From positions 1-64,000 of the forward strand of contig JAMPFJ010000009.1 of assembly GCA_023664535.1 (NCBI GenBank): DNA of 64,000 nucleotides, written 5' to 3'. The stretch is from Bacteroidales bacterium. Its GTDB lineage: Bacteria; Bacillota; Clostridia; Lachnospirales; Lachnospiraceae. Below the pieces are notes generated by a model. The model was not told the origin of the DNA and did not search any database. It worked only from the letters and a program-made list of their open reading frames with translations. Positions 1 through 64,000 of the stretch are shown here, one piece after another; the first letter of the stretch is position 1, and the number at the start of each line of letters is the position of its first letter. A program made the position numbers and the translations under genes.

Positions 1-59
1 TCAAGACCTTGGAGAGGGTCTATAAACACTACTACTATATAATACGAGTAGGTGAGAAA

Positions 60-227
60 ATGAGTCCACGGACAGGTAGACCTAAGGTAGATGCGCCAAA
101 AGCTATAGAGGCAAAAGCGAGGTTGACTGAAGATGAAAATCAGAAATTACTTGCTTATTGCAAGCAAAACGGCATGACAAGAAGTGACGCTATTAGAAAA
201 GCATTATATTTACTTTGGGACAAATAA
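60..227 (+). CDS. Small ribbon-helix-helix (CopG/Arc-like) protein
   Basis: The product is a 55-residue basic protein starting with MSPRTGRP. Its second half (about residues 25-53) reads as a ribbon-helix-helix fold: a strand ending in KARLTEDENQ, then two short helices with the typical MTRSDAIRKAL segment. Such proteins bind DNA as dimers and are common small regulators in conjugative elements. I chose the ATG at 60 rather than the upstream in-frame ATG at 9 because a GGTGAG ribosome site sits at 51-56. A hairpin terminator overlaps its stop codon. Its target is unknown. Confidence 0.6.
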   Translation: MSPRTGRPKVDAPKAIEAKARLTEDENQKLLAYCKQNGMTRSDAIRKALYLLWDK

Positions 228-263
228 AAATGGCTGCCACCGACGAAAGTAAACAGCCATTTT
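227..263 (+). terminator. Intrinsic terminator after the RHH gene
   Basis: A perfect 10-bp inverted repeat (AAAATGGCTG at 227-236, CAGCCATTTT at 254-263) follows the stop codon directly and ends in a short T run. Confidence 0.7.
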
Positions 264-354
264 ACATAACCAGAGGTTACCCTACTGATAAATCTATCAT
301 ATCATTCAGGGCAGCTTCTTTCAAGAAAAATTTTATAAATTGGAGGAAATGCAT

Positions 355-669
355 ATGCTGGATATAATGAATCTGGATATCGAAAAACTGTTGATGCAGA
401 CGGACATGATTGCTTTTTTAGAGGATGCCACCTGCAGGAAATCTTCTTCTATCTTCGGCACAGGTGAATCGCCGGAAGAGAAAAAGGTATTTGAGGAAAT
501 TGAAGAGGTACTTTTTAACGTGCGGGGTGGAGAGACGGAAGCTTATCTGGAACTGGGGGAGGTACTGGATGAATTATCCCAAATCAGTGAAACAGAGGGA
601 TTCCGCAGAGGGTTCTGCGTTGCGCTTAGGATGATGATAAGCGGCTTAAATACAGGAAACAGCAATTAA
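355..669 (+). CDS. DUF6809-like small ICE protein (copy 1)
   Basis: This is a 104-residue acidic protein of unknown function. Its C-terminal third carries the block ETEGFRRGFCVALRMMI, shared almost exactly with the next gene (ETTGFKKGFCIALRIIV) and resembling the DUF6809 family of Lachnospiraceae mobile elements. I chose ATG 355 because GGAGG at 342-346 is well spaced for it; the TTG at 340 and ATG at 349 overlap or crowd that site. The two paralogues probably share a transcript, being 26 bp apart. No enzymatic motif is visible. Confidence 0.55.
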   Translation: MLDIMNLDIEKLLMQTDMIAFLEDATCRKSSSIFGTGESPEEKKVFEEIEEVLFNVRGGETEAYLELGEVLDELSQISETEGFRRGFCVALRMMISGLNTGNSN

Positions 670-695
670 CTGCATGCAGATATGGAGGCGATGAT

Positions 696-989
696 ATGAT
701 GAATAGAGAAAGAATAATGGCAGAAACGGATATACTCCGGTACATGGATAATGTGTTCTGTATGGCGGGGGCGTTTGGTTTCGGAACTAAGGAGAGCCAC
801 GGACAACGGACAGCGAGAGCAGATGTAGATAAATGTCTGGGGATAATGAAATTGAATGACAGGCAGCAGGCAGACATGGAGACGCTGGTGAATAAACTGA
901 TGGCGGAGAGCGAAACAACCGGATTTAAAAAAGGTTTCTGCATTGCACTCCGGATTATAGTGGAGGGGCTGCAAAAACCTGCTGAATAA
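696..989 (+). CDS. DUF6809-like small ICE protein (copy 2)
   Basis: The 97-residue product is a paralogue of the preceding gene. The similarity is strongest at the C-terminal segment around residues 70-90 (GFKKGFCIALRIIVEGL); the N-terminal half has diverged and contains a glycine-rich FGFGTKE stretch in place of FGTGESPEE. GGAGG at 684-688 supports ATG 696 (ATG 699 is also possible). The function is unknown. The tandem duplication is common for this family in Clostridia conjugative elements. Confidence 0.55.
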   Translation: MMNRERIMAETDILRYMDNVFCMAGAFGFGTKESHGQRTARADVDKCLGIMKLNDRQQADMETLVNKLMAESETTGFKKGFCIALRIIVEGLQKPAE

Positions 990-1001
990 TCATTAAATTA
1001 G

Positions 1002-1030
1002 TTGATAAATACAGGCGGGTGTGGTATAAT
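1002..1030 (+). promoter_or_regulatory. Sigma-A promoter for the 1136 gene
   Basis: TTGATA (1002-1007), a 17-bp spacer and a consensus TATAAT (1025-1030) lie about 105 bp upstream of the secreted Ig/transglutaminase-like gene, leaving a leader with no long ORF. Confidence 0.7.
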
Positions 1031-1135
1031 AAAAGTAAGAAATTCTTATGAAAATCAAGGGTTTACAGGAAGTTTGATATGGATTTTTAACTGAAAACTG
1101 TTAGAAATAATCATTGGTAAAAGGAGGAAGCTGCG

Positions 1136-2659
1136 ATGAAGAAAAAGAGTTTGTATATTTTGTTTTTTATCTTACTGGCAGGAATGCTGCTGCCATCCGG
1201 AACAGTGGAAGCTGCCGGGAAAGTAAAGCTGAATAAAACATCCGTTACGCTGGTTAAGGAGAAAACGGCAACCATTAAGCTTGTCAATGCACCGAAGCTG
1301 GCTAAGATGAGCAAAAAGGATAAGAAAAACCTTAAGTGGACGACCTCCAATGCCAGGGTGGTAAAGATTACGACCGGCAGCAAATCGGTTAAACAGGTAA
1401 AAGTAAAGGCGTTAAAAGCCGGAAAAGCCACCATTAAGGCAAAATATAAGGGAAAGACATATAAATGTAAGGTGACGGTGAAAAAAGCGGATAATGGGGC
1501 GTCTAAGAAGCCGGAAAGCACGACAGAAGATACTTCCGGGAACGATGAGACGACAGAGGCATCCAATAAGGCAGTTCCGGTACCAGACCAGCCGACGGAT
1601 AAGGTTTTGACTGTATATGCAGGCGAGAAAGCAAAGTTAAGCTTTCATCTTTCTGATGGTGATAAGTCAGCCTATATGAAATCAAATGGTTCAGTATTAT
1701 TAAGTTTTGGATGGTGTACAGTTGCAGATGAAACCGTTGTAACATCTGTATATATTAGTGGCTATGAAGATGACTGTAAAGGCTATTTTGAAGCATTAAA
1801 GCCGGGAACAACCACAATAACGGCGAAAGATAAAGTTAGCGGACTTACTTTCACCTGGACAGTAAAAGTAGTGGAAAGCCCGTATAAACAGAAGTATACC
1901 TACAGTTCTTATGTGCTGGGACCATTATATAGAGTCCAGATGCATTCTGGTCAAGTAATAACGAGCCGTGCGAGGGTATACATTCGCACCGATAATCCGG
2001 GAGACGGGGAAAGAAAAATGGTATTAGTCTTTATGAATGGCGGAGGTAAGGTTGAGTATACATGGACAGAGATTACACAGGAAAACGCAGCTTCAAGGCG
2101 GTACTTTTCCAAAGGAGTTACGGGAGGGTATCTGATTGAAGTGAATGATACTCACCAGTATGGAGACTGGTATATCCGGGAGTATGATGTGGACGGCAAG
2201 CATTATTATGACACGCCGCTTTGTGCGGTACAGTGGGAGAACTGCAATGAGCAGTATGACCAATGGCTGGAGGATACCATTGCCCGGGCAGGCATAAAGG
2301 ATTCCATGACGGTTCCGGAAAAAGTGGAGATGCTGGCTAGGTATGTTAATGACAACTTCTACTATGGCTTTATCGGGAAAACCTATGAGGAAAATCAGAA
2401 AATGGGATTCATGATGAACCAGGCAGATTCTTTTGACGGTCCGTTGATTGTAAAAGATATGGCGCAGAAGCTTGGGATTACGGTAAGGAGCATGTACGGA
2501 GATTTTCTTGCCGGTACAGATGAATGGAAGGAATGGCATTATAAAGTAGAGCTGGATTACAATGGAACAAAGTATTATTATGACTGCTGCCCGCCGGCAG
2601 CCAGAGTTTATAACAAAGAAGCCATATGCGAAGATGTAGATTTGAGTAAGTACAAATAA
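1136..2659 (+). CDS. Secreted Ig-like / transglutaminase-like protein
   Basis: This 507-residue protein has a clear signal peptide (MKKKSLYILFFILLAGMLL...VEAA). A lysine-rich bacterial Ig-like (Big_2) region spans about residues 28-118, followed by an acidic Thr/Glu linker (120-150). A second Ig-like region covers about 155-250 (ALKPGTTTITAKD). The C-terminal part resembles a transglutaminase-like fold: EKVEMLARYVNDNFYY, then DGPLIVKDMAQKLGITVRS, WHYKVEL with the expected His, and YYYDCCP with the expected Asp. At the usual catalytic Cys position, before the helix that ends in KLGI, there is no Cys, so it may be a binding domain rather than an enzyme. It lies in the ICE upstream of the large adhesin and has a strong RBS (AAAGGAGGA). 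Confidence 0.7.
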   Translation: MKKKSLYILFFILLAGMLLPSGTVEAAGKVKLNKTSVTLVKEKTATIKLVNAPKLAKMSKKDKKNLKWTTSNARVVKITTGSKSVKQVKVKALKAGKATIKAKYKGKTYKCKVTVKKADNGASKKPESTTEDTSGNDETTEASNKAVPVPDQPTDKVLTVYAGEKAKLSFHLSDGDKSAYMKSNGSVLLSFGWCTVADETVVTSVYISGYEDDCKGYFEALKPGTTTITAKDKVSGLTFTWTVKVVESPYKQKYTYSSYVLGPLYRVQMHSGQVITSRARVYIRTDNPGDGERKMVLVFMNGGGKVEYTWTEITQENAASRRYFSKGVTGGYLIEVNDTHQYGDWYIREYDVDGKHYYDTPLCAVQWENCNEQYDQWLEDTIARAGIKDSMTVPEKVEMLARYVNDNFYYGFIGKTYEENQKMGFMMNQADSFDGPLIVKDMAQKLGITVRSMYGDFLAGTDEWKEWHYKVELDYNGTKYYYDCCPPAARVYNKEAICEDVDLSKYK

Positions 2660-2668
2660 AACAAAAAT

Positions 2669-2705
2669 AAACCTGCCCGTAACTTTGGAGAGGTTCGGCA
2701 GGTTT
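2669..2705 (+). terminator. Intrinsic terminator
   Basis: The perfect inverted repeat AAACCTGCC (2669-2677) / GGCAGGTTT (2697-2705) lies 10 bp after the stop of the secreted protein gene. Confidence 0.75.
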
Positions 2706-2794
2706 ATCATAAAACAACGGCTTACCACTGATAAAGTGGCTGCGTTCTCGTTTCCAACAATAACACAGGAAACCGCATAAGTCAATGTGAAAAA

Positions 2795-2827
2795 AACATC
2801 AGTTTTAAAAACTGGTGTTTTTTTTGT
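2795..2827 (+). terminator. Second intrinsic terminator upstream of the adhesin gene
   Basis: A 12-bp stem (AACATCAGTTTT / AAAACTGGTGTT) is followed by a run of T. It is the second terminator in the 293-bp gap before the adhesin gene, so transcription of that gene is well insulated. Between the two terminators (2706-2794) nothing else is recognisable. Confidence 0.75.
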
Positions 2828-2952
2828 AGACAAATATGTGCGGGAAAGGAGCGCAGTAAAGTGAAAATAATATTTGGACAAAGGGAAAGACCACCTAATG
2901 CAGGCAAAAAAATAAGAATAAGCAAAAATATGATTGATAGGAGGACATAAAA

Positions 2953-5900
2953 GTGAAGAATAAGAGACAACGATGGACAGCACTATTGCTTGCAGTGGTT
3001 CTGGCGTTCAATTTATTTTCCCATACTGCGGTAACGGTATCCGCAGCAGAGATAGAGAACACGGAAGAGATAAGTACAGAAGTATATACCGAGAATACGG
3101 AAGAGATGAATAACGAGGCAGCAACCGAAGCCTTAACGGCAGAGAGTACAGAGGAACAACCGGAAGAGGCGGGTACAGAGACGGTGGCGGAAGAGCTGGA
3201 AGAAGAACCGGCGGAAGAGTCAGCGTCAGAAGAAGCAGTGACTGAAGCTTCCACGGAAACCGTAATCACAGAGGAAGAACCGGCAGAAAAACCGGGGCTG
3301 ATAATAAACGAACTGGAAGCAGATGACCGGAAGGATAAAAAAGAGGAGATGGAGGCGCTGGTGGATGAATCCCTGCTTTCCCCGATGTTATCCGGAGGAA
3401 AGCCAATCTATTCCAGCGGTCAGTGGTCGTATGGCGGGCAGTCCGGGAATATCTGGTATACCTATGATGACTACGGAAACACCGTTGCCATCTTCTGTTT
3501 AAACCACGGGGCATCCATGAGCAATGGGGTGACCGGGGAACTGGTTGCCTCTGCCGGAGGGAATTTCAGCGCCTATGCGGTATCGGCGGCAATGAATTAC
3601 TATTCCTCCCACCGGGGGAATGCCAGTGCCTATGCCGTGGCACAGCTTCTCATCTGGAACATGTGGAACGTGTCGGAGGAAACAAGAAGCCTGTATAATG
3701 AGATAACCTATGGCTGGTCACTGGTGGAAGCAAACGGGGGGAGAGCCCCGGGCGGGAACTCCTATTCCTCCAGGCTGACGGCAGTTTCTTCCGGTGAAAT
3801 CCGGAATAAGAAGGCAGCGTTTGCCGGTGCCGTTAAGAATAATGCAAAAGTGACGAAACTGCCCGGGGCGGATGCCGGGAAATATGAGTATTCGTCAAAC
3901 TATAACTTTACCGGAACGGCATGGCGGTATTTTGCCCAAGCCGGGTATATCTCGGCAGAGCCGGCATTGTATACACTGGATGGGGAAAAATACGGGAAAA
4001 GCAGTGTGGTCAGGCAGAACAACGGAAGCTTTACCATCAGCACCGACATAACGGCAGGCGAGGCAGGAAGCAGTGAGGATAACCCCCTGTTTGCTGTCTT
4101 TCATTTAACCTATGGGGCGCTGGGCTCATATAACTACGGATACCTGGCGACCAGCGGGAACAAACAGAACATGACCTACAGCGCCGGGACACCTTCCACC
4201 GGATACTGGATTATGCCGGTATACCATGAAGAGACGCCGGCGCCGGACGGTTCGCCGGTATATGTCATCAAACGGGATGAGTTCGGTAAGGTGCTGGAAG
4301 GGGTTACCCTGAAGCTGACGGGAGAGAGCGGGGAAGCCGCACAGTATAAATATGCCAATAAGCACAGCTCCGGCACCCCCAGGCAGGATGCCCTGTGGAT
4401 GATAAAGCGTGAGGGGACGTTCAGGCTGGAGGAGGTCAGACCGAACAGCAGCCAGTTCTCCACCATAGCTGAATCAGATAAGAAATGGATAAGGTTCAGG
4501 GTAACCAAAGACAATGACGGCAAATACCATATCAATGTAACACAGAAGAACGGCATGACGGTATCCGTAACCCAGGTGGAATCCGGTGACAATAAAGGAT
4601 GCGACAAGCTGGTATGGGAAGTGGAAAATACTGCCGCAGAGGGCGGCGTGGCTATCCATAAGGTCGGGAAGGTGCTGTCCGGATATAACCGCAGTACCGG
4701 CGAATTTACTTATACCACTGCGGAGATGAATGTCAATCTGGAAGGGGTTACTTTCCAGTTTTATGCGGCGGAGGATATCAACATCAACGGAACGGCAGTA
4801 TTTAAGAAAGATGAGAATATACCAATAGGGGCATCATGGGGAAAAGGACATGAGGTTGAAAGAATTAAAGGTGATTTGCTCAAAGATGATAAAACAGGTA
4901 TTGTAACTGGAACTGATGGAGTAGTTGAAGTCTGGGGGCTTCCGGTCGGCAACTATTATGTAAAAGAAATCCGGAAGAATGTCGAAGGGTTTACCGATAC
5001 TACGGCTTCAGATACGATAACCGTACCGTTCACGGTGACCAGGGATGCCACAGCGGCGGTTTCCTTTAATGATACCACGGGAACATATTTTGCAAACCAG
5101 CAGAAAAATATCAATGTTTATGTGGAGAAAGTTGACCTTTATACAGGTAAAATAAAAAAGCTGCCAGGAGCAGAGTTTACGCTGTATGCTGACGTCAATA
5201 ATGTCAACTACTTTAAGCAGCCTATTTTTACCAGGGAACAGACTGTTCCCGCAGTAGTGGGAAGGGATTTGGATAAAAAGACAGAGAAGACAGAATCCGG
5301 TACATGGGTGCCCATCCGGAAAGTCATAACATCTGATGATGGAAACGGTCTGTTTGACAACCTGCCGTATGGCACTTATCTTCTGGTGGAAACCAGGGCG
5401 CCGCTTAAGGATGACGGGACACGCTATGAACTGGCGGAAAGTTCGGTCAAATTTACGTTTTCCCTTGACGGCGGTGCAGCGGATGTGGTCAAGCAGTATA
5501 CGAACAAAGAAGAGGAAGGAGATAAAGTAGAAGAGGGAGACACGGGCTTTGAGATAAGCTACGAGATGTGGGATATTGAGGAACACCATCCGCAAATCAG
5601 GAAGAACATCGAGACGGCAGAACCGTTAAACCCGGATGAACCCAACATGCCGTTATACCTGTATGAGGATGTACCCGGCGCCGGGGCAGTCTTTGGCATT
5701 TATGCGGCAGAGGACATCAAAAATACCAGGGATGAGGTGGTGTACCATACCGGTGATGAGATCGGGACCTGTACCACGGATGAGACGGGCACAGCCACCT
5801 ATGACGGGGTAATGTACCAGGGCAGCTATTACTTTAAGGAGCTGAAGACGCCGGATGACACGAGGTATAAGCTGGATACGGCACAATATCCTTTCACGGT

Positions 5901-8286
5901 ATCCTATAACAGCAGTGACGTCTTAAATGAAGAGCCGGTCATCAATACCCTGTATAAGGGTTCCCTTAAGGTGCTTAAGACAGACGGGGAAAGCGGACGT
6001 CCCCTGCCCGGCGTAGAGTTTGTGCTGCTGGATGAAAAAGCAGAGGTACTGGGAAGCTTTGTGACGGACGATAAAGGGGAAATCCGGATAGAGAACCTTC
6101 CGGTGGGAACCTATTACCTGAGGGAAACCAAAACATTGGAAGATTACCTGCTGGACAGCACGGAAAGAAAGATAGAACTGACCGCAGAGGATTTAGACCA
6201 GGTAGAAGAGGTTAAGAATTATCGGCTGAAAACCGTGGCACTGGCGAAGGATACCGGGGAGCACATCACCATGGCGGGAGAGCATGTGGAGATTACGGAT
6301 ACGGTAACCTATAACGGTCTGCCCATGGGGAAGCTTAAGTTTGTTACTTCCCTTAAGACAAAGGATGCCGGCGGCAGTGTGACAGGGGTAACCGGGAAAG
6401 ACGGCAAGCCGGTCATGACAGAAAACATTGTGGAGATAACCCGGAAAGCGGGGGAAATTACCGTGGACCTGCCGGCATTTGATGCCAGACCGTATGCGGG
6501 AAAAACAGTAACGGTGTACCAGGATATTTATACCATGGCAGGGGAACGCATCGGCGGGCACACGGATATAGACAGTGAAGAACAGTCAATCCATTTTCCG
6601 AGAATCAGCACCACCGCAGCGGATAAAGACGGCGGAAAAACAGTCAGGGCAGGCGGTGAAGTTACGCTGGTGGACAAGATACGCTACGAAAATCTCCTGC
6701 CGGGACGGAAGTATACGGTATCCGGCGTGGTAATGGATAAAACAACCGGTTCCCCGCTTCTGGTCAATGGAAAGAAAGTAACGGCTTCGGCAGAATTTAC
6801 GCCCTCCAAAGGGGACGGGGAAACGGAAGCCAGCTTTACCTTTTCCACAAAGGGGCTGGGAAACCGGGAGCTGGTGGTATTTGAGACGTTAAAGCTTTAC
6901 GGAGCGGTGGTCGCCGTGCATCAGGATATGGAAGATGAGGGGCAGACGGTAAAGGTGCTTGGCGGCACCAGCATTTCCATCCGGACAAATTCCAGGATAA
7001 CCGGGCATGGCGGGGTAAAGACCGGGGACGGGTTCATCCTGATGCTAACCCTGCTGTTTATGCTGGCGGCAGCCGTGCCTGCCATGATGCACTGCATAGA
7101 ATGCTGGCAGAAGCTGAAGCCTGCCGGACATGCCGGCAGAAGAAAGCCGAAGGGAGGAAAGAAGAAAAAGAAAGGAAGCAGCCGCCGGGCAGGGTATATC
7201 CTGCTGCTGGGCTTAGCCGTGGTTCTCGGCGCAGCAGGCATAACCGGCTATGCAGCAGGAAAAATAAAAGATTTACCGGAAAAGGAGCTTCAGGATACGG
7301 AATATAAGGGAAAGGTTTATACCTATGCCCTGCAGAAAAAGTATGAGACGGATAATCCGGAGGAAGAGATAACCTTTGAGGAGAAAAAGGGAATGAAGCT
7401 TCAGGAGGTGGATTACCAGGTAATAAAGACGGTTCCGCAGACAAAGGAGGTGGAAGAGACAAGGGATTACCGGAAGCTGAAAGCAAAGGATGAATCAAAG
7501 ATAAAAGATGCCATTACCATAGACGGGCAGGCTTATCAGCTAAAGGAGGTCAAATGGGAAGAAATACCAAACAGGGAAACCGTATCCTATACGCTGGATT
7601 TAGGGTATGCCGGTTCGGCACCGGATTATCCGGAAACCTATGAATACACGTATACCTCGCCGGCAACCAGAAAGGAAACAACGGTGCAGCTGCCCTTTAA
7701 GCGGCTGGAGACCGGAGCCTGCCGCTGGGTGGATGGATTTTCCGCCACAGCGACGTTCCATAACCTGGAGGGGGAGGTATTCTGCCTGGGAAACCATGCG
7801 TTTTCCTATAATGCTGATTCCCTTTCCCTGACCGGGGAAGACTATGCCGAGCTTGTCCGGATGTTAGGCTACGACACGGCAAAGTACCGTCTGGACAGTG
7901 CGGCATGGAGCGGTGAACCGTACCAGACGGAAACCGGGGAATGGTGCAGGAATGCGGTGGTCAGCGGACAGCAGTATGCGGCATCTTATCAGGCGGTTTA
8001 TGAAGATGAAGTGGAAAACGGGAAGCTTTATACTGCCCATGCAGTGTATTCCACAGAAGTGGAGCTGCCACCGGAGGAAGCGCCTCCGGTTTATGTGATG
8101 CAGGCGACCGGGTATTACAAAGAGACCGGAGTATGGACCAATATAATCACTTTTGTAACGCAGCATAAGGCAGCATCAGTAGGGATAGCCATTTCTTTGG
8201 TGGCTGTTTTAGCGGTGGCAGTCATGGTTATTATGGTTTTAAGGCGCAGGAAGGCAATTAAAGGGGGTGATGAGGAAAGTAATTAA
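2953..8286 (+). CDS. Giant thioester/SpaA/VaFE surface adhesin with C-terminal membrane module
   Basis: The product has 1,777 residues and starts at GTG 2953 (GGAGG at 2940-2944). It has a signal peptide (1-32) and a Glu/Thr-rich stalk (33-120). A thioester domain with the Cys (FCLNHG, C182) and Gln (AVAQLLIW, Q231) pattern of TQXA/TED adhesins follows. Several SpaA/Cna-B-like repeats lie at about 560-1075 (PGAEFTLYA, LPVGTYYLRET), then two VaFE-like repeats (about 1080-1340). A membrane segment lies near 1360-1380, then a Lys-rich stretch, a second membrane segment (about 1415-1437), a 300-residue extracellular part and a third membrane segment (about 1742-1763). No LPXTG motif was found. 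In the ICE it probably mediates contact between mating cells or with host ligands. The part after the first membrane segment looks like a second protein fused in frame. Confidence 0.85.
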   Translation: MKNKRQRWTALLLAVVLAFNLFSHTAVTVSAAEIENTEEISTEVYTENTEEMNNEAATEALTAESTEEQPEEAGTETVAEELEEEPAEESASEEAVTEASTETVITEEEPAEKPGLIINELEADDRKDKKEEMEALVDESLLSPMLSGGKPIYSSGQWSYGGQSGNIWYTYDDYGNTVAIFCLNHGASMSNGVTGELVASAGGNFSAYAVSAAMNYYSSHRGNASAYAVAQLLIWNMWNVSEETRSLYNEITYGWSLVEANGGRAPGGNSYSSRLTAVSSGEIRNKKAAFAGAVKNNAKVTKLPGADAGKYEYSSNYNFTGTAWRYFAQAGYISAEPALYTLDGEKYGKSSVVRQNNGSFTISTDITAGEAGSSEDNPLFAVFHLTYGALGSYNYGYLATSGNKQNMTYSAGTPSTGYWIMPVYHEETPAPDGSPVYVIKRDEFGKVLEGVTLKLTGESGEAAQYKYANKHSSGTPRQDALWMIKREGTFRLEEVRPNSSQFSTIAESDKKWIRFRVTKDNDGKYHINVTQKNGMTVSVTQVESGDNKGCDKLVWEVENTAAEGGVAIHKVGKVLSGYNRSTGEFTYTTAEMNVNLEGVTFQFYAAEDININGTAVFKKDENIPIGASWGKGHEVERIKGDLLKDDKTGIVTGTDGVVEVWGLPVGNYYVKEIRKNVEGFTDTTASDTITVPFTVTRDATAAVSFNDTTGTYFANQQKNINVYVEKVDLYTGKIKKLPGAEFTLYADVNNVNYFKQPIFTREQTVPAVVGRDLDKKTEKTESGTWVPIRKVITSDDGNGLFDNLPYGTYLLVETRAPLKDDGTRYELAESSVKFTFSLDGGAADVVKQYTNKEEEGDKVEEGDTGFEISYEMWDIEEHHPQIRKNIETAEPLNPDEPNMPLYLYEDVPGAGAVFGIYAAEDIKNTRDEVVYHTGDEIGTCTTDETGTATYDGVMYQGSYYFKELKTPDDTRYKLDTAQYPFTVSYNSSDVLNEEPVINTLYKGSLKVLKTDGESGRPLPGVEFVLLDEKAEVLGSFVTDDKGEIRIENLPVGTYYLRETKTLEDYLLDSTERKIELTAEDLDQVEEVKNYRLKTVALAKDTGEHITMAGEHVEITDTVTYNGLPMGKLKFVTSLKTKDAGGSVTGVTGKDGKPVMTENIVEITRKAGEITVDLPAFDARPYAGKTVTVYQDIYTMAGERIGGHTDIDSEEQSIHFPRISTTAADKDGGKTVRAGGEVTLVDKIRYENLLPGRKYTVSGVVMDKTTGSPLLVNGKKVTASAEFTPSKGDGETEASFTFSTKGLGNRELVVFETLKLYGAVVAVHQDMEDEGQTVKVLGGTSISIRTNSRITGHGGVKTGDGFILMLTLLFMLAAAVPAMMHCIECWQKLKPAGHAGRRKPKGGKKKKKGSSRRAGYILLLGLAVVLGAAGITGYAAGKIKDLPEKELQDTEYKGKVYTYALQKKYETDNPEEEITFEEKKGMKLQEVDYQVIKTVPQTKEVEETRDYRKLKAKDESKIKDAITIDGQAYQLKEVKWEEIPNRETVSYTLDLGYAGSAPDYPETYEYTYTSPATRKETTVQLPFKRLETGACRWVDGFSATATFHNLEGEVFCLGNHAFSYNADSLSLTGEDYAELVRMLGYDTAKYRLDSAAWSGEPYQTETGEWCRNAVVSGQQYAASYQAVYEDEVENGKLYTAHAVYSTEVELPPEEAPPVYVMQATGYYKETGVWTNIITFVTQHKAASVGIAISLVAVLAVAVMVIMVLRRRKAIKGGDEESN

Positions 8287-8330
8287 GGGAAGCGGAGCAG
8301 GATGTTAAGACAGGTTAAAAGGTATAGGAA

Positions 8331-8363
8331 AAAAGGGAAGTGTAGAGACGCTTCCCTTTTTTG
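8331..8363 (+). terminator. Hairpin terminator/attenuator before 8384 gene
   Basis: AAAGGGAAG...CTTCCCTTTTTT forms a stem with a T tail that ends 6 bp before the RBS (AAGGAGGTG) of the next gene. Confidence 0.7.
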
Positions 8364-8383
8364 CGGTAAGGAGGTGAATCTGT

Positions 8384-8851
8384 ATGTTAAAACAATATCT
8401 GAGGAAAAGGAGGGCGGACAAGGAAAAAGCCAGAGAATATCAGCCAATACAAAGTGAATGGATAGGTTATGAGGCGGAAAAGCTGGTTAAAATAATCTAC
8501 AAAGCACAAAAGGATAAGCGGAAAATGTCTGAATGGAGGGAGGTGTTAGAGAAAATTTTGTTTACATTATCACCATATTATGATAGTCTGACGGATATAC
8601 AGCATAGAAGTGTGTACAAGCGAAACAAAATGCTTACGCCTATGTTGTCAATACGGCAGATGTCAACTTATTATGCTGTGATTTCTGAATTACTACATGG
8701 GAATAGTTTTGCTGCTTTGCACGAATGGATAGATTTTATTTTGGATTATGGAAAATACAAAGGAAAGGAGCTTTCAGAAATTGAGACCTATTTAATCTAT
8801 GTGTCCGGTCAGCAGATAGTGGAGTTGATTCGTTTGGAGGAGAAAGAGTAA
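8384..8851 (+). CDS. Hypothetical ICE protein
   Basis: This is a 155-residue, basic, mostly helical protein with no signal peptide or membrane segment and no motif I recognise. The RBS AAGGAGGTG is optimal for ATG 8384. Its stop overlaps the start of the following 51-codon ORF (TAATG), so the two are translationally coupled. The codon use is more AT-rich than in the adhesin and VirB4 genes around it, which suggests an insertion into the conjugation module. No function is assigned. Confidence 0.6.
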   Translation: MLKQYLRKRRADKEKAREYQPIQSEWIGYEAEKLVKIIYKAQKDKRKMSEWREVLEKILFTLSPYYDSLTDIQHRSVYKRNKMLTPMLSIRQMSTYYAVISELLHGNSFAALHEWIDFILDYGKYKGKELSEIETYLIYVSGQQIVELIRLEEKE

Positions 8852-9006
8852 TGATTTATGTATGTGCAAAACTTAGGATTCCTATGAAAATACTTCATGG
8901 GGAAAGTGATTTGGAATGTTATATCTGTAAAATAAGAAAAGGGAATGTGAAGAAAAAGATATCTTACTTATTATTAAGAGAAAAAGAGTTTTTGATGAAG
9001 CTATAA
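8851..9006 (+). CDS. Short hypothetical protein coupled to the 8384 gene
   Basis: A 51-residue ORF (MIYVCAKLRIPMKIL...REKEFLMKL) starts at the A of the preceding TAA stop and has GGAGGAGAAAG upstream within the previous gene. It is basic with three Cys residues (C5, C23 and C26, the last two forming a CYIC pair). The overlap and RBS are the only evidence for translation. A terminator hairpin follows four bases after its stop. Confidence 0.4.
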   Translation: MIYVCAKLRIPMKILHGESDLECYICKIRKGNVKKKISYLLLREKEFLMKL

Positions 9007-9009
9007 CCA

Positions 9010-9036
9010 GAGGACGTTCAGTATGGACGTCTTTTT
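9010..9036 (+). terminator. Hairpin terminator/attenuator, copy A
   Basis: GGACGT-9 nt-ACGTC followed by five T. It is nearly identical over about 29 bp to the hairpin at 9704-9731 on the other side of the next gene. Confidence 0.6.
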
Positions 9037-9082
9037 AAGTTGTGTACAAACGAAAAAAGTGGTAAAATAGGAGGTGAAAGGA

Positions 9083-9679
9083 ATGTATGATTTTTTACTA
9101 CAGGAGGAATGGTGGATGGAGACGATTATCGCAGCAAGTATTACGGCGGGTGTCACGCTATTGATTTCTTTTTTGACCTATGTGGGTGAGATAAAAGGAA
9201 TTAAGGAAAGATTAGACAGGCTGCTGGGCGAAAAGCATGACAAGCTGTCCGGCGAACATGGCAAGCTGTCCGGCGAACATGGCAAGCTGTCCGGCGAACA
9301 TGGCAAGCTGTCCGATGAACATGACAAGCTGTCCGATGAGCATGGCAAGCTGTCCGATGAGCATGGCAGGTTAAAGGATGAGATAAACCGGGTAATTTTA
9401 TATCAGGAAGGAGAAAAGGCAGCACGGGAAACAATGGCACGTAACCTGCCCAATGAAAAAGGGCTTATGGATATGGTCAGTATGGTTTACGGTAATCATG
9501 AAAAGCTGTTAACCCAGATTATGCAGTTAACGGAAAAAGTAGCCACTCTTCAGATAGAAAACAAAAATCTTCAACAAAGACTGCAGCGCATGGAAATAAG
9601 CAGGGAGAAAGAGGATTTTACCATTGATGACGATGCATATATTACAGAAGAAGCTGAAGAGGATGAATGGGAGCGATAG
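9083..9679 (+). CDS. Membrane-anchored coiled-coil protein with heptad repeats
   Basis: The 198-residue protein has one N-terminal membrane segment (about residues 13-33, TIIAASITAGVTLLISFLTY). A run of seven-residue repeats with the consensus KLSGEHG/KLSDEHG follows (about 54-95), then more predicted coiled coil (VATLQIENKNLQQRLQRM) and an acidic tail. The repeats are exact at DNA level (21-bp units). I chose ATG 9083 because AGGAGGTGA at 9069-9077 fits it; the GTG at 9074 lies inside that site. Its place between adhesin, SSB and VirB4 genes suggests a structural or scaffold role in the mating apparatus, but this is inference. It is flanked by two near-identical hairpins. Confidence 0.65.
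   Translation: MYDFLLQEEWWMETIIAASITAGVTLLISFLTYVGEIKGIKERLDRLLGEKHDKLSGEHGKLSGEHGKLSGEHGKLSDEHDKLSDEHGKLSDEHGRLKDEINRVILYQEGEKAARETMARNLPNEKGLMDMVSMVYGNHEKLLTQIMQLTEKVATLQIENKNLQQRLQRMEISREKEDFTIDDDAYITEEAEEDEWER
9242..9367 (+). repeat. Six tandem 21-bp repeats encoding heptads
   Basis: Six units of 21 bp beginning AAGCTGTCC run without gaps. Units 1-3 carry GGCGAACATGGC and units 4-6 carry GATGAACATGAC or GATGAGCATGGC, so two sub-types were amplified. Each unit encodes one coiled-coil heptad. Confidence 0.95.
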
Positions 9680-9703
9680 TAAAATGAAACAGGCAACAGA
9701 GCA

Positions 9704-9731
9704 GAGGACGTTCGGTATGGACGTCTTTTTT
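9704..9731 (+). terminator. Hairpin terminator/attenuator, copy B
   Basis: The same sequence as at 9010-9036 with one change in the loop (TTCGGTATGG against TTCAGTATGG), again followed by a T run. It ends five bases before the ssb ribosome site. Confidence 0.65.
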
Positions 9732-9747
9732 GATTGGAGGAATGTAT

Positions 9748-10164
9748 ATGAATAAAGTGATTTTAATGGGACGTTTAACCAGAGACCCGGAGATAAGATA
9801 CAGCCAGGGAGAAAATGCGCTGGCGATTGCCAGATATACGCTGGCAGTTGACCGCCGGTACCAGAAAAACGGTGAACAGGGTGCGGATTTCATTTCCTGC
9901 GTTGCGTTCGGGAAAAGTGCGGAATTTGCAGAGAAATATCTGCATCAGGGAATAAAGATAGCGCTTGCCGGCAGAATCCAGACAGGCAGTTATACGAATA
10001 AGGATGGCGTGAAAATATATACTACCGATGTGGTTGTGGAAGAGCAGGAGTTTGCGGAAAGCAAGAAAGCCCAGGCAGAGCATGGGGGCAGTCCGGCAGC
10101 GGCAGATAGTGACGGTTTTATGAGAATACCGGAAGGCGTGGAGGATGAACTGCCATTTGCCTGA
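9748..10164 (+). CDS. ssb: Single-stranded DNA-binding protein
   Basis: The 138-residue SSB has an OB fold in the first 105 residues (MNKVILMGRLTRDPEIRY, FISCVAFGKSAEFAEKYLHQGIKIALAGRIQTGSY). A short disordered linker follows, then the acidic C-terminal tip EDELPFA that recruits partner proteins. It binds the transferred single strand and is a regular member of Clostridia ICE conjugation modules. ATG 9748 is chosen because GGAGG at 9736-9740 is spaced 7 bases from it. The length is normal for an ICE SSB and shorter than the housekeeping form. Confidence 0.95.
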   Translation: MNKVILMGRLTRDPEIRYSQGENALAIARYTLAVDRRYQKNGEQGADFISCVAFGKSAEFAEKYLHQGIKIALAGRIQTGSYTNKDGVKIYTTDVVVEEQEFAESKKAQAEHGGSPAAADSDGFMRIPEGVEDELPFA

Positions 10165-10189
10165 AAACAGGCTGATAACATGAAAGGGA

Positions 10190-10226
10190 AAGGACATTAC
10201 CGGGTTTCCGGGAAGTGTCCTTTTTC
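10190..10226 (+). terminator. Hairpin terminator/attenuator after ssb
   Basis: AGGACA...CCGG-loop-CCGG...TGTCCTTTTT forms a stem with a T tail between ssb and the next gene's RBS. Confidence 0.65.
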
Positions 10227-10245
10227 CTGGTTTGGAGGGAAAAAT

Positions 10246-10455
10246 ATGGATAGCAGATTTAGAATAGGAGGACAACTGTATACTCCGGAAGAATTAGGTT
10301 TGGAGCGGTTGACGATAGAAGGGCATTCCTATATTGATATGACACCCTTCTGGCTGGATTCCCGAAAATCGGATGAGGTACGGAAGCGGATAGAGGAGCT
10401 GCGGGAACTGTCCAGGCTAAAGGAAATTGAAGAAAGAAGGAGTGGTAGAAAATGA
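10246..10455 (+). CDS. Small hypothetical ICE protein
   Basis: A 69-residue protein (MDSRFRIGGQLYTPEELGLERL...) with a charged helical C-terminus (EVRKRIEELRELSRLKEIEERRSGRK). TTGGAGGGA supports ATG 10246. Its stop overlaps the start of the next gene by four bases, so it is coupled to the VirB4 pair and is probably part of the transfer apparatus. I do not recognise the family. Confidence 0.6.
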   Translation: MDSRFRIGGQLYTPEELGLERLTIEGHSYIDMTPFWLDSRKSDEVRKRIEELRELSRLKEIEERRSGRK

Positions 10456-11132
10456 TAATTCCGATTGTGATTATTGTTGTGTGTATGGCAGGGCTTCTTT
10501 TTCTTTCACAGTCCGGAAAGAAAAAGAATACCGGAAAGGACAGCGGCGTGTCAGTCGCCGCACAGGATTTTGTGAATGTCAGGGAAATTACAGACCATGT
10601 GCTGTATACCAGGGATAATTATTGTATTTCCTATGTCCGGCTGCAGCCGCCAATGTCTTCGCTGTGGTCAAAGCGTGAAAAACGGATGAAGACAAATACC
10701 CTGGTTGCGGAAGTGTCGAAGGACCGGCTTCCCTGGACGCTGACGGCGGTATCCCGTCCGATGGATATCTCCCAGCTCATCAGCCAGTACCGGCAGATGC
10801 GGGAGGAAACAGACGACCCGGTAAGGAAGAAGCTGTTAAAACAGGAAATGAATGAACTGCAAAAAAAGGTAGGCGGCGGTGAAGCGGTAGAACGGCAGTT
10901 TTACATTAAGATATGGACAGTATTTAAGGATGGGGCAGAAATGGAATTAAAAGAAAGAGCAGGGCAGATTCTTTCGTATTACGAATCCATTGGGGTGACC
11001 GGACAGCTGCTAAAGAAGCCGGATATCATCCGGTTCTGTAACCTTGTCCATAACCCGGCATACATCAACGTAGAGGATGCATCGGCAGAACCCAGCTTTC
11101 CCATGATACTGGAAATGGAGGAGGACGAATGA
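10452..11132 (+). CDS. Membrane protein resembling a VirB4 N-terminal domain
   Basis: This 226-residue protein has an N-terminal membrane segment (MIIPIVIIVVCMAGLLFLS). Its soluble domain has features of the N-terminal, non-ATPase part of VirB4/TrbE proteins (NYCISYVRLQPP, LPWTLTAVSRPMDISQLISQY, helical RKKLLKQEMNELQKK). It overlaps the VirB4 ATPase gene by ATGA (11129-11132). Inference: the usual VirB4 is divided here, with this membrane-anchored half recruiting the ATPase. An alternative is an unrelated accessory subunit. Confidence 0.5.
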   Translation: MIIPIVIIVVCMAGLLFLSQSGKKKNTGKDSGVSVAAQDFVNVREITDHVLYTRDNYCISYVRLQPPMSSLWSKREKRMKTNTLVAEVSKDRLPWTLTAVSRPMDISQLISQYRQMREETDDPVRKKLLKQEMNELQKKVGGGEAVERQFYIKIWTVFKDGAEMELKERAGQILSYYESIGVTGQLLKKPDIIRFCNLVHNPAYINVEDASAEPSFPMILEMEEDE

Positions 11133-12958
11133 GAAAAGAAGATAAAACGATAAATAACGCATTATTAAATATGATTTCTCCTATGGGGTTCCGGTTATAT
11201 AAAAGCAAGCTGACGATTGGGGAGAATATGGCGAAGGTTTATGGAATTACCCGGTTTAATGAGAATCTGGATTACGGCTGGCTGGAATCCTTGATGAATA
11301 TTCCCGGTACTATCGCTGAATTATCCTACGAGCCGCTTCCGGAAGCGGATTCCATGGATGTCATCAATAACAACCTTAAGGTGCTGACCCGTAAGAAGAA
11401 TGAAACCACGGACCCCCTGCAGGAGAAGAAGCTGCAGATTGCGATTGATAATTCCGACCAGATGCTGGAGGATTTATGCCGAAAAGAAGAGAGTGTAGGG
11501 GCATTATCGGCTACCGTAATGACTGTTGCCACGGAAGAATATATGGAGAAGGCAGATTCCAGGCTAAAAGGTGAGGTAAAAAAGGGGAAACACCGTTTCC
11601 GGCTGTTATCGGATATGCAGAAAGAGGGCTATCAGCATATGTCGCCGAGCTATATTAAAAATAAGGATATCAGCAGCATGCTGGACAGACCTGCGCCCCT
11701 GCGCACGGTTCTTGGCGGATTTCCCTTTGCCTCTTCCGGATTTAACGACGGTTCCGGGTATTTGTTCGGAAGCCTGAAAAGCGGTAATAATTCAGCCGGT
11801 TCAAACATGATTTTAGACCCATGGAAGAGAGGGCAGGACCGGAATAATTCGCATATGGTAATCATGGGGCATCCCGGAGTAGGAAAGTCAACCAAAGTTA
11901 AGGATATTATTACAATGGAATATGCCAGGGGAACCCGCCTGTTAGTCATTGACCCGGAAAGAGAGTATAAAACCCTGTGTAAAAGGCTCGGGGGGACATG
12001 GATAAATGCCGGAGGCGGAGCCGGTAAAATCAATCCCCTCCAAATCCGGGTTCTGCCGGGAGACCCGGATGAGGACGGCAGATACAGGGAAGAAAGGGGA
12101 CTGCCGGATTTGGCGGCATATTTGATGCATTTGAAGTCGTGGTTTGAAATGGCATGTCCGGGAATAACCATTGCCCAGTTAAATGAGATGGAAACGATTC
12201 TGATTAAAACATATGAACGTTTTGGGATGCAGTGGTCAACGGATTTTACCAGGTTAAAAAATGAAGATTATCCGATTATGTCGGATGTATATGAGGAGAT
12301 TGAAAAGGAATTGGAGAAAACGCTTGGTACGGGAACCCAGCGGGAGGAGGATTTACTTGCCTTGAAAGGGTTTATCAGCAATATGGTAACCGGCTCCCTG
12401 CAGTTTCTGTGGAACGGGCATACCACTATTGACCTGCATTCCAATATGGTCGTGATTGATACCCATGACCTGCAGAATAATGCTCCGGATTACATTAAGG
12501 GAGCGCAGTATTACAATATTCTGACCTGGATGTGGATAGAGGCTTCCAAAGACAGGAGGGAACGGACAATGATTGTAGCGGATGAAGCCTATCTGATGAT
12601 TGACCGGAAGATACCCCAGGCGCTGGTCTTTCTCCGGAACGGCTTGAAGCGTGGGCGGAAATATGAGATATCCTTTGTTCTGGTGTCCCATTCCGTTGTC
12701 GATTTTCTGGATGATTCCGTCAAAATATATGGACAGGCGATACTGGATTCTGCTGCAATTAAGATACTGATGGGATGTGACGGGCAGAATTTAAAGGATA
12801 CGGTCGAGTTATATAACCTGACCGAGGCAGAGGAGGAAACCCTTGAACTGATGCAGAAAGGGCTTGCCCTGATGATTATCGGACATATGCATATGAAGGT
12901 TATGTTTGAAGTGGCAGATTACAAGTGGGATTACTTCGGTTCTGCCGGAGGAAGGTAA
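11129..12958 (+). CDS. VirB4-family conjugation ATPase
   Basis: The 609-residue ATPase is the motor of the type IV secretion (mating) channel. The Walker A motif is GHPGVGKST (residues 247-255), Walker B is MIVADEAY (481-488), and a RecA-like core spans about 235-590. The stretch IDPEREYKTL (275-284) and the arginine-rich FLRNGLKRGRKYEISFVLVSH are typical of VirB4/TraE-like proteins. It overlaps the genes on both sides (ATGA upstream, TAATG downstream), so all three are coupled. The N-terminal domain is shorter than in full-length VirB4, consistent with the separate upstream membrane half. Confidence 0.93.
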   Translation: MRKEDKTINNALLNMISPMGFRLYKSKLTIGENMAKVYGITRFNENLDYGWLESLMNIPGTIAELSYEPLPEADSMDVINNNLKVLTRKKNETTDPLQEKKLQIAIDNSDQMLEDLCRKEESVGALSATVMTVATEEYMEKADSRLKGEVKKGKHRFRLLSDMQKEGYQHMSPSYIKNKDISSMLDRPAPLRTVLGGFPFASSGFNDGSGYLFGSLKSGNNSAGSNMILDPWKRGQDRNNSHMVIMGHPGVGKSTKVKDIITMEYARGTRLLVIDPEREYKTLCKRLGGTWINAGGGAGKINPLQIRVLPGDPDEDGRYREERGLPDLAAYLMHLKSWFEMACPGITIAQLNEMETILIKTYERFGMQWSTDFTRLKNEDYPIMSDVYEEIEKELEKTLGTGTQREEDLLALKGFISNMVTGSLQFLWNGHTTIDLHSNMVVIDTHDLQNNAPDYIKGAQYYNILTWMWIEASKDRRERTMIVADEAYLMIDRKIPQALVFLRNGLKRGRKYEISFVLVSHSVVDFLDDSVKIYGQAILDSAAIKILMGCDGQNLKDTVELYNLTEAEEETLELMQKGLALMIIGHMHMKVMFEVADYKWDYFGSAGGR

Positions 12959-14244
12959 TGAACAGGGGAATTGCCTGGGCAATAGGAGGAGCAATGCTGT
13001 TCCTTCTGCTGTTCAGTGTAATATTAGGCGCAGAATATACAGAAAGCGAAAATAACGGGTACTATTACGGCACCAATGAATGGATGTGGGTTGTTCCGGA
13101 CTGCAGGAAGATATCCTCTTATTTTGGGAAAAGGAAATCGCCGGCAGCCGGGGCATCTGCTGACCATAAGGGCATTGATATCCCCTGTGCAGAGGGTACA
13201 AATGTGGTTGCATCAAAGAGTGGAACCGTAACTGTGGCAGAAAGTTCCTCTTCTGAAGGGAACTGGATAGCGGTACAGCATGACGAGCATTTTACCTCTT
13301 ACTATATGCACAACAGTACGCTGCTTGTGAAAGCCGGGGATACGGTTGCCAAGGGTCAGGTCATTGCGCTGTCTGGGAACACAGGTATTTCTACCGGGGC
13401 ACATTGCCATTTTGCGATATTGAAAGACGGAAAATATGTAAATCCCCTGGATTACGTGGATAAGGATGAAGAAATCCGCTATACCACAACAGCTTCCACC
13501 GGTCTGCGAAATGATATGGTTGCCTATGCAAAACAGTTTATCGGGAATCCGTATGTATATGGAGGAACAAGCCTGACCAGCGGTGCAGACTGTTCCGGAT
13601 ATACCATGCGGATATATGAACATTTTGGGATAACCATACCACGGACTGCACAGGCGCAGTATAACGCATCGGAAAAGATAAACCGGGAAGACCTGCTGCC
13701 GGGGGATTTGCTGTTCTATGGCGGCAGTATAAATAATGTCAGCCATGTTACCATGTACATAGGAAATAACCAGGTAATCCATGCCAGTAATTCCAAACCG
13801 TATCCGGAGGGAGGGATTAAGATATCGGATATTGGTTACAGGCAGCCCTGCGGTTATGGCAGGTTTATCCAGGCGTCCTATTCCGAGGAAGATTTGCGGT
13901 ATATGGCAGCCTGTATTGCCGCTGAAGCGCTTTCCAGCAGTAAAGAGGGGCAATATGCGGTAGGTTATGTGGTGGCAAACCGGGTAAATGCCAAAGGATT
14001 CGGGAAAACGGTGAAAGAAGTGGTTACCGCACCGGGACAGTTTACCAGCCCATGGAACCAGTATGTAAACAATCCGCCTTCCTGGGCGCTGGAATCGGCA
14101 AGGGCGGTGCTGGAAGGGACGGCGACAAACCCTATCGGCGGAAAGTGCTATTTTATATCATCCGCTTATGCGAAGAAGCTGGGGATTGAAACAAAAGGGG
14201 TGAATGTCGGCGATAATGTGTTCTATGATGAATGCTTGTGGTGA
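12958..14244 (+). CDS. Three-domain peptidoglycan hydrolase (M23 - NlpC/P60 - SleB-like)
   Basis: The 428-residue protein starts at ATG 12958, overlapping the VirB4 stop, with AGGAGGAAG ahead. A membrane/signal segment (about 5-23) is followed by a LytM/M23 domain (HKGIDI, GTNVVASKSGTV, GAHCHFAIL, about 45-170). An NlpC/P60 domain follows (ADCSGYTM with catalytic Cys, SHVTMYIG with His, about 185-310). The C-terminal SleB/Hydrolase_2-like domain (MAACIAAEALSSSKEGQYAVGYVVANRV, VTAPGQF, GGKCYFI) ends the protein. It probably opens the cell wall for the mating channel. Bifunctional hydrolases are usual in this position; a third hydrolase domain makes this one larger. Confidence 0.88.
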   Translation: MNRGIAWAIGGAMLFLLLFSVILGAEYTESENNGYYYGTNEWMWVVPDCRKISSYFGKRKSPAAGASADHKGIDIPCAEGTNVVASKSGTVTVAESSSSEGNWIAVQHDEHFTSYYMHNSTLLVKAGDTVAKGQVIALSGNTGISTGAHCHFAILKDGKYVNPLDYVDKDEEIRYTTTASTGLRNDMVAYAKQFIGNPYVYGGTSLTSGADCSGYTMRIYEHFGITIPRTAQAQYNASEKINREDLLPGDLLFYGGSINNVSHVTMYIGNNQVIHASNSKPYPEGGIKISDIGYRQPCGYGRFIQASYSEEDLRYMAACIAAEALSSSKEGQYAVGYVVANRVNAKGFGKTVKEVVTAPGQFTSPWNQYVNNPPSWALESARAVLEGTATNPIGGKCYFISSAYAKKLGIETKGVNVGDNVFYDECLW

Positions 14245-14277
14245 ATGAAAGAAAGTTCCGATTGATTTGGCAGGATT

Positions 14278-14569
14278 TTTATTTTCGCTTGTTATTCCGT
14301 TGATGAGAAATTAGGGATTATGGAAAAAGAGTACAGCATTTCAGTAGATGATAGAATAAGAGAGGATATGGGTGCCATGTGTAATTTGTCACAAGGAATT
14401 AGAGATGATGCAAATGAAAAAGTGATTATGAATATGTACAGGAAAGGTTATACATTAAAGCAGATAGCAGAAATTGTGGAAAAGAGTGTTGAGGAAGTAG
14501 AGGCTATCATTGAGAAAACAGAGCCGATACTGGCATAATCAGGGAAACGGAATAACAAGCGAAAATAAA
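14278..14569. other. Cassette bounded by 24-bp perfect inverted repeats
   Basis: Positions 14278-14301 and 14546-14569 are exact reverse complements (core TTTTCGCTTGTTATTCCG). The 244 bp between them hold almost only the 72-codon ORF at 14320-14538. No clear target-site duplication is visible. It could be a miniature mobile unit or an invertible segment. Confidence 0.6.
14320..14538 (+). pseudogene. 3' remnant of an Rpn-type PD-(D/E)XK transposase/nuclease
   Basis: The 72-residue ORF matches the C-terminal end usual in Lachnospiraceae Rpn/PD-(D/E)XK putative transposases: REDMGAMCNLSQGIRDDANEKVIMNMYRKGYTLKQIAEIV, then a short helical tail VEEVEAIIEK. The nuclease domain is absent, so this is either a decayed gene or a stand-alone C-terminal piece. 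A matching N-terminal remnant lies at 15971-16132, but they are in the wrong order to be one gene split by insertion. It sits inside the 24-bp inverted-repeat cassette. Confidence 0.55.
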
Positions 14570-14609
14570 TAAGCTCACCCTGTACTTGGCTGAGTAGGTG
14601 AGCTTATTT
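14567..14609 (+). terminator. Strong hairpin
   Basis: A perfect 13-bp stem AAATAAGCTCACC (14567-14579) / GGTGAGCTTATTT (14597-14609). It overlaps the right inverted repeat of the cassette by three bases. Confidence 0.6.
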
Positions 14610-14616
14610 CACACAT

Positions 14617-14650
14617 GAGGGTAACCACTTTTGGGCGGTTGCCCTTTGTT
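14617..14650 (+). terminator. Second hairpin in the 14.5-14.8 kb gap
   Basis: GGGTAACC-10 nt-GGTTGCCC followed by TTTGTT. A further 9-bp inverted repeat, ATGCTATCT/AGATAGCAT, lies at about 14662-14703. The rest of the gap holds nothing recognisable. Confidence 0.5.
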
Positions 14651-14753
14651 GGGATGACAAATATGCTATCTGCCACCAATAAACTGTAAAGTTAAGATAG
14701 CATAATTATGAAATGAATGCAAGACCAAAAATACAAATATACAAAAAATTCAG

Positions 14754-14778
14754 GCTTCGGATTATCCGGAGCTTTTTT
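14754..14778 (+). terminator. Hairpin terminator/attenuator before 14796 gene
   Basis: GCTTCGGA-TTA-TCCGGAGC followed by six T, ending just ahead of the next gene's GAGGAGA ribosome site. Confidence 0.75.
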
Positions 14779-14795
14779 GATGAGGAGAAATAATT

Positions 14796-15689
14796 ATGCA
14801 GAGATTTGAAAACAAATATGATTTATTAAATGCAGCCTATAAAGATGCAGAACTGAAAAAAGGAGCGATAGCGTTGTTACAGTATCTGGTACATAAATCC
14901 AATAAGGAGCAATGCTTTCCGGCAGTAGAAACAATCGCAAAATCTCTTGGCGTCTGTAAACGTACTGTCCAGTATAATATGCGTAAACTGGAAAAAGCGG
15001 GATACATTACGAGGGTAGACCGCTGGTATAACCACCAGCAGCTTAGCAACCAGTATGTATTTAATTTTGGAATTACTGAAGAGAAAGCCCGGCAGATAAG
15101 GTTTACCGATGCGGAATATGAGAAAATCAACGGTTTATCTTTCAACATCCCGGAAAAGCATGTAAGGAAAATAAGCGAAATCCAAAAGATATATGCAATG
15201 AAAGGTTTGACAGCCAGAGAGAGAATGGTACTGGTTTATCTTTACCACCGGGCGGATAAGAAAGGGATGCTTTATGACACCCCGGAAGTCTTTATGCGGG
15301 CAGTAGGCATAAGAAAGAGGGTATTTATGCAGATATTGGACGCTTTACGCCGTAAAGGGATGTTACGGATAAAGCTGCTCGTGATAAGGAAAAAAGAATA
15401 TCTGGTTATGCAGCTTACCGGAAATACGGCGGCAGAGGAGAAACGGACTGTTTCTGATGAAAGGGAAGGGTTATCCATGACGCCGGTACCAGGTAATAAT
15501 TTTGATGAGACCCAGCCGGTCATTAGAGAGAAAGATACAGGCAGCCGGAAGCATTTTATCAAAAAGTTTGTACAAAATGTAAAAGACTGGAAGGAGGGAT
15601 GGAAGATGAAGATATACAAAATTTTACATTTATGCCGGAGAAAAATAGCCTTCTCATGGGGAAAACTCCGGAAAATCCTCCGGCTTTGA
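14796..15689 (+). CDS. Helix-turn-helix ICE protein (HTH_36/replication-initiator-like)
   Basis: The 297-residue protein has two winged-helix-like regions. The first (about 20-75) reads ALLQYLVHKSNKEQCFPAVETIAKSLGVCKRTVQYNMRKLEKAGYI in continuous frame and is a typical HTH_36 domain. The second (about 135-205) contains LTARERMVLVYLYHRAD and VFMRAVGIRKRVFMQILDALRRKGML. The C-terminus is basic (KDWKEGWKMKIYKILHLCRRKI). It is the last gene of the conjugation block. A regulator or initiator of plasmid-like replication of the excised circle are both plausible, and no direct evidence separates them. The preceding hairpin suggests attenuated expression. Confidence 0.65.
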   Translation: MQRFENKYDLLNAAYKDAELKKGAIALLQYLVHKSNKEQCFPAVETIAKSLGVCKRTVQYNMRKLEKAGYITRVDRWYNHQQLSNQYVFNFGITEEKARQIRFTDAEYEKINGLSFNIPEKHVRKISEIQKIYAMKGLTARERMVLVYLYHRADKKGMLYDTPEVFMRAVGIRKRVFMQILDALRRKGMLRIKLLVIRKKEYLVMQLTGNTAAEEKRTVSDEREGLSMTPVPGNNFDETQPVIREKDTGSRKHFIKKFVQNVKDWKEGWKMKIYKILHLCRRKIAFSWGKLRKILRL

Positions 15690-15875
15690 TGCTTCTGTGT
15701 CGAAAATTGCACCCTATCTATACTATAGGGCTAATGAAAAAGAAGTATATTGATTATGTTTAAGTAATCTTATACCAGGGGGAGTCTTGCAGGGGAGCTT
15801 CAGAAGGGGAGTTGGCAGTATAATAGGCAACAGAATAAGACTAAGCGGGGAGGAAGAAATTTAACGTGAATTTTA

Positions 15876-15904
15876 TTGTAAACAGGAACTTTTTTCTGTA
15901 TAAT
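15876..15904 (+). promoter_or_regulatory. Promoter ahead of the Rpn remnant
   Basis: TTGTAA (15876-15881), 17-bp spacer, TATAAT (15899-15904). It lies in the 500-bp gap between the HTH gene and the toxin gene. The earlier part (15690-15870) shows only a small CCCTAT/ATAGGG hairpin near 15712. Confidence 0.6.
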
Positions 15905-15970
15905 TAAGGTGTGTTAGGAGTAGTCGATATTATCTGCTGTCATAGATTTTAAGAAATACGAGGTGATAAG

Positions 15971-16132
15971 GTGCAGGATGATACAAAGCAGGCACAGGTG
16001 ATTAAGGCAAAACGTACCGCAAAAAACAGTGTATTTAGACCTTTTTCAAGATAAAAGAATTTACTTGCACTATATAAAACATTACACCCAGAAGATAAAA
16101 CAGTATCTAAGCAGCAAGGAAACGTAAAATAG
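15971..16132 (+). pseudogene. 5' remnant of an Rpn-type PD-(D/E)XK transposase
   Basis: From GTG 15971 (AGGTGAT ahead) the frame reads VQDDTKQAQVIKAKRTAKNS, then VFRPFSR-stop, then KNLLALYKTLHPEDKTVSKQ in the same frame. In intact relatives this is NSVFRDLFxDKKxLLxLYKxLHPED, so two small deletions have replaced DLFQDK and introduced a stop. The rest of the gene is missing. It shows that such an element once sat in this cargo region. Confidence 0.6.
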
Positions 16133-16206
16133 CAATAACATATTTAACCGGGTAGCCGGGGGACGTGTTCCCATCCGTTCTGAGCCTTACGGAAGGGGTG
16201 GTGCTT

Positions 16207-16290
16207 ATGAGTACATACGAAGAATTCATGACTATATTAACAGTAGCACTGCTAATTGTCTCTATTCTAAACATGAAAAATAAGAAATAG
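16207..16290 (+). CDS. Holin-like type I toxin peptide (27 aa)
   Basis: The peptide MSTYEEFMTILTVALLIVSI LNMKNKK fits the putative holin-like toxin family: a conserved MSTYE start, one membrane-spanning stretch (about residues 8-22) and a Lys-rich tail. Such peptides insert in the membrane and are silenced by an antisense RNA. Upstream is GGAAGGGGTGG as ribosome site. The 3' end is overlapped by a bidirectional hairpin and by a predicted antisense transcript (16280-16386). It is too short for routine ORF calls. The last eight codons are repeated at 22709, without the front part. Confidence 0.75.
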   Translation: MSTYEEFMTILTVALLIVSILNMKNKK

Positions 16291-16370
16291 CCGTCCTGCT
16301 CTCTGGTAAAGTTTAGGACAGCTATTTCTTAGCCTAATAAATTCGCCGGGACGGGTGAGGTACATTCACC
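16267..16370. repeat. 104-bp direct repeat, left copy (toxin tail)
   Basis: Matches 22709-22812 with two mismatches in 104 bp. It covers the last eight toxin codons with the stop, the bidirectional hairpin and the start of the antisense RNA region, but not the antisense promoter. Confidence 0.95.
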
Positions 16371-16386
16371 TTCCGACTGCCTTGTT
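16280..16386 (-). ncRNA. Predicted antisense RNA antitoxin
   Basis: A consensus promoter on the minus strand (16393-16421) would start an RNA near 16386. The RNA would run leftwards across the toxin's 3' region and end at the strong hairpin TAAGAAATAGC / GCTATTTCTTA at about 16279-16331, overlapping the toxin's stop. This layout is that of TxpA/RatA- or BsrG/SR4-type systems. No expression evidence is available. Confidence 0.6.
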
Positions 16387-16392
16387 AAATGT

Positions 16393-16421
16393 ATTATACA
16401 TATATTGTCGAATTTTGTCAA
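16393..16421 (-). promoter_or_regulatory. Consensus promoter for the antisense RNA
   Basis: On the minus strand: TTGACA (16421-16416), exactly 17 bp, TATAAT (16398-16393). Both hexamers are perfect consensus. Confidence 0.8.
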
Positions 16422-16489
16422 TTTCCTGATGAGAAATTCTACATTTTCGCATTAGTCGGAAAATGTTCTTTCGTGTTATACTAACGGAT

Positions 16490-17095
16490 TTACGTTAAAT
16501 TATTTTTGTTTTCAAGATTTATTGAAAGCAGTCTCTTTTCCACATCTTCAGAATTGTCCAGATTGGACGTTGTACTAAGCCATATTTTGACTTTATCGAA
16601 GCAACCAGGGATGTCCTTGAGTTCTTCGTCGGTAAAGGTTATAAGAGAAATTTCATACCGACTGAAAAAGTCATTTCGCTTATCGTTTTCATGAATCCAT
16701 TGTTTTCTGGTATTCTTTCCGTTAAGAATATGACTGCTTGAAGGACTGAGTTCAATTCCAATAAACTTTTGTAAATAATAAATTGAGTATAAGAAAATCT
16801 AATCGATAAGAATGCCTTTTGTTTATCCCATCATAACGAAATTCAGGTATAAGTAGTGGAATTTCTTTTTTATTTGGTTGTTGCTCAAGAAATTGAAGGT
16901 AGCACTCGATAAAGCTTTTCTCGTAGCATGAGCGGGAAAGATTTTTAGCCCTTTCATAAAAAGAATTATAATTCTTTATTGGAATATGCGTCCAATGGTC
17001 AGTATCAACATTTTTAAATATCCCTGTGTTAAGCAGGTGAGAGATTGTATAATAATTATAGGCGGCTTTTGGAGTCGTAATAGTACAATTTTCGT
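16490..17095 (-). pseudogene. Decayed nuclease-like gene
   Basis: The minus strand encodes two long in-register pieces joined by a frameshift near 16780. The upstream piece contains YNYYTISHLLNTGIFKNV and IPLLIPEFRYDGINKRHSYR LDFLIL. The downstream piece contains FIGIELSPSSSHILNGKN, FSRYEISLITFTDEELKDIP and ends at 16490. The order PEFR...RLDFLIL...IGIELS resembles a PD-(D/E)XK core (Asp then Glu). It is truncated at its 5' end at about 17095, where a methyltransferase fragment begins on the other strand. This is a relic of an earlier defence or restriction gene. Confidence 0.5.
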
Positions 17096-17578
17096 AAATT
17101 TCGCTACCGGAACGTTTTTTGGGGATTAGAAAGTAAAGCGATTGAGAGGGCAGAAAAATTTTGCAATGCTGGAAAGGTAGAATTTCTGCAATGCGATGTC
17201 AGAGAACTACCGTATCAGGAGATGTTTGATATCGTGACTGCCATACAGGTCAATCATTATTTTAAGAAGAAGGAGCATATTGCAGCCATAAAAAATTATT
17301 ATGATGCTTTAGAAGAAAATGGGGTATATATTTCCTTTGAGAATTTTGCCCCGGATAGTGAGGAGGGCAAAAGATTGTATTTAGAGCGTTGGAAACAGTT
17401 TCAGATTGCACATGGAAAAACAGAGCGAGAAACAGATTTGCATATCAAGCGGTATGGAAAGGACTATTTTCCTATGTCGATTGCAGAGCTCATTGAGATT
17501 ATGAAAGACTGTAGTTTCCGCATGGAGGAGATTTTGTGGGTGTCTTATATGCAGATAGGAATATTGGTAAGGAAATAG
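17084..17578 (+). pseudogene. 5'-truncated class I SAM-dependent methyltransferase
   Basis: The frame is open from 17084 to the stop at 17576-17578 but has no start and lacks the SAM-binding motif I. It begins around the second strand (GLESKAIERAEKFC) and continues with VEFLQCDVRELPYQEMFDIVTAIQVNHYF (motifs II-IV region), then ENGVYISFENFAP and a C-terminal substrate part. It looks like a small-molecule methyltransferase cut at its left by a deletion or insertion junction near 17.1 kb. A product starting at ATG 17222 would not be active. Confidence 0.6.
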
Positions 17579-17684
17579 AGGATATGCATGGTGGTTGGTT
17601 AAAAAGATAGTTATGCAAATTAAGGTAGGAAATGCCAGATAAGGGATTTTGATTCATAAAAGGATAGATTTTTGTGAGAATATT

Positions 17685-17693
17685 TGATATAAT
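17685..17693 (+). promoter_or_regulatory. Extended -10 promoter of the four-gene operon
   Basis: TGATATAAT (TG at 17685-17686, TATAAT at 17688-17693) lies 36 bp upstream of the methyltransferase ATG. No good -35 is visible, as expected for an extended -10. Confidence 0.5.
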
Positions 17694-17728
17694 GAAATTG
17701 AAAAATTGTATTTGAAGGATGTTAGAAT

Positions 17729-18997
17729 ATGTATATACATACAGATTATATGGAAAAATACGGAAGAATAATGCAATTCAATAAAAATAAACAGGAGCCT
17801 ATACATAGATGGTATTCATTTGTTGAAGGATACTCAAAAGAGTTTATTCAATCAATTATATCAGAAATGGGTAGGTCTGATTTGGTATGTCTTGAACCAT
17901 TTTCTGGCAGTGGAACGACAGCCTTAGAATTACAGAATAATAATATACCTTGTTACTCCTTTGAGGTAAATCCGTTAATGTATTTAATTGCTAAAGCCAA
18001 GTTGGAGAATTCGTATGATTTGCATAAATTTGATTATTGGTACAGAAATATTAAAAAAAGAAGAGGGAATATAGAGGTGACATTAAACACGGAATATACA
18101 ACTCTTTATGAGGATAAAGATATGGAAAAGTGGAATTATAATACAGAGGTCGGAATTGCAGTTGAGAAATTGAGAACATTGATTGATGGAATTAAAGAGG
18201 ATATTTATAGAGATATTTTTAAGGTGGCTTTAGCAGCAATATTATTAGATGTAAGTAATTTATATAGAAATGGAAAGTGCTTATCATATAAAAAGGATTG
18301 GAAGAATAAAAAAAATTCTGAATTAGATGTTTTTAAAAAATTTGATGATAAAATTATGGAAATAAGAGATGATATTGCAAAATCAATGAGACAAAGTGTT
18401 CAGAATAATAAATTATTATTATTTAATGAGGATTGTAGACAAGGAATAGAGAAAAAAGTAAAAGATGGTACCATTGATTTGGTTATTACTTCTCCACCGT
18501 ATTTAAATTCGCGTGATTATACGGATACATATATGTTAGAATTAAAAACTTTGGGTTTTACAAAAACTAAAGAGGAAATCAGACAACTAAGAGAAAGAAC
18601 ATTTAGATCACATGTTCAAATAAAGTGGAATGATAGTTCTTCAATTAATAATAGATTACTAAAGGACACATTGAAAGAACTAGAACAGGCGTCCTCTAAT
18701 ATTGAAAAATGGAATGATTCAATAATAGATATGGTGCGGTTGTATTTTGTTGACATGCAGAATGTTTTTCGAGTTTTATTTAAAAAATTAAAATCCAAAG
18801 GAAGAGTTTATTTTAATGTTTCAAATTCTGCATATTTTAATGTCCTTATTAACACGCTAGAGATATGTGCATCAATTGCGGAACAAGAGGGGTTTAAAGT
18901 GATAGAAGTAAGGGATGCAAGAAAATTAAAGACTAGCCCTCAGCAAAAAGAAAAAATTGATAAATTATTAGAGGGAGTTATTGTATTGGAGAGATAA
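17729..18997 (+). CDS. DNA methyltransferase (amino type) of a four-gene defence-like operon
   Basis: The 422-residue enzyme has the SAM-binding motif EPFSGSGTT (residues 56-64), followed by SFEVNP for the next strand. The catalytic motif TSPPYLNSRDYT lies at about 254-265. The SPPY form is typical of N4-cytosine or N6-adenine methylation. The 190 residues between the two motifs could hold the target recognition part. The DNA is strongly AT-rich with foreign codon use. The gene ends one base before the next start, and an AAGGA site precedes ATG 17729. Inference: it marks host DNA against the nuclease encoded at the end of the operon. Confidence 0.85.
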   Translation: MYIHTDYMEKYGRIMQFNKNKQEPIHRWYSFVEGYSKEFIQSIISEMGRSDLVCLEPFSGSGTTALELQNNNIPCYSFEVNPLMYLIAKAKLENSYDLHKFDYWYRNIKKRRGNIEVTLNTEYTTLYEDKDMEKWNYNTEVGIAVEKLRTLIDGIKEDIYRDIFKVALAAILLDVSNLYRNGKCLSYKKDWKNKKNSELDVFKKFDDKIMEIRDDIAKSMRQSVQNNKLLLFNEDCRQGIEKKVKDGTIDLVITSPPYLNSRDYTDTYMLELKTLGFTKTKEEIRQLRERTFRSHVQIKWNDSSSINNRLLKDTLKELEQASSNIEKWNDSIIDMVRLYFVDMQNVFRVLFKKLKSKGRVYFNVSNSAYFNVLINTLEICASIAEQEGFKVIEVRDARKLKTSPQQKEKIDKLLEGVIVLER

Positions 18998-18998
18998 G

Positions 18999-20900
18999 AT
19001 GATGAAAAATAAGTATTTTTTGCCTAAAATTACAGAATTGCATATAGATGATTATGATTTATATAAATGTCCGTTTGACATTAATTTTTCAGAGAAGCTT
19101 AATTTGATATTCGGTACGAATGGATTAGGCAAAACCACTTTTCTAAATATCTTGCAATACTCCATTATAGGTCCATATACCGGAAAGATTACATTTCGTA
19201 ATTGGAAGGATCAGCAAAAACTGAGGAGACCTATGTTAGACAAGAAATATTTTAGAAGTCGTATGAATAATGTCAAGGAAAGTGCGATGGTTAAGGTTAC
19301 TTTTTTTCTTGGCAAGGATCAGTATGAAGTATGGCACAATTTGTATGAATTTAAGATAGATAAATTAGTGATTAATGGAAAAGAAATATTAGGAGAAATA
19401 TATAACTATGAAAATTATGAAAAAAAATATTTTGGAAAAAACGATGAAGATTTATCGTGTTATTTAATCAATAGATATCATAGTAATATTGTCGAATCTT
19501 CTGCATTCCCTGATATTAACTCTTTTATTTTAATGATTACTGAAGTTATGTTTTTTTCTGAAGTAAGAGATTTTGTGTTTTGGGATCAAAATATGTGCAA
19601 ATCTATATTAAGTAAGTTCCTGCCTCAAAATAAATATTTTGAATATGATGAAGTACAAAAATTAGTTAAAAAATTTGATAGTCAGGCAAGATTAACGTCG
19701 TATAAAATGTCAATGATAAAAGATTTCTTGGGAGAAGATTTTCTTGAAGAGGCCGGAGAAGAAACAAAGTATACATTAAAGGATTTGCAAAAAATTAATG
19801 AGGAAATTGAAAGCGTACAATTGAGAATTGAAAGATGCGAAAAGGAACTTGGTCAGAACGATAGGGAAAAAACACAAAATCGTGTTGGATATGAGCAAAT
19901 TAGTAAAAAACTTTTGGAAATAGAAAAGCAGTGGTATGAAAATATTTTTCCTGATACGTACCAAGATATGTATAATAGATATGTCCCATTTATTTTGTCT
20001 GGGAAATGCCCATTTTGTGGTGAAGAACATCTAGATGTAAAATTGCATATCGAAGATTGTTTTTATTGCAAAAAACCAATACGTATTAGGAAGAAAGTTG
20101 ATTTGAGTGATTTAGAAATTAAACGAAGAAATTTGGAAAACGAAAGGAAGAGATTACAAAATAATCTTGAGTTATTAAAGAAAGAAGCTTCTAAAGTGAG
20201 AAGTAATTTAAGAGAGGAAGAAAAAGAATTACAGAAATTGATTGACGTCCAACAAAAGATTAAGAAAGAATTAGATGTTGTCGAGAATGATAATGTTGCT
20301 AAGTATAGAAAATTAGAATTATTAAAGAAACAGTATATAGCTGATTTGGAGGATGCTAAGAAAAAAGAAAGAGAGTTGGCATTAGAGATTGATGAAATTA
20401 TCAATGAGGTGTTTGCAGAATATAAAAAGGCATTTAAGAAGTATGCTTATTCTTTTTTGGGGAATGATAAAACTATAGATTTTGAACTTGTTGGCAAGGC
20501 TGAAGATTCTTTTTTTAGATTTTATCTTAATGGAACGGAAAGGGAGACGGAAACTGCTCTTTCTGAGTCTCAGAGAATTTTTGTTGATATGGCATATAGA
20601 TTGGCTACATTAGAATTTTTTCATAAAGATTCATATTTTATAAGTGAGACACCAGATAGTACCTTGGACTATTTGTTTGAAGAGAATGCTGTAAATACAT
20701 TTAGCTATTTTATTGATTCTGGAAACACTGTTTTTATGTCAGCAAATGCTAGAAACAGTCGATTAATTAATGAACTTGCTAAAAAGTATAAGGGAGATTT
20801 TGAATTGATTAATTTGTTAGAAAAATCAAATTTGGCGAGTGAAAGATTTAAGGAAGTACGACAGCTGGAATTATATGGTTTTTTGGAGGTGGAAAAATGA
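18999..20900 (+). CDS. SMC/RAD50-like ABC ATPase with zinc ribbon
   Basis: The 633-residue protein has Walker A GTNGLGKTT (39-47) and a long coiled coil (about 255-330 and 370-470). In the middle lies a zinc ribbon CPFCGE...CFYCKK (about 337-365). An ABC signature-like LSESQ lies at about residue 521 and the Walker B region YFISETPDSTLD at about 545. The canonical Walker B Asp-Glu reads Ser-Glu. This arrangement (SMC-like heads, hook or ribbon) is that of the ATPase of ABC-three-component/Lamassu-type systems. GGAGAG supports ATG 18999 or 19002. It overlaps the next gene by ATGA, so the three downstream proteins are made together. Confidence 0.85.
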   Translation: MMKNKYFLPKITELHIDDYDLYKCPFDINFSEKLNLIFGTNGLGKTTFLNILQYSIIGPYTGKITFRNWKDQQKLRRPMLDKKYFRSRMNNVKESAMVKVTFFLGKDQYEVWHNLYEFKIDKLVINGKEILGEIYNYENYEKKYFGKNDEDLSCYLINRYHSNIVESSAFPDINSFILMITEVMFFSEVRDFVFWDQNMCKSILSKFLPQNKYFEYDEVQKLVKKFDSQARLTSYKMSMIKDFLGEDFLEEAGEETKYTLKDLQKINEEIESVQLRIERCEKELGQNDREKTQNRVGYEQISKKLLEIEKQWYENIFPDTYQDMYNRYVPFILSGKCPFCGEEHLDVKLHIEDCFYCKKPIRIRKKVDLSDLEIKRRNLENERKRLQNNLELLKKEASKVRSNLREEEKELQKLIDVQQKIKKELDVVENDNVAKYRKLELLKKQYIADLEDAKKKERELALEIDEIINEVFAEYKKAFKKYAYSFLGNDKTIDFELVGKAEDSFFRFYLNGTERETETALSESQRIFVDMAYRLATLEFFHKDSYFISETPDSTLDYLFEENAVNTFSYFIDSGNTVFMSANARNSRLINELAKKYKGDFELINLLEKSNLASERFKEVRQLELYGFLEVEK

Positions 20901-21487
20901 AAAATAAACTAGAATATTTTATATGTTTATTTTTATATGCATTAAAAGGTAATACTGTATCAAAAAACACATTGTTCAGATATGTTTATATATTTGATGT
21001 AGTAAATGAATATTTTGGAAATTTTGATAGGATAAATGAAGAAATAATTATTGATAAGGATATGGGGGTGGGAAATATTATTGAGTTGACAAATGCCCTT
21101 AACGAGATAGCTAGAAGAAATTATATTACAATAAAGGGTGCTTTTATTTATATGGAAGCAGATTTGATTACTTATATAGACAGTATTAAAAATAGGGATA
21201 AAGTAAAAGAAGATTTGAATAAAATAATGTATTTTGTAGGCATTGTTTTGTCATATTCGGAAGATGTTATTTTATCAGCTTTTTTTAATGAACCCAATGT
21301 TGAAAATACAATAAGTAGAGGGAAAAATAAAATAGAATTATCAAATAATAAGTTGAAAAATTTATTAGAAGAATTTGAACAACAGGCGAATGATGCAAGA
21401 GAAAATAAGCTTGATAAATATGATGTTTTTTCTAGTTGGTTAGATTTTGTATTTGAGGAATATTTACAGGAGAAGAGCAATGAATAA
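20897..21487 (+). CDS. Small middle component of the ABC/nuclease operon
   Basis: This 196-residue acidic, helical protein (MKNKLEYFICLFLYALKGNTVSKNTLFRYVY...) has no catalytic motif. It overlaps the ATPase gene by four bases and the nuclease gene by eight. Its size, position and hydrophobic N-terminal helix match the middle component of ABC-three-component systems, which bridges ATPase and effector. That role is inferred from context only, because the sequence itself is not one I recognise. Confidence 0.6.
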   Translation: MKNKLEYFICLFLYALKGNTVSKNTLFRYVYIFDVVNEYFGNFDRINEEIIIDKDMGVGNIIELTNALNEIARRNYITIKGAFIYMEADLITYIDSIKNRDKVKEDLNKIMYFVGIVLSYSEDVILSAFFNEPNVENTISRGKNKIELSNNKLKNLLEEFEQQANDARENKLDKYDVFSSWLDFVFEEYLQEKSNE

Positions 21488-22466
21488 AGAAGCATTTCTA
21501 GCAAAAGCAAATGAGAGTAGTTCATTTATAAGTGAGAGTAAAGTATTATCACAATTAGCAATATTAGATAAAGCGGTAATGATTAGTATGGACAGGCTAG
21601 ATTTTTTTAGTACTCATTATATGAAGCTAAAAGATGAAATAGAATTATTAAAAAAATCAAGATTTTATCATGTGAAATTACAAGCGAATGGTCAATGCTT
21701 AATTGAGGATTGTGGTGATAGAAATATAAATGAAGCAGGAATTATCAATATGGTACAAAAAAAGTTTCAAGATTATAAGGGTTATTGTTTTATTGTAAAT
21801 GCTGGTATGCAATATTTATATGCTGGTGGAAAGATGGAAGAGAGCATTCAAAGCTGTTTACAGAAAACTAAATCTATGCAAAAACAGTTGGAAGTTTTAA
21901 AGCCAGTATCTAGAATTAAAGAAGTTTTTGCACATTTTAAAGTAGAATGTGATTATACATATGATTACTACAAACTATGTTTTGACAAATCGAGTAAGAA
22001 GATTAAAAGGGAAATTTTGGAGCAAGATTTACGGAATTATTTAATGAAGTATTTGAAGAAAAATATGCAGGGAGATGTTATGGTTGAATTCTGTACGGAC
22101 TACGTAAATGATGAGGAGTCGGTTGATATATATGTAAATGATGGAAATCAAAGGGCGATAATAGAGGTTAAATTTTCTTTGGCGAAAAAATATTACGAAG
22201 GTGTAACGAATTATGGGATTGCAGATAGGGTTGCTAAGGGGGTAGAACAACTTAATAAGTATGCAATACATTTAGCTAAGGATGCCAGATTAGTTGATTA
22301 TGGTTATGTATATATGTTTTACATAAGTGATTTGAAGAAGGAAACCATTTTAGATAGGATTGAGAAAAAACTTGAAACGGTAATGAAAAATGTTTCTAAT
22401 GACTTAGTTTCTATCTATTCTGGATACGTGTTGAATGATATGAAGTCATGGGGGACGGAAGCATGA
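21480..22466 (+). CDS. PD-(D/E)XK nuclease effector of the ABC operon
   Basis: The 328-residue protein starts at ATG 21480 (ACAGGAGAAG ahead), inside the end of the previous gene. The N-terminal 150 residues are helical and of unknown family. The C-terminal part shows a PD-(D/E)XK nuclease core: EQDLRNYLMKYL (helix with Glu, about 188), ESVDIYV (Asp, about 215) and AIIEVKFS (E-x-K, about 226-228), followed by a long helix. It is most likely the DNA-cleaving effector restrained by the ATPase complex and by methylation. It is the last gene of the operon; no clear terminator follows. Confidence 0.7.
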   Translation: MNKEAFLAKANESSSFISESKVLSQLAILDKAVMISMDRLDFFSTHYMKLKDEIELLKKSRFYHVKLQANGQCLIEDCGDRNINEAGIINMVQKKFQDYKGYCFIVNAGMQYLYAGGKMEESIQSCLQKTKSMQKQLEVLKPVSRIKEVFAHFKVECDYTYDYYKLCFDKSSKKIKREILEQDLRNYLMKYLKKNMQGDVMVEFCTDYVNDEESVDIYVNDGNQRAIIEVKFSLAKKYYEGVTNYGIADRVAKGVEQLNKYAIHLAKDARLVDYGYVYMFYISDLKKETILDRIEKKLETVMKNVSNDLVSIYSGYVLNDMKSWGTEA

Positions 22467-22569
22467 TTGGCTCTAAAATGGCTCTAATAATTTTTACAGA
22501 GTCAAAGAACAGATGTAAAAATATGATTTTGAAGTGAAAATAAGTACACAAATGTGTTAGAAAACACAG

Positions 22570-22695
22570 GGATTACATTATCCGAGCAAGAGTTCAAGTT
22601 ATCTCCTAAATATAGAGTTTGGAGGTTCTCGGGAATCTTATATCGTTCACGTGCAAATGCTTGTTCGTAATAATTTTTAAAAAGTTGGCATAATC
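22570..22695 (-). other. Possible coding fragment in the 22.5-22.8 kb gap
   Basis: The minus strand reads LFKNYYEQAFARERYKIPEN LQTLYLG and on without a stop. It looks like a piece of a protein but has no start, and I do not recognise it. The gap otherwise holds only the 104-bp repeat. Confidence 0.2.
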
Positions 22696-22708
22696 AATTA
22701 TATCAATC

Positions 22709-22812
22709 CTAAACATGAAAAATAAGAAATAGCCGTCCTGCTCTCTGGTAAAGTTTAGGACAGCTATTTCTTAGCCTAATAAATTTGCCGGGACAGGTGA
22801 GGTACATTCACC
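22709..22812. repeat. 104-bp direct repeat, right copy
   Basis: Second copy of the toxin tail (102/104 identical to 16267-16370). It lacks both the toxin start and the antisense promoter. It is joined directly to the 3' end of the DUF262-HNH gene, for which its hairpin (about 22721-22773) may serve as terminator. Confidence 0.95.
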
Positions 22813-22828
22813 CGTATCAGAAGCTGTT

Positions 22829-23917
22829 CTATTTTGCTGATTTTCGCCTGTTACAATTCTTGCATAACATCTGTAAATTATCAGATGTTGTATGACCACC
22901 TTCGGACCAAGGTGTGATGTGATCTCCCTCCATTTCCTTCAGTTCATAGTGTTGCCGGCATTTAGGACAGATACCGCATTGCTTTTCATACTGTGTCCGC
23001 ATCTGAGATGCTGTAAATGCCCGGATAGAAAGGTGCTTTTCTTCTCCGTCAATGAGATATTCATAAATTCCTGACTTTTTTGTTACATCATCATCCATCA
23101 TAAGTTGCGTTACCTCTTCTTCGAGTTCCATAGGGGTAAAGCTCTTGTCTTTAAATTGGTTATAATATAATCCCCATTGTATGCCTTTCATTTCTTTTCT
23201 GTACTTGGGAAATATTGCCTGCACCCAATCAATAACTGACTTATAGTATAGCCATTCTTCGTGCGCATCAGCATCGTGTTGGTGTTGTGCCATATATTCT
23301 TCAAGTGCTATTCCGTCACGGTTTGAAAGCCAAGATAAGACAGTCTGCAAGTAATCTTGCCTGATAGGTGTGCCACTCATATAATTGTTTGCAATCGTGT
23401 AGGCGGGACATAGGATTTTACTAAAACGTTTCTTTGCGTCTGCAAGCCAGGTTCCGGTATAGATTGCATTGCGAAGTTCCTGTTCTGTAAGCTGCTCACC
23501 TGCTATGTTGATTATTTTAAACCAATCCAGTTTCTCCTTGTCATTTCCCTCGCATATATAAATCATAAGCTTATAATCACGCATTTGCTGTTTTTCACTT
23601 TCCGTAAGATTATGAAAATATTGGTAATTGACGGAAAAATCTCCGTTGAGATATTGACATATACTGATCGTCCTTTGCTGTCCGTCCATCAACTCATATC
23701 CGTCATCGGTCTTTACCCAATACATTACATTTAACGGAAATCCTTTGCGGACTGTATTAATTACTTCATCACGCTGTTTATCCTTATAGACAAATTCACG
23801 TTGAAAAGCGGGGCGTATGTTCAATTTGCCGTGATATCCTATAACACCTTCATCATCATTGTCAATATATCCTGCAAATACTTCACTGATAGAAATTTCG
23901 TGCATTTTTATTTCCAT
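22829..23917 (-). CDS. DUF262 (GmrS-like) nuclease with C-terminal HNH domain
   Basis: The 362-residue protein begins with a DUF262/ParB-like domain: LNIRPAFQREFVY (about 31-43) and the nucleotide-binding motif DGQQRT (77-82). A helical middle part follows, and an HNH endonuclease closes the protein (CPKCRQHYELKEMEGDHITPWSEGGHTT, ending CKNCNRRK). DUF262 proteins such as GmrS, SspE and BrxU restrict modified or unmodified DNA using NTP hydrolysis. It starts at the stop of the methyltransferase gene (TAATG, with GGAGGAGAAAG ahead), so the two form a restriction-modification-like pair. An internal ATG at 23905 is a second possible start. Confidence 0.88.
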   Translation of the reverse strand: MEIKMHEISISEVFAGYIDNDDEGVIGYHGKLNIRPAFQREFVYKDKQRDEVINTVRKGFPLNVMYWVKTDDGYELMDGQQRTISICQYLNGDFSVNYQYFHNLTESEKQQMRDYKLMIYICEGNDKEKLDWFKIINIAGEQLTEQELRNAIYTGTWLADAKKRFSKILCPAYTIANNYMSGTPIRQDYLQTVLSWLSNRDGIALEEYMAQHQHDADAHEEWLYYKSVIDWVQAIFPKYRKEMKGIQWGLYYNQFKDKSFTPMELEEEVTQLMMDDDVTKKSGIYEYLIDGEEKHLSIRAFTASQMRTQYEKQCGICPKCRQHYELKEMEGDHITPWSEGGHTTSDNLQMLCKNCNRRKSAK

Positions 23918-24861
23918 TACTTTCTCCTCCTGATTACCAATCTCGCATACTGCGTCTTTTCTTTTCCGTTTATCATCAATTTGAACCGCCCGCCGTCAGA
24001 AGTAAAATCTTTGTCAATACCCAGGATGTCAAATTGCTCCGGGTTATGTTTCACCAAAAAAGTAATTGGAACTCCCATTAGACCATAATAGTCCTCTGGA
24101 ATTTTTTCCGTTCGTGATACTTCTATTGCTTCATAATTTGTATACTGGGGGTATTCTGCTTCCGTATATTGCTTATACAAAGTCATATCTTCGTGCCTTT
24201 CGGGATAGTCCATATTAGTATACCAGCATATATTTCCCATACGCCGCCATTTTATGCCGCTTCCATCAATTTTGAAGTCTGTGTTCTTCTCCTCGTACCA
24301 ATCAGGGACCCTGAACCAGAAATGTCCGCTGTTTCTGCCAAGCCATATTCTATTGTTCATAATCAGCGGTGTTATTTCCTTGTATGTTATATTATTGATA
24401 TTACCGATTACAATAAAACTCTTTTGATATTCGACAAGCTGGGAAATGTACTCCCGGAATAAACTGAACGGCGGATTGGTCACAACAATATCTGATTCCT
24501 TTAACAGTTCTATACATTCGAGACTTCGGAAATCCCCATTCTGTGAAAGTTCTGTCTTAATCACATCATCTTCATTTACATTCCTATTTCCGGCAGCATC
24601 TTTTATCAGTTCCAGCTTATAGGTAGGTTTTTGGGCGTCATAATGTGTGGCAATCAGTTTTTTTAGTCCAAGAAATTCAAAATTGATAGCAAAGTATTTC
24701 CAGAAGTTAGACCATGCTGGGTCATCGCAATTACAAAAGACAATTTTGTCCTTGAAATGGTTTCTGTAATATTTTAATTCATTTTCTATCATAGAAATCT
24801 GTGTATAAAACTCGTCCTGTTTATTCCGTGCGGAATCAGTTAAATTACGGTTTCCTGCCAT
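23917..24861 (-). CDS. EcoRI-family adenine-specific DNA methyltransferase
   Basis: The 314-residue enzyme shows the features of the M.EcoRI family. FCNCDDPAWSNFWKYF (about 42-57) begins the SAM-binding region, LGLKKLIATHYD follows, and the catalytic motif VVTNPPFSLFREY lies at about 126-138. It methylates adenine in a defined DNA sequence; the target here is unknown. It is coupled to a DUF262-HNH nuclease rather than to an EcoRI-type endonuclease. Its upstream region is a 140-bp segment bounded by inverted repeats beside a recombinase, so its transcription may be phase variable. Confidence 0.9.
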   Translation of the reverse strand: MAGNRNLTDSARNKQDEFYTQISMIENELKYYRNHFKDKIVFCNCDDPAWSNFWKYFAINFEFLGLKKLIATHYDAQKPTYKLELIKDAAGNRNVNEDDVIKTELSQNGDFRSLECIELLKESDIVVTNPPFSLFREYISQLVEYQKSFIVIGNINNITYKEITPLIMNNRIWLGRNSGHFWFRVPDWYEEKNTDFKIDGSGIKWRRMGNICWYTNMDYPERHEDMTLYKQYTEAEYPQYTNYEAIEVSRTEKIPEDYYGLMGVPITFLVKHNPEQFDILGIDKDFTSDGGRFKLMINGKEKTQYARLVIRRRK

Positions 24862-24904
24862 GCTTGCGCTCCTCTCTGAATTTACGCTTTTTCAATTATC
24901 GAAA

Positions 24905-25044
24905 AAAGCATACTTTTTCAGTCAAGGTCTTCAATTTCAGCATTTTTGTAATTTTATACAATAAATGGATGAATTTAAGCAGGATTTGTGGTACACTATT
25001 GTAAATATTATATAAAGATTAATCAAACTGAAAAAGTATGCTTT
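24905..25044. other. Candidate invertible promoter segment
   Basis: AAAGCATACTTTTTCAGT (24905-24922) and ACTGAAAAAGTATGCTTT (25027-25044) are perfect 18-bp inverted repeats 104 bp apart. They lie between the methyltransferase start (24861) and the end of a serine recombinase gene (25067), the usual layout of a phase-variation switch. Confidence 0.7.
24986..25014 (+). promoter_or_regulatory. Promoter-like sequence inside the invertible segment
   Basis: TTGTGG (24986-24991), 17-bp spacer, TATATA (25009-25014) on the plus strand. In the orientation shown it points away from the methyltransferase; inversion would point it at the gene. Confidence 0.4.
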
Positions 25045-25066
25045 ATCAGTTTGGGAATCATTCTTT

Positions 25067-25675
25067 TTAATGAGACTTTTCATATTTGACGGCTTTGCTA
25101 TAAAAAGTTTTTGGCAGCATATTACATTCCTCTGCTGCTTGTTCCATAGAGATTTTGCCTTTTCGCCATTCACTATGTGCCTTATAAAAATTATCGGGTA
25201 TCGGTACAGGTGGTCTGCCAAATTTTACCCCTCTTGCTTTTGCGGCAGCAATGCCTTCAGCCTGTCTTTGTTTGATATTTATCCGTTCATTTTCCGCAAC
25301 ATAGCTGAGAAGTGCAAGCACAATATCACTGATAAGTGTTCCCAAAAGATTCTTTTCACGTCTTGTATCCAAAATCGGCATATCAATCACAACTATGTCT
25401 GCTCCTTTTTCTTTTGTTATAATTCTCCATTGCTCGTTGAGGTCTTTATAATTTCGTCCCAAACGGTCTATTGACTTTACAAATAGTACGGAATTATTAT
25501 CCAGTTTTTTAATCAGCTTTTGATACTGCGGTCTTTCAAAATTCTTTCCCGACTGCTTATCCATATAAATCTGCGCTTGAGGCACGCCCATTTTAAGCAG
25601 GGCAATTCGCTGCCTGTCCTCGTTTTGTTCCCTTGTAGATACACGCATGTAGCCATAAATCTTAGTATTTTTCAT
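25067..25675 (-). CDS. Serine resolvase/invertase (Pin-like)
   Basis: This 202-residue small serine recombinase has the catalytic domain YGYMRVSTREQNEDRQRIAL (active Ser in VST), then FVKSIDRLGRNYKDL (conserved SIDRLGR) and VAENERINIKQRQAEGI. A C-terminal helix-turn-helix follows (GKISMEQAAEECNMLPKTFYSKAVK). Its length matches DNA invertases and resolvases, not large integrases. The gene ends 22 bp from the right inverted repeat of the 140-bp segment, which makes that segment its most likely substrate. An alternative is that it is a resolvase left by a transposon. Confidence 0.93.
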   Translation of the reverse strand: MKNTKIYGYMRVSTREQNEDRQRIALLKMGVPQAQIYMDKQSGKNFERPQYQKLIKKLDNNSVLFVKSIDRLGRNYKDLNEQWRIITKEKGADIVVIDMPILDTRREKNLLGTLISDIVLALLSYVAENERINIKQRQAEGIAAAKARGVKFGRPPVPIPDNFYKAHSEWRKGKISMEQAAEECNMLPKTFYSKAVKYEKSH

Positions 25676-25832
25676 ATTCTACCTCCCGTAAAAAACATTA
25701 TTGTGTATAAACAATGGTAATTGTATCAGAGTATATTTTCTATTATATTATTTTTCGTCAATGACTGGCAGAATTGATTTGCAACATTGCCTGATTTTCA
25801 ATCTGTCCGATGGTAAGTGCGTTATTTGGACG

Positions 25833-25857
25833 AAAAAAGGACTGCTTTTGCAATCCT
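25833..25857 (-). terminator. Terminator of the leftward 25.9-28.1 kb genes
   Basis: On the minus strand AGGATTGC-AAAA-GCAGTCCT is followed by TTTTTT. It lies in the 281-bp gap between the recombinase and the 73-residue gene; the rest of that gap holds nothing recognisable. Confidence 0.7.
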
Positions 25858-25956
25858 CTTTATTCTGATTATTCATTTTTTCGTTACGATAGAGTTAATG
25901 AAAAGGAAGTAGAACAATTTTTGTTTATTATCATAATAGAGCAAGTGTCGTTTGGA

Positions 25957-26178
25957 TTACACCAACAGACCTAATAAAGCGGTGACAACATCCAGTCCGG
26001 AAGTGGCAGTATTTTTCTTTATATTACCAAGAAGATCTAGCTGTTGATTGAGCGTTGCGGCTTGGTTGGTCTGTAAATATATCATTTTATTTCTGTGAAT
26101 AGTTTCATCAGCTAGGGCATATGCTAACTTATTTTGATTTAATGAATCATTCACTTGGTTAAGAATTTTAATACTCAT
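25957..26178 (-). CDS. Hypothetical 73-residue protein
   Basis: MSIKILNQVNDSLNQNKLAY ALADET... is Asn/Gln-rich and helical, with a hydrophobic C-terminus (VVTALLGLLV). A GGAGTTAATT ribosome site precedes the ATG. It follows the PPC-repeat gene by 22 bp on the same strand, so the two are probably cotranscribed. I do not recognise the family; small size and hydrophobic tail would fit a membrane-active or secreted peptide, but this is only a guess. Confidence 0.5.
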   Translation of the reverse strand: MSIKILNQVNDSLNQNKLAYALADETIHRNKMIYLQTNQAATLNQQLDLLGNIKKNTATSGLDVVTALLGLLV

Positions 26179-26200
26179 AGTAATTAACTCCTTTGCATTT

Positions 26201-27637
26201 TTAATTTAGTGTAATATCATATTTTACAGGATATCCGCTATTTTGTTTTATTTGAATAGTATAGGTTTCGCCTTGGTTCAATTCAACAGTTTCTTGATTG
26301 TTGTTAGAAAATGTGTAAGCAATTTCTTTTTGATTTTCTGTAAAAATAGTGAATGTATAATAATAGTTCACATCACTTATTTGAAATTCAAACGTATATT
26401 CACCAGAATATGGTGCAGTGTATTTATAAATATTACATTGGTCTTCATATGTTAATTTCCCGCTTATAGGAAAATCAGTGATTCTTTTTGTCTTTTTGGG
26501 AACGCCTATTGTTATTGTATAATTATCTAATAAACCAAGGCTTTCACAAATTTGTATTTCATAGGTTTCATTTTTTGTTAAGTTAAGAGTAGACCCTTTA
26601 TCCTCGGAAGAGCAACTTGAAATTTCTCTTTTTTTGGAATCGTACATTTTAAATAGAAATGAATTATTAACATTACTGGAATCAAAGTCAAATCGGTATG
26701 TACCAGTACGAGGAGCAGTATAATAGAAAAGGTCTATTTGGTCAGCGTAACTAATTGTTCCGCTAAATTGCTTTTCGGTAATTTGAACAGGTTCTTGAGG
26801 TACGCCGATAGAGATGGTATAGGCATCTAGTAAACCACTATATTCTTCAATGGTAATAGTATATATTTCATCTTTTTCCAATTTGACAGTAGCGCCATCT
26901 AGTGAAGTAGTATCTGCTAAGATTTTTTTTCGTGAATCACTTAAGTAAAATTGAAAAGGATGATTAACATCACTAATATCGAAAGAAAAGTGATAAATTC
27001 CGGTAACGGGAGCTTGATAATATTTAATATTTTCCTGATCTTCATACGTAATTGAATCCGAAAAGGAAGTTCCTTCGATGGTAGACGCTGGGGTTGGCTC
27101 ATTTATTTTAACGGAAAAATTGTCGAGTAAACCGTTATATTCGTCAACACAAATAGTATAAATTTCATCTTCGACTAAATCAGCAGAGATTCCATCGTCA
27201 TTAGCTACGGATTCAGAAATGGATTCGCCCGATGAGTCAAATATTGAAAAGTAAAAGGGATTGTTTATATCACTATAGTCAAAATCAAAATGATATCGTC
27301 CGGTAGTAATAGCTGTATAGGTATATGACAGATGCTCTGATTCATAAGTAATTGCGCCAGATATGATTCCAGTTGTTTCTTTTGCTTTGTCCGAAGAAAT
27401 TACAAGTTCCTCATCATTTGAAATAACAGGCTCCGTTGTGTATTCTGTGATAGATGGTGCATAAGTGGTAGTCGTTTCAGTAGTTTTGTTTTCGGTATCT
27501 GCTCCAGAAAAGGGGAATATATAAAATAAAATGGCAAATATAAAGGGGATTATACTAAATAGTCTACCGGATTCTTTAGCAAAAATTAGGACTAAAAGAC
27601 CTATGATTGCACAGATTATTATAACAATAGATATCAT
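26201..27637 (-). CDS. Membrane protein with four tandem PPC-like beta-sandwich repeats
   Basis: The 478-residue protein has two N-terminal membrane segments (about 1-19 and 25-44) and a Thr-rich spacer (50-80). Four repeats of about 95 residues follow, each with the pattern ITYE(D/S)...(Y)YTAP.TG.Y.FDF..SDVN..F.F.(I/L)(Y/F)D and ending NYTI.IGVP. This fits bacterial pre-peptidase C-terminal (PPC)-like beta-sandwich domains, displayed outside the membrane. The four repeats start at about residues 90, 185, 285 and 385. It may bind ligands or other cells. It belongs to the AT-rich cargo with the small genes around it. Confidence 0.65.
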   Translation of the reverse strand: MISIVIIICAIIGLLVLIFAKESGRLFSIIPFIFAILFYIFPFSGADTENKTTETTTTYAPSITEYTTEPVISNDEELVISSDKAKETTGIISGAITYESEHLSYTYTAITTGRYHFDFDYSDINNPFYFSIFDSSGESISESVANDDGISADLVEDEIYTICVDEYNGLLDNFSVKINEPTPASTIEGTSFSDSITYEDQENIKYYQAPVTGIYHFSFDISDVNHPFQFYLSDSRKKILADTTSLDGATVKLEKDEIYTITIEEYSGLLDAYTISIGVPQEPVQITEKQFSGTISYADQIDLFYYTAPRTGTYRFDFDSSNVNNSFLFKMYDSKKREISSCSSEDKGSTLNLTKNETYEIQICESLGLLDNYTITIGVPKKTKRITDFPISGKLTYEDQCNIYKYTAPYSGEYTFEFQISDVNYYYTFTIFTENQKEIAYTFSNNNQETVELNQGETYTIQIKQNSGYPVKYDITLN

Positions 27638-27753
27638 GGTGTTTTTGCTCCTTGTAAATAGTGTTTTTATTATAGTAGCAATGGCTTATTGCATTTTATC
27701 CTGTAATCTTCTGAATGCAGAACTAGTTATAAAAGATACATAATATTTACCAC

Positions 27754-28119
27754 TTACATTTCCATCTCATATGATTCTTCATTACAGGGGGCATTTTCAA
27801 GAGCTTCGTCAATAGCCGCATCCAGCTGCTGTTCATAAGCATATCTTGATGGCAATGAAAGCACGTTATCTGTAATATCCTTAGCAGTTTGTTCACTATT
27901 GATATTACCGTCAAAATTAATGGTAGCTGATAAAGAAGAGTAAATATAATCCGTAGGGATATCTTTTAATATTTCATGCAATATAGCTATGTTAATAATT
28001 GCAGTTAATAAATTGTTGATAATATCGCTATTACTTTTTTTGTATTCATCCAGTTTGATTTCGATTTTCTTTTTTAACTCGGCTTTTTCCTCTTCTGTTA
28101 ATTCTTGCTTTTCATTCAT
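27754..28119 (-). CDS. Hypothetical cargo protein
   Basis: This 121-residue acidic protein begins with a charged helix (LTEEEKAELKKKIEIKLDEY KK) and has a hydrophobic middle (INNLLTAIINIAILHEIL) and an acidic, Met-Glu-rich end. No family is recognised. It lies between the PPC-repeat protein and the XRE regulator, all reading leftward, and the AAGGAGAGATT ribosome site is good. It is probably part of the same cargo operon. Confidence 0.5.
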   Translation of the reverse strand: MNEKQELTEEEKAELKKKIEIKLDEYKKSNSDIINNLLTAIINIAILHEILKDIPTDYIYSSLSATINFDGNINSEQTAKDITDNVLSLPSRYAYEQQLDAAIDEALENAPCNEESYEMEM

Positions 28120-28163
28120 TTTTTAATCTCTCCTTATGTAGACGATATTTCTTTCTCTTTTGA

Positions 28164-28517
28164 TTATCCGATACGATGCTCTTTTTCCTGGTGAAGTTCC
28201 TGTTCTCTAACTAATGCAGACATGTTTCCAATAATAATATCTCTGTTAGATGAATTTAACTTTCTGCCGTAGTATGTAAGTTTGTTAAAAAATTCCTCGT
28301 TTTCGTTTTGTAATTCATCTAATCCGAGTAGATAATCAGTGCTTACAGAAAAAAAAGAGGCAAGGCGTTTGAGTATTTCTATATCAGGCTGACTTATTTT
28401 TCTTTCGTAGCCCGTAATAGTCTGCCGAGATATGCCAATACTGTTAGCCAATTCTTCCTGTGTGATATGAAATGATTTTCGTAGACTTTTAATTTTGTCT
28501 CCAATTATTGAATCCAT
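28164..28517 (-). CDS. XRE-family transcriptional repressor
   Basis: The 117-residue protein has a classical Cro/C1 helix-turn-helix at residues 6-62 (IKSLRKSFHITQEELANSIG ISRQTITGYERKISQPDIEI), then SVSTDYLLGLDEL and a helical tail. Start ATG 28517 is chosen because GCGGGGTGA lies six bases upstream; the GTG at 28526 is inside that site. Two 13-bp direct repeats (28566-28578 and 28588-28600) next to its start and overlapping the divergent promoter are likely operators. It would thus control both itself and the transcript leading into the noncoding region at 28.7-29.1 kb. Confidence 0.85.
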   Translation of the reverse strand: MDSIIGDKIKSLRKSFHITQEELANSIGISRQTITGYERKISQPDIEILKRLASFFSVSTDYLLGLDELQNENEEFFNKLTYYGRKLNSSNRDIIIGNMSALVREQELHQEKEHRIG

Positions 28518-28565
28518 AATTTTCACCCCGCTTTATTTTAGCATTATCACACATATATAAATTAG

Positions 28566-28600
28566 AATGCTTAGATATATACATAAAAATGCTTAGATAT
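28566..28600. promoter_or_regulatory. Tandem operator-like repeats
   Basis: AATGCTTAGATAT occurs exactly at 28566-28578 and 28588-28600, 22 bp apart (two helix turns), directly upstream of a strong rightward promoter and of the XRE gene. Confidence 0.65.
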
Positions 28601-28629
28601 TTGACATAATGGAAATGATGGTGTAAAAT
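28601..28629 (+). promoter_or_regulatory. Strong rightward promoter
   Basis: TTGACA (28601-28606), 17-bp spacer, TAAAAT (28624-28629). The second operator repeat abuts its -35. No ORF longer than 16 codons follows for 600 bp, so the product may be a noncoding RNA. Confidence 0.7.
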
Positions 28630-28733
28630 GAAGAAAGTAATATTCCTAAATTCAGTTAGGGTTGGTGATAAAATATAAAAATGATGGATTGATAAATATT
28701 GGTACGAGGGAAAGAAATAATGACATATTGTTC

Positions 28734-28767
28734 TATCAGAGCATTCTCACGCAAGAATCCTCTGATA
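28734..28767. other. Hairpin TATCAGAG...CTCTGATA
   Basis: An 8-bp perfect stem, a C/C mismatch, then ATTCT/AGAAT and a six-base loop. There is no T run, so it is unlikely to be a terminator; it could be RNA structure or a protein site. Confidence 0.45.
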
Positions 28768-28853
28768 AGATAATATGCAGTGAAGCTATAGACGGTATAG
28801 CAATAGATGTATATTTATAGTGGAAAGTATAGATGTAAATAACATTTATATAA

Positions 28854-29090
28854 GTAGGCGGGGACCATGATAACTGAATAGTACGATACGGCTGGGCGTT
28901 AGTTATTGAAATAAGCGGAGTCAAGCAAAGAGCTGCGGAGATGTGGAGCGATAAGCGAAAGCGGTAATACGGAGCGGTAGTTATAACTAAAGAAACCCAC
29001 CTACCAGAACCTGGACGCAGATGGGTACTCGGGCACGAAACGCACCGGGAGAGAACAAGAACTGGGAAAGCAGAAATGCTGGCTGTAAAG
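28854..29090 (+). ncRNA. Candidate structured noncoding RNA
   Basis: A GC-rich island in AT-rich DNA with no ORF. GTAGGCGGG (28854-28862) can pair with CCCACCTAC (28996-29004) and enclose smaller helices (ATAACT/AGTTAT; GCGATAAGCGAAAGC). Further short hairpins follow (CCAGAACCTGG; CTCGG...CCGGGAG; AGCAGAAATGCT). It lies downstream of the strong XRE-controlled promoter. I cannot place it in a known RNA family. Confidence 0.45.
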
Positions 29091-29229
29091 TACAAGTTAT
29101 TTTTATTGCTATAGCTGGAACGTAAGTGTGCAGCGTTTGCAGATTTACGTTTTCGCTATGAGTGTTAATATTTTCAGATTATTTCTCATAGACTGGACAA
29201 AGAGTATAAAGGCAGGGGGTGATTCCACC

Positions 29230-29391
29230 GTGAAAAAAAGAAAATTGAATTATACCATACATAATCCTAACACCGTGGAAGAAACCGCTAAAATTTTAAT
29301 GGATATCCTAATCCAGGCAAATGAGGAAAAGGTGGAAAGGAAATTCAAGGAATTGCAGGAATGCTTTGCCGCCGATGAATTGGAGGGCTGA
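29230..29391 (+). CDS. Small protein ahead of the integrase
   Basis: A 53-residue basic protein starting at GTG 29230 (AGGGGGTGA at 29214-29222 is the ribosome site): VKKRKLNYTIHNPNTVEETA... followed by a helix ending in ELQECFAADELEG. Short ORFs of this kind commonly precede large serine recombinases in Lachnospiraceae mobile elements. It may act as a directionality factor or regulator, but the sequence gives no proof. Confidence 0.55.
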   Translation: MKKRKLNYTIHNPNTVEETAKILMDILIQANEEKVERKFKELQECFAADELEG

Positions 29392-29435
29392 AAGGCTGCT
29401 GCTTAAACAGGCAGTTTTTGTCGCAGGGTAATGAC

Positions 29436-29464
29436 TTGAGTTTCTGCATTTAAATGCGTATAAT
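29436..29464 (+). promoter_or_regulatory. Integrase promoter
   Basis: TTGAGT (29436-29441), 17-bp spacer, TATAAT (29459-29464), 39 bp upstream of the recombinase ATG. Confidence 0.7.
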
Positions 29465-29502
29465 GAAATGTAATAAATACATTAGCGAAGAAAGGTTTTG
29501 TC

Positions 29503-31071
29503 ATGAATATTGCCGCTTATTGCAGAGTTTCGACCGATAAAGCCGACCAGTTGAATAGCCTGGAAGCGCAAAAAGAATTTTTTTCTGAATATACAAAACG
29601 TACCGGTGACAATCTTGTCCGTCTGTATGCAGATGAGGGGATATCCGGTACAAAAATTAAAAACCGTAAGGAATTTCTGCGTATGATGTCCGATGCCGAA
29701 CACGGTCTGTTTGATATGGTAGTGGTCAAGGATATTTCCCGTTTTGCCAGGAATACAGTAGATTTGCTTCAAAATATCCGCAAATTAAAATCTCTCGGTA
29801 TTGAAACGCAATTCCTTACTGCTAACATGACCAGCATGGGCAACAGTGAGTTTGTTCTGACTATTTTCGGAGCATTGGCGCAGGAGGAAAGCGCAAATAC
29901 TTCCAAGCGGGTGAAGTTTGGTAAAAAGATGAATGCGGAAAAAGGACGTGTTCCCAATATTGTCTATGGCTATGACAAGACGATTGGGGATTATTTTAAT
30001 TTAACAATCAATGAAGAAGAAGCGGGTGTTATTCGTCAAATATATCAATGGTATACCAAAGAAGGCTATGGAGCCGCTAAGATTTCCATCATGTTGAATG
30101 ACAGAGGTTGTAAGACAAAACGAAACTGTAACTGGAGCCAGAATGCAGTCTGCCGTATTTTAACCAATGAATTATACACCGGAAAGATTATTAACGGAAA
30201 ACAGGAGGTGGCAGATTTTCTAACCGGGCAGCGCAGGGATAAGAATGAAGATGAATGGATAGTGGTGGATAGACCGGACCTGCAGATTATCAAGCCGGAG
30301 GTATTTAAAGAGGCACATGCGATTCTTCAGTCACGCAATCAGACATTTCATCATTCCCATCAACGTCAGAGCAATAAATATCTGTTTTCCACACTAATCC
30401 GCTGTAAGGACTGCGGGTGGTCTTTCCGGAGAACGGTACGGACATATAAGAATACCTATGTACGCTGGGTGTGTTCCGCACATAATGGACGGGGAGCAGA
30501 CAGCTGTCCGAATGCGGTTACGGTGGATGAAGACGAACTGATAGAGGTTCTGCAGGAATATTTTACCGAGATTTTGAAGCAAAAGAAGAAAGTAATCAGC
30601 CATGTGGTTAACGAATTTCAACGGGTTTATAAAGCAAAGGATGAAAATGCTGCGTATGAAAAAGAATTAAATCTACAGCTGAACAGGTTGCGGAGGTCAA
30701 GGCAGAAATACATGGATATGTATACTGATGATTTGATTTCCAGAGAGGAATTAAATGAAAAAATCGGCGGAATGCGCAGGGAAATAGAGCGATTAGAAAA
30801 TGAATTAAAAATGGTATCTTATCACATGACTAAAGGAGAGCAGCTGGAGAGTATATTAAACAGTACGTTTAAGCAGATTGAGGATATTGCCGATGTGCAT
30901 GAGATGACAAATGCGCAGCTGAAGAAGCTGATTCAGAAGATAGAAGTAGACAGGGAAGGGAACGTGGAAATATTCTTATGCTTGTTTGGTGATTTGGGAT
31001 TAGAGGATGTGATACTGATTGGGGATAATCCTGTTGGCAATAGCGTTCCCGATTGTAACAACCATACATAA
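29503..31071 (+). CDS. Large serine recombinase (ICE integrase)
   Basis: The 522-residue protein has an N-terminal resolvase domain (AAYCRVSTDKADQLNSLEAQ, catalytic Ser in RVST; VVVKDISRFARN). A recombinase domain follows (YGYDKTIGDYFNLTINEEEAGVIRQIYQWY in frame, about 155-260), then a zinc ribbon (CKDCGW...C) near 305-350. A long coiled coil (about 380-450) and a C-terminal end of the TndX/SpoIVCA type complete it. It catalyses integration and excision of the ICE. The reading frame runs to 31071, overlapping the first codons of the spoIIID fragment, so the attachment site lies inside or just before its stop codon. It has its own promoter. Confidence 0.95.
   Translation: MNIAAYCRVSTDKADQLNSLEAQKEFFSEYTKRTGDNLVRLYADEGISGTKIKNRKEFLRMMSDAEHGLFDMVVVKDISRFARNTVDLLQNIRKLKSLGIETQFLTANMTSMGNSEFVLTIFGALAQEESANTSKRVKFGKKMNAEKGRVPNIVYGYDKTIGDYFNLTINEEEAGVIRQIYQWYTKEGYGAAKISIMLNDRGCKTKRNCNWSQNAVCRILTNELYTGKIINGKQEVADFLTGQRRDKNEDEWIVVDRPDLQIIKPEVFKEAHAILQSRNQTFHHSHQRQSNKYLFSTLIRCKDCGWSFRRTVRTYKNTYVRWVCSAHNGRGADSCPNAVTVDEDELIEVLQEYFTEILKQKKKVISHVVNEFQRVYKAKDENAAYEKELNLQLNRLRRSRQKYMDMYTDDLISREELNEKIGGMRREIERLENELKMVSYHMTKGEQLESILNSTFKQIEDIADVHEMTNAQLKKLIQKIEVDREGNVEIFLCLFGDLGLEDVILIGDNPVGNSVPDCNNHT
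31040..31066. other. Probable right attachment site (ICE/spoIIID junction)
   Basis: SpoIIID similarity starts at about 31052 (codons for TTIHKD) while the integrase frame continues to 31071. The crossover core must lie in or near this interval. The left partner site is outside the window, so the exact core cannot be defined. Confidence 0.5.
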
Positions 31072-31213
31072 GGATGTATCAGAGCGGCTGGCATATATCA
31101 ACCCGGCGCTGGCACAGGAGGTAAGAAAGGTGTTGGATGTGAACAAGGCAGAGCGCCATATCAGAGGGGGGATGGCGACAAAGGAAAAATACCTGCAGGA
31201 AAAGACAGGATGA
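31052..31213 (+). pseudogene. spoIIID: 3' half of spoIIID, interrupted by the ICE
   Basis: The frame ends with TIHKDVSERLAYINPALAQE, then VRKVLDVNKAERHIRGGMAT and KEKYLQEKTG. This matches the C-terminal half of SpoIIID, the mother-cell sporulation regulator; the B. subtilis protein has STVHKD-ERLPEINP-LA-EV-LD-RHLRGGEATKLKY in the same order. The N-terminal half with most of its helix-turn-helix is missing here and should lie beyond the left end of the ICE. Codons before TIHKD (ILLAIAFPIVT) belong to the ICE. Excision would be expected to rebuild an intact gene. The stop at 31211-31213 is the native one. Confidence 0.85.
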
Positions 31214-31359
31214 GAAAGAACAATCTTAAAATAATCTGAATATTTTTTTCTTTCCCTTGCCAAACCACTTAAAATGTGAGAAAACTTGTATAAAGTGGGG
31301 GCAAGGGATTCCAATTTATCCCAATCTGGCGAAAAAAATATGAAAAATGAGAAGAAAAT

Positions 31360-31388
31360 TTGCACTTATGACCAAAATCTAATATAAT
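31360..31388 (+). promoter_or_regulatory. Promoter of the yhaO-yhaN operon
   Basis: TTGCAC (31360-31365), 17-bp spacer, TATAAT (31383-31388). It lies in the 286-bp gap after spoIIID; nothing else is seen in that gap. Confidence 0.75.
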
Positions 31389-31499
31389 AGGAATGTATGT
31401 ACTTTTATCCGGATACCTTTGCGGTGAAAGTGCAGGGCAGCCAAGCAGAAGCAGGCGGTTACATTTGCGAGAATAAAAAGATAAGAGGCAGGTGCGAAA

Positions 31500-32558
31500 A
31501 TGAAATTTATACACATGGCAGACGTCCATTTAGGAATACAGCCGGATAAGGGAAAGCCCTGGAGCCGGGAAAGGGAACAGGAGATAAAGGATACATTCGT
31601 AAAGGTGGTGGAGGATGCAGAGGCAAAGCAGGTTGATTTGCTGCTGATTGCCGGTGATTTATTCCATATGCCTCCGTCAGAGGGGATGCTTCGGGATGTG
31701 GATTATATTTTGTCCAGACTGACAAAGACGAAAACCATTATGATTGCCGGCAACCATGATTATATGAAGCCGGACAGCCCAATGGCAAATTATAAGTTTT
31801 CCTCAAAAACCATCTGCTTGTCAGCGGATAAAATCAGCAATGTATATATGAAAGATTTGAACACCTGTGTAACGGGATTTTCTTATGACAGCAAAGAGAA
31901 TGAGGATGATATTTTAAACCATATCAAACCGGCAAAGCAGGGCGCTTTTAATATTTTACTGGCGCATGGCGGAGATGCAAAGCATTTGCCTTTCAATAAG
32001 AAAAACCTGCGGGAATCCAATTTTGACTATATTGCGCTGGGACATATCCATAAACCGGAAATTATCAAGGAGGATGCTGTGATTATGGCGGGCTCGCTGG
32101 AGCCGATTGATTATACGGATACCGGAGCAAGGGGTTATATCTATGGTGTGGAGCAGGACGGCATATTAAAGACAGAATTTGTGCCGGTTGCCAAACGGGC
32201 ATATATGAATCTGTTAATCAATATTAAACCGGACCATACCCCGCAGATGATTGTAGATTTAGTGGACAGGCAGATTCGGAATCTGGGCACACAGCATATT
32301 TACCGCATACTGGTCAAAGGACACAATCATAACCATGATGTATTTGATTTTTCGAGTATCGAGAACAAATATAATATTTATGAGGTGGTTACAGAGGTTG
32401 CGGAGGAGTATGACTTAGGAAAGCTTTACGAGGAGAACCGGGACAATCTGGTGGGTAAATTTATTGGACAGCTTTCCGATAATTACTATGGAGATGAGAT
32501 TTGCAAAAAAGCAATTCACTATGGTCTGGATGTACTACTAAAGACGGGGGAGCAGTAA
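31500..32558 (+). CDS. YhaO-like DNA repair metallophosphoesterase (SbcD/Mre11 family)
   Basis: The 352-residue protein carries all calcineurin-like phosphoesterase motifs: ADVHLG (7-12), GDLFH (52-56), GNHDY (about 84-88), LAHGGD (about 155) and GHIHKPE (about 181). These bind two metals for exonuclease or endonuclease action on DNA ends. A C-terminal capping domain follows. It lies directly before an SMC-like ATPase gene (2-bp gap), the same pairing as YhaO/YhaN of B. subtilis and SbcD/SbcC. The AGAGGCAGGTG ribosome site precedes ATG 31500. Confidence 0.9.
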   Translation: MKFIHMADVHLGIQPDKGKPWSREREQEIKDTFVKVVEDAEAKQVDLLLIAGDLFHMPPSEGMLRDVDYILSRLTKTKTIMIAGNHDYMKPDSPMANYKFSSKTICLSADKISNVYMKDLNTCVTGFSYDSKENEDDILNHIKPAKQGAFNILLAHGGDAKHLPFNKKNLRESNFDYIALGHIHKPEIIKEDAVIMAGSLEPIDYTDTGARGYIYGVEQDGILKTEFVPVAKRAYMNLLINIKPDHTPQMIVDLVDRQIRNLGTQHIYRILVKGHNHNHDVFDFSSIENKYNIYEVVTEVAEEYDLGKLYEENRDNLVGKFIGQLSDNYYGDEICKKAIHYGLDVLLKTGEQ

Positions 32559-32560
32559 TT

Positions 32561-34234
32561 ATGAGAATTGACAGGTTACACTTACAGGATTTTGGACAAT
32601 TTCATGAAAAAAATATTACCCTGGCTCCGGGTGTGAATGTGATTTGCGGAGCAAATGAAGCGGGAAAGACGACGGTTAAGGATTTTATCGTGGACATGCT
32701 CTACGGTATTGATAAATCAAGGGGAATCGGTGCAAGATTCGACCATTATGAGCAGAAGAAGCCGATTAACGGGTCGGCATTTTCCGGAGCCATGGAGATA
32801 TCCAATGAAGAGGGGCGTTATCAGATTGAGCGTAATTTTGCCCGTCAGGAAAAGAAAACCGTGGTAAGGAATCTGGACACCGGAAGGGAGCTGGATTTAC
32901 AGGGCGAAAACGATTTGGCGGGAACAATTCTTCATACGGATAAAAGTACCTACATGAATACGCTTTGCATAAGCCAGGTGGGTGCAGGTACCGATAAAGA
33001 AATCGCAGATAAGCTCAATCATTATATTGTCAATATGGCGTCCACCAGAACCGGTGATATTGATGCGGTAACGGCAATTATGGAGCTTAAGAATAAAAAG
33101 AAGGCGTTTTCTTCCGACAAGGAATTGGAGCAGCGGGAGCAGGAAATTACGGCAAAGCTTTCTCTGGACAGGGATTTTGATGCGGAGCTTGCTTCAGTGC
33201 GGGAGGAATACGCTAAGGTGGAAGCCGGCATGAAGAGCGGAAAAGGCGAGAGGCTGCAGTTTACGCCAATCAATCCGAATACCGACGGGCAGCAAAAGGA
33301 CGAGCCGGCTGAGGCGGAGCAGGCGAAAAGGGAAACCGGTTCTCCGATGGATAAACGGGAAAAAGAAATGCAGATGCTTCGCAATATGGGACCGAAGAGC
33401 GTACTGGATAATGTGATGCTCACTCTTGCTTTGGGTTTGTTGTTTATCGCACTGTTTGTAGGGATTGCCTATCTGGTTCCGTTTAATATCCCCGAGCTGA
33501 AAATGGGAATTATGGGCTTTGGAACGGCGCTTGTCCTGCTTACGGAGGTTCAGTTCCTGCTAAAGCGGGCGAAGCTCTACAAAATGCTGGAAGAGATTGA
33601 GATTGAACAGGGCTTTGAAGAGGCAAAGAGCGGTGGGTTAAGCAGCGAGGAGCAGCGGGAGCTGGTAAACCGCATGTCGGATTTAAAGGTAAAGGAAGAA
33701 AAAATCGTTAATGAGCGAAAAGAGCAGGAGCAGATGATGGAGGAGCTGACTTCCATCAAGGAGAAGAAAGCGGCAAATGCGAAGGAGATTGCGGCAATCG
33801 AGCTGGCAATCAATACCATTCAGGATTTATCGGAAGAGATATATGATTCTTTTGGAAGTGTTTTAAATAAAGAGGTTTCCGAAATTGTCGGAAGGATTAC
33901 CGGAAATAAATATTCGGAAGTGAAAATTGACGACCAGCTGAGAGTGATGGTAAAGAGCGGAAGCTCGTTTATCAGTATGGATTATCTGAGCGCAGGTACG
34001 ATAGAGCAGATTTATCTGGCTCTCCGCCTCTCTATTGCAGAGGTGCTGGTCAAAGAAGATTTGCCGATTATCATAGATGACATTTTCGGCACCTATGATG
34101 AACAAAGATTATATGAAACATTAAGCTGTCTAAGTGAATATCTGAACCGCCAGATGATTATTTTTACTGCGAATCCGGGCATTCAGGAAAAATTCACCGA
34201 TTTGGGAGTATCCAGTAATTATATTGGGCTGTGA
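32561..34234 (+). CDS. YhaN-like SMC-type ATPase with membrane segments (short form)
   Basis: The 557-residue ATPase begins MRIDRLHLQDFGQFHEKNIT and has Walker A GANEAGKTT (residues 29-37). A shortened coiled-coil region follows. Two membrane segments in the middle (LALGLLFIALFVGIAYLV and MGIMGFGTALVLLTEV, about 287-335) are followed by more coiled coil. The ABC signature LSAGTIEQIYLAL and Walker B PIIIDDIFGTYD lie near the end. Bacillus YhaN has over 900 residues, so most of the coiled coil is missing. It is the partner of the upstream YhaO-like nuclease. The start is ATG 32561, two bases after the yhaO stop, with GGGGGAGCAG ahead. Confidence 0.85.
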   Translation: MRIDRLHLQDFGQFHEKNITLAPGVNVICGANEAGKTTVKDFIVDMLYGIDKSRGIGARFDHYEQKKPINGSAFSGAMEISNEEGRYQIERNFARQEKKTVVRNLDTGRELDLQGENDLAGTILHTDKSTYMNTLCISQVGAGTDKEIADKLNHYIVNMASTRTGDIDAVTAIMELKNKKKAFSSDKELEQREQEITAKLSLDRDFDAELASVREEYAKVEAGMKSGKGERLQFTPINPNTDGQQKDEPAEAEQAKRETGSPMDKREKEMQMLRNMGPKSVLDNVMLTLALGLLFIALFVGIAYLVPFNIPELKMGIMGFGTALVLLTEVQFLLKRAKLYKMLEEIEIEQGFEEAKSGGLSSEEQRELVNRMSDLKVKEEKIVNERKEQEQMMEELTSIKEKKAANAKEIAAIELAINTIQDLSEEIYDSFGSVLNKEVSEIVGRITGNKYSEVKIDDQLRVMVKSGSSFISMDYLSAGTIEQIYLALRLSIAEVLVKEDLPIIIDDIFGTYDEQRLYETLSCLSEYLNRQMIIFTANPGIQEKFTDLGVSSNYIGL

Positions 34235-34326
34235 CGACAGGCTGACGCGGTTTTCTAAGAAATCTGCTGATTGCCTGTAGTCAGAAATATGCTTCCGGAT
34301 ACTACAGCTGGAAATGAGGGAACAAA

Positions 34327-36867
34327 ATGGCTGATAACAGAAGGTCTACGTCAGATGCAAACAGGAGGGCAGCTGCCTCCTCGAAGAGTACAACAAGGAA
34401 AACTGCACAGAATAATTCGCAAAGGACAACAAAACCGGTAGGAAAAGTATCGGCAAATTCAACAACAGCAAAACCGGCGGCGAAAGCGTCGGCAAAAACC
34501 ACGACCAAGACGCCTGAGGAGATGGAGAGAATCCGAAAAAATAAGGCGAGGAAAGAGCGTAAAAGAAAGAGAAAAAAGGTCAGAAGAATCATCTTGAGTT
34601 ATCTTCTGGTAATCTTTTTGCTGGTTTTGGTGATAGGTGGTTATACGGCATATGAGAAATTCGGAAAGCAGATTCTGGCTTACCGGGATGAGGCAGTAAA
34701 GGTGGTTGCCGATTCTACGGAGAAGACTTTCCGACAGGATGAAACCTCTATCGTGTATGATGCAAACCGAAGGAAAATCCGGGAGGTTACCGGGGAAAAA
34801 GAGGTATACTACAAAACCTATGATGAAATTCCCGCCTATTTTGTAGAGGCGATGGTTTCGGTAGAGGACAGAAGATTCTATGAGCATAACGGTGTGGATT
34901 ATGAAGGTATTGCCAGGGCGGCATATATTTTGTTTAAGAATAACGGAAATATTACGCAGGGGGCGAGTACCATTACCCAGCAGCTGGCAAGGGGAATTTT
35001 CCTTACCAATGAGGTCAGCTTTGACCGAAAGTTTAAGGAGATTTTTATCGCCTGGGAATTGGAGAAAAAATATACGAAGCAGCAGATTCTGGAATTTTAC
35101 TTAAATACCATCTTTTTCTCCAACAGCTATTACGGAATAGGCGCAGCGGCAAAGGGATATTTTGATAAGGATTTGGACGAGTTATCGGTATCGGAAGCAG
35201 CGTTTCTGTGTGCGATTCCCAACAGTCCGACGTATTATGACCCCAGAAGGAATTACGACCATACCATTGAACGCCGGGATAAAATACTGAAGGATATGAA
35301 TGAATTGGGCTATCTGAATGATTTGGAGTTACAGATGGCATTGGAGGAAAAAATTACGCTGGCTCCCCCGAAAGAGGAAAGCCATGATTATGTGGAAACC
35401 TATACCAATTTCTGTGCAACCGAAGCGTTGATGGAGGCAAGTGGATTTAACTTCCAGTATAAGTTTGAAACCTTAGAGGAGCAGAGAGAATATAATAAGC
35501 TTTACCGGGAGACCTATGATGAGTATTATGCGGCATTGTATACCGGAGGATATCAAATTTATACTTCCATTGATTTAAATAAACAGAAGCTGTTGCAGCA
35601 GACCATTGACGAGACGCTGGCGGTGGATGAAGAGAAAAATGCGGAGACGGGGATTTTCAACCTGCAGGGAGCGTCCAGTTGTATTGATAATTCCACGGGC
35701 AGGGTGGTCGCCATTGTAGGCGGGCGTACACAGGAAGAAATCAAGGGATATAGCCTGAACCGGGCTTACCAGAGTGCAAGGCAGCCGGGAAGTACCATTA
35801 AACCGCTGATTGTCTATACCCCGCAGCTGGAAAGGGGATATACCCCCCAGACAAGAGTGGATGATACTGATTTTGAGAGTGCAAATAAACCTCAAAATTC
35901 CGGTTTGTCCTATTCGGGAATGATTTCATTGGCGCAGGCGGTAGCGGCATCGAAAAACGTTGTGGCATACCGTTTGTTTGAACAGCTGACGCCGCAGGTA
36001 GGGGCAGACTATCTGCTGAATATGAATTTTAATTATCTTACTATTGAGGACCGCCAGAATATGGCGGCATGTCTGGGCGGATTAACCTATGGCGCAACAA
36101 CGGTGGAAATGGCGTCAGGTTATGCGACAATAGAAAATGACGGAGAATTTCGTAAGCCAACCTGTATTGTGGAAATTACGGATTCCCAGGGAAATGTTGT
36201 TGTGGAGGATAAGATTAAGTCGAAAGCGGTGTATGAGTTAAATGCATCGAGAATGATGACCTCCATGCTGCAGGGCGTATTTACCGGCGGTACCGCCAGC
36301 GGACTTGGCATTCCGGGGATGTCCTGTGCAGGAAAGACCGGTACGACGGATAATAATACCGACGGATGGTTCTGTGCATTTACTCCGTACTATACGATGA
36401 GTGTGTGGGTGGGGTACGATACCCCCCAGGCGACGAGGGGACTTTGGGGCTCCACCTATCCGGGAAGAATCTGGCATGATTTCATGACGGAGATTCATGA
36501 CGGATTGACGGATTTGGGATTCCCTGATTATGAATGGGTGCGTTCGACCAAGGACTGGAAAGATACCCGGTCAAGCTCGGAAATTTCGGAGGATACCCAG
36601 ATTACCGACGTAACGGAGATACCGACAACCAGCGACCGCCACAAACCACCAAGAAAGACGACGGAGAAGACGACAGAGCGGAGGACAAAGCCGCCGACAA
36701 CGACAGAAAAGACAACGGAACAGGTGACAACTCAGCCGCCGACAACGACAGAGCAGGTAACAACCCTGCCGCCGACAACGACGGAACAGCCGACAACTCA
36801 GCCGCCGACCCTGCCGCCGGACAGCCAGGTGCCGGCGGTCGGTAACCGGTATTGGCAGCGGAAATAG
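34327..36867 (+). CDS. Class A penicillin-binding protein (transglycosylase/transpeptidase)
   Basis: This 846-residue bifunctional cell-wall polymerase has a basic, Thr/Ala/Lys-rich cytoplasmic tail (1-85) and a membrane segment (about 88-108). The GT51 transglycosylase follows, with the catalytic Glu in VEDRRFYEH (about 180) and GASTITQQLAR. The transpeptidase has SxxK in QPGSTIKPL (Ser about 489), SKN (about 541) and KTGTT (about 670). It ends in a Thr/Pro-rich repetitive tail with many TTTEQ/TTEK units (about 775-830), probably spanning the wall. It forms its own unit with a terminator downstream. Confidence 0.95.
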   Translation: MADNRRSTSDANRRAAASSKSTTRKTAQNNSQRTTKPVGKVSANSTTAKPAAKASAKTTTKTPEEMERIRKNKARKERKRKRKKVRRIILSYLLVIFLLVLVIGGYTAYEKFGKQILAYRDEAVKVVADSTEKTFRQDETSIVYDANRRKIREVTGEKEVYYKTYDEIPAYFVEAMVSVEDRRFYEHNGVDYEGIARAAYILFKNNGNITQGASTITQQLARGIFLTNEVSFDRKFKEIFIAWELEKKYTKQQILEFYLNTIFFSNSYYGIGAAAKGYFDKDLDELSVSEAAFLCAIPNSPTYYDPRRNYDHTIERRDKILKDMNELGYLNDLELQMALEEKITLAPPKEESHDYVETYTNFCATEALMEASGFNFQYKFETLEEQREYNKLYRETYDEYYAALYTGGYQIYTSIDLNKQKLLQQTIDETLAVDEEKNAETGIFNLQGASSCIDNSTGRVVAIVGGRTQEEIKGYSLNRAYQSARQPGSTIKPLIVYTPQLERGYTPQTRVDDTDFESANKPQNSGLSYSGMISLAQAVAASKNVVAYRLFEQLTPQVGADYLLNMNFNYLTIEDRQNMAACLGGLTYGATTVEMASGYATIENDGEFRKPTCIVEITDSQGNVVVEDKIKSKAVYELNASRMMTSMLQGVFTGGTASGLGIPGMSCAGKTGTTDNNTDGWFCAFTPYYTMSVWVGYDTPQATRGLWGSTYPGRIWHDFMTEIHDGLTDLGFPDYEWVRSTKDWKDTRSSSEISEDTQITDVTEIPTTSDRHKPPRKTTEKTTERRTKPPTTTEKTTEQVTTQPPTTTEQVTTLPPTTTEQPTTQPPTLPPDSQVPAVGNRYWQRK

Positions 36868-36881
36868 ACAGATAAAAAGAT

Positions 36882-36945
36882 AAGGAGCTGTGGAGGAAAG
36901 ATTTATCGAAAGGATAGTTCTTTCCGGCCGCAGCTCCTTTTTTAT
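36882..36945. terminator. Bidirectional terminator between the PBP gene and prs
   Basis: AAGGAGCTG (36882-36890) pairs with CAGCTCCTT (36931-36939), with an inner GGAAAG/CTTTCC stem and a T run on the plus strand. It serves the rightward PBP gene and possibly the leftward prs gene. Confidence 0.7.
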
Positions 36946-36973
36946 CGGAAAAAAGCCGATGGCTTCGGGAAAA

Positions 36974-38167
36974 TCAGTAATTTTCCCGAATGGTATGGCT
37001 AACCCGGTATTCGTCGATACGGTCCCGAATCCGGTCAAAGGGGTCCAGTATTTCGGAGATAGAGGCGTCATGGTTCAAATGGTCAATCAGCAGGGCAATA
37101 TACTTGCTCATATCGGCGCTGATATACCAGTCTCTGGACAGCAAATCCGGCGATTGATAGGTCAGATTCGTAGTAATCACTTTTTCAATGGTTCCATTTG
37201 CCGTAGCCTCATCAAACGGAGCAAGTCCGTTGGTAAATAAACCAAATGTACATACGCAGAATACTCTTCTTGCCTTGCGCTGTTTTAACTGCTTGGCAAC
37301 GTCAATCATGCTTTCGCCGGAGGCAATCATGTCGTCAATGATAATAACGTCCTTTCCCTCTACAGAGTCGCCGAGAAATTCATGGGCAACGATGGGATTC
37401 CTGCCGTCTACGACGGTGCTGTAGTCTCTCCGCTTATAAAACATACCCATATCAACACCTAAAATATTGGCAAAATAGATTGCACGGTTCATTGCGCCTT
37501 CATCGGGACTGATTACCATCAGATGCTCCTTGTCAAGCTCCAAATCATGGGTGGACATCAATAAAGCCTTTAAAAACTGGTAGGTTGGACGGATGTTTTC
37601 AAATCCGTGCAGCGGGATTGCATTTTGCACCCTGGGGTCGTGGGCGTCAAAGGTAATGATATTGTCCACGCCGAGATTGACCAGCTCCTGCAGGCAAAGT
37701 GCACAGTCCAGGGATTCCCGGCTGCTTCTCTTATGCTGACGGCTTTCGTAAAGGAACGGCATAATGACCGTAATCTTACGCGCCTTTCCACCGCAGGCGG
37801 CAATAATACGTTTGATATCCGCATAATGGTCATCCGGTGACATGGGGCAGGCTCTGCCATATAAGGAATATTCAATGCTGTAATTGGTCACATCAACCAG
37901 GATGTATAAATCCTTGCCCCGCACGGATTCCAAAAGCTGTCCCTTGGCTTCACCGGAGCCGAAACGTGGACAGGAAGCGCTGACAAGGTAGGATTCTTTC
38001 TCATATCCGTTAAATGCAATGGTGGATTTTTCCGCATTGTTCCTTGCAAACCGCCATCTGGACAGGTAGGAATTTACGCGCTGGCCCAGTGTGGTGCAGC
38101 TTTGCATGGCAATGATTCCTAAAGGTCCCACAGGAATAGTTGATAATAAATTACTGTCATTTGGCAT
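36974..38167 (-). CDS. prs: Ribose-phosphate pyrophosphokinase
   Basis: The 397-residue PRPP synthase makes phosphoribosyl pyrophosphate from ribose 5-phosphate and ATP for nucleotide, His and Trp synthesis. The PRPP-binding loop reads DVIIIDDMIASGES (about 276-289), and the regions FDAHDPRVQNAIPLHGFENI and VISPDEGAMNRAIYFA are conserved. It is about 80 residues longer than the classical enzyme, with an N-terminal extension (MPNDSNLLSTIPVGPLGIIA) and extra loops, a form seen in Lachnospiraceae. It is the last gene of the leftward dnaD-dnaI-prs group. Confidence 0.9.
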   Translation of the reverse strand: MPNDSNLLSTIPVGPLGIIAMQSCTTLGQRVNSYLSRWRFARNNAEKSTIAFNGYEKESYLVSASCPRFGSGEAKGQLLESVRGKDLYILVDVTNYSIEYSLYGRACPMSPDDHYADIKRIIAACGGKARKITVIMPFLYESRQHKRSSRESLDCALCLQELVNLGVDNIITFDAHDPRVQNAIPLHGFENIRPTYQFLKALLMSTHDLELDKEHLMVISPDEGAMNRAIYFANILGVDMGMFYKRRDYSTVVDGRNPIVAHEFLGDSVEGKDVIIIDDMIASGESMIDVAKQLKQRKARRVFCVCTFGLFTNGLAPFDEATANGTIEKVITTNLTYQSPDLLSRDWYISADMSKYIALLIDHLNHDASISEILDPFDRIRDRIDEYRVSHTIRENY

Positions 38168-38189
38168 GATTGGTTTTTCCTCCGTTGTT

Positions 38190-39188
38190 TCATTTTGTTA
38201 TTGATTTTCTTCTTTTGGCAAGCCGTATGTTGTCGCCATAGAAGTGATAAACCTTGTATTCCGCAAAAATGCGGGTGGTAATCCGGTCGGAATAGCGCTC
38301 GGTCATTTCCTTTAAATTCAGATTGGTAGAAATGAGGGTTGACCGTTTTTCCCGCATCCGCGTATTTAATATATCATAAAGCTCAGAAGAAACAAAGGAA
38401 TTTGTAAATTCTGTGCCAAGGTCGTCGATAATCAGTAAATCACAGGAATAAAGATAGCGATAGGTTTCCCGGCTTTCCGGATGATTTTCCTTTTTCATAA
38501 TGACATCGCTTAAGACATTTTCAAACAAGTGAACCGCCGTCTGGTAAAGCACCGTATGCTGCGTGTCCAATAAAGCTTTGGCAATACAGTTGGAAAGGTA
38601 GGTTTTCCCCAGCCCGGTTTCCCCGTAGAACAGGAGATTACCTCCGTTTTGGTCAAATTCTTCCACAAAAGATTTGGTTTTATTCAGTATGCTGGACATA
38701 TTTTCGTAAGGAGTATAGGGATGTGTGCCGTCCGGTTCCCCGGAATAGTAGCTAAGGTCAAAATGTTCAAAATTTTCTACCTGTAATATCTGAGCCAAAT
38801 TAGACTGCCGGTATAAAAGGGAGATAGCCGCCTGCCGGAAACAGGAGCAGTAACCGTTTCCTGTCCGTCCGGTATCCTGACAAAGGGGGCATGTATAAAC
38901 GGGCTTTAAATAGTCCTCCGGATAGCCGTGGGTCTTCAGTAAATCCAGCTTCTCCGCAATCAGCGCATGATTGCTCTTTCTGGCAGAATCCGTGGCGTCT
39001 GTCCCGCTTTTTAAACGGGAGCGCACCGCATCAATGGAATACGAGGCAATCAATCCGTCGATTTCCGCAATTCTTGGGATTTTTGCATAGATTTCCTCCT
39101 TGCGGCTCTGCTCTAAAGCGCGGTTTTCAATTTGCTGTTTAGCGTATGCGTTCATCAGCTCGTCATACTGGGAATTACTAAATGCCAT
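38190..39188 (-). CDS. dnaI: DnaI/DnaC-like helicase loader
   Basis: The 332-residue AAA+ protein has an N-terminal helical region and a zinc-binding segment (CPLCQDTGRTGNGYCSCF, about 100-117). The ATPase follows, with Walker A FYGETGLGKTYL (about 187-198), Walker B LLIIDDLGTEF (about 253) and sensor TLISTNL. It loads the replicative helicase onto DNA. It lies 48 bp downstream of a DnaD-domain gene, the usual partner in Clostridia, and 22 bp ahead of prs. Confidence 0.9.
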   Translation of the reverse strand: MAFSNSQYDELMNAYAKQQIENRALEQSRKEEIYAKIPRIAEIDGLIASYSIDAVRSRLKSGTDATDSARKSNHALIAEKLDLLKTHGYPEDYLKPVYTCPLCQDTGRTGNGYCSCFRQAAISLLYRQSNLAQILQVENFEHFDLSYYSGEPDGTHPYTPYENMSSILNKTKSFVEEFDQNGGNLLFYGETGLGKTYLSNCIAKALLDTQHTVLYQTAVHLFENVLSDVIMKKENHPESRETYRYLYSCDLLIIDDLGTEFTNSFVSSELYDILNTRMREKRSTLISTNLNLKEMTERYSDRITTRIFAEYKVYHFYGDNIRLAKRRKSITK

Positions 39189-39235
39189 AGGTACACCGGT
39201 CTCCTGTTTTATCTATCTGCATTTGGCCACAGATT

Positions 39236-40351
39236 TTATTGATTGGTTTCCTGTAAAAATAAATGTTCAAATTCATCCACCGTGCTTTCGCTGGTGGAGC
39301 TTTGATAGCGGTTAAACTGATTAACCGCAGATGCTCCTGAGGTACTCTTCCGCTTCTTTTCCGCCGCCCATTTTTTATCCAAAGCATCGATGTCGGAAAG
39401 CTTATGCACGTTCTGTTTATACCAGCTTTCCAGAATGCCGTTTACATAGTTGAAATTTGCAGACTGCGGTCTGCTGGCAATGGCGCGTTTGCAGGCCTCC
39501 AGAATAATATTTTTGTTGAAGGAATAGGTATTGTACCAGGTATCAATAAATGCCGTCTCTGCCGGTGTGGGAACCCTTCTCGGTATGCCTAACTGCTTTA
39601 ACACGGCAACGTAGACGGAATTATAATTTTTGGATGCCACCTTGGCATCTTCTACGGTGGTTATTCCGTTTTTATACCATTCCAGAGCGACCGCTTCAAT
39701 ATAGCGGCAGCTTTTCTTTCCGATGGAAACGCAATATTCCACCAGATATTCCAGCAAATCGGGATGGAAAGATAATTCTTCATATATGTAAAGTAAACTG
39801 TTGACATCCGACTGGGTTAACGGTTTGCCAAAATAGGTTTCGGTCTGATAGAGCAGGTTGCCGAAATCCTCGTCCTCCTTCTTAGCGGCGATAAATGCCG
39901 GCTTATAGGATATTTTTTTCGGAACGGTAACGGACTCCTTTATGACCTCTGCCTCCTGTCCGGCTTCCGCGTCCGATTGGTAATCTTCGTGAGGTAACTC
40001 ATTTTCTACCCCCAGCATGGATAGCAGAGAGGTACGGTTATGGGATGTTGTCCTCGCCGTAAGAGGAAGCATCGTAATCCCGTTGGGAACCCGCTCTTCC
40101 GAATAATTAAGCTCCAATACCTTTTGCTCAATCCAGTATTTAATCGCCCGGCAGATATCCTTTTCCGTCAGATTAAAATGGTCTGCAATCTCCGCTACCG
40201 TGACTGCCCGGCCGCTGTTCAGCAGGCGCACCAGATATAAGTAAATCTTTACAAACTCCCCGTTCGCCTCCGTCATATAATAATCAATAAAGAAGTTGGA
40301 AATGGCAGAATAGGTTTCATGATTTTTTGTTGTAATGGTAATGGTTTCCAT
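39236..40351 (-). CDS. DnaD-domain replication protein
   Basis: The 371-residue protein has an N-terminal winged helix (about 20-75, VTVAEIADHFNLTEKDICRAIKYW). Two DnaD/DnaB-type helical domains follow: FGNLLYQTETYFGKPLTQSD VNSLLYIYEELSFHPDLLEY at about 170-210, and ILEACKRAIASRPQSANFNYVN with SWYKQN further on. It works with DnaI in replication initiation and restart. The start is ATG 40351, because TAAGGAGGAGGG lies just upstream; the longer frame start at 40381 is less likely. It is the first gene of the leftward group. Confidence 0.88.
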   Translation of the reverse strand: METITITTKNHETYSAISNFFIDYYMTEANGEFVKIYLYLVRLLNSGRAVTVAEIADHFNLTEKDICRAIKYWIEQKVLELNYSEERVPNGITMLPLTARTTSHNRTSLLSMLGVENELPHEDYQSDAEAGQEAEVIKESVTVPKKISYKPAFIAAKKEDEDFGNLLYQTETYFGKPLTQSDVNSLLYIYEELSFHPDLLEYLVEYCVSIGKKSCRYIEAVALEWYKNGITTVEDAKVASKNYNSVYVAVLKQLGIPRRVPTPAETAFIDTWYNTYSFNKNIILEACKRAIASRPQSANFNYVNGILESWYKQNVHKLSDIDALDKKWAAEKKRKSTSGASAVNQFNRYQSSTSESTVDEFEHLFLQETNQ

Positions 40352-40433
40352 GCCGTCCCTCCTCCTTACGGTAATCACCAAATCCCTTACAAGGGGATAA
40401 ATTTCTTAAGCAAATGGATTATAGCACAGTGTT

Positions 40434-40463
40434 TTAAAAAAAGAAACAGAACGTCTGTTTCTT
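40434..40463 (-). terminator. Terminator of the murC transcript (distal)
   Basis: AAGAAACAGA-CGT-TCTGTTTCTT, perfect 10-bp stem, followed on the minus strand by seven T. Confidence 0.75.
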
Positions 40464-40570
40464 CACACCGGATTGGGTGGAATGTGGACAGTGTGGATAG
40501 TGTGGAGAAGCGGAACGGAAAAAACAAAAACCGCATGGTTACGTCAATTTACCCTGTTTTTCGCAAAGAA

Positions 40571-40621
40571 AATATCCACAATCCGTTTCGGAAAACTCCG
40601 AAATCGAAAATTGTGGATATT
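40571..40621 (-). terminator. Long hairpin after murC
   Basis: AATATCCACAAT (40571-40582) and ATTGTGGATATT (40610-40621) are perfect complements, with an inner TTTCGGA/TCCGAAA stem and TTTTC following on the minus strand. It begins 9 bases after the murC stop. Confidence 0.65.
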
Positions 40622-40629
40622 GTGCAAAA

Positions 40630-42009
40630 CTATTTCCCGAGGAGTTCCTCGCCAATTAAATAGACATCTCCGGCTCCCATAGTTATCAACAAATCATTTT
40701 TTTTGCAATTTCGTAACAAATAATTTTCAACCGCAGCGAAAGAACTGAAATATCTTGCATCTGTGCCCAGCTCCTTAATTTTGTCCGCCAGCTCCCTTGC
40801 GTGGACAAGCCCGGTATCTGCTTCCCTTGCAGCGTAGATATCCACCAGAATGACGTGGTCGAAGCCCTTCAGGGCATCGGCAAATTCGTCAAACAGCGCA
40901 TGGGTCCTGGTGTAGGTATGGGGCTGAAAGACTACCCACAGCTCATGGTGCGGGGTATGGCTTGCTGAGGAGAGCGTCGCTCTGATTTCCGTCGGGTGAT
41001 GCGCATAGTCATCAATAACAGTGACATTGCCCAGCGTGCCTTTCTGCTCGAAACGCCTGTGGGCGCCGCCGAAGCAGGCAAGCCCCGCAAGGGAATGCTC
41101 CCTGTCAATGCCGAGTAAATCGGCAACGGCGATAACAGCAAGGGAGTTCGCCACATTGTGCATACCGCCGATATTGAGGTGAACCCGTTCGCAGGAAACG
41201 CCGTCCACCGTCAGCGTATAGTCCATGTGCCCGTTTTCATCCGCCGTGATGTCGGCGGGACAGTAGCGGTTATGGGATTCAAGCCCAAAGGTCACGATAC
41301 TGCAGGGCAGCTCTCTTGTAATACGGGGTAAGCAGTCCATGTCACCGTTTACCACAAGGGTTCCCGCTTCGGAAAGATTGGCGGCAAAGGTGTGGAAGCT
41401 TTCGATAATCTCGTCAATTCCGCTGAAAAAGTCCAAATGGTCGGCATCGACGTTCAGGATAATGCTGATATAGGGGAAAAAGGCATGATAGCTGTTCGTA
41501 TATTCACAGGCTTCCGTGACAAAGTAGTCGGATTTGCCTACCCGGACATTGCCGCCGATAGAATCCAGTATCCCGCCTACGGAAACGGTGGGGTCCATAT
41601 CCGCTTCCAGGAAAACCTGGCTTAACATGGAGGTAGTGGTGGTTTTGCCGTGGGTTCCCGATACCGCTACGGAATACGGGTAATTGTTCATGATTTGACC
41701 GAGAAGCTGCGCCCGGGTCAGCATCGGAAGCTGTTTTTCCAGACAGGCGGCAAATTCCGGATTGTCTTCGTGGACGGCGGCGGTATAAACGACCAAATCA
41801 ATATCATCGGTAATATTTTCCGCACATTGTCCGATATTTACAATAGCCCCCATGGCAATCAGATTATCTACAATATCGGAGCTTTTAGCGTCGGAACCGC
41901 TGATATGAAAATGTTCTTTTAATAATATTTCTGCTAATCCGCTCATGCTGATACCACCGATACCGATGAAATGCACATGAATCGGGTTGTTAAAATCAAT
42001 TTGATACAT
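40630..42009 (-). CDS. murC: UDP-N-acetylmuramate--L-alanine ligase
   Basis: The 459-residue cytoplasmic enzyme adds L-Ala to UDP-MurNAc. It has the N-terminal Rossmann motif IGIGGISMSGLAEILL, the ATP loop SGTHGKTTTTSML (about 110-122) and NVDADHLDFF. The C-terminal domain carries DDYAHHPTEI and FQPHTYTRT, where MurC has FQPHRYTRT. I chose ATG 42009 (MYQIDFNN) because AGGAAGAAGG precedes it and the family begins about there. The gene stands alone with two hairpins downstream. Confidence 0.95.
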   Translation of the reverse strand: MYQIDFNNPIHVHFIGIGGISMSGLAEILLKEHFHISGSDAKSSDIVDNLIAMGAIVNIGQCAENITDDIDLVVYTAAVHEDNPEFAACLEKQLPMLTRAQLLGQIMNNYPYSVAVSGTHGKTTTTSMLSQVFLEADMDPTVSVGGILDSIGGNVRVGKSDYFVTEACEYTNSYHAFFPYISIILNVDADHLDFFSGIDEIIESFHTFAANLSEAGTLVVNGDMDCLPRITRELPCSIVTFGLESHNRYCPADITADENGHMDYTLTVDGVSCERVHLNIGGMHNVANSLAVIAVADLLGIDREHSLAGLACFGGAHRRFEQKGTLGNVTVIDDYAHHPTEIRATLSSASHTPHHELWVVFQPHTYTRTHALFDEFADALKGFDHVILVDIYAAREADTGLVHARELADKIKELGTDARYFSSFAAVENYLLRNCKKNDLLITMGAGDVYLIGEELLGK

Positions 42010-42146
42010 AGTCAATGCCTTCTTCCTGAAAATTGTTTGCATATGGCGGGTAATCCACGTATGCCTAACTTATTATAGTATAAAGAAGATAGATTTACAA
42101 GGTGATTGACGGGTGTTTAATTCCCCAAAATTATTTTTCAAAACGT

Positions 42147-43757
42147 TTAATTACCGCCGGCTTTCTGGCATTCCCGATAGCATGTGCGTTCCAGGAAATT
42201 AAAATGCTTCCAGCTAAACACAGATGTCGGCAGGCTGCGGTCGTAGAGTGCGGCGCTTTCCTCCATGCAGTATTCTCCCCGGGCATCGTAGTCGAAAAAG
42301 AGGCGGTCAATCGAAAAATATTCGTCAAGCAGACGGTTATTTTCCTCTCCCAGCTCGGCGCCGCAGGTTTCCCTCAGTTTGGCGAGCGCGGCGGCATACG
42401 ACTTGGAGTCTTCATAATTATTGGGCAGATAGTACGCCAGATAGGGAAACGTGGTAGTTGTTTCGGCATTCACGGCGGAATGGATATCCTTTTCAAACTG
42501 CGCCACATTATATTCGGCAATCCGGCTGTCTATGTCGGAAAATGCAAATACAGTATAGAAACAGGTCAGCACGAATAAGCAGTAGCGGAAGCTGTTCCAG
42601 TTTTCCCTGTAGATGGAAATGATGCTTCCCGCCATGAAAAAGGACAGCAGCAGCAAGAACCAGAGGACAAATACCCGGAGGAAGGTCAGATGATAGGCGT
42701 GGATATACAGCCGCATCCGATAGGCGGAGGAGGCAATCATCACAAAGGTACAAAGGCAGGTAATCATCATCACAAGCTTAAGTGCCGTTGTCCGGGCAAA
42801 ATGCCGGTTGCCGTACAGCACCAGAAAAAAATTGATTAGGGCGACAAACAATAATTCAAAAAATCCCTGTCTGGCATATTCCGCATATTCGTGCTCTGCC
42901 GGCATTCCGGCGAAGAGAAAAATAAACTGGATGCCGGCAAAAAGGATGTAGACAACATCAATCATCGAAAAAACGGTGATGGCAATGGGGGTGGCATACC
43001 GGGAAGGGATGCGCACCTGCTCATTTATCCCGCCCTTGCACAATGCCCCGATGACCAGATAAAGCAGCAGGGTATACAGGATAAATCCGCAGGGGAGCAG
43101 GATAATATTCTGTGAAAGATTTTCGCTTAGCCAGTCAAATGAGGCTTCCAGGTTCAATACACTTTCCAGCAGGTCGGAAAAGATTTGGTCTGCGCTGGCC
43201 AAAAGAAGCGTGGTAATCGACAGGATAGGAAAACCGATGATAATTCCGATAAAGATATACCGCATGGTGGGGGATGGCTTTCTGTCCGTTTTTTTGTGAT
43301 GAAAAGCCCAGTCGGAGAACGGGACGGGGATTACCTCCAGCAGTTGAAGCCAATAGGTAAACAGAACACCGGTATATTTGCCGAAATCCCATTCCTTATC
43401 ACGGTAAAACAGTTTAATGCAGGCAATGGAGAACAGCAAAAAGCTGCCGACATGGTTAAAAAACAGAAAGAAGCCGCTGTCTGTCAGGCAGCTGGAAAAG
43501 GAAATCAGCACTGCCGCAGTAAAATAAAGGATGCATTCCCGGGAAACCATAATGGAAAGGGTTTCTCCGTCTGCGGGATTTGCCTGAAGGCGGCGGGCAA
43601 TCCATAACAAAAAAACGGCGCTGACTGCGGCAAAAATACCGCTGCCGATTCCGTCGGCATTGCGGTAGGCAAACAGAAGATAGCAGATGCCATAGCAAAG
43701 GCACAGCTTCCACATGAAAGGAAACTGGTTCCTGAGGGTTTTTAAAGAATTATTCAT
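42147..43757 (-). CDS. DUF4173-type polytopic membrane protein
   Basis: The 536-residue protein has about 11-12 membrane segments (for example CLCYGICYLLFAY, ILYFTAAVLISFSS, YIFIGIIIGFPILSITTLLL) and a C-terminal soluble part rich in acidic residues. Features such as the long loop with FSDWAFHHKKTD and the end RDFDIDS-like FSDIDSRIAEYNVAQFE fit DUF4153/DUF4173 proteins. The function is unknown. It starts at ATG 43757 inside the end of the XRE gene, so the regulator and membrane protein are coupled. It may belong to a stress or cell-envelope response. Confidence 0.7.
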   Translation of the reverse strand: MNNSLKTLRNQFPFMWKLCLCYGICYLLFAYRNADGIGSGIFAAVSAVFLLWIARRLQANPADGETLSIMVSRECILYFTAAVLISFSSCLTDSGFFLFFNHVGSFLLFSIACIKLFYRDKEWDFGKYTGVLFTYWLQLLEVIPVPFSDWAFHHKKTDRKPSPTMRYIFIGIIIGFPILSITTLLLASADQIFSDLLESVLNLEASFDWLSENLSQNIILLPCGFILYTLLLYLVIGALCKGGINEQVRIPSRYATPIAITVFSMIDVVYILFAGIQFIFLFAGMPAEHEYAEYARQGFFELLFVALINFFLVLYGNRHFARTTALKLVMMITCLCTFVMIASSAYRMRLYIHAYHLTFLRVFVLWFLLLLSFFMAGSIISIYRENWNSFRYCLFVLTCFYTVFAFSDIDSRIAEYNVAQFEKDIHSAVNAETTTTFPYLAYYLPNNYEDSKSYAAALAKLRETCGAELGEENNRLLDEYFSIDRLFFDYDARGEYCMEESAALYDRSLPTSVFSWKHFNFLERTCYRECQKAGGN

Positions 43758-43974
43758 TATCGTTTTCCTCCTCTTCCACAAATTCTAAAATATCTCCCGG
43801 CTGGCAGTTCAACGCTTTGCAGATGGCGGCAAGGGTGGAAAACCGTACAGCCTTCGCCTTATTGTTTTTTAAGATGGAAAGGTTTGCCATGGTAACGTCT
43901 ACCTTTTCCGACAGCTCGGTAAGCCCCATTTTCCGTTTCGCCATCATAATGTCCAGATTTACAAGGATTTTCAT
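43750..43974 (-). CDS. YozG-like XRE regulator
   Basis: This 74-residue protein is essentially a single Cro/C1 helix-turn-helix (MKILVNLDIMMAKRKMGLTE LSEKVDVTMANLSILKNNKA) with the ending ALNCQPGDILEFVEEEEN. This YozG-like type is normally encoded beside a DUF2975 membrane protein, as here (the next gene lies 15 bp upstream). The acidic tail runs into the overlapping DUF4173 gene start. It probably autoregulates this three-gene membrane operon. Confidence 0.88.
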   Translation of the reverse strand: MKILVNLDIMMAKRKMGLTELSEKVDVTMANLSILKNNKAKAVRFSTLAAICKALNCQPGDILEFVEEEENDNE

Positions 43975-43989
43975 CGGTATGTCCCTCCT

Positions 43990-44439
43990 TTAGATGGTAA
44001 AATCATTTTCCTGCTTGTAGGAAACCGCCTGTGCGAATACCTGCGCCAGCACCAGACTGAATAATCCGGCAATAAAAAACACAAGGATAATGATAAGTGA
44101 TGCAGGGGTAACGACAAAGAAGAGACGGACAAGCGTAACCAGACTGATGAGGAAGCTGGCGCCGCCCATCCGCTTCAGGGAGGTGACATTTTCTTCCACA
44201 AAACAGTTTTCCTCAATTACAGTCTGAAAAATCCGGCGCAGATGATAGATAATCCAGAGCGCCAGCAGCCCGCAGAGCATAAAAATAATGCACATTACAA
44301 GGTAGTTGCTGCCAATGTTCGGATAGTAGACGCCGAGTACTTTAAAGGTAACCGGCACGCTTAAGGTAACCAGGATTCCGCAGTAAAACATAAAATCCAG
44401 AAAAAACTTGGTAAATTTGCTTAAAAAGTTTGTATTCAT
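43990..44439 (-). CDS. DUF2975 membrane protein
   Basis: The 149-residue protein has four membrane segments (FFLDFMFYCGILVTLSVPVT, YLVMCIIFMLCGLLALWIIY, ASFLISLVTLVRLFFVV, LIIILVFFIAGLFSLVLAQV). The cytoplasmic signature FQTVIEENCFVEENVTSLKR of DUF2975 lies between the second and third. It is the first gene of the leftward XRE/DUF4173 operon. The role is unknown, but the pair with a YozG-like regulator is widespread in Firmicutes. Confidence 0.85.
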   Translation of the reverse strand: MNTNFLSKFTKFFLDFMFYCGILVTLSVPVTFKVLGVYYPNIGSNYLVMCIIFMLCGLLALWIIYHLRRIFQTVIEENCFVEENVTSLKRMGGASFLISLVTLVRLFFVVTPASLIIILVFFIAGLFSLVLAQVFAQAVSYKQENDFTI

Positions 44440-44642
44440 TATCCTTTTCCTCCAATATTATCAATTTGATTTTTGGTAAATGCGGTAATTTATATATGCT
44501 CACATACTGGTTGTTTTCCTATCATAGGATAAAACATCTTGAAAGTCAATATAAATTTATCGAAAAACGATAAAATAATATTGAAAAAGGGAAAAGGGTA
44601 GACAGAAAGAATAATATTTTCAACAAAAAATAAAAAAAGTGC

Positions 44643-44671
44643 TTGACTTATTATTAAAATGATAGTAAGAT
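44643..44671 (+). promoter_or_regulatory. Promoter of the SPFH/NADK-like/NUDIX genes
   Basis: TTGACT (44643-44648), 17-bp spacer, TAAGAT (44666-44671), 56 bp upstream of the SPFH start. The divergent gap 44440-44642 shows nothing else clear. Confidence 0.65.
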
Positions 44672-44727
44672 ACAGGAAACAAATACATATTATCAAAAAG
44701 ATAATAACAAAAGAGGAGGACAAAGCG

Positions 44728-45747
44728 ATGGGAATTATGTATAAGAAATTTGAGCCGACGGAGTATGTAATGAAAGTGAAGAAAGGCAAGGTGGTACAAA
44801 GAGGATTAGGGCTTTCCTTTTTTTACAATACGCTGACCACCAGCATGATGGTATTGCCTGCGACGGCATTTGATGCAGGATTTGCCTTTGACAATATCAT
44901 GACAGCGGATTTCCAGGGGGTAAGCGTACAGGGAGATATTTCCTATACGATAACCGATTATGAGAAAGCAGCCCGGATGGTGGATTTTTCCTATAAAAAT
45001 AGTAAGAAGGAAAATGAAGAGGTATTAAACGGGGCAAAACAGAAGATGGCAAAACGGATTCTGAATCTGGCAAAGGTATATGTAACAAAATTTATCAGCG
45101 CTAAGAATGTACGCACGGTAATCGTTTCAGGTGATGCATTAGCAGCGGATTTGAAGGAGAAGATGAGGCAGGATGAGACAATGCAGGAATTTGGACTGGA
45201 GCTGGTTTCTGTGTCTATTCTTGGTATTCTTGCCAAGCTGGATACACAGAAGGCGTTAGAGGCAGCGACCAGAGAAGAGATTTTAAAACAGCAGGATGAT
45301 GCAATTTATAAAAGAAGGAATGCCGCTATTGAACAGGAGCGTATGGTAAAAGAAAATGAATTAAACACAGAGATAAAAATTGCAGAAAAAAACAAAGAAA
45401 AAAGAGAGAAAGAAATGGAGACAAAGCGTCTTGTGCAGGAGAAACAGGCAGAGCTGGATGCAAAGAAGCTGGAAAACGATATCCGGCTGGAGGAGGAAAA
45501 CCGCAGATTGGTGGATTTACAGACAGAAAATGAAAAGAAAAAATCCGATGCCAAGGCATATGATTCAGAGGTGCTGTTAAAAACCTTTGCCGGGATTGAT
45601 ACTGAGGTGGTTAAGGCACTGGCGGTCAGTGGCATGGACAGCAGGGCATTGATTGCAAAAGCTTTTGTGGAAATCGGAGATAAAGCAGACAGGATTGGGG
45701 TGCTGAATGTATCACCGGATTTGCTGGAGACGTTAACAAATGTTTAA
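44728..45747 (+). CDS. SPFH/Band-7 domain protein
   Basis: The 339-residue protein starts at ATG 44728 (AGAGGAGGA ahead). An SPFH domain covers about 10-180 (FNNIMTADFQGVSVQGDISY-type block, ITDYEKAARMVDF, LELVSVSILGI). A highly charged coiled coil follows (about 185-290, EQERMVKENELNTEIKIAEK...), and the tail resembles stomatin/flotillin proteins (LLKTFAGIDTEVVKALAVSG). No obvious N-terminal membrane segment is present. It probably forms a ring or scaffold at the membrane. It is followed by an NAD-kinase-like and a NUDIX gene in the same direction. Confidence 0.8.
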   Translation: MGIMYKKFEPTEYVMKVKKGKVVQRGLGLSFFYNTLTTSMMVLPATAFDAGFAFDNIMTADFQGVSVQGDISYTITDYEKAARMVDFSYKNSKKENEEVLNGAKQKMAKRILNLAKVYVTKFISAKNVRTVIVSGDALAADLKEKMRQDETMQEFGLELVSVSILGILAKLDTQKALEAATREEILKQQDDAIYKRRNAAIEQERMVKENELNTEIKIAEKNKEKREKEMETKRLVQEKQAELDAKKLENDIRLEEENRRLVDLQTENEKKKSDAKAYDSEVLLKTFAGIDTEVVKALAVSGMDSRALIAKAFVEIGDKADRIGVLNVSPDLLETLTNV

Positions 45748-45774
45748 ACGCTTAAGGGATAAGGGGAAACAGAA

Positions 45775-46701
45775 ATGGAAAGAGGAATGCATAAGATTGT
45801 CATAGTGACCAGAAAAACGAGGCTTCAGGAGCTTGTGTATAAGTATAATACCGTAGACCAGGCAAGATTCTATATTGAGCATATGGGAGTAGATTTTTCG
45901 GATTATCTGGCAGAGGATAAGCAGTACCGGAAAGTGCTTAAACAGGTTACGGATATCGCAGAACCTTTGGCAAGGATACAGGTGATTGACCGTGATTTTG
46001 TGCCGAATATGATTTTCGGGGAGCAGGATATTGTGATTGCGGTGGGGCAGGATGGACTAATTGCCAATGTGATGAAGTATCTGAATAATCAGCCGCTGGT
46101 GGGGGTGAATCCGGATACGGCAAGATGGGACGGGGTGCTGCTTCCCTTTGAAGCAAAACAATTAACGCAGCTTCTTCCACGGATAATAGCAGGACATTAT
46201 CATGCAAGGCAGATTACTATGGCGGAGGCAGAAACGAAGGATGGGCAGATTATGCTGGCAGTAAATGACCTTTTCATCGGCTGCAAATCCCATACCTCCG
46301 CCCGCTATGACATAACGTGGAATGGAAAATGGGAAAACCAGTCCTCCAGTGGGATTATTATTTCTACCGGACTTGGTGCTACAGGCTGGTATAAATCCAT
46401 TATGGCGCAGGTGGGACGGATGGCGGACATATTTAACTGTGGTCAAATTGAGGAGAAGCCCCTTTCCTGGGAGGATAACCGGCTGACATTTGTTGTACGG
46501 GAACCATATCCAAGCCGGGTAACCCAGGCAGGAATTGTATATGGAAAAATAGAAAAAGGGGATGATTTTCGTATGGTTTCCAAAATGCCGGTGAACGGTG
46601 TAGTCTTTTCGGATGGAATAGAGGAGGATGCAGTTGCATTTAATGCAGGAACAGAGGTTACGGTAAGGATTGCTGACAGAAAAGGACTGCTTGTGGTATA
46701 A
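45775..46701 (+). CDS. NAD-kinase-like protein with altered motif
   Basis: This 308-residue protein resembles NAD kinase: an alpha/beta N-terminal domain, the motif IAVGQDGLIANVMKYL where NAD kinases have GGDGT, VNDLFIGCKSH at the usual NE-D position, and ISTGLGATGWYKSIM for the STPTGSTAY region. The C-terminus (FSDGIEEDAVAFNAGTEVTV RI) also fits the fold. The conserved Asp of GGDGT remains but the neighbouring Gly and Thr are changed, so substrate or activity may differ. It lies 27 bp after the SPFH gene and 34 bp before a NUDIX gene. Confidence 0.75.
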   Translation: MERGMHKIVIVTRKTRLQELVYKYNTVDQARFYIEHMGVDFSDYLAEDKQYRKVLKQVTDIAEPLARIQVIDRDFVPNMIFGEQDIVIAVGQDGLIANVMKYLNNQPLVGVNPDTARWDGVLLPFEAKQLTQLLPRIIAGHYHARQITMAEAETKDGQIMLAVNDLFIGCKSHTSARYDITWNGKWENQSSSGIIISTGLGATGWYKSIMAQVGRMADIFNCGQIEEKPLSWEDNRLTFVVREPYPSRVTQAGIVYGKIEKGDDFRMVSKMPVNGVVFSDGIEEDAVAFNAGTEVTVRIADRKGLLVV

Positions 46702-46735
46702 TGTGAAAAATGACTAAAGCATCTGGAGGTGGAAA

Positions 46736-47704
46736 ATGCAGGTATATCACATGGGCAGGGAAGAGAAGGAATATTTAAGGAAGTATGATATTACCCAGTA
46801 TGACAGACCATCTATTGCGGCAGATATGGCGGTGTTTTCAATAATGGGCAAGCAGAGTGTCACGGATAAAGAGAAAGTACAGAATACGGATAATTACCGT
46901 AAGCTGCCGGAAAAGAATTTGAAGATACTGCTGATTAAACGGGGGACATATCCGTACAGGGACTGCTGGGCGTTGCCGGGTGGATTCTGCCAGAGTAATG
47001 AGAGAGTGGATGAAACAGCACGCCGGGAACTGTATGAAGAAACTCAGGTGGATAATGCATATTTAAAGCTTTGCGGAATTTATGGCGATATAGGAAGAGA
47101 CCCCAGAGGCTGGATTATTTCCCATACCTTTCTCGCTTTAATGGATGGCGGACAGAGTAAATTAAGGGCGGGGACAGATGCATGGGAAGCACGCTGGTTT
47201 GATATCGGTTTTGTGAAAAAAGAGATAAGAAAAGAGGTAACGGAGGATTTTGCGAAAATAGAAAATGAATATTGCCTGCAGCTGGACAATACAGATGTCC
47301 ATGCGACGAATTTGCCGGATAAAACAGATGAGAGGCAGGTTGCTTTATCTGCTGTAATCCGGGAATACAGAGAGTTTAAGAATTATCATGAAACGGTTCA
47401 ATATGAGATTGTAGAAAATAATGGATTTGCTTTTGACCATGCAAAAATTATTACCGGTGCAATTTTGTCTTTGCGTCAGATGGTAGATACAGACGGGAAA
47501 ATCGTGTTTGATTTAATGCCGGATGTGTTTACGCTGGCAGAGCTTCAGAATGCATTTGAGATTATTCTGGATAGGAAGCTGCTGGTGCCAAACTTTAGAA
47601 GAAAGATGGCGGATTATGTAGTAGAGACGGAGCAAATGATAGAGGGGGCAGGGCACCGTCCGGCAAAGCTGTTTAAACGAAATATAGAGACTTTTTACCG
47701 TTAA
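46736..47704 (+). CDS. NrtR-like NUDIX protein with C-terminal winged helix
   Basis: The 322-residue protein has a complete NUDIX box (GFCQSNERVDETARRELYEE TQV, about 82-104) preceded by ALPGG. A C-terminal domain of about 100 residues (LMPDVFTLAELQNAFEIILDRKLLVPNFRRKM) has the winged-helix pattern found in NrtR-type regulators of NAD metabolism. An insert of acidic residues separates the halves. It may hydrolyse or sense ADP-ribose-like compounds and regulate genes. The neighbouring NAD-kinase-like gene supports a link to NAD metabolism. Confidence 0.8.
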   Translation: MQVYHMGREEKEYLRKYDITQYDRPSIAADMAVFSIMGKQSVTDKEKVQNTDNYRKLPEKNLKILLIKRGTYPYRDCWALPGGFCQSNERVDETARRELYEETQVDNAYLKLCGIYGDIGRDPRGWIISHTFLALMDGGQSKLRAGTDAWEARWFDIGFVKKEIRKEVTEDFAKIENEYCLQLDNTDVHATNLPDKTDERQVALSAVIREYREFKNYHETVQYEIVENNGFAFDHAKIITGAILSLRQMVDTDGKIVFDLMPDVFTLAELQNAFEIILDRKLLVPNFRRKMADYVVETEQMIEGAGHRPAKLFKRNIETFYR

Positions 47705-47832
47705 AAAGAAGGATGGACAGCGGACGGAAAAATCAGTATAATAGGAAGCAGAGATAAGCTGCTCTGCAGGAGAACCACAATCTGCAAAGAGCATGAGGAA
47801 AGGTACAGAAAAATTTAAAGGAGGATACAGGT

Positions 47833-48288
47833 ATGTCAAAAACATTAGTTGCTTATTTTAGTTATTCGGGAAATGCAAAGGCGGCAGCGGAGAAGGTGGC
47901 AGAGCTTGCCGGAGCGGATTTGTTTGAAATCAAGCCGGCGGAGCCATATTCTACAGATTATCAGGCGTGTGTGGATGAAGCGAGGAAAGAGCTTCAGGAA
48001 AATGCGAGACCGAAGCTTGCCGACAAGGTGGAGGATATCAGTGGTTATGACCGGATTATTCTGGGATTTCCGAACTGGTGTAAAACCTGTCCGATGCCGG
48101 TATTGTCATTTTTAGAGGAGTATGATTTGAACGGAAAGAAGATTGATTTCTTCGTGACGAACGGAGGCGGAGGAGTCGGAGACAGTACGCAGGATATTAG
48201 AAAAAGTGCGGCAGGCGCCGAAGTGTCAGAGGCGATTAACGGAAATGATTTATCCGACGACCGGATAAAAGAATGGCTGAAGCTGTAG
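47833..48288 (+). CDS. Flavodoxin
   Basis: This 151-residue FMN-binding electron carrier has the phosphate-binding loop SYSGNAKAAAEKVAE (residues 10-24) and the regions ADLFEIKPAEPYSTDYQACV, YDRIILGFPNWCKTCPMPV and FFVTNGGGGVGDS contacting the flavin. Such long-type flavodoxin_4 proteins are common in gut Clostridia. It has AAAGGAGGA ahead and a long hairpin terminator behind, so it is a single-gene unit. Confidence 0.92.
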   Translation: MSKTLVAYFSYSGNAKAAAEKVAELAGADLFEIKPAEPYSTDYQACVDEARKELQENARPKLADKVEDISGYDRIILGFPNWCKTCPMPVLSFLEEYDLNGKKIDFFVTNGGGGVGDSTQDIRKSAAGAEVSEAINGNDLSDDRIKEWLKL

Positions 48289-48311
48289 GGGAAAAGCCGG
48301 GACAGAATAAG

Positions 48312-48400
48312 CGGGGCTGCTCCATGAAAGACGATTTTCCGGTTTCTTTGTTCATCGGTAACAAGGACGGATATTTTCTTCATGGAACAGCCCCGTTTTT
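48312..48400. terminator. Long hairpin terminator after flavodoxin
   Basis: CGGGGCTGCTCCATGAA (from 48312) pairs with TTCATGGAACAGCCCCG (to 48395) apart from one mismatch, around a 50-bp loop, with five T following. It also lies at the 3' end of the leftward PH-domain gene. Confidence 0.75.
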
Positions 48401-48401
48401 G

Positions 48402-48770
48402 TCAGTCTAAATCATAATCATGTTCATCGTCCATGTATTCCCGGTTGGTAACCCGTTTTGCATCCCGCTGGACTTCAATAAGCTGGGACAGCTGTTCCTT
48501 TACATCCTTTGGATTCTTAACGCTGACGATATCAAAATCTCCCATGGATTTATCGGCAGAACAGCAGTGGATTGTACCGACTCCGAAAAGCCGCTGCCAA
48601 AAAGACCGGGACAGCGAAACGTCCATAATCCGGTATAAGCGCACCTCGTCTTCTTTTTTGTTTAAAAAGCCCTGTTCAATGAACAACCGCTCTTCGGAAA
48701 GCATATATTTAGTAAAAGATAGCGGTAATCCGAACAGGGTTCTTTTTCTGTCGTTCCATACATAATCCAT
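48402..48770 (-). CDS. PH domain-containing protein (bPH2/YdbT-like)
   Basis: The 122-residue protein has a bacterial PH-like domain: LSFTKYMLSEERLFIEQGFL NKKEDEVRLYRIMDVSLSRS, followed by FWQRLFGVGTIHCCSADKSMGDFDI (a hallmark WQRLFGVG.I.. stretch of YdbS/YdbT proteins) and KNPKDVKEQLSQLIE. It lacks the usual membrane helices and ends in an acidic tail. The function is unknown. It is a single-gene unit. Confidence 0.75.
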   Translation of the reverse strand: MDYVWNDRKRTLFGLPLSFTKYMLSEERLFIEQGFLNKKEDEVRLYRIMDVSLSRSFWQRLFGVGTIHCCSADKSMGDFDIVSVKNPKDVKEQLSQLIEVQRDAKRVTNREYMDDEHDYDLD

Positions 48771-48901
48771 AATAAATTCTCCCTTCGTATTATATTCACT
48801 GTTCTTTATTGTATCAGAAATTTAGAAATTGTATAGTATTTTTTGTTGTTTATGTTAAAATAGGGAGTGGAAAAGGAAAATAACAGGCAGGGGGACGGAG
48901 C

Positions 48902-49705
48902 ATGGCAATTGCTGATTTAGTGAAAACGAACTATGATAAGTTAAACGAAAATGACCTCTATATTTGGAACTATATTGATGGGCATCGGGAGGAATGCTGC
49001 CAATGTACGATTGAGGAGCTGGCGCAAAACTGTAATGTATCCAGAACGACGATTCTGCGTTTTGCCAAGAAGCTGTCAATGCAGGGATTTTCGGAATTGA
49101 AGATTCATCTGAAGCTGGAGCTGGAGAGCCGGATTCCCCGGGTGGATAAGGATACGATAAAGACGGTCTGTGACGATTACCGGAGCAAGATAGACGAAAT
49201 GGAAAAAGCGGATTATTCGGCTATCTGTAAAATGCTCTATGAGGCGAAACGGGTTTTTGTCTACGGCTCCGGAGCGGTTCAATCCTGTGTGGCAAAGGAA
49301 TTTAAACGCGCATTTCTGTCCGCCAGGGTATGTATATACCAGGTGGAGGGAACGGAGGCGGAGCAGGAACTGATTGCCAACGTCCTGAAGGAGGGGGATT
49401 TGGTGATTATTGTTTCCCTGACGGGAGAATCCAGGAATGTCACCAATTTTGCCAAGCTGTTAAAGACAAAAGGGATTCCCATTATCTCTATGACGAAGCT
49501 GAAAAACAATACGCTGGCGAAAATGAGCACGGAGAGTATTTATATCAACACCTCCGATGCAGCCACAGCGCATATTGAAAACTATGAGACGACGACGCTG
49601 TTTTTTATGGCGGTGGAGCTTTTGCTGATTAAGTATCTGATTTATCAGGAGGAGCAGTGTGCCGGAAGCGGAGGAAGCGATGACAATTCAAAAACTAAAG
49701 GATGA
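48902..49705 (+). CDS. MurR/RpiR-family transcriptional regulator
   Basis: The 267-residue protein has an N-terminal RpiR helix-turn-helix (TIEELAQNCNVSRTTILRFA KKLSMQGFSELKIHL, about 35-70). A C-terminal SIS sugar-phosphate isomerase domain follows (VFVYGSGAVQSCVAKEFKRA, about 118-140; DLVIIVSLTGESRNVTNFAKLLK, about 165). It senses a phosphosugar. No sugar operon is next to it, so the target is unknown. It is a single-gene unit with a clear terminator. Confidence 0.9.
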   Translation: MAIADLVKTNYDKLNENDLYIWNYIDGHREECCQCTIEELAQNCNVSRTTILRFAKKLSMQGFSELKIHLKLELESRIPRVDKDTIKTVCDDYRSKIDEMEKADYSAICKMLYEAKRVFVYGSGAVQSCVAKEFKRAFLSARVCIYQVEGTEAEQELIANVLKEGDLVIIVSLTGESRNVTNFAKLLKTKGIPIISMTKLKNNTLAKMSTESIYINTSDAATAHIENYETTTLFFMAVELLLIKYLIYQEEQCAGSGGSDDNSKTKG

Positions 49706-49723
49706 TTTTTCCAATGGTAAAAA

Positions 49724-49762
49724 AACAGGGCGTATAGATTTTCGGTTTCTATATGCCCTGTT
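49724..49762 (+). terminator. Terminator of the RpiR gene
   Basis: AACAGGGCGTATAGA (49724-49738) pairs with TCTATATGCCCTGTT (49748-49762), a 15-bp stem with one G-T pair. The following stretch 49763-49930 shows no gene. Confidence 0.75.
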
Positions 49763-49931
49763 GCGGTTATATTTTATTCTGAGTGCTTATGCAGCCTGCC
49801 TTAATCATACGGATAGCCATTTTTTGCCTTGTTTAATTCTGCTTTCTGCGCCGCTTCTCTTGCCGCTTCGTTTCTCATATCCTCCAACATCTTACATATG
49901 GCTGCAACCCCTTTCTCATCTCTAAATTTTT

Positions 49932-50137
49932 AGGTAATTGCGAAACTCCCAATTTCCAAAATCCAGTTGTGCAATATAGACAATATCATAAACAAGGCGC
50001 TTTGGAGCCGCCAGTGCTTAGCGAGGTTTTTTCGAGCTTAGCACTGTTGCGAGCGACAAGCAGCGCAAGCGTGCCTGTATTGATTTGTCTATATTGTACA
50101 ACGGACGTCTTGAAAAGCTTAAGTTTCGCAAATACCT
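49932..50137. repeat. MITE-like repeat, copy 1 (206 bp)
   Basis: Terminal inverted repeats of 16 bp (AGGTAATTGCGAAACT and its complement with one mismatch) enclose nested inverted repeats (GTGCAATATAGACAA / TTGTCTATATTGTAC; CAGTGCT / AGCACTG). A second copy lies at 63501-63704. It encodes nothing and ends 11 bp from the stop of the XRE gene. Confidence 0.85.
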
Positions 50138-50148
50138 GCTTTAAATTT

Positions 50149-50400
50149 TCACTCCCGGGACCGTTCATAGAGCTCAGTTGGAGTAACCCCGAATACTTCT
50201 GCAAAATGCTTCAATTCAATGTCGGTAACAAAACGTTCGCCGGATTCTATACGTTGAATTGCATTTTTATTCAAATCAATTCCTACAAGCTGCATTTTGT
50301 CCGCGAGAATCCGCTGTGACATTCCGGTTTGTGCCAGCCGGAGTTTTCTTATGGAAATCCCCACAATATTATTTCTTGAACCGTTTTTATTTTTATACAT
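50149..50400 (-). CDS. XRE-family regulator
   Basis: This 83-residue single-domain protein has a helix-turn-helix of the Cro/C1 type (IRKLRLAQTGMSQRILADKM QLVGIDLNKNAIQRIESGER, then FVTDIELKHFAEVFGVTPTELYE). The start is ATG 50400 (MYKNKNGSRNN), with AGGAAAGG upstream; the GTG at 50421 is less likely. It is divergent from the sigma-factor gene with 213 bp between them, so it could regulate it, but no operator was identified. A MITE copy sits just after its stop. Confidence 0.85.
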   Translation of the reverse strand: MYKNKNGSRNNIVGISIRKLRLAQTGMSQRILADKMQLVGIDLNKNAIQRIESGERFVTDIELKHFAEVFGVTPTELYERSRE

Positions 50401-50613
50401 AAATACTGCCTTTCCTGTCACACGATTGACATTTACTGCTTGTTAATTACTAAATATTATGATAGAATTTGAAATAAAATGACATTTACTAAATGTCAAA
50501 ATGGAAATTTGCATGGATTGTTTTACGTTCATGAAACAATTTTGAAACTTTTTTATATTATCATTTGTCTAATAAATAGATAGAAAGATATCAAAAACAG
50601 GAGGCGAAGAAGA

Positions 50614-51285
50614 ATGAGTCGGGAAAAAATGCGAAATCGGATAGAAGAAGCCGTGTTGGATTCCGGTGAACGGATGTACCGTATGGCAATGGCATTGCTA
50701 AGGAATGAGGAAGAGGCGTCCGGGCTTGTGCTAAGAACGGCATATCACGCTGTCCGGAATGCCGGGGAAGTGAAGAATGAGCGGTATATCGAGTCGTGGC
50801 TGTGGAAAAATATTATTTATGCCGCCATGGATTTTTTGCGGGAGAACCAGACAGAGATTCCACTGGAGGCATTATTTGCTGTGCATGAGCGGGGAAAGGA
50901 AGATGATTGTAAGGAGGCGGAAAAAATATGGTATACGCTGGGTGAACGGGAAAAGGCAGTCATTATTCTTTATTATTTCGAGGGGAAAAGACTGGAGGAA
51001 GCAGCAGTTATTTTAAACGCTAATGTGGAGACGGTAAGCATGTTGTTACGCCGTGGGATGAAGAAGCTGAACATAGAAATCATAGAAGCGGAATTTCGGG
51101 ATGAAAACAGCAGTCTGGAGGGGCTGAAGAAAAATTACAAAGGGGTAGAAATCCCCGAAGCGTTAAGGCCGGGAATAGAAAGAAGCATTAAACAGGCAAA
51201 AGCGGATATGATTGGAGAAGAGCAGAAGAAAAAGCAGGTTTCGGTTTTAAATAAAATGGCATCAGTCTTACAATTTTTTACATAA
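50614..51285 (+). CDS. Sigma-70 family (ECF-like) sigma factor
   Basis: The 223-residue protein has an ECF-like region 2 (AVLDSGERMYRMAMALLRNE EEASGLVLRTAYHAVR, then YIESWLWKNIIYAAMDFLRE) and region 4 (LGEREKAVIILYYFEGKRLEEAAVILNANVETVSMLLRRG). A C-terminal extension of about 60 residues (EFRDENSSLEGLKKNYKGVE IPEALRPGIERSIKQAK) could be a built-in anti-sigma-like or regulatory part. The AGGAGGCGAAG site precedes ATG 50614. The next gene is an amidase, possibly its target. Confidence 0.85.
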   Translation: MSREKMRNRIEEAVLDSGERMYRMAMALLRNEEEASGLVLRTAYHAVRNAGEVKNERYIESWLWKNIIYAAMDFLRENQTEIPLEALFAVHERGKEDDCKEAEKIWYTLGEREKAVIILYYFEGKRLEEAAVILNANVETVSMLLRRGMKKLNIEIIEAEFRDENSSLEGLKKNYKGVEIPEALRPGIERSIKQAKADMIGEEQKKKQVSVLNKMASVLQFFT

Positions 51286-51411
51286 GGCAAACAAAGGTTG
51301 CATGGACTGGCAAAAAAAGCTATAATATAACGAGGAAATAAGGCGGAAATGACGATGGTTTCCGCATAGTTAACCGATAACAAAAGTAACAGGAAAAGGA
51401 GTACGGGAAAA

Positions 51412-53163
51412 TTGAAGAAATTGAAAAAACTTACTGCATGGATGCTGGTTGCAGTGTTGTTTGGCAGCTCTCTTGTACCGGGACAAAATATACAGGCAAA
51501 ACAGGATGTAAGCAAAACGGACAGCAGGATAACGAATTACGGTGAGGGTGACGGAACAGACCAGGAAGCGACAGAGCAGCAGACCTCCGAAGAAGCAACA
51601 ACCGAGCAGCAGACAACGGAGAAGGTGACAACCGAGGAGGCAGCGACAGAACAGCAGACAACGGAAAAAGTGACAACGGAACAGCAGACGACAACCGAGG
51701 AGGCGACGACGGAACAACCGACGACGGAGAAGCCGGCAAACAATTTCGTGGTATCCAAGCTTTCGCCGTCCAAGGCGCAGGTTATTGTGCTGGATCCGGG
51801 ACACTGCGGAATACATACCGGCGCTCATGCCAACGGCCTGAACGAGGAAGATGTGGTTTTGGATATTTCTTACGGGTGTAAGGAATATTTGGATAATTAT
51901 GGAGACGTAACGGTATACATGACAAGATGGGACCGCGGCTGCTGCCAGCTGCTGGGGCTGGGCGACTGCCTGGCGTCCCGCAATTATTATGCGAAGCAAC
52001 TTGAGGCGGACTTTTTAATCAGTATGCATATCAATGCAGGAGCAAGCTCCGGCGCAAATGTACTGGCGGCATACCGCTCCGGATATAATGATTCCATCCG
52101 GGTAAAGACGCAGGCATTAGGAAAAAAGGTGTTGGAAAGATTAAGCGCTTTCGGCGTGGCAAACAGGGGCTTTCTGCTTAGGACATCGGGGACAGGCAAC
52201 CGTTATCCCAACGGCAGCCTGGCGGATTATTATTCCATTGTAAGAAAAGGCGTGGAGTTAAAAATACCGAGTATTATCATTGAACACGGCTACGTGACCA
52301 ATTTATATGACTGCAATATGTTTTTCCGGACACAGGGGCAGAGAAAATCCCTGGGAATAGCCGACGCACAGGCGATAATTTCTTATTACAATCTGAATAA
52401 AGAGGTGATTTCCGGAAAATTTGTCCAGACAAAATCCGGCACATACTATAAAAACAGTAAGGGAAAAAAGGTAGTCGGCTGGGTGAAGCATCAAGGGTCG
52501 TGGTATTATTTTGATAAGAAAACGGCTAAAATGAAAAAGGGTCTTACCAAGGTTGGGAATTATACCTACTTTTTAAGCCAGGATACCGGAGCGATGCAGG
52601 CAGGATGGATTACGGTAAACGGCTCGACGTATTTTGCGAAGGGTAACGGAGTTATTCTCCAGGATACGGTATATACTATCGGAGGATATAATTATCTGTT
52701 TAATGCAAAGGGACAGTTGTACAAGAAAGGTATGCATTCGGTTAAGGACGGCACTTACTATGTTGACAGCCAGAACCATGTTATTCCGGGAATGTTCAAA
52801 ATCAAAGGAAAATATTATGCCTTCAGCGACTATGACTCCAAGCGTCTTTCCGGTTATCAGTACTTCCGCGGAAAATATTATTATTTCAGTACCACTACAG
52901 GCGCAATGCTCCGGAAGAGAATTGTAACCATTGACGGCGAGAAATATTACATGGGTTCTTCCGGGACCATGAAGACAGGCTGGATAACCTATAAGAGTAA
53001 TAAATATTATTTTAACTCCAAAACCGGTAAAATGATGAAGGGATGGGTGAAGATTAAAGGAAAATTCTATTACTTTGACAAGAACACCGGAAAGATGCAG
53101 AAAAATAAATGGATAGGAAAATACTATGTAAACCGGAAGGGTGTACGAACGAAAAAAAGATAG
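51412..53163 (+). CDS. N-acetylmuramoyl-L-alanine amidase with wall-binding repeats
   Basis: The 583-residue secreted protein starts at TTG 51412 (AAGGAG ahead). A signal peptide (1-29) is followed by a Thr/Glu/Gln-rich linker with TTEQQ/TTEKV repeats (about 50-105). The Amidase_3 zinc domain comes next (LDPGHCG, NEEDVVLDIS, SMHINAG, IIIEHGYVTN, about 120-325). About ten aromatic choline/glucan-binding-type repeats (GWVKHQGSWYYFDKKTAKMKKG, KYYYFSTTTGAMLRK) fill 345-583. It cuts the bond between MurNAc and L-Ala while bound to wall polymers. Confidence 0.92.
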   Translation: MKKLKKLTAWMLVAVLFGSSLVPGQNIQAKQDVSKTDSRITNYGEGDGTDQEATEQQTSEEATTEQQTTEKVTTEEAATEQQTTEKVTTEQQTTTEEATTEQPTTEKPANNFVVSKLSPSKAQVIVLDPGHCGIHTGAHANGLNEEDVVLDISYGCKEYLDNYGDVTVYMTRWDRGCCQLLGLGDCLASRNYYAKQLEADFLISMHINAGASSGANVLAAYRSGYNDSIRVKTQALGKKVLERLSAFGVANRGFLLRTSGTGNRYPNGSLADYYSIVRKGVELKIPSIIIEHGYVTNLYDCNMFFRTQGQRKSLGIADAQAIISYYNLNKEVISGKFVQTKSGTYYKNSKGKKVVGWVKHQGSWYYFDKKTAKMKKGLTKVGNYTYFLSQDTGAMQAGWITVNGSTYFAKGNGVILQDTVYTIGGYNYLFNAKGQLYKKGMHSVKDGTYYVDSQNHVIPGMFKIKGKYYAFSDYDSKRLSGYQYFRGKYYYFSTTTGAMLRKRIVTIDGEKYYMGSSGTMKTGWITYKSNKYYFNSKTGKMMKGWVKIKGKFYYFDKNTGKMQKNKWIGKYYVNRKGVRTKKR

Positions 53164-53166
53164 GGG

Positions 53167-53195
53167 TTGTGGAAAACGACAATTTTTGGTAAAAT
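53167..53195 (+). promoter_or_regulatory. Promoter of glgP
   Basis: TTGTGG (53167-53172), 17-bp spacer, TAAAAT (53190-53195), leaving a leader of about 150 bp with no recognised structure. Confidence 0.6.
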
Positions 53196-53351
53196 ATAAG
53201 CGTGTATGGGTTAAACGGCTGTTATAATGGGAAAAATCCCTCTGTGACAGTCTTTGCCCTTGTGCTTTTTGATGTGATGAACAAATGAAAGCATAGATAG
53301 AATTTGATAAGAGCAGAAAAACGGCTCTGGTTACAAGGAGGAGAACAAAGA

Positions 53352-55814
53352 ATGGCTAGAAAGTTAGACTTTGATAAAGAGGCTTTTAAAAAAGAGGTTG
53401 TCAATAATGTAAAAGCCCTTTATCGTAAGACGATTGATGAGGCTACGCAGCAGCAGGTATTTCAGGCGGTATCCTATGCAATTAAGGATACCATTATCGA
53501 CCAGTGGATTGCTACACATAAGGAGTATGAAAAGCAGAATGCAAAAACCGTATATTATTTATCCATGGAATTTTTAATGGGTAGAGCATTGGGAAATAAT
53601 CTGATTAACTTAACGTATTATAATGAAGTGAAGGAAGCATTGGATGAGCTGGGCTTCGATTTAAATGTCATTGAAGACCAGGAGCCGGATGCGGCGTTAG
53701 GAAACGGCGGTCTCGGACGTCTGGCAGCATGTTTCCTGGATTCCTTAGCTACGCTTGGCTATCCGGCATATGGCTGTGGTATACGTTACCGTTACGGTAT
53801 GTTCCGCCAGGAGATTCAGGACGGTTATCAGATTGAGAAGCCGGATGACTGGTTAGCAGACGGCAATCCCTTTGAGGTTCGCCGGTCAGAGTACGCATGC
53901 GAGGTTAAATTTGGCGGACATGTCAGAGTTGATTATAAGGACGGTAAGAATCAGTTTATCCAGGAGGGATATTCTTCTATCCGTGCCGTACCCTATGACC
54001 TTCCGATTATCGGATACGGAAATAATGTGGTAAATACATTAAGAATCTGGGACGCAGAGGCGATTCAGGATTTTAACCTTGATTCCTTTGATAAGGGTGA
54101 ATACCAGAAAGCAGTAGAACAGCAGAATCTTGCCAGAACCATTGTAGAGGTGCTTTATCCAAATGATAACCATTATGCCGGTAAGGAATTGAGATTAAAG
54201 CAGCAGTATTTCTTTATTTCTGCTTCCATTCAGACGGCAATTAACAAATTTAAAGAAAATAATTCCGATTTACGCGATATTCCGAAGAAAATTACTTTCC
54301 AGCTGAACGATACGCATCCGACAGTAACGGTAGCGGAGCTGATGAGGATTCTGGTGGATGAAGAGGGTCTGGAATGGGAGGATGCATGGGACATTACCTG
54401 TCATACCTGTGCGTACACGAACCATACCATTATGTCAGAAGCACTTGAGAAATGGCCGATTGAGCTGTTCTCCAGACTGCTTCCCCGTGTATATCAGATT
54501 ATCGAAGAGATTGACCGGAGATATGTGAACATGATTCGCGAGAAGTATCCGAACAATCCGGAGAAGGTAAAGAGTATGGCGATTCTTTACGACGGGCAGG
54601 TTAAGATGGCGCATCTTGCGATAGCAGGCTCTTATTCCGTAAACGGTGTTGCACAGCTTCACACGGAGATTCTGAAGAAGAGAGAGCTTAAGGATTTCTA
54701 TGAGATGAGACCGGAGCAGTTTAACAATAAGACGAACGGAATTACCCAGAGACGGTTCTTACTGCATGGTAATCCGTTACTGGCAGACTGGATTACCTCC
54801 AAGATTGGCGATGAGTGGATTACCGACCTTCCGCATCTGGCAAAATTAAAGGTTTATGTGGATGATGAAAAGTGCCAGCAGGAATTTATGAATATTAAAT
54901 ACCAGAACAAGGTTCGTCTGGCTGCCTATATTAAGGAGCACAACGGCGTGGAGATAGACCCGCGCTCAATCTTTGACGTACAGGTTAAGCGGCTTCATGA
55001 GTACAAGAGACAGCTGTTAAATATTTTACATGTTATGCATCTGTATAACGAGATTAAAGAGCATCCGGAAATGGATATTGTACCGCGCACATTTATTTTT
55101 GGTGCAAAGGCGGCTGCCGGCTATAAGCGGGCAAAATTAACCATCAAGTTAATTAACTCTGTGGCAGAGGTTATCAATAATGATGAGTCCATTAAGGGTA
55201 AAATTAAAGTGGTATTTATCGAGAATTACCGTGTATCCAATGCGGAGCTGATTTTTGCCGCTGCCGATGTTTCCGAGCAGATTTCCACTGCTTCCCGTGA
55301 GGCGTCCGGTACCGGTAATATGAAATTTATGTTGAACGGTGCGCCTACTCTTGGTACAATGGATGGTGCAAACGTAGAGATTGTGGAAGAGGTTGGCGAA
55401 GAGAATGCATTCATCTTTGGTCTTTCCGCAGATGAGGTTATGGCATATGAGCGGGATAAGAATTACTATCCGGCAGATATCTTTAACAGCAATGCCAATG
55501 TCCGCAAGGTAATGACTCAGTTGATTAACGGTTTTTATGACGATGATACGGAGCTGTTCAGGGATATTTATGATTCCCTGCTGAAGGAGGATGTGTACTT
55601 TACGTTAAAGGATTTTGATTCTTATTGTGAAGCACATAAGAAAGTGGATGAAGCATACAGAGACGAGAAGAAGTGGGCGAAGATGGCAATGTTAAATACC
55701 GCATGCGCCGGCAAGTTCTCTTCCGACAGAACGATTGAGCAGTACGCAAAGGAAATCTGGAAGCTGGATAAGGTTAAGGTGACTATGCCGAAACCGGCTG
55801 CAGCGAAAAAGTAA
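53352..55814 (+). CDS. glgP: Glycogen/starch phosphorylase
   Basis: The 820-residue GT35 enzyme releases glucose 1-phosphate from glycogen. It shows YYLSMEFLMGRALGNNL, the conserved EPDAALGNGGLGRLAACFLD, GIRYRYGMFRQ, QLNDTHPTV and VQVKRLHEYKRQLLN. The pyridoxal-phosphate region reads REASGTGNMKFMLNGAPTLG TMDG, with the PLP Lys at about residue 657. ATG 53352 is preceded by AAGGAGGAGAA. The length is normal. It stands alone with its own promoter and terminator. Confidence 0.97.
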   Translation: MARKLDFDKEAFKKEVVNNVKALYRKTIDEATQQQVFQAVSYAIKDTIIDQWIATHKEYEKQNAKTVYYLSMEFLMGRALGNNLINLTYYNEVKEALDELGFDLNVIEDQEPDAALGNGGLGRLAACFLDSLATLGYPAYGCGIRYRYGMFRQEIQDGYQIEKPDDWLADGNPFEVRRSEYACEVKFGGHVRVDYKDGKNQFIQEGYSSIRAVPYDLPIIGYGNNVVNTLRIWDAEAIQDFNLDSFDKGEYQKAVEQQNLARTIVEVLYPNDNHYAGKELRLKQQYFFISASIQTAINKFKENNSDLRDIPKKITFQLNDTHPTVTVAELMRILVDEEGLEWEDAWDITCHTCAYTNHTIMSEALEKWPIELFSRLLPRVYQIIEEIDRRYVNMIREKYPNNPEKVKSMAILYDGQVKMAHLAIAGSYSVNGVAQLHTEILKKRELKDFYEMRPEQFNNKTNGITQRRFLLHGNPLLADWITSKIGDEWITDLPHLAKLKVYVDDEKCQQEFMNIKYQNKVRLAAYIKEHNGVEIDPRSIFDVQVKRLHEYKRQLLNILHVMHLYNEIKEHPEMDIVPRTFIFGAKAAAGYKRAKLTIKLINSVAEVINNDESIKGKIKVVFIENYRVSNAELIFAAADVSEQISTASREASGTGNMKFMLNGAPTLGTMDGANVEIVEEVGEENAFIFGLSADEVMAYERDKNYYPADIFNSNANVRKVMTQLINGFYDDDTELFRDIYDSLLKEDVYFTLKDFDSYCEAHKKVDEAYRDEKKWAKMAMLNTACAGKFSSDRTIEQYAKEIWKLDKVKVTMPKPAAAKK

Positions 55815-55850
55815 TTGCAGAATCCGGCATTTCGATAGAAAAGGGTTGCC

Positions 55851-55898
55851 CGGGACGGGATGGGAAAGATAATTTTCCTGTTCTGTCCCGTTTTTTTT
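55851..55898 (+). terminator. Terminator of glgP
   Basis: CGGGAC...GGAAA-loop-TTTCC...GTCCCG followed by eight T. Confidence 0.85.
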
Positions 55899-55962
55899 AC
55901 CCGGAAAAAGCAATCATAATTGGAACCTCTTCCGCATAAAATGGTGGGAGAGGTTTTTTTCT

Positions 55963-56976
55963 ATGAAAAAATTTATGTTGTACTTTATCCTTATGCTTGC
56001 CATTCCCTGCGTGCTGACCCTTGGCTTCAGTGTATTCAGTGAGAATATACAGATTGGGAAGGGCGGAAGCTCCCTGGAAAGCAGGTATATGGGAAAAGAA
56101 ATTTTAATTGAATTAAATGGGCTGTATAAGAGCATGGACGTGGAGGAATATGTATTGGGCGTGCTGTGTGGAGCCATGCCGCCGGATTATGATATGGAAG
56201 CGTTAAAGGTACAGGCAGTATTAATCCGGACAAATGTGTTGAAGGAGATGGAAGAGAAAAATACTGCCGATGCCGCAGATTTGTCCTATCAGTATCTGAC
56301 CGTGGAAAACCGGATTGAGCTTTGGGGGGACAGGAATTATGAAAAATATGCGGCACGGGTAAAGAAAGCGGTGGCGAGGACTGCCGGTCAGGTGTTAAAA
56401 AAGGAAGATGCCCTGATTATGGCACTTTATCATGAGGTCAGTATCGGAAAGACTGCCAGTGCGGAAGAAATACTGGGTGAGGATATCAGTTATCTCCAAT
56501 CCGTGGAAAGCAGCCAGGATGTTGAGGCAAAGCATTATATGAATATTGTGAATTATACCTGGGAGGAGCTGCGGGAATGTCTGAATAAAACGGTGCGCCG
56601 GGAGGAGACCGGAGAGGAAGAGGGGACGGAGGAGGCATCTCCGGCGGAAAATGGGAAGGAGGAACAGCAGAGCAGGGAGGGCGAAACCGTTGAAATCCGG
56701 ATTGAGGAGAGCAGTGAAAACGGATTTGTCAGGAAAGCTTCGGTGGACGGAACCATTTATACGGGCGAGGAGGCCATGGAGATTTTTTGTTTGGCCTCCA
56801 CAAATTTTTATGTGGAGGAAATTGACGGAGGGGTGCGGTTTGTCTGCCTGGGCAAGGGGAATTGTCTTGGCGTTTCCCAATATGGGGCAAATTATATGGC
56901 GTTGAACGGGAAAAAGATGGAGGAAATTCTGAAATATTATTATACGGATGTCAGTCTGGTAAAGTACGGGAAATAA
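55963..56976 (+). CDS. spoIID: SpoIID-like (SpoIID/LytB) engulfment protein
   Basis: This 337-residue membrane-anchored protein (segment 4-26) carries the SpoIID domain: VEEYVLGVLCGAMPPDYDME ALKVQAVLIRT (about 66-96), then ALYHEVSIGKTASAEEILGE and the end GNCLGVSQYGANYMALNGK with MEEILKYYY. SpoIID is a lytic transglycosylase needed for engulfment in sporulation. In typical members the second motif ends AAEMPA; here it reads CGAMPP, so a conserved Glu is replaced. A charged low-complexity insert (about 210-250) is present. It precedes an L,D-transpeptidase and a SpoIIQ-like gene. Confidence 0.85.
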   Translation: MKKFMLYFILMLAIPCVLTLGFSVFSENIQIGKGGSSLESRYMGKEILIELNGLYKSMDVEEYVLGVLCGAMPPDYDMEALKVQAVLIRTNVLKEMEEKNTADAADLSYQYLTVENRIELWGDRNYEKYAARVKKAVARTAGQVLKKEDALIMALYHEVSIGKTASAEEILGEDISYLQSVESSQDVEAKHYMNIVNYTWEELRECLNKTVRREETGEEEGTEEASPAENGKEEQQSREGETVEIRIEESSENGFVRKASVDGTIYTGEEAMEIFCLASTNFYVEEIDGGVRFVCLGKGNCLGVSQYGANYMALNGKKMEEILKYYYTDVSLVKYGK

Positions 56977-57002
56977 TGGAAAAAAAGAAGCTGAAAATTG
57001 CA

Positions 57003-57030
57003 TTACAAAATATAGATTGTATGATATAAT
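57003..57030 (+). promoter_or_regulatory. Promoter of the L,D-transpeptidase gene
   Basis: TTACAA (57003-57008), 16-bp spacer, TATAAT (57025-57030). Confidence 0.55.
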
Positions 57031-57066
57031 GAACGCATAAGTACGAACACCGAGAGGAAGAAACAA

Positions 57067-58533
57067 ATGAAATACAGATTTTTTCTGACCTATGTCCCAA
57101 TAATGTTTTTGATTAGCCTGATTTTACTGGTGGTGACTGACCAGTATAACGGCAGGGTGAGAATGGTCAGTTATCAGGTAGAAAAGGCGGATTTTGGACA
57201 GTACAGCGGAGAACATATCCGGGGTGGCGGAACCGGCGGCGGGGAAAGCCGCCGGACGGAACAGTTTTATAATGGGACGGAGTTAAAGGATAACGGACAT
57301 CCCTATTGCATTAAAGTGAACAAAGAGAAAAATGTGGTTACCGTATATGCGCTGGGAAGCAGCGGGTATTATAGTGAACCGGTGAAAGCGATGGTTTGCT
57401 CTGTAGGTGAGACGGGAAATACGCCGGACGGTATCTATAATCTTGGGAACCGGTCGGAATGGCTCCTGCTGGAGGGGGATGTCTATGGGCAGTATGCCAC
57501 CAGAATTACCGGGAGTATTCTCTTTCATTCCGTACCCTATTTTACGCAGAATAAGGCGGATTTGGAAATAGAGGAATACAACAAGCTGGGGACGAGCGTA
57601 TCGGCGGGATGCGTCCGGCTGTCAGTAATTGATGCAAAATGGATTTATGATAACTGTGCCGAGGATACCTATGTGGAAATATTTGAGAGCGCATACGAGG
57701 GTCCCCTCGGAAAGCCGGTTTCGGCGGTAATCGGCAGCGGTGGACAGGAGGGGAACTGGGACCCTACGGACCCGGACAGGGATAATCCGTATATGGGAAA
57801 CGTTCCGGTTATTCTTGGCGCTTATGACCGGGAGATTGAGCGGTATTCGGATTTTGATATTACTTCCGGGGTGACGGCGCTGGATTCTACCGGCAGGGAT
57901 GTCACCGCAAGCATGGAGATAAAAGGAGAGGTGGACGAAAATACCTGCGGTACGTATAAGATAACCTATTCGGTAACGGACGAGAGAGGGATTACCGGTT
58001 CGGCGACGGCAAATATTATTATCAAGGATAAGGAGCCGCCGGTGCTCATTGTCGACCAGAAGGTAACCTCTATTGGGGCATATGACGTTAAGTCGTCCAA
58101 GCAGCTGCATGATTTGCTGCTGGAAAATGTGACGGCATATGACGGTAATGTGGAATTGGAGGATAAGGCAATTCTGGTGGACTACTCGGAAATTTTGAAG
58201 CAGGGATATGGAAAATGCCATGTTAAGTACCGGGCAAAGGATTCGGAGGGGAACCAGTCGGATGTGGTCGTATTATCTGTGGATGTGGATATGGAACCGC
58301 CGACGCTTTCGGTAAAAAATGAGATGCAGGGAGATATCCGTGTATCCAATATGCTGAATGACGATTATATGCTGGGACTGGTTAAGGCGGAGGATAACAG
58401 CGGAAAGGTTGAGGTGACCATAAGCCGTCCGTTAACCTATCGGGTTGGAGAGCCTTACGTGATGATGTATTGCGCCAGGGACGATTTTGGCAATGTGACA
58501 ACGCTGAGCGTTACGTACCAGCTTAAAAATTAA
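57067..58533 (+). CDS. L,D-transpeptidase (YkuD) with Ig-like C-terminal domains
   Basis: The 488-residue protein has one N-terminal membrane segment (8-25). A YkuD domain (about 75-215) follows, with KVNKEKNVVTVYA, TPDGIYN, FHSVPY and the catalytic LGTSVSAGCVRLS (Cys about 182). Two or three Ig-like/DUF5011-like domains (about 255-488, e.g. GTYKITYSVTDERGITGSA, YGKCHVKYRAKDSEGNQSDVV) complete it. It cross-links peptidoglycan stems (3-3 type) or attaches molecules. Sitting between spoIID and the SpoIIQ-like gene, it may serve spore wall remodelling. Confidence 0.88.
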   Translation: MKYRFFLTYVPIMFLISLILLVVTDQYNGRVRMVSYQVEKADFGQYSGEHIRGGGTGGGESRRTEQFYNGTELKDNGHPYCIKVNKEKNVVTVYALGSSGYYSEPVKAMVCSVGETGNTPDGIYNLGNRSEWLLLEGDVYGQYATRITGSILFHSVPYFTQNKADLEIEEYNKLGTSVSAGCVRLSVIDAKWIYDNCAEDTYVEIFESAYEGPLGKPVSAVIGSGGQEGNWDPTDPDRDNPYMGNVPVILGAYDREIERYSDFDITSGVTALDSTGRDVTASMEIKGEVDENTCGTYKITYSVTDERGITGSATANIIIKDKEPPVLIVDQKVTSIGAYDVKSSKQLHDLLLENVTAYDGNVELEDKAILVDYSEILKQGYGKCHVKYRAKDSEGNQSDVVVLSVDVDMEPPTLSVKNEMQGDIRVSNMLNDDYMLGLVKAEDNSGKVEVTISRPLTYRVGEPYVMMYCARDDFGNVTTLSVTYQLKN

Positions 58534-58600
58534 AGGGAAAATCAAAAAATCTGAATAAATCATTTCTTCTGTGGTAAACCTATCCATAGAGGTGATGAAA

Positions 58601-59443
58601 ATGCAAAATCATGGTAAACCATTTGTACAAAAGTTGAAGGACAATGCGTTTTATATCGCATTGGGACTTGGACTGCTGGCTATTCTGGCAGTAATTGCGG
58701 TATATACGATGGAGCGGAACGGAAATATTATGGCTGAGAATGATATGGATTTAAATCAGGCATCGGATTATTCCGTCGTGACAACGCAGGAGCGTAAGGT
58801 GGAAGTGACTAACGGAAAGACGGCAGACAAAAAAAGCACCACGGAGGAAAAGAAAAGCAGCGATAGAAGCACTGCGGATAAGAAGGAGCAGTCAGGGGAT
58901 AAAGCCGGCTGTGATGCATTGCAGGAGGAACTGGCAGAGCAGACAACGGAAAAGGCAGTAGAGGAAAAAGCGGCAGAGGATAACGCAGAACAGATACCGG
59001 TTACCTCCGACGTCGGGGAATTGAATTTTACCAGTGATAAGGAACTGGCATGGCCGGTAAAGGGAGATGTCATTCTGCCCTATAGTATGGAGACTACCGT
59101 ATATTTCAAAACACTGGAGCAGTACCAATGCAATCCGGGAATGCTGATTGCAGCGGGAAATGGGACGACGGTCACTAATGCATTTCTGGGCAAGGTGACA
59201 AAGGTTACAAGCGATAATACTTATGGGAATATGGTTACCTTGTATCTTGGCAATGATTATAGTATCGTTTACGGACAGTTGGATATGATTTATGTAAAAG
59301 AGGGTGATTATGTGAAGACCGGGGCTTCCATCGGAACCGTCGGCACACCCACAGACAGCTTTAAGGAGGAAGGAAGCCATTTGTTTTTCCAGATGTTAGA
59401 GGGAGAAAAAACAGTTAATCCGCTGCAGTTTATGCAGGGTTAA
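58601..59443 (+). CDS. SpoIIQ-like degenerate M23 protein
   Basis: The 280-residue protein has a membrane segment (about 16-34), a Lys/Glu-rich stalk (about 60-130) and an M23/LytM-like domain (about 145-280; GELNFTSDKELAWPVKGDVI LPYSM, GNMVTLYLGNDYSIVYGQLD, GSHLFFQML). The first zinc-ligand motif HxxxD reads CNPGMLI and the HxH motif reads SHLFF, so zinc binding is probably lost as in SpoIIQ of Bacillus. SpoIIQ lines the forespore side of the engulfment channel with SpoIIIAH. ATG 58601 is supported by AGAGGTG. It lies near spoIID, as in other Clostridia. Confidence 0.75.
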   Translation: MQNHGKPFVQKLKDNAFYIALGLGLLAILAVIAVYTMERNGNIMAENDMDLNQASDYSVVTTQERKVEVTNGKTADKKSTTEEKKSSDRSTADKKEQSGDKAGCDALQEELAEQTTEKAVEEKAAEDNAEQIPVTSDVGELNFTSDKELAWPVKGDVILPYSMETTVYFKTLEQYQCNPGMLIAAGNGTTVTNAFLGKVTKVTSDNTYGNMVTLYLGNDYSIVYGQLDMIYVKEGDYVKTGASIGTVGTPTDSFKEEGSHLFFQMLEGEKTVNPLQFMQG

Positions 59444-59464
59444 CGAAAAGAGACAGAAGAAAAG

Positions 59465-59516
59465 AGACTGTCACATCGGTATGGAAGAAAATATTTTCCG
59501 GATGTGACGGTCTTTT
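59465..59516 (+). terminator. Terminator of the spoIIQ-like gene
   Basis: AGACTGTCACATC...GATGTGACGGTCTTTT, a 13-bp stem with one wobble. It also lies close to the end of the leftward Fur-family gene. Confidence 0.75.
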
Positions 59517-59535
59517 GTTGTTTCCAAAAGCTCCG

Positions 59536-59940
59536 TCAGGAATCCTGTCCGGGAATACAGTTACGGCAGTACCCTTCAAATAACAGGGTGTGACTGGTGA
59601 TTACACCGTCAAAAGCGGCGCTGGCAGCCAGGTCAAGCTGGTCGGCGTAGGGAATCATCATATCCTTCACGCAGCCGCATTTTCCGCAGATGACATGATA
59701 GTGCGGGCGGGTATCTGCATCAAAACGGTCCGCTTTTCCGTCGCAGGTCAGGCGTTGAATTTCTCCCCGCTCCGCCAACTGGGAAAGATTCCGGTAAACC
59801 GTTCCCAGACTGATATTGGGAATGATGTCATGGATTGCCTGATAGATTGTATCCGCAGTGGGATGGTCTTTTCTGGTCTGCAAAAAAGCAATAATTGCAT
59901 CGCGCTGCTTACTGCGCTTCATGGTGGCTTGTTCTGCCAT
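59536..59940 (-). CDS. Fur/PerR-family metalloregulator
   Basis: The 134-residue protein has the Fur helix-turn-helix (DHPTADTIYQAIHDIIPNIS LGTVYRNLSQLAERGEI). The metal-binding dimer domain follows (DRFDADTRPHYHVICGKCGC, ending C-x2-C RNCIPG). The residues DADTRPHYHV, Asp and His next to each other, fit PerR-type regulators that sense peroxide with iron. Targets are not visible. An AT-rich palindrome-like stretch in its upstream region may be its own operator. Confidence 0.88.
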   Translation of the reverse strand: MAEQATMKRSKQRDAIIAFLQTRKDHPTADTIYQAIHDIIPNISLGTVYRNLSQLAERGEIQRLTCDGKADRFDADTRPHYHVICGKCGCVKDMMIPYADQLDLAASAAFDGVITSHTLLFEGYCRNCIPGQDS

Positions 59941-59966
59941 AGCTTACCTCCAACATAAAAACAGGA

Positions 59967-59983
59967 ATTATTATCATTATTCT
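59967..59983. promoter_or_regulatory. Possible Per/Fur box
   Basis: ATTATTATCATTATTCT, close to the Per box pattern TTATAATNATTATAA, upstream of the Fur-family gene. Confidence 0.3.
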
Positions 59984-59999
59984 ATTATATATTGCATTA

Positions 60000-60027
60000 T
60001 TGTAAAATGTCAAGATTATGGTATAAT
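60000..60027 (+). promoter_or_regulatory. Promoter of the GGDEF/EAL gene
   Basis: TTGTAA (60000-60005), 16-bp spacer, TATAAT (60022-60027). Confidence 0.65.
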
Positions 60028-60098
60028 ATAGCACAGGTACATTTTTGTTAAACTGTATGAAGAAAAACCCGCGATTTTCGGTGAAAATGAGGTGAATT

Positions 60099-62150
60099 AT
60101 GGAAAAGAATCAGATGGAGGGGCTGGTTTACCAGATTATGGATTTGTCTGAACAGGCAATGTTTGTCTTTTCAAGAGGGGACTTCCGCATTGTCTATGCA
60201 AATCCAAAAGCAACAGCAATATTTGGAGAGGGATTTAGTAAGGCAACCTGTTATGAAGGGGTAGAGGCGAAACAACGGCCTTGTCTGAATTGCCCGTTTA
60301 TGAATCTGGAACCCGGTCAGGAGTATACAGGCGAACGTTATTGGGAGTCCTTTGATATGAGGACTGAGGTAAAAGCAAACGGTTTAATCTGGGAGAATGG
60401 CAGTCAGGTTGTACTGTGCACGATTTTAGATTCAAAGAAGCTGCTGCAGGTGAAACGCCAGCAGGACAGGCAGCTTAACGAACCGTATGCAGAGCAGCTG
60501 CGGCTTTCCGGCGAGTTGTACCGGACGGTAGTCAGTCAGTTGAAAACAATAGTATTTGAATGTAATTATCAGCAGAAGAAATTTTATGTTTCGCCGCTGT
60601 TTTATGAGAAATTTGGAGTTAAGGATATTACGAATATCAATTTTCTGCAGGATAAGAATACCCAGTCTTTAATTTATGAAGAGGACAGGGAGACTTATCA
60701 GATGTTATTTGCGCAGCGGGATAATGATTTCCGGGAGGTAACCTGCCGTCTATGTGAGGTGGACGGAAGAATTGTCTGGTATCGTATATGTATTCAGTTT
60801 ATTTGTGACGAGGCGGGCGAGCTGATTCGGGTGATTGGAACGCTCAAGGATGTGGATGATGTGGCGAAATCACATGAGACCTTAAGATACCAGGCTGATT
60901 ATGATATTCTGACGGGTATTCCGAATGTGAACCGCTTCTATATCGATGCCGGACGTCTGGTGGAGGAGGATGAGGAGAAGCATTATGCAATCATTTCCTT
61001 TGATATTGATAAGTTTAAATTGATTAATGATTTGTTTGGCATGACGACCGGGGACGAGGTGTTAAAGCATGTGGCGGGGGTATTAAAGGAACGGCTTCCG
61101 AAGGGAGCGCTGTACTGCCGCGTGCATTCCGATGTGTTCTTCTTCTGTGTGGCGTATACCCGGCGTGGAGATTTGATTAAGCTGATTGAGAAGGTGAGAA
61201 AAGGAATAGACCAGAATGAGTATTCCTTTGATGTCAATACTACCTTTGGCATCTATCTGGCGCAGGACGTGTCCACTCCGATTAACCTGATGTGTGACCG
61301 GGCTACTCTGGCAGAGAGAACGGTAAAGGGAAATGCCATGAATTTCTGCGCATTTTATGACGAACAGTATAGGGAAGAAATTTTGCGGACTACGGAAATT
61401 GAACAGGATATGAATGTGGCTATTTCGGACAAGCAGTTTGTCATGTATCTTCAGCCCAAATATAGCCTGATTACGGGAAAAATTTGCGGGGCGGAGGTTT
61501 TGGCAAGATGGCAGCACCCGGTAAAGGGACTGATTCAGCCCAATGACTTTATTCCGTTGTTTGAGCGGAACGGGTTTATTTTGCGGCTGGATGAATATAT
61601 GTGGGAGGAAGCCTGCCGCACATTGTCGGATTGGCAGAAAAAGGGGAAAAAGCCGATTCCGCTGTCGGTAAATATTTCCCGCTATCACATTAAAAACAAT
61701 GATTTGGTGCGGGTATGGAAACGCTTAATCAAGCAGTATGGAATACCGACCTCCTCTCTGACCTTGGAGATTACCGAGACTTTCTTTTATGATTCTGCGG
61801 ATTTATATGATGTTTTAGTACAGCTTCAGGGGTTGGGCTTCCGGTTGGAGATTGATGATTTTGGCGCAGGATATTCCTCGCTGAATATGATTCGCCAGAT
61901 TCCGGTGGATACGATAAAGATTGACAAGGATTTTCTGGATAAAAAGCTGGCGACGGAAAAGGGAAAAATTGTGATTAGCCATACCATTGCCATGGCGAAG
62001 GAATTAAAGCTGAGCGTGGTGGCGGAAGGCGTGGAGACAAAGGAGCATGTAGAGTTTTTAAAATCTTCGGAATGCGACATCGCACAGGGCTATTATTTTG
62101 CAAAACCGATGCCGTTAGAAGAATTTAACCGTACTTATTTTGCCGAATAG
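60099..62150 (+). CDS. PAS-GGDEF-EAL protein, probable c-di-GMP phosphodiesterase
   Basis: The 683-residue protein has an N-terminal PAS domain (about 10-125, with a CLNCPF Cys pair) and a second PAS domain (about 145-265). A GGDEF domain (about 270-425) follows, and an EAL domain (about 435-680). The GGDEF motif is replaced by RVHSDVF, so cyclase activity is unlikely. The EAL domain keeps EVLARWQHP, NISRYHI, EITETFF, EIDDFGAGYSSL, IKIDKDF and VVAEGVET, so it can hydrolyse c-di-GMP. It sits alone with its own promoter. Confidence 0.9.
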   Translation: MEKNQMEGLVYQIMDLSEQAMFVFSRGDFRIVYANPKATAIFGEGFSKATCYEGVEAKQRPCLNCPFMNLEPGQEYTGERYWESFDMRTEVKANGLIWENGSQVVLCTILDSKKLLQVKRQQDRQLNEPYAEQLRLSGELYRTVVSQLKTIVFECNYQQKKFYVSPLFYEKFGVKDITNINFLQDKNTQSLIYEEDRETYQMLFAQRDNDFREVTCRLCEVDGRIVWYRICIQFICDEAGELIRVIGTLKDVDDVAKSHETLRYQADYDILTGIPNVNRFYIDAGRLVEEDEEKHYAIISFDIDKFKLINDLFGMTTGDEVLKHVAGVLKERLPKGALYCRVHSDVFFFCVAYTRRGDLIKLIEKVRKGIDQNEYSFDVNTTFGIYLAQDVSTPINLMCDRATLAERTVKGNAMNFCAFYDEQYREEILRTTEIEQDMNVAISDKQFVMYLQPKYSLITGKICGAEVLARWQHPVKGLIQPNDFIPLFERNGFILRLDEYMWEEACRTLSDWQKKGKKPIPLSVNISRYHIKNNDLVRVWKRLIKQYGIPTSSLTLEITETFFYDSADLYDVLVQLQGLGFRLEIDDFGAGYSSLNMIRQIPVDTIKIDKDFLDKKLATEKGKIVISHTIAMAKELKLSVVAEGVETKEHVEFLKSSECDIAQGYYFAKPMPLEEFNRTYFAE

Positions 62151-62190
62151 ACGCATTATAGAAAAAATACATATTTTTTTCTGGTAAAAC

Positions 62191-62219
62191 TTGACACGCC
62201 TTATATCATGTTGTATATT
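62191..62219 (+). promoter_or_regulatory. Promoter of acpP
   Basis: TTGACA (62191-62196), 17-bp spacer, TATATT (62214-62219). Confidence 0.75.
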
Positions 62220-62302
62220 CTTTGTGATAGAACAGTCGGGTATTGAATATGGGTTTGAGATGTGATGTCCGGCAAACAATAATGAAAAAGGAGAACAGGA
62301 TT

Positions 62303-62536
62303 ATGTTAGACGAATTAAAAGGGATTATTGCTGAGCAGCTTAGTGTGGATGAAAGCGAGATTGAGTTAACCTCTAATTTCAAAGAGGATTTAGGTGCAGA
62401 TTCTCTGGATTTGTTTGAGCTGGTTATGGCATTGGAGGAGAAGTATGATGTGGAGATTCCGTCCGAGGAATTAGAAAACATCGCAACAGTAGAGGATGTT
62501 ATTGAATATCTGAAGGCTCATGGCGTAGAGGCATAA
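62303..62536 (+). CDS. acpP: Acyl carrier protein
   Basis: This is a 77-residue acidic four-helix protein with the phosphopantetheine attachment motif GADSLDLFELVMALEEKYDV (Ser at about 38). It carries fatty-acyl intermediates. No fas genes are next to it, so it is a stand-alone acp unit. AAAGGAGAACAGG precedes ATG 62303; an upstream in-frame ATG at 62282 overlaps that site and is less likely. Confidence 0.95.
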   Translation: MLDELKGIIAEQLSVDESEIELTSNFKEDLGADSLDLFELVMALEEKYDVEIPSEELENIATVEDVIEYLKAHGVEA

Positions 62537-62569
62537 GTCGGATTTTTCTATATTGAGAATAAAAAAGAG

Positions 62570-62604
62570 CTGCCGCACGAAATAAATTTTCATGCGGCAG
62601 TTTT
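62570..62604 (+). terminator. Terminator of acpP
   Basis: CTGCCGCA (62570-62577) / TGCGGCAG (62593-62600) with TTTT following. Confidence 0.8.
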
Positions 62605-62615
62605 CATATTGCCTG

Positions 62616-62789
62616 TTACATCTGCTTTCTGACGACACCGTATTCATCGTCCAACCGGAAGAATGAGCAGTCTGTGTTCCGTCCCTGCAGGAACTTAACC
62701 ATATCGTCCTCGTCTAAATTGACGTCGCATTCATAGCACTCCCATTCCTCGTCATATACATAGTGTACACATTGTTCACATAAATCCAT
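62616..62789 (-). CDS. Small Cys-rich protein (DUF6472-like)
   Basis: This 57-residue protein (MDLCEQCVHYVYDEEWECYE CDVNLDEDDM...) has a CxxC pair at the N-terminus, a second Cys pair (ECYEC) and a Cys near the middle, and ends VVRKQM. The pattern fits a small zinc or iron-binding family of Lachnospiraceae resembling DUF6472. GCAGGAGGAAATC ahead of the ATG is an excellent ribosome site. It precedes no clear partner; the lipoprotein gene upstream on the same strand is 26 bp away and may be cotranscribed. Confidence 0.7.
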   Translation of the reverse strand: MDLCEQCVHYVYDEEWECYECDVNLDEDDMVKFLQGRNTDCSFFRLDDEYGVVRKQM

Positions 62790-62815
62790 AAGATTTCCTC
62801 CTGCGAGGCGGTCGG

Positions 62816-63472
62816 TTATTGTGCATTTTCCAAATCAATGAAAGACTGCAATAAAGCTTGAAGCTCTGTCTGTGAAACGGAATAAACTGTCGTAGAACCG
62901 GATTTGGTTGGAGACACCTTAATGGTAGAGGAAGCGGCTTCTGCATATTCCAATTTATCCAGGTTTGCTTTCAGTCCGTCATAGAGATAATCCAGCACAA
63001 CCTCTTCCAGCTGTTCCTGCGTAGGGGTACGTCCTGCGTCTACCTCCTGCGAGGCATAATCGGTAATATAATCCTGGGCGGAGGTCATGACATCCTTAAA
63101 TACCATAAGCTTGTAGGTGGTAACCGGTACGCTGTAGGAATCGTCGTCATTTTTTGTTGCCTCGCCAACCTCATACTTAAAACTTTTGTAGATGTCGATA
63201 AATAAATTGCGGAAAGCTTCCTTTTTCTCATCACTGATATTATAGGCTTCCACATAGGCAACCTCGGAATCAATATTGCTGTTATAAAGGGCTTCCACTT
63301 CCTCTACAGAGGTTTGCGTGATATCCGCATAGGCTTGAAACTCGCCATGTGTGTTGGCATCCAGACACGCTTTAATATAGGCGCTGGCGTCAAAATTCGT
63401 GCAGCCAGTCAGCAGGCAGGCTGTCACAAAGGTTAACAGGAACATTACAGATAATTTTCTTCTTTTCATCAT
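62816..63472 (-). CDS. Secreted lipoprotein (DUF5105-like)
   Basis: The 218-residue protein has a lipoprotein signal (lipobox LLTGC, Cys 24). A soluble domain of alternating helices follows (FDASAYIKACLDANTHGEFQ AYADITQTSVEEVEALYN), then a small strand region near YSVPVTTYKLMVFKDVM. It ends ELQALLQSFIDLENAQ. The pattern fits the DUF5105 lipoproteins of Clostridia, of unknown function. It is in the same direction as the small Cys-rich gene. Confidence 0.7.
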   Translation of the reverse strand: MMKRRKLSVMFLLTFVTACLLTGCTNFDASAYIKACLDANTHGEFQAYADITQTSVEEVEALYNSNIDSEVAYVEAYNISDEKKEAFRNLFIDIYKSFKYEVGEATKNDDDSYSVPVTTYKLMVFKDVMTSAQDYITDYASQEVDAGRTPTQEQLEEVVLDYLYDGLKANLDKLEYAEAASSTIKVSPTKSGSTTVYSVSQTELQALLQSFIDLENAQ

Positions 63473-63500
63473 TCTCTCCTTAATTTGTTTATATTTCTTT

Positions 63501-63704
63501 AAGTATTGCGAAACTCCTGGCTTCCCAAATCCGGTTGTGCAATATAGACAATATCATAAGCAGGTGCTTTGAAGCCGCCAGTGCTTAGCGAGGTATTTTC
63601 GAGCTTAGCACTGTTGCGAGCGACAAGCAGCGCAAGCGTGCCTGTGTTGATTTGTCTATATTGTACAACAGATGTCTTGGGAAATTTAAGTTTCGCAATT
63701 ACTT
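63501..63704. repeat. MITE-like repeat, copy 2 (204 bp)
   Basis: Highly similar to 49932-50137 across its length. It has terminal repeats AAGTATTGCGAAACT / AGTTTCGCAATTACTT, the nested GTGCAATATAGACAA / TTGTCTATATTGTAC and the same internal hairpin. It lies between the lipoprotein and GH94 genes. Confidence 0.85.
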
Positions 63705-63733
63705 GTTTATAGTATATTTCTTCATAAGAAGAA

Positions 63734-63758
63734 CACCAGACACAAGGAGTGTCTGGTG
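63734..63758 (-). terminator. Terminator of the GH94 gene
   Basis: CACCAGACAC (63734-63743) / GTGTCTGGTG (63749-63758), perfect 10-bp stem, 25 bp after the leftward stop. Confidence 0.7.
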
Positions 63759-63783
63759 CTCCCCCGTTTACTTTGAATTAAAA

Positions 63784-64000
63784 TCAGCCCATTACGACCT
63801 CAACCGTATGGGTCTTGCCGTCGCCGAATACCGGAAGAACATTGCCTTCAATGGCATTGCCGTCAACGGTTACGCTCTTAACGCCCTTGCATACGTGATT
63901 CGGATTGCTGATGGTAATCTCAAACACATCGCCACGGAAAGTTCTTGATGCCTTGAAGCCATCCCATGCTGACGGAATGGAAGGGTCTATCTTCAGTCCG
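63784..64000 (-). CDS. C-terminal end of a GH94 phosphorylase (partial)
   Basis: The minus strand gives the last 71 residues: [60 protein letters not shown] and [11 protein letters not shown] with the stop at 63784. This is the C-terminal beta domain of cellobiose/chitobiose-type GH94 phosphorylases, which split disaccharides with phosphate. The GLKIDP(C/S)IP-W segment is the family signature. The rest lies beyond the window, so the substrate cannot be judged. Confidence 0.85.

Follow-up and report, generated by a model that had tools for sequence, protein, structure and literature searches.

What does a GC-rich stretch of DNA encode when it lies between a promoter and an integrase gene and holds no gene of its own? 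The question arose in the window analysed here, a 64,000-nucleotide stretch of bacterial DNA, in which a sequence-only reading had marked positions 28854-29090 as a structured noncoding region of unrecognised family, downstream of a strong promoter and near the end of a conjugative element (ICE). Several of these points were confirmed directly. GC content was 0.48 at 28900-29099, as against 0.25-0.37 on the left side; no plausible gene-like ORF was found inside the region; and the promoter is near-consensus (TTGACA-17-TAAAAT), with TTGACA-17-TATATT at the equivalent place in a relative described below (copy B). An imperfect inverted repeat in the gap between promoter and RNA is shared with the same relative, and might be either an operator or an RNA hairpin. 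The features discussed are collected in Table 1.

Table 1. Positions of the RNA, its helices and neighbouring features in the window
Feature	Position	Strand	Basis or remark
ICE backbone: SSB, VirB4-type ATPase, NlpC/P60-like protein	9730-14244	+	ORFs named from sequence
Backbone HTH protein	14796-15689	+	Found in exactly the three RNA-holding genomes
XRE-type (HTH_3) regulator, divergent from RNA	28164-28526	-	Pfam HTH_3, E=1e-16
Putative promoter of RNA/integrase transcript	28601-28629	+	11/12 consensus bases
Imperfect inverted repeat, promoter-RNA gap	28724-28777	.	Shared with copy B
boxA-like motif GGGACCATGATAACTGAATA, 5' end of conserved RNA	28861-28880	+	rRNA-spacer boxA matrix
P1 closing helix	ACGGC 28888-28892 with GCTGT 29082-29086	+	Alignment of three copies
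P2 arm	28893-28999; TGGG 28893-28896 with CCCA 28996-28999	+	TGGG/CCCA vs TGCG/CGCA covariation
P2 inner helix	TTAGTTAT 28899-28906 with ATAACTAA 28983-28990	+	Window sequence alone, not cross-copy alignment
P3 hairpin	29002-29027; TACC 29002-29005 with GGTA 29024-29027	+	UACC/GGUA vs UGCC/GGCA covariation
P4 hairpin CTCGGGC..GC.A.CCGGG	29028-29049	+	Three one-sided changes, all G.U-compatible on + strand
Purine-rich junction strand AGAGAACAAGAACTGGGAA, nearly invariant	29050-29068	+	Alignment of three copies
P5 hairpin AGCA-GAAA-TGCT	29069-29080	+	GNRA loop kept: GAAA, or GUAA in copy B
P1 3' strand GCTGT and end of conserved RNA	29082-29093	+	
Small ORF, 53 aa from GTG, RNA-recombinase gap	29230-29391	+	
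Large serine recombinase (integrase), ICE right end	29503-31071	+	Pfam Resolvase, Recombinase, Zn_ribbon_recom
Right attachment site (att), approximate crossover	31060-31070	.	TACATA common to left junction in L205
spoIIID 3' part, interrupted chromosomal gene	31066-31213	+	Named from translated sequence

Extent and fold of the RNA

Folding energy did not distinguish the region from shuffled sequences (z scores of -0.31 and -1.14), and the RNA therefore had to be tested by comparison. Two further copies were present among 26 genomes of the genus, one in G017 (copy A, L002/L039) and one in G020 (copy B, L038). Comparison of the three copies delimits a conserved, structured noncoding RNA on the + strand at about 28861-29093. 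The RNA thus lies where the earlier reading had put it, but its bounds differ, with a boxA-like start at 28861 and an end near 29093. Imperfect inverted repeats of about 50 bp lie directly 3' of the RNA in the window (29111-29159) and in copy A (L002:1431-1486), and their sequence is not conserved between the two. An att site at the window repeat was first suspected, and this was dropped once att had been located (Table 1).

One fold, a junction of five helices (P1-P5), fits all three copies. In a core alignment of the three sequences, trimmed of the variable interior of P2 and P3, all 72 cells (24 pairs in three copies) were paired, compared with 96.2% in shuffles and 29-40% when the partners were slid along the alignment. 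Three pairs were changed on both sides, giving double compensatory changes, and four one-sided changes were compatible with G.U pairing on the + strand only. P1 reads ACGGC/GCTGT, ACAGC/GCTGT and ACAAC/GTTGT across the copies, and P4 follows the pattern YYCGG-GC..GC-A-YCGGG. P1 likely also has an AU-rich outward extension (GUAC/GUAC in the window), the pairing of which is ambiguous. Covariation, which the sequence-only reading had proposed as a check, is therefore present to some degree; it is modest, as 16 of 500 shuffles of the three-sequence core alignment reached the same score, and we judge the structural support to be good, not overwhelming, with three sequences.

The inner hairpins proposed in that reading proved real and conserved across the three copies, whereas its outer pairing of GTAGGCGGG with CCCACCTAC did not hold: 74% of cells were kept, 7 of 27 were broken, and 179 of 500 shuffles did as well. 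CCCACCTAC instead takes part in two other helices, and the conserved closing helix is P1. The pairing of GTAGGCGGG with CCCACCTAC may form as an alternative fold, in competition with P2 and P3.

Covariation can also arise in folded DNA, and ICEs need sites that act as single-stranded DNA folds (sso or oriT) or in recombination. We regard a DNA element of this kind as highly improbable at this locus, since the one-sided changes fit G.U on the + strand but correspond to A.C on the opposite one, a GNRA loop is present, and att is 2 kb off, at 31060-31070.

An Rfam scan, likewise proposed beforehand, was run with the covariance models of 4227 families and returned no match to the window RNA over the gathering cut-off and nothing meaningful at E<=10; a scan of copy A also gave nothing. 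The earlier exclusion of T-box, tmRNA, 6S, group I/II intron and riboswitch families agrees with this result, as does that of an omega RNA or HEARO element, for which no IscB or TnpB gene was recognised among the window ORFs. The opposing possibility raised at the time, a remnant of a coding gene, found no match to any such gene. Wider searches also added no members. A covariance model of the 3' half of the RNA (R1) returned only its own match in 397 genomes of the family, the next matches reaching at most 27 bits and, where inspected, falling mostly inside protein genes. A scan for the exact pattern across about 85,000 species recovered the two known relatives only, the other six matches being unrelated DNA, and neither blastn against plasmids and phages nor pattern scans of viral contigs gave a match to the RNA. 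Because the 397-genome and 85,000-species searches added none, the family is either rare or diverged beyond the reach of these searches. In all likelihood, it is a real structured RNA family found in no library.

The conjugative element around the RNA

The window ICE contains genes for SSB, a VirB4-type ATPase, an NlpC/P60-like protein, an HTH protein, restriction-modification cargo, an XRE regulator and the recombinase, together with the RNA. Its backbone segment from SSB to the NlpC/P60-like protein, on the same strand as the RNA, shows 70-72% DNA identity to the element in G020. The placement of the RNA at an ICE end, as earlier supposed, is borne out: it lies on the + strand inside the conjugative element, adjoining the integrase, and the chromosome resumes inside spoIIID beside the recombinase stop codon. 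Contig C46 (L205) carries the 5' part of this gene together with the left end of the ICE.

spoIIID is a mother-cell sporulation regulator, and excision of the ICE would restore the gene, as happens with the skin element of sigK; a literature search turned up no paper that describes an ICE inserted in spoIIID. The cargo at 17729-24861 encodes a DNA methyltransferase, an SMC-like ATPase, an EcoRI-type adenine methylase and a GmrSD_N/HNH nuclease gene product, and the EcoRI-type methylase and the adjoining nuclease gene are possibly a defence pair. A large Cna-type repeat surface protein is also encoded within the ICE, at 2953-8286.

In one ICE family, all three copies lie between a divergent XRE regulator, at the equivalent position in L002/L039 and L038, and an integrase. 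The integrases themselves differ, being a serine recombinase in the window, a different serine recombinase in copy A and a tyrosine integrase in copy B. By contrast, the backbone HTH protein and the RNA occur in the identical 3 of 115 genomes. Because the HTH protein co-occurs with the RNA whereas the integrases differ, the RNA belongs to the ICE backbone and not to the integrase. A tie to the recombinase itself was also considered and ruled out, as a 70% identical recombinase occurs in phage contig L033 without the RNA; there, a relative of the small ORF precedes the recombinase. The G020 locus (G020:C1:170500-211118; L038, L210 and L211) contains a related ICE in complete form, about 35 kb long and inserted in a tRNA gene resembling tRNA-Gly; its genes include one for a tyrosine integrase and, as cargo, a dGTPase-like gene. 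It exemplifies integrase exchange on one backbone.

The constant place ahead of the integrase in all three copies also bears on whether the region could specify a trans-acting small RNA of the ICE, serving for example in exclusion or immunity and equipped with its own promoter and terminator. There is a promoter-like site of its own, and a T-rich run follows P1 at 29097-29103. No compact GC-rich hairpin precedes this run, however, and no terminator-like site was detected there, so that, taken with the constancy of position, a small RNA of this kind is very unlikely.

Terminators, circle layout and proposed function

In Tn916, canT is a cis-acting, orientation-specific, processive antiterminator RNA located between orf8 and xis, which overrides the left-end terminator T1, an insulator, after excision of the element (Wirachman and Grossman, PMC11658703). 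The window ICE shows a layout of this type at its right end, where the RNA lies between the divergent XRE gene and the integration gene, on the integrase strand. Left-end terminators were predicted in two ICEs, those of the window and G020. At the left end of the window ICE, two intrinsic terminators were predicted between att and parA on the reading strand, with stems of 10 and 12 pairs, T tails and predicted energies of -11.0 and -22.8 kcal/mol. The complete G020 ICE, which is bounded by 27-bp att repeats at the tRNA gene, has predicted terminators at the equivalent place, one of them homologous by eye. From parA to the transfer module, every gene reads in the direction of the RNA. The terminators and the common gene direction give the circle the order promoter, RNA, integrase, attP, terminator, parA and transfer genes, and by this prediction an intrinsic terminator separates the promoter from the element genes.

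This layout suggests that the RNA is likely to be a canT-like processive antiterminator of the ICE, and it probably acts in cis as the folded leader with which the integrase transcript begins. We infer transcription, antitermination and use of boxA, which would operate as follows. RNA polymerase starting at the XRE/integrase promoter would make the boxA-like motif and the five-helix RNA, and the RNA, possibly aided by host NusB-S10 bound at boxA, would render the polymerase terminator-resistant. In the integrated ICE, the modified polymerase would read the integrase and host DNA only, and the terminator ahead of parA would insulate the ICE genes against host promoters. Once the ICE has excised and circularised, the transcript would cross the integrase, attP and the terminator to enter parA/parB and the transfer operon.

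A position 5' of the integrase coding sequence, in the untranslated part of its transcript, would also suit a cis-regulatory leader that serves the adjacent integrase only, through attenuation or masking of the ribosome-binding site, possibly by sensing a ligand or protein. The RNA of copy B ends about 30 bases ahead of the integrase start, and the junction fold with its conserved unpaired strands looks riboswitch-like. Nevertheless, the RNA was kept while the integrases and small ORFs behind it were swapped, only a weak terminator (29398-29415) follows it, and the left-end terminators would go unexplained, making a role confined to the integrase unlikely.

The boxA-like start and known leader RNAs

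The antiterminator reading also draws on the 5' end of the RNA. With a matrix built from rRNA-spacer boxA sites only, GGGACCATGATAACTGAATA ranked first of about 128,000 window positions on both strands, at 13.6 bits with the next at 10.7, a weak score compared with the 25-33 bits of rRNA sites. The corresponding start is TGTACTTTGACAACTGAATA in copy A (23.4 bits) and GTGTACCTGACAACTGAATA in copy B (-0.6 bits, with a one-base deletion). In other members of the family, TGTACCTTGAAAACTGCATA or a close variant of it stands in the rRNA spacer, in most cases 120-230 bases ahead of 23S. A Tn916-type element has TGTTCTTTGAAAACTGAATA at the canT start (23.4 bits), and the motif TGTACyTTGAmAACTGmATA occurs both in family rRNA spacers and in the ICE leaders. 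The boxA likeness is a sequence resemblance, and NusB-S10 binding is putative. The 452-bp canT fragment, which is active, starts partway through the motif and lacks TGTTCT, so that canT does not need the full boxA. Copies of the rRNA type (CTTTGAmAACTGAATA) also precede long leader RNAs in L086, L089, L100 and L088 (minus strand, about 1500), which are further mobile elements that encode Tn916-like integrases or serine recombinases.

The structure of canT could not be interpreted by its discoverers (PMC11658703). In the Tn916-type element L206 (pCTN1046), the Rfam pemK RNA matches positions 1664-1764. By the coordinates in PMC11658703, with codons 1 and 30 of orf5 as a check, we placed two inactivating canT mutations on this element: canT(S3), a substitution, coincides exactly with the first three bases of the pemK match, and a 162-bp deletion takes the match out entirely. 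Because both hit the match, the orphan Rfam family pemK is very probably the essential core of canT. pemK (RF02913) is likewise a leader RNA of mobile elements, and a boxA-like site (at least 14/18) lies at -130 to -235 in 14 of 30 pemK loci of the family, as against 0 of 60 control scans. The pemK model gave no match to the window at gathering or at E<=10, and judged by sequence the window RNA is a new family outside that of canT/pemK.

Clostridiales-3 RNA (RF02942) in the genus member G005 lies similarly between a AACTGAATA-type motif and a serine recombinase, but its model does not match the window RNA, and its AACTGAATA is unlike boxA and pairs with CAGTT in a local hairpin. A boxA ahead of this RNA was ruled out, the scores being equal to those of controls. 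At L096:1501-1851, Clostridiales-3 RNA lies 3' of TTTTAACAACTGAATA and ahead of a serine recombinase; AACTG pairs there with a nearby CAGTT, with compensated variation in other loci.

The boxA of rRNA operons acts in NusB/S10 antitermination; in the window the boxA-like motif is attached to a five-helix RNA, and binding of NusB/S10 is putative. PMC11658703 also cites put RNA (HK022), EAR (B. subtilis eps) and conAn1/conAn2 (pLS20), in which processive antitermination of long operons is RNA-based or RNA-assisted; no Rfam model matched the window RNA.

In the searchable literature, canT is the sole ICE antiterminator RNA of this type that has been demonstrated. A second, unrelated family with the same layout and a boxA-like start would show that the coupling of transfer to excision by antitermination evolved more than once or diverged unrecognisably. 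Such a family would also assign a function to the orphan motif pemK and open the role of boxA to direct testing. We tentatively suggest, as a possibility short of an even chance, that Bacillota conjugative elements repeatedly evolved unrelated leader RNAs starting with boxA, which borrow host NusB-S10-NusG for the transfer operons only after excision. If this is true, one boxA-leader class would comprise the window RNA, canT/pemK and possibly further orphan leader RNAs.

Compared with Tn916, the window ICE has a different backbone, with parA at its left end and no sigma-factor gene orf7 in front, and its RNA of about 230 nt is shorter than canT (341-452 nt) and has no detectable sequence or structure homology to it outside boxA. 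What the two elements share is the right-end order of divergent XRE regulator, RNA and integration gene with the same strand logic, a left-end intrinsic terminator ahead of the element's first genes (predicted in the window ICE), and an RNA whose 5' end carries a boxA-like motif.
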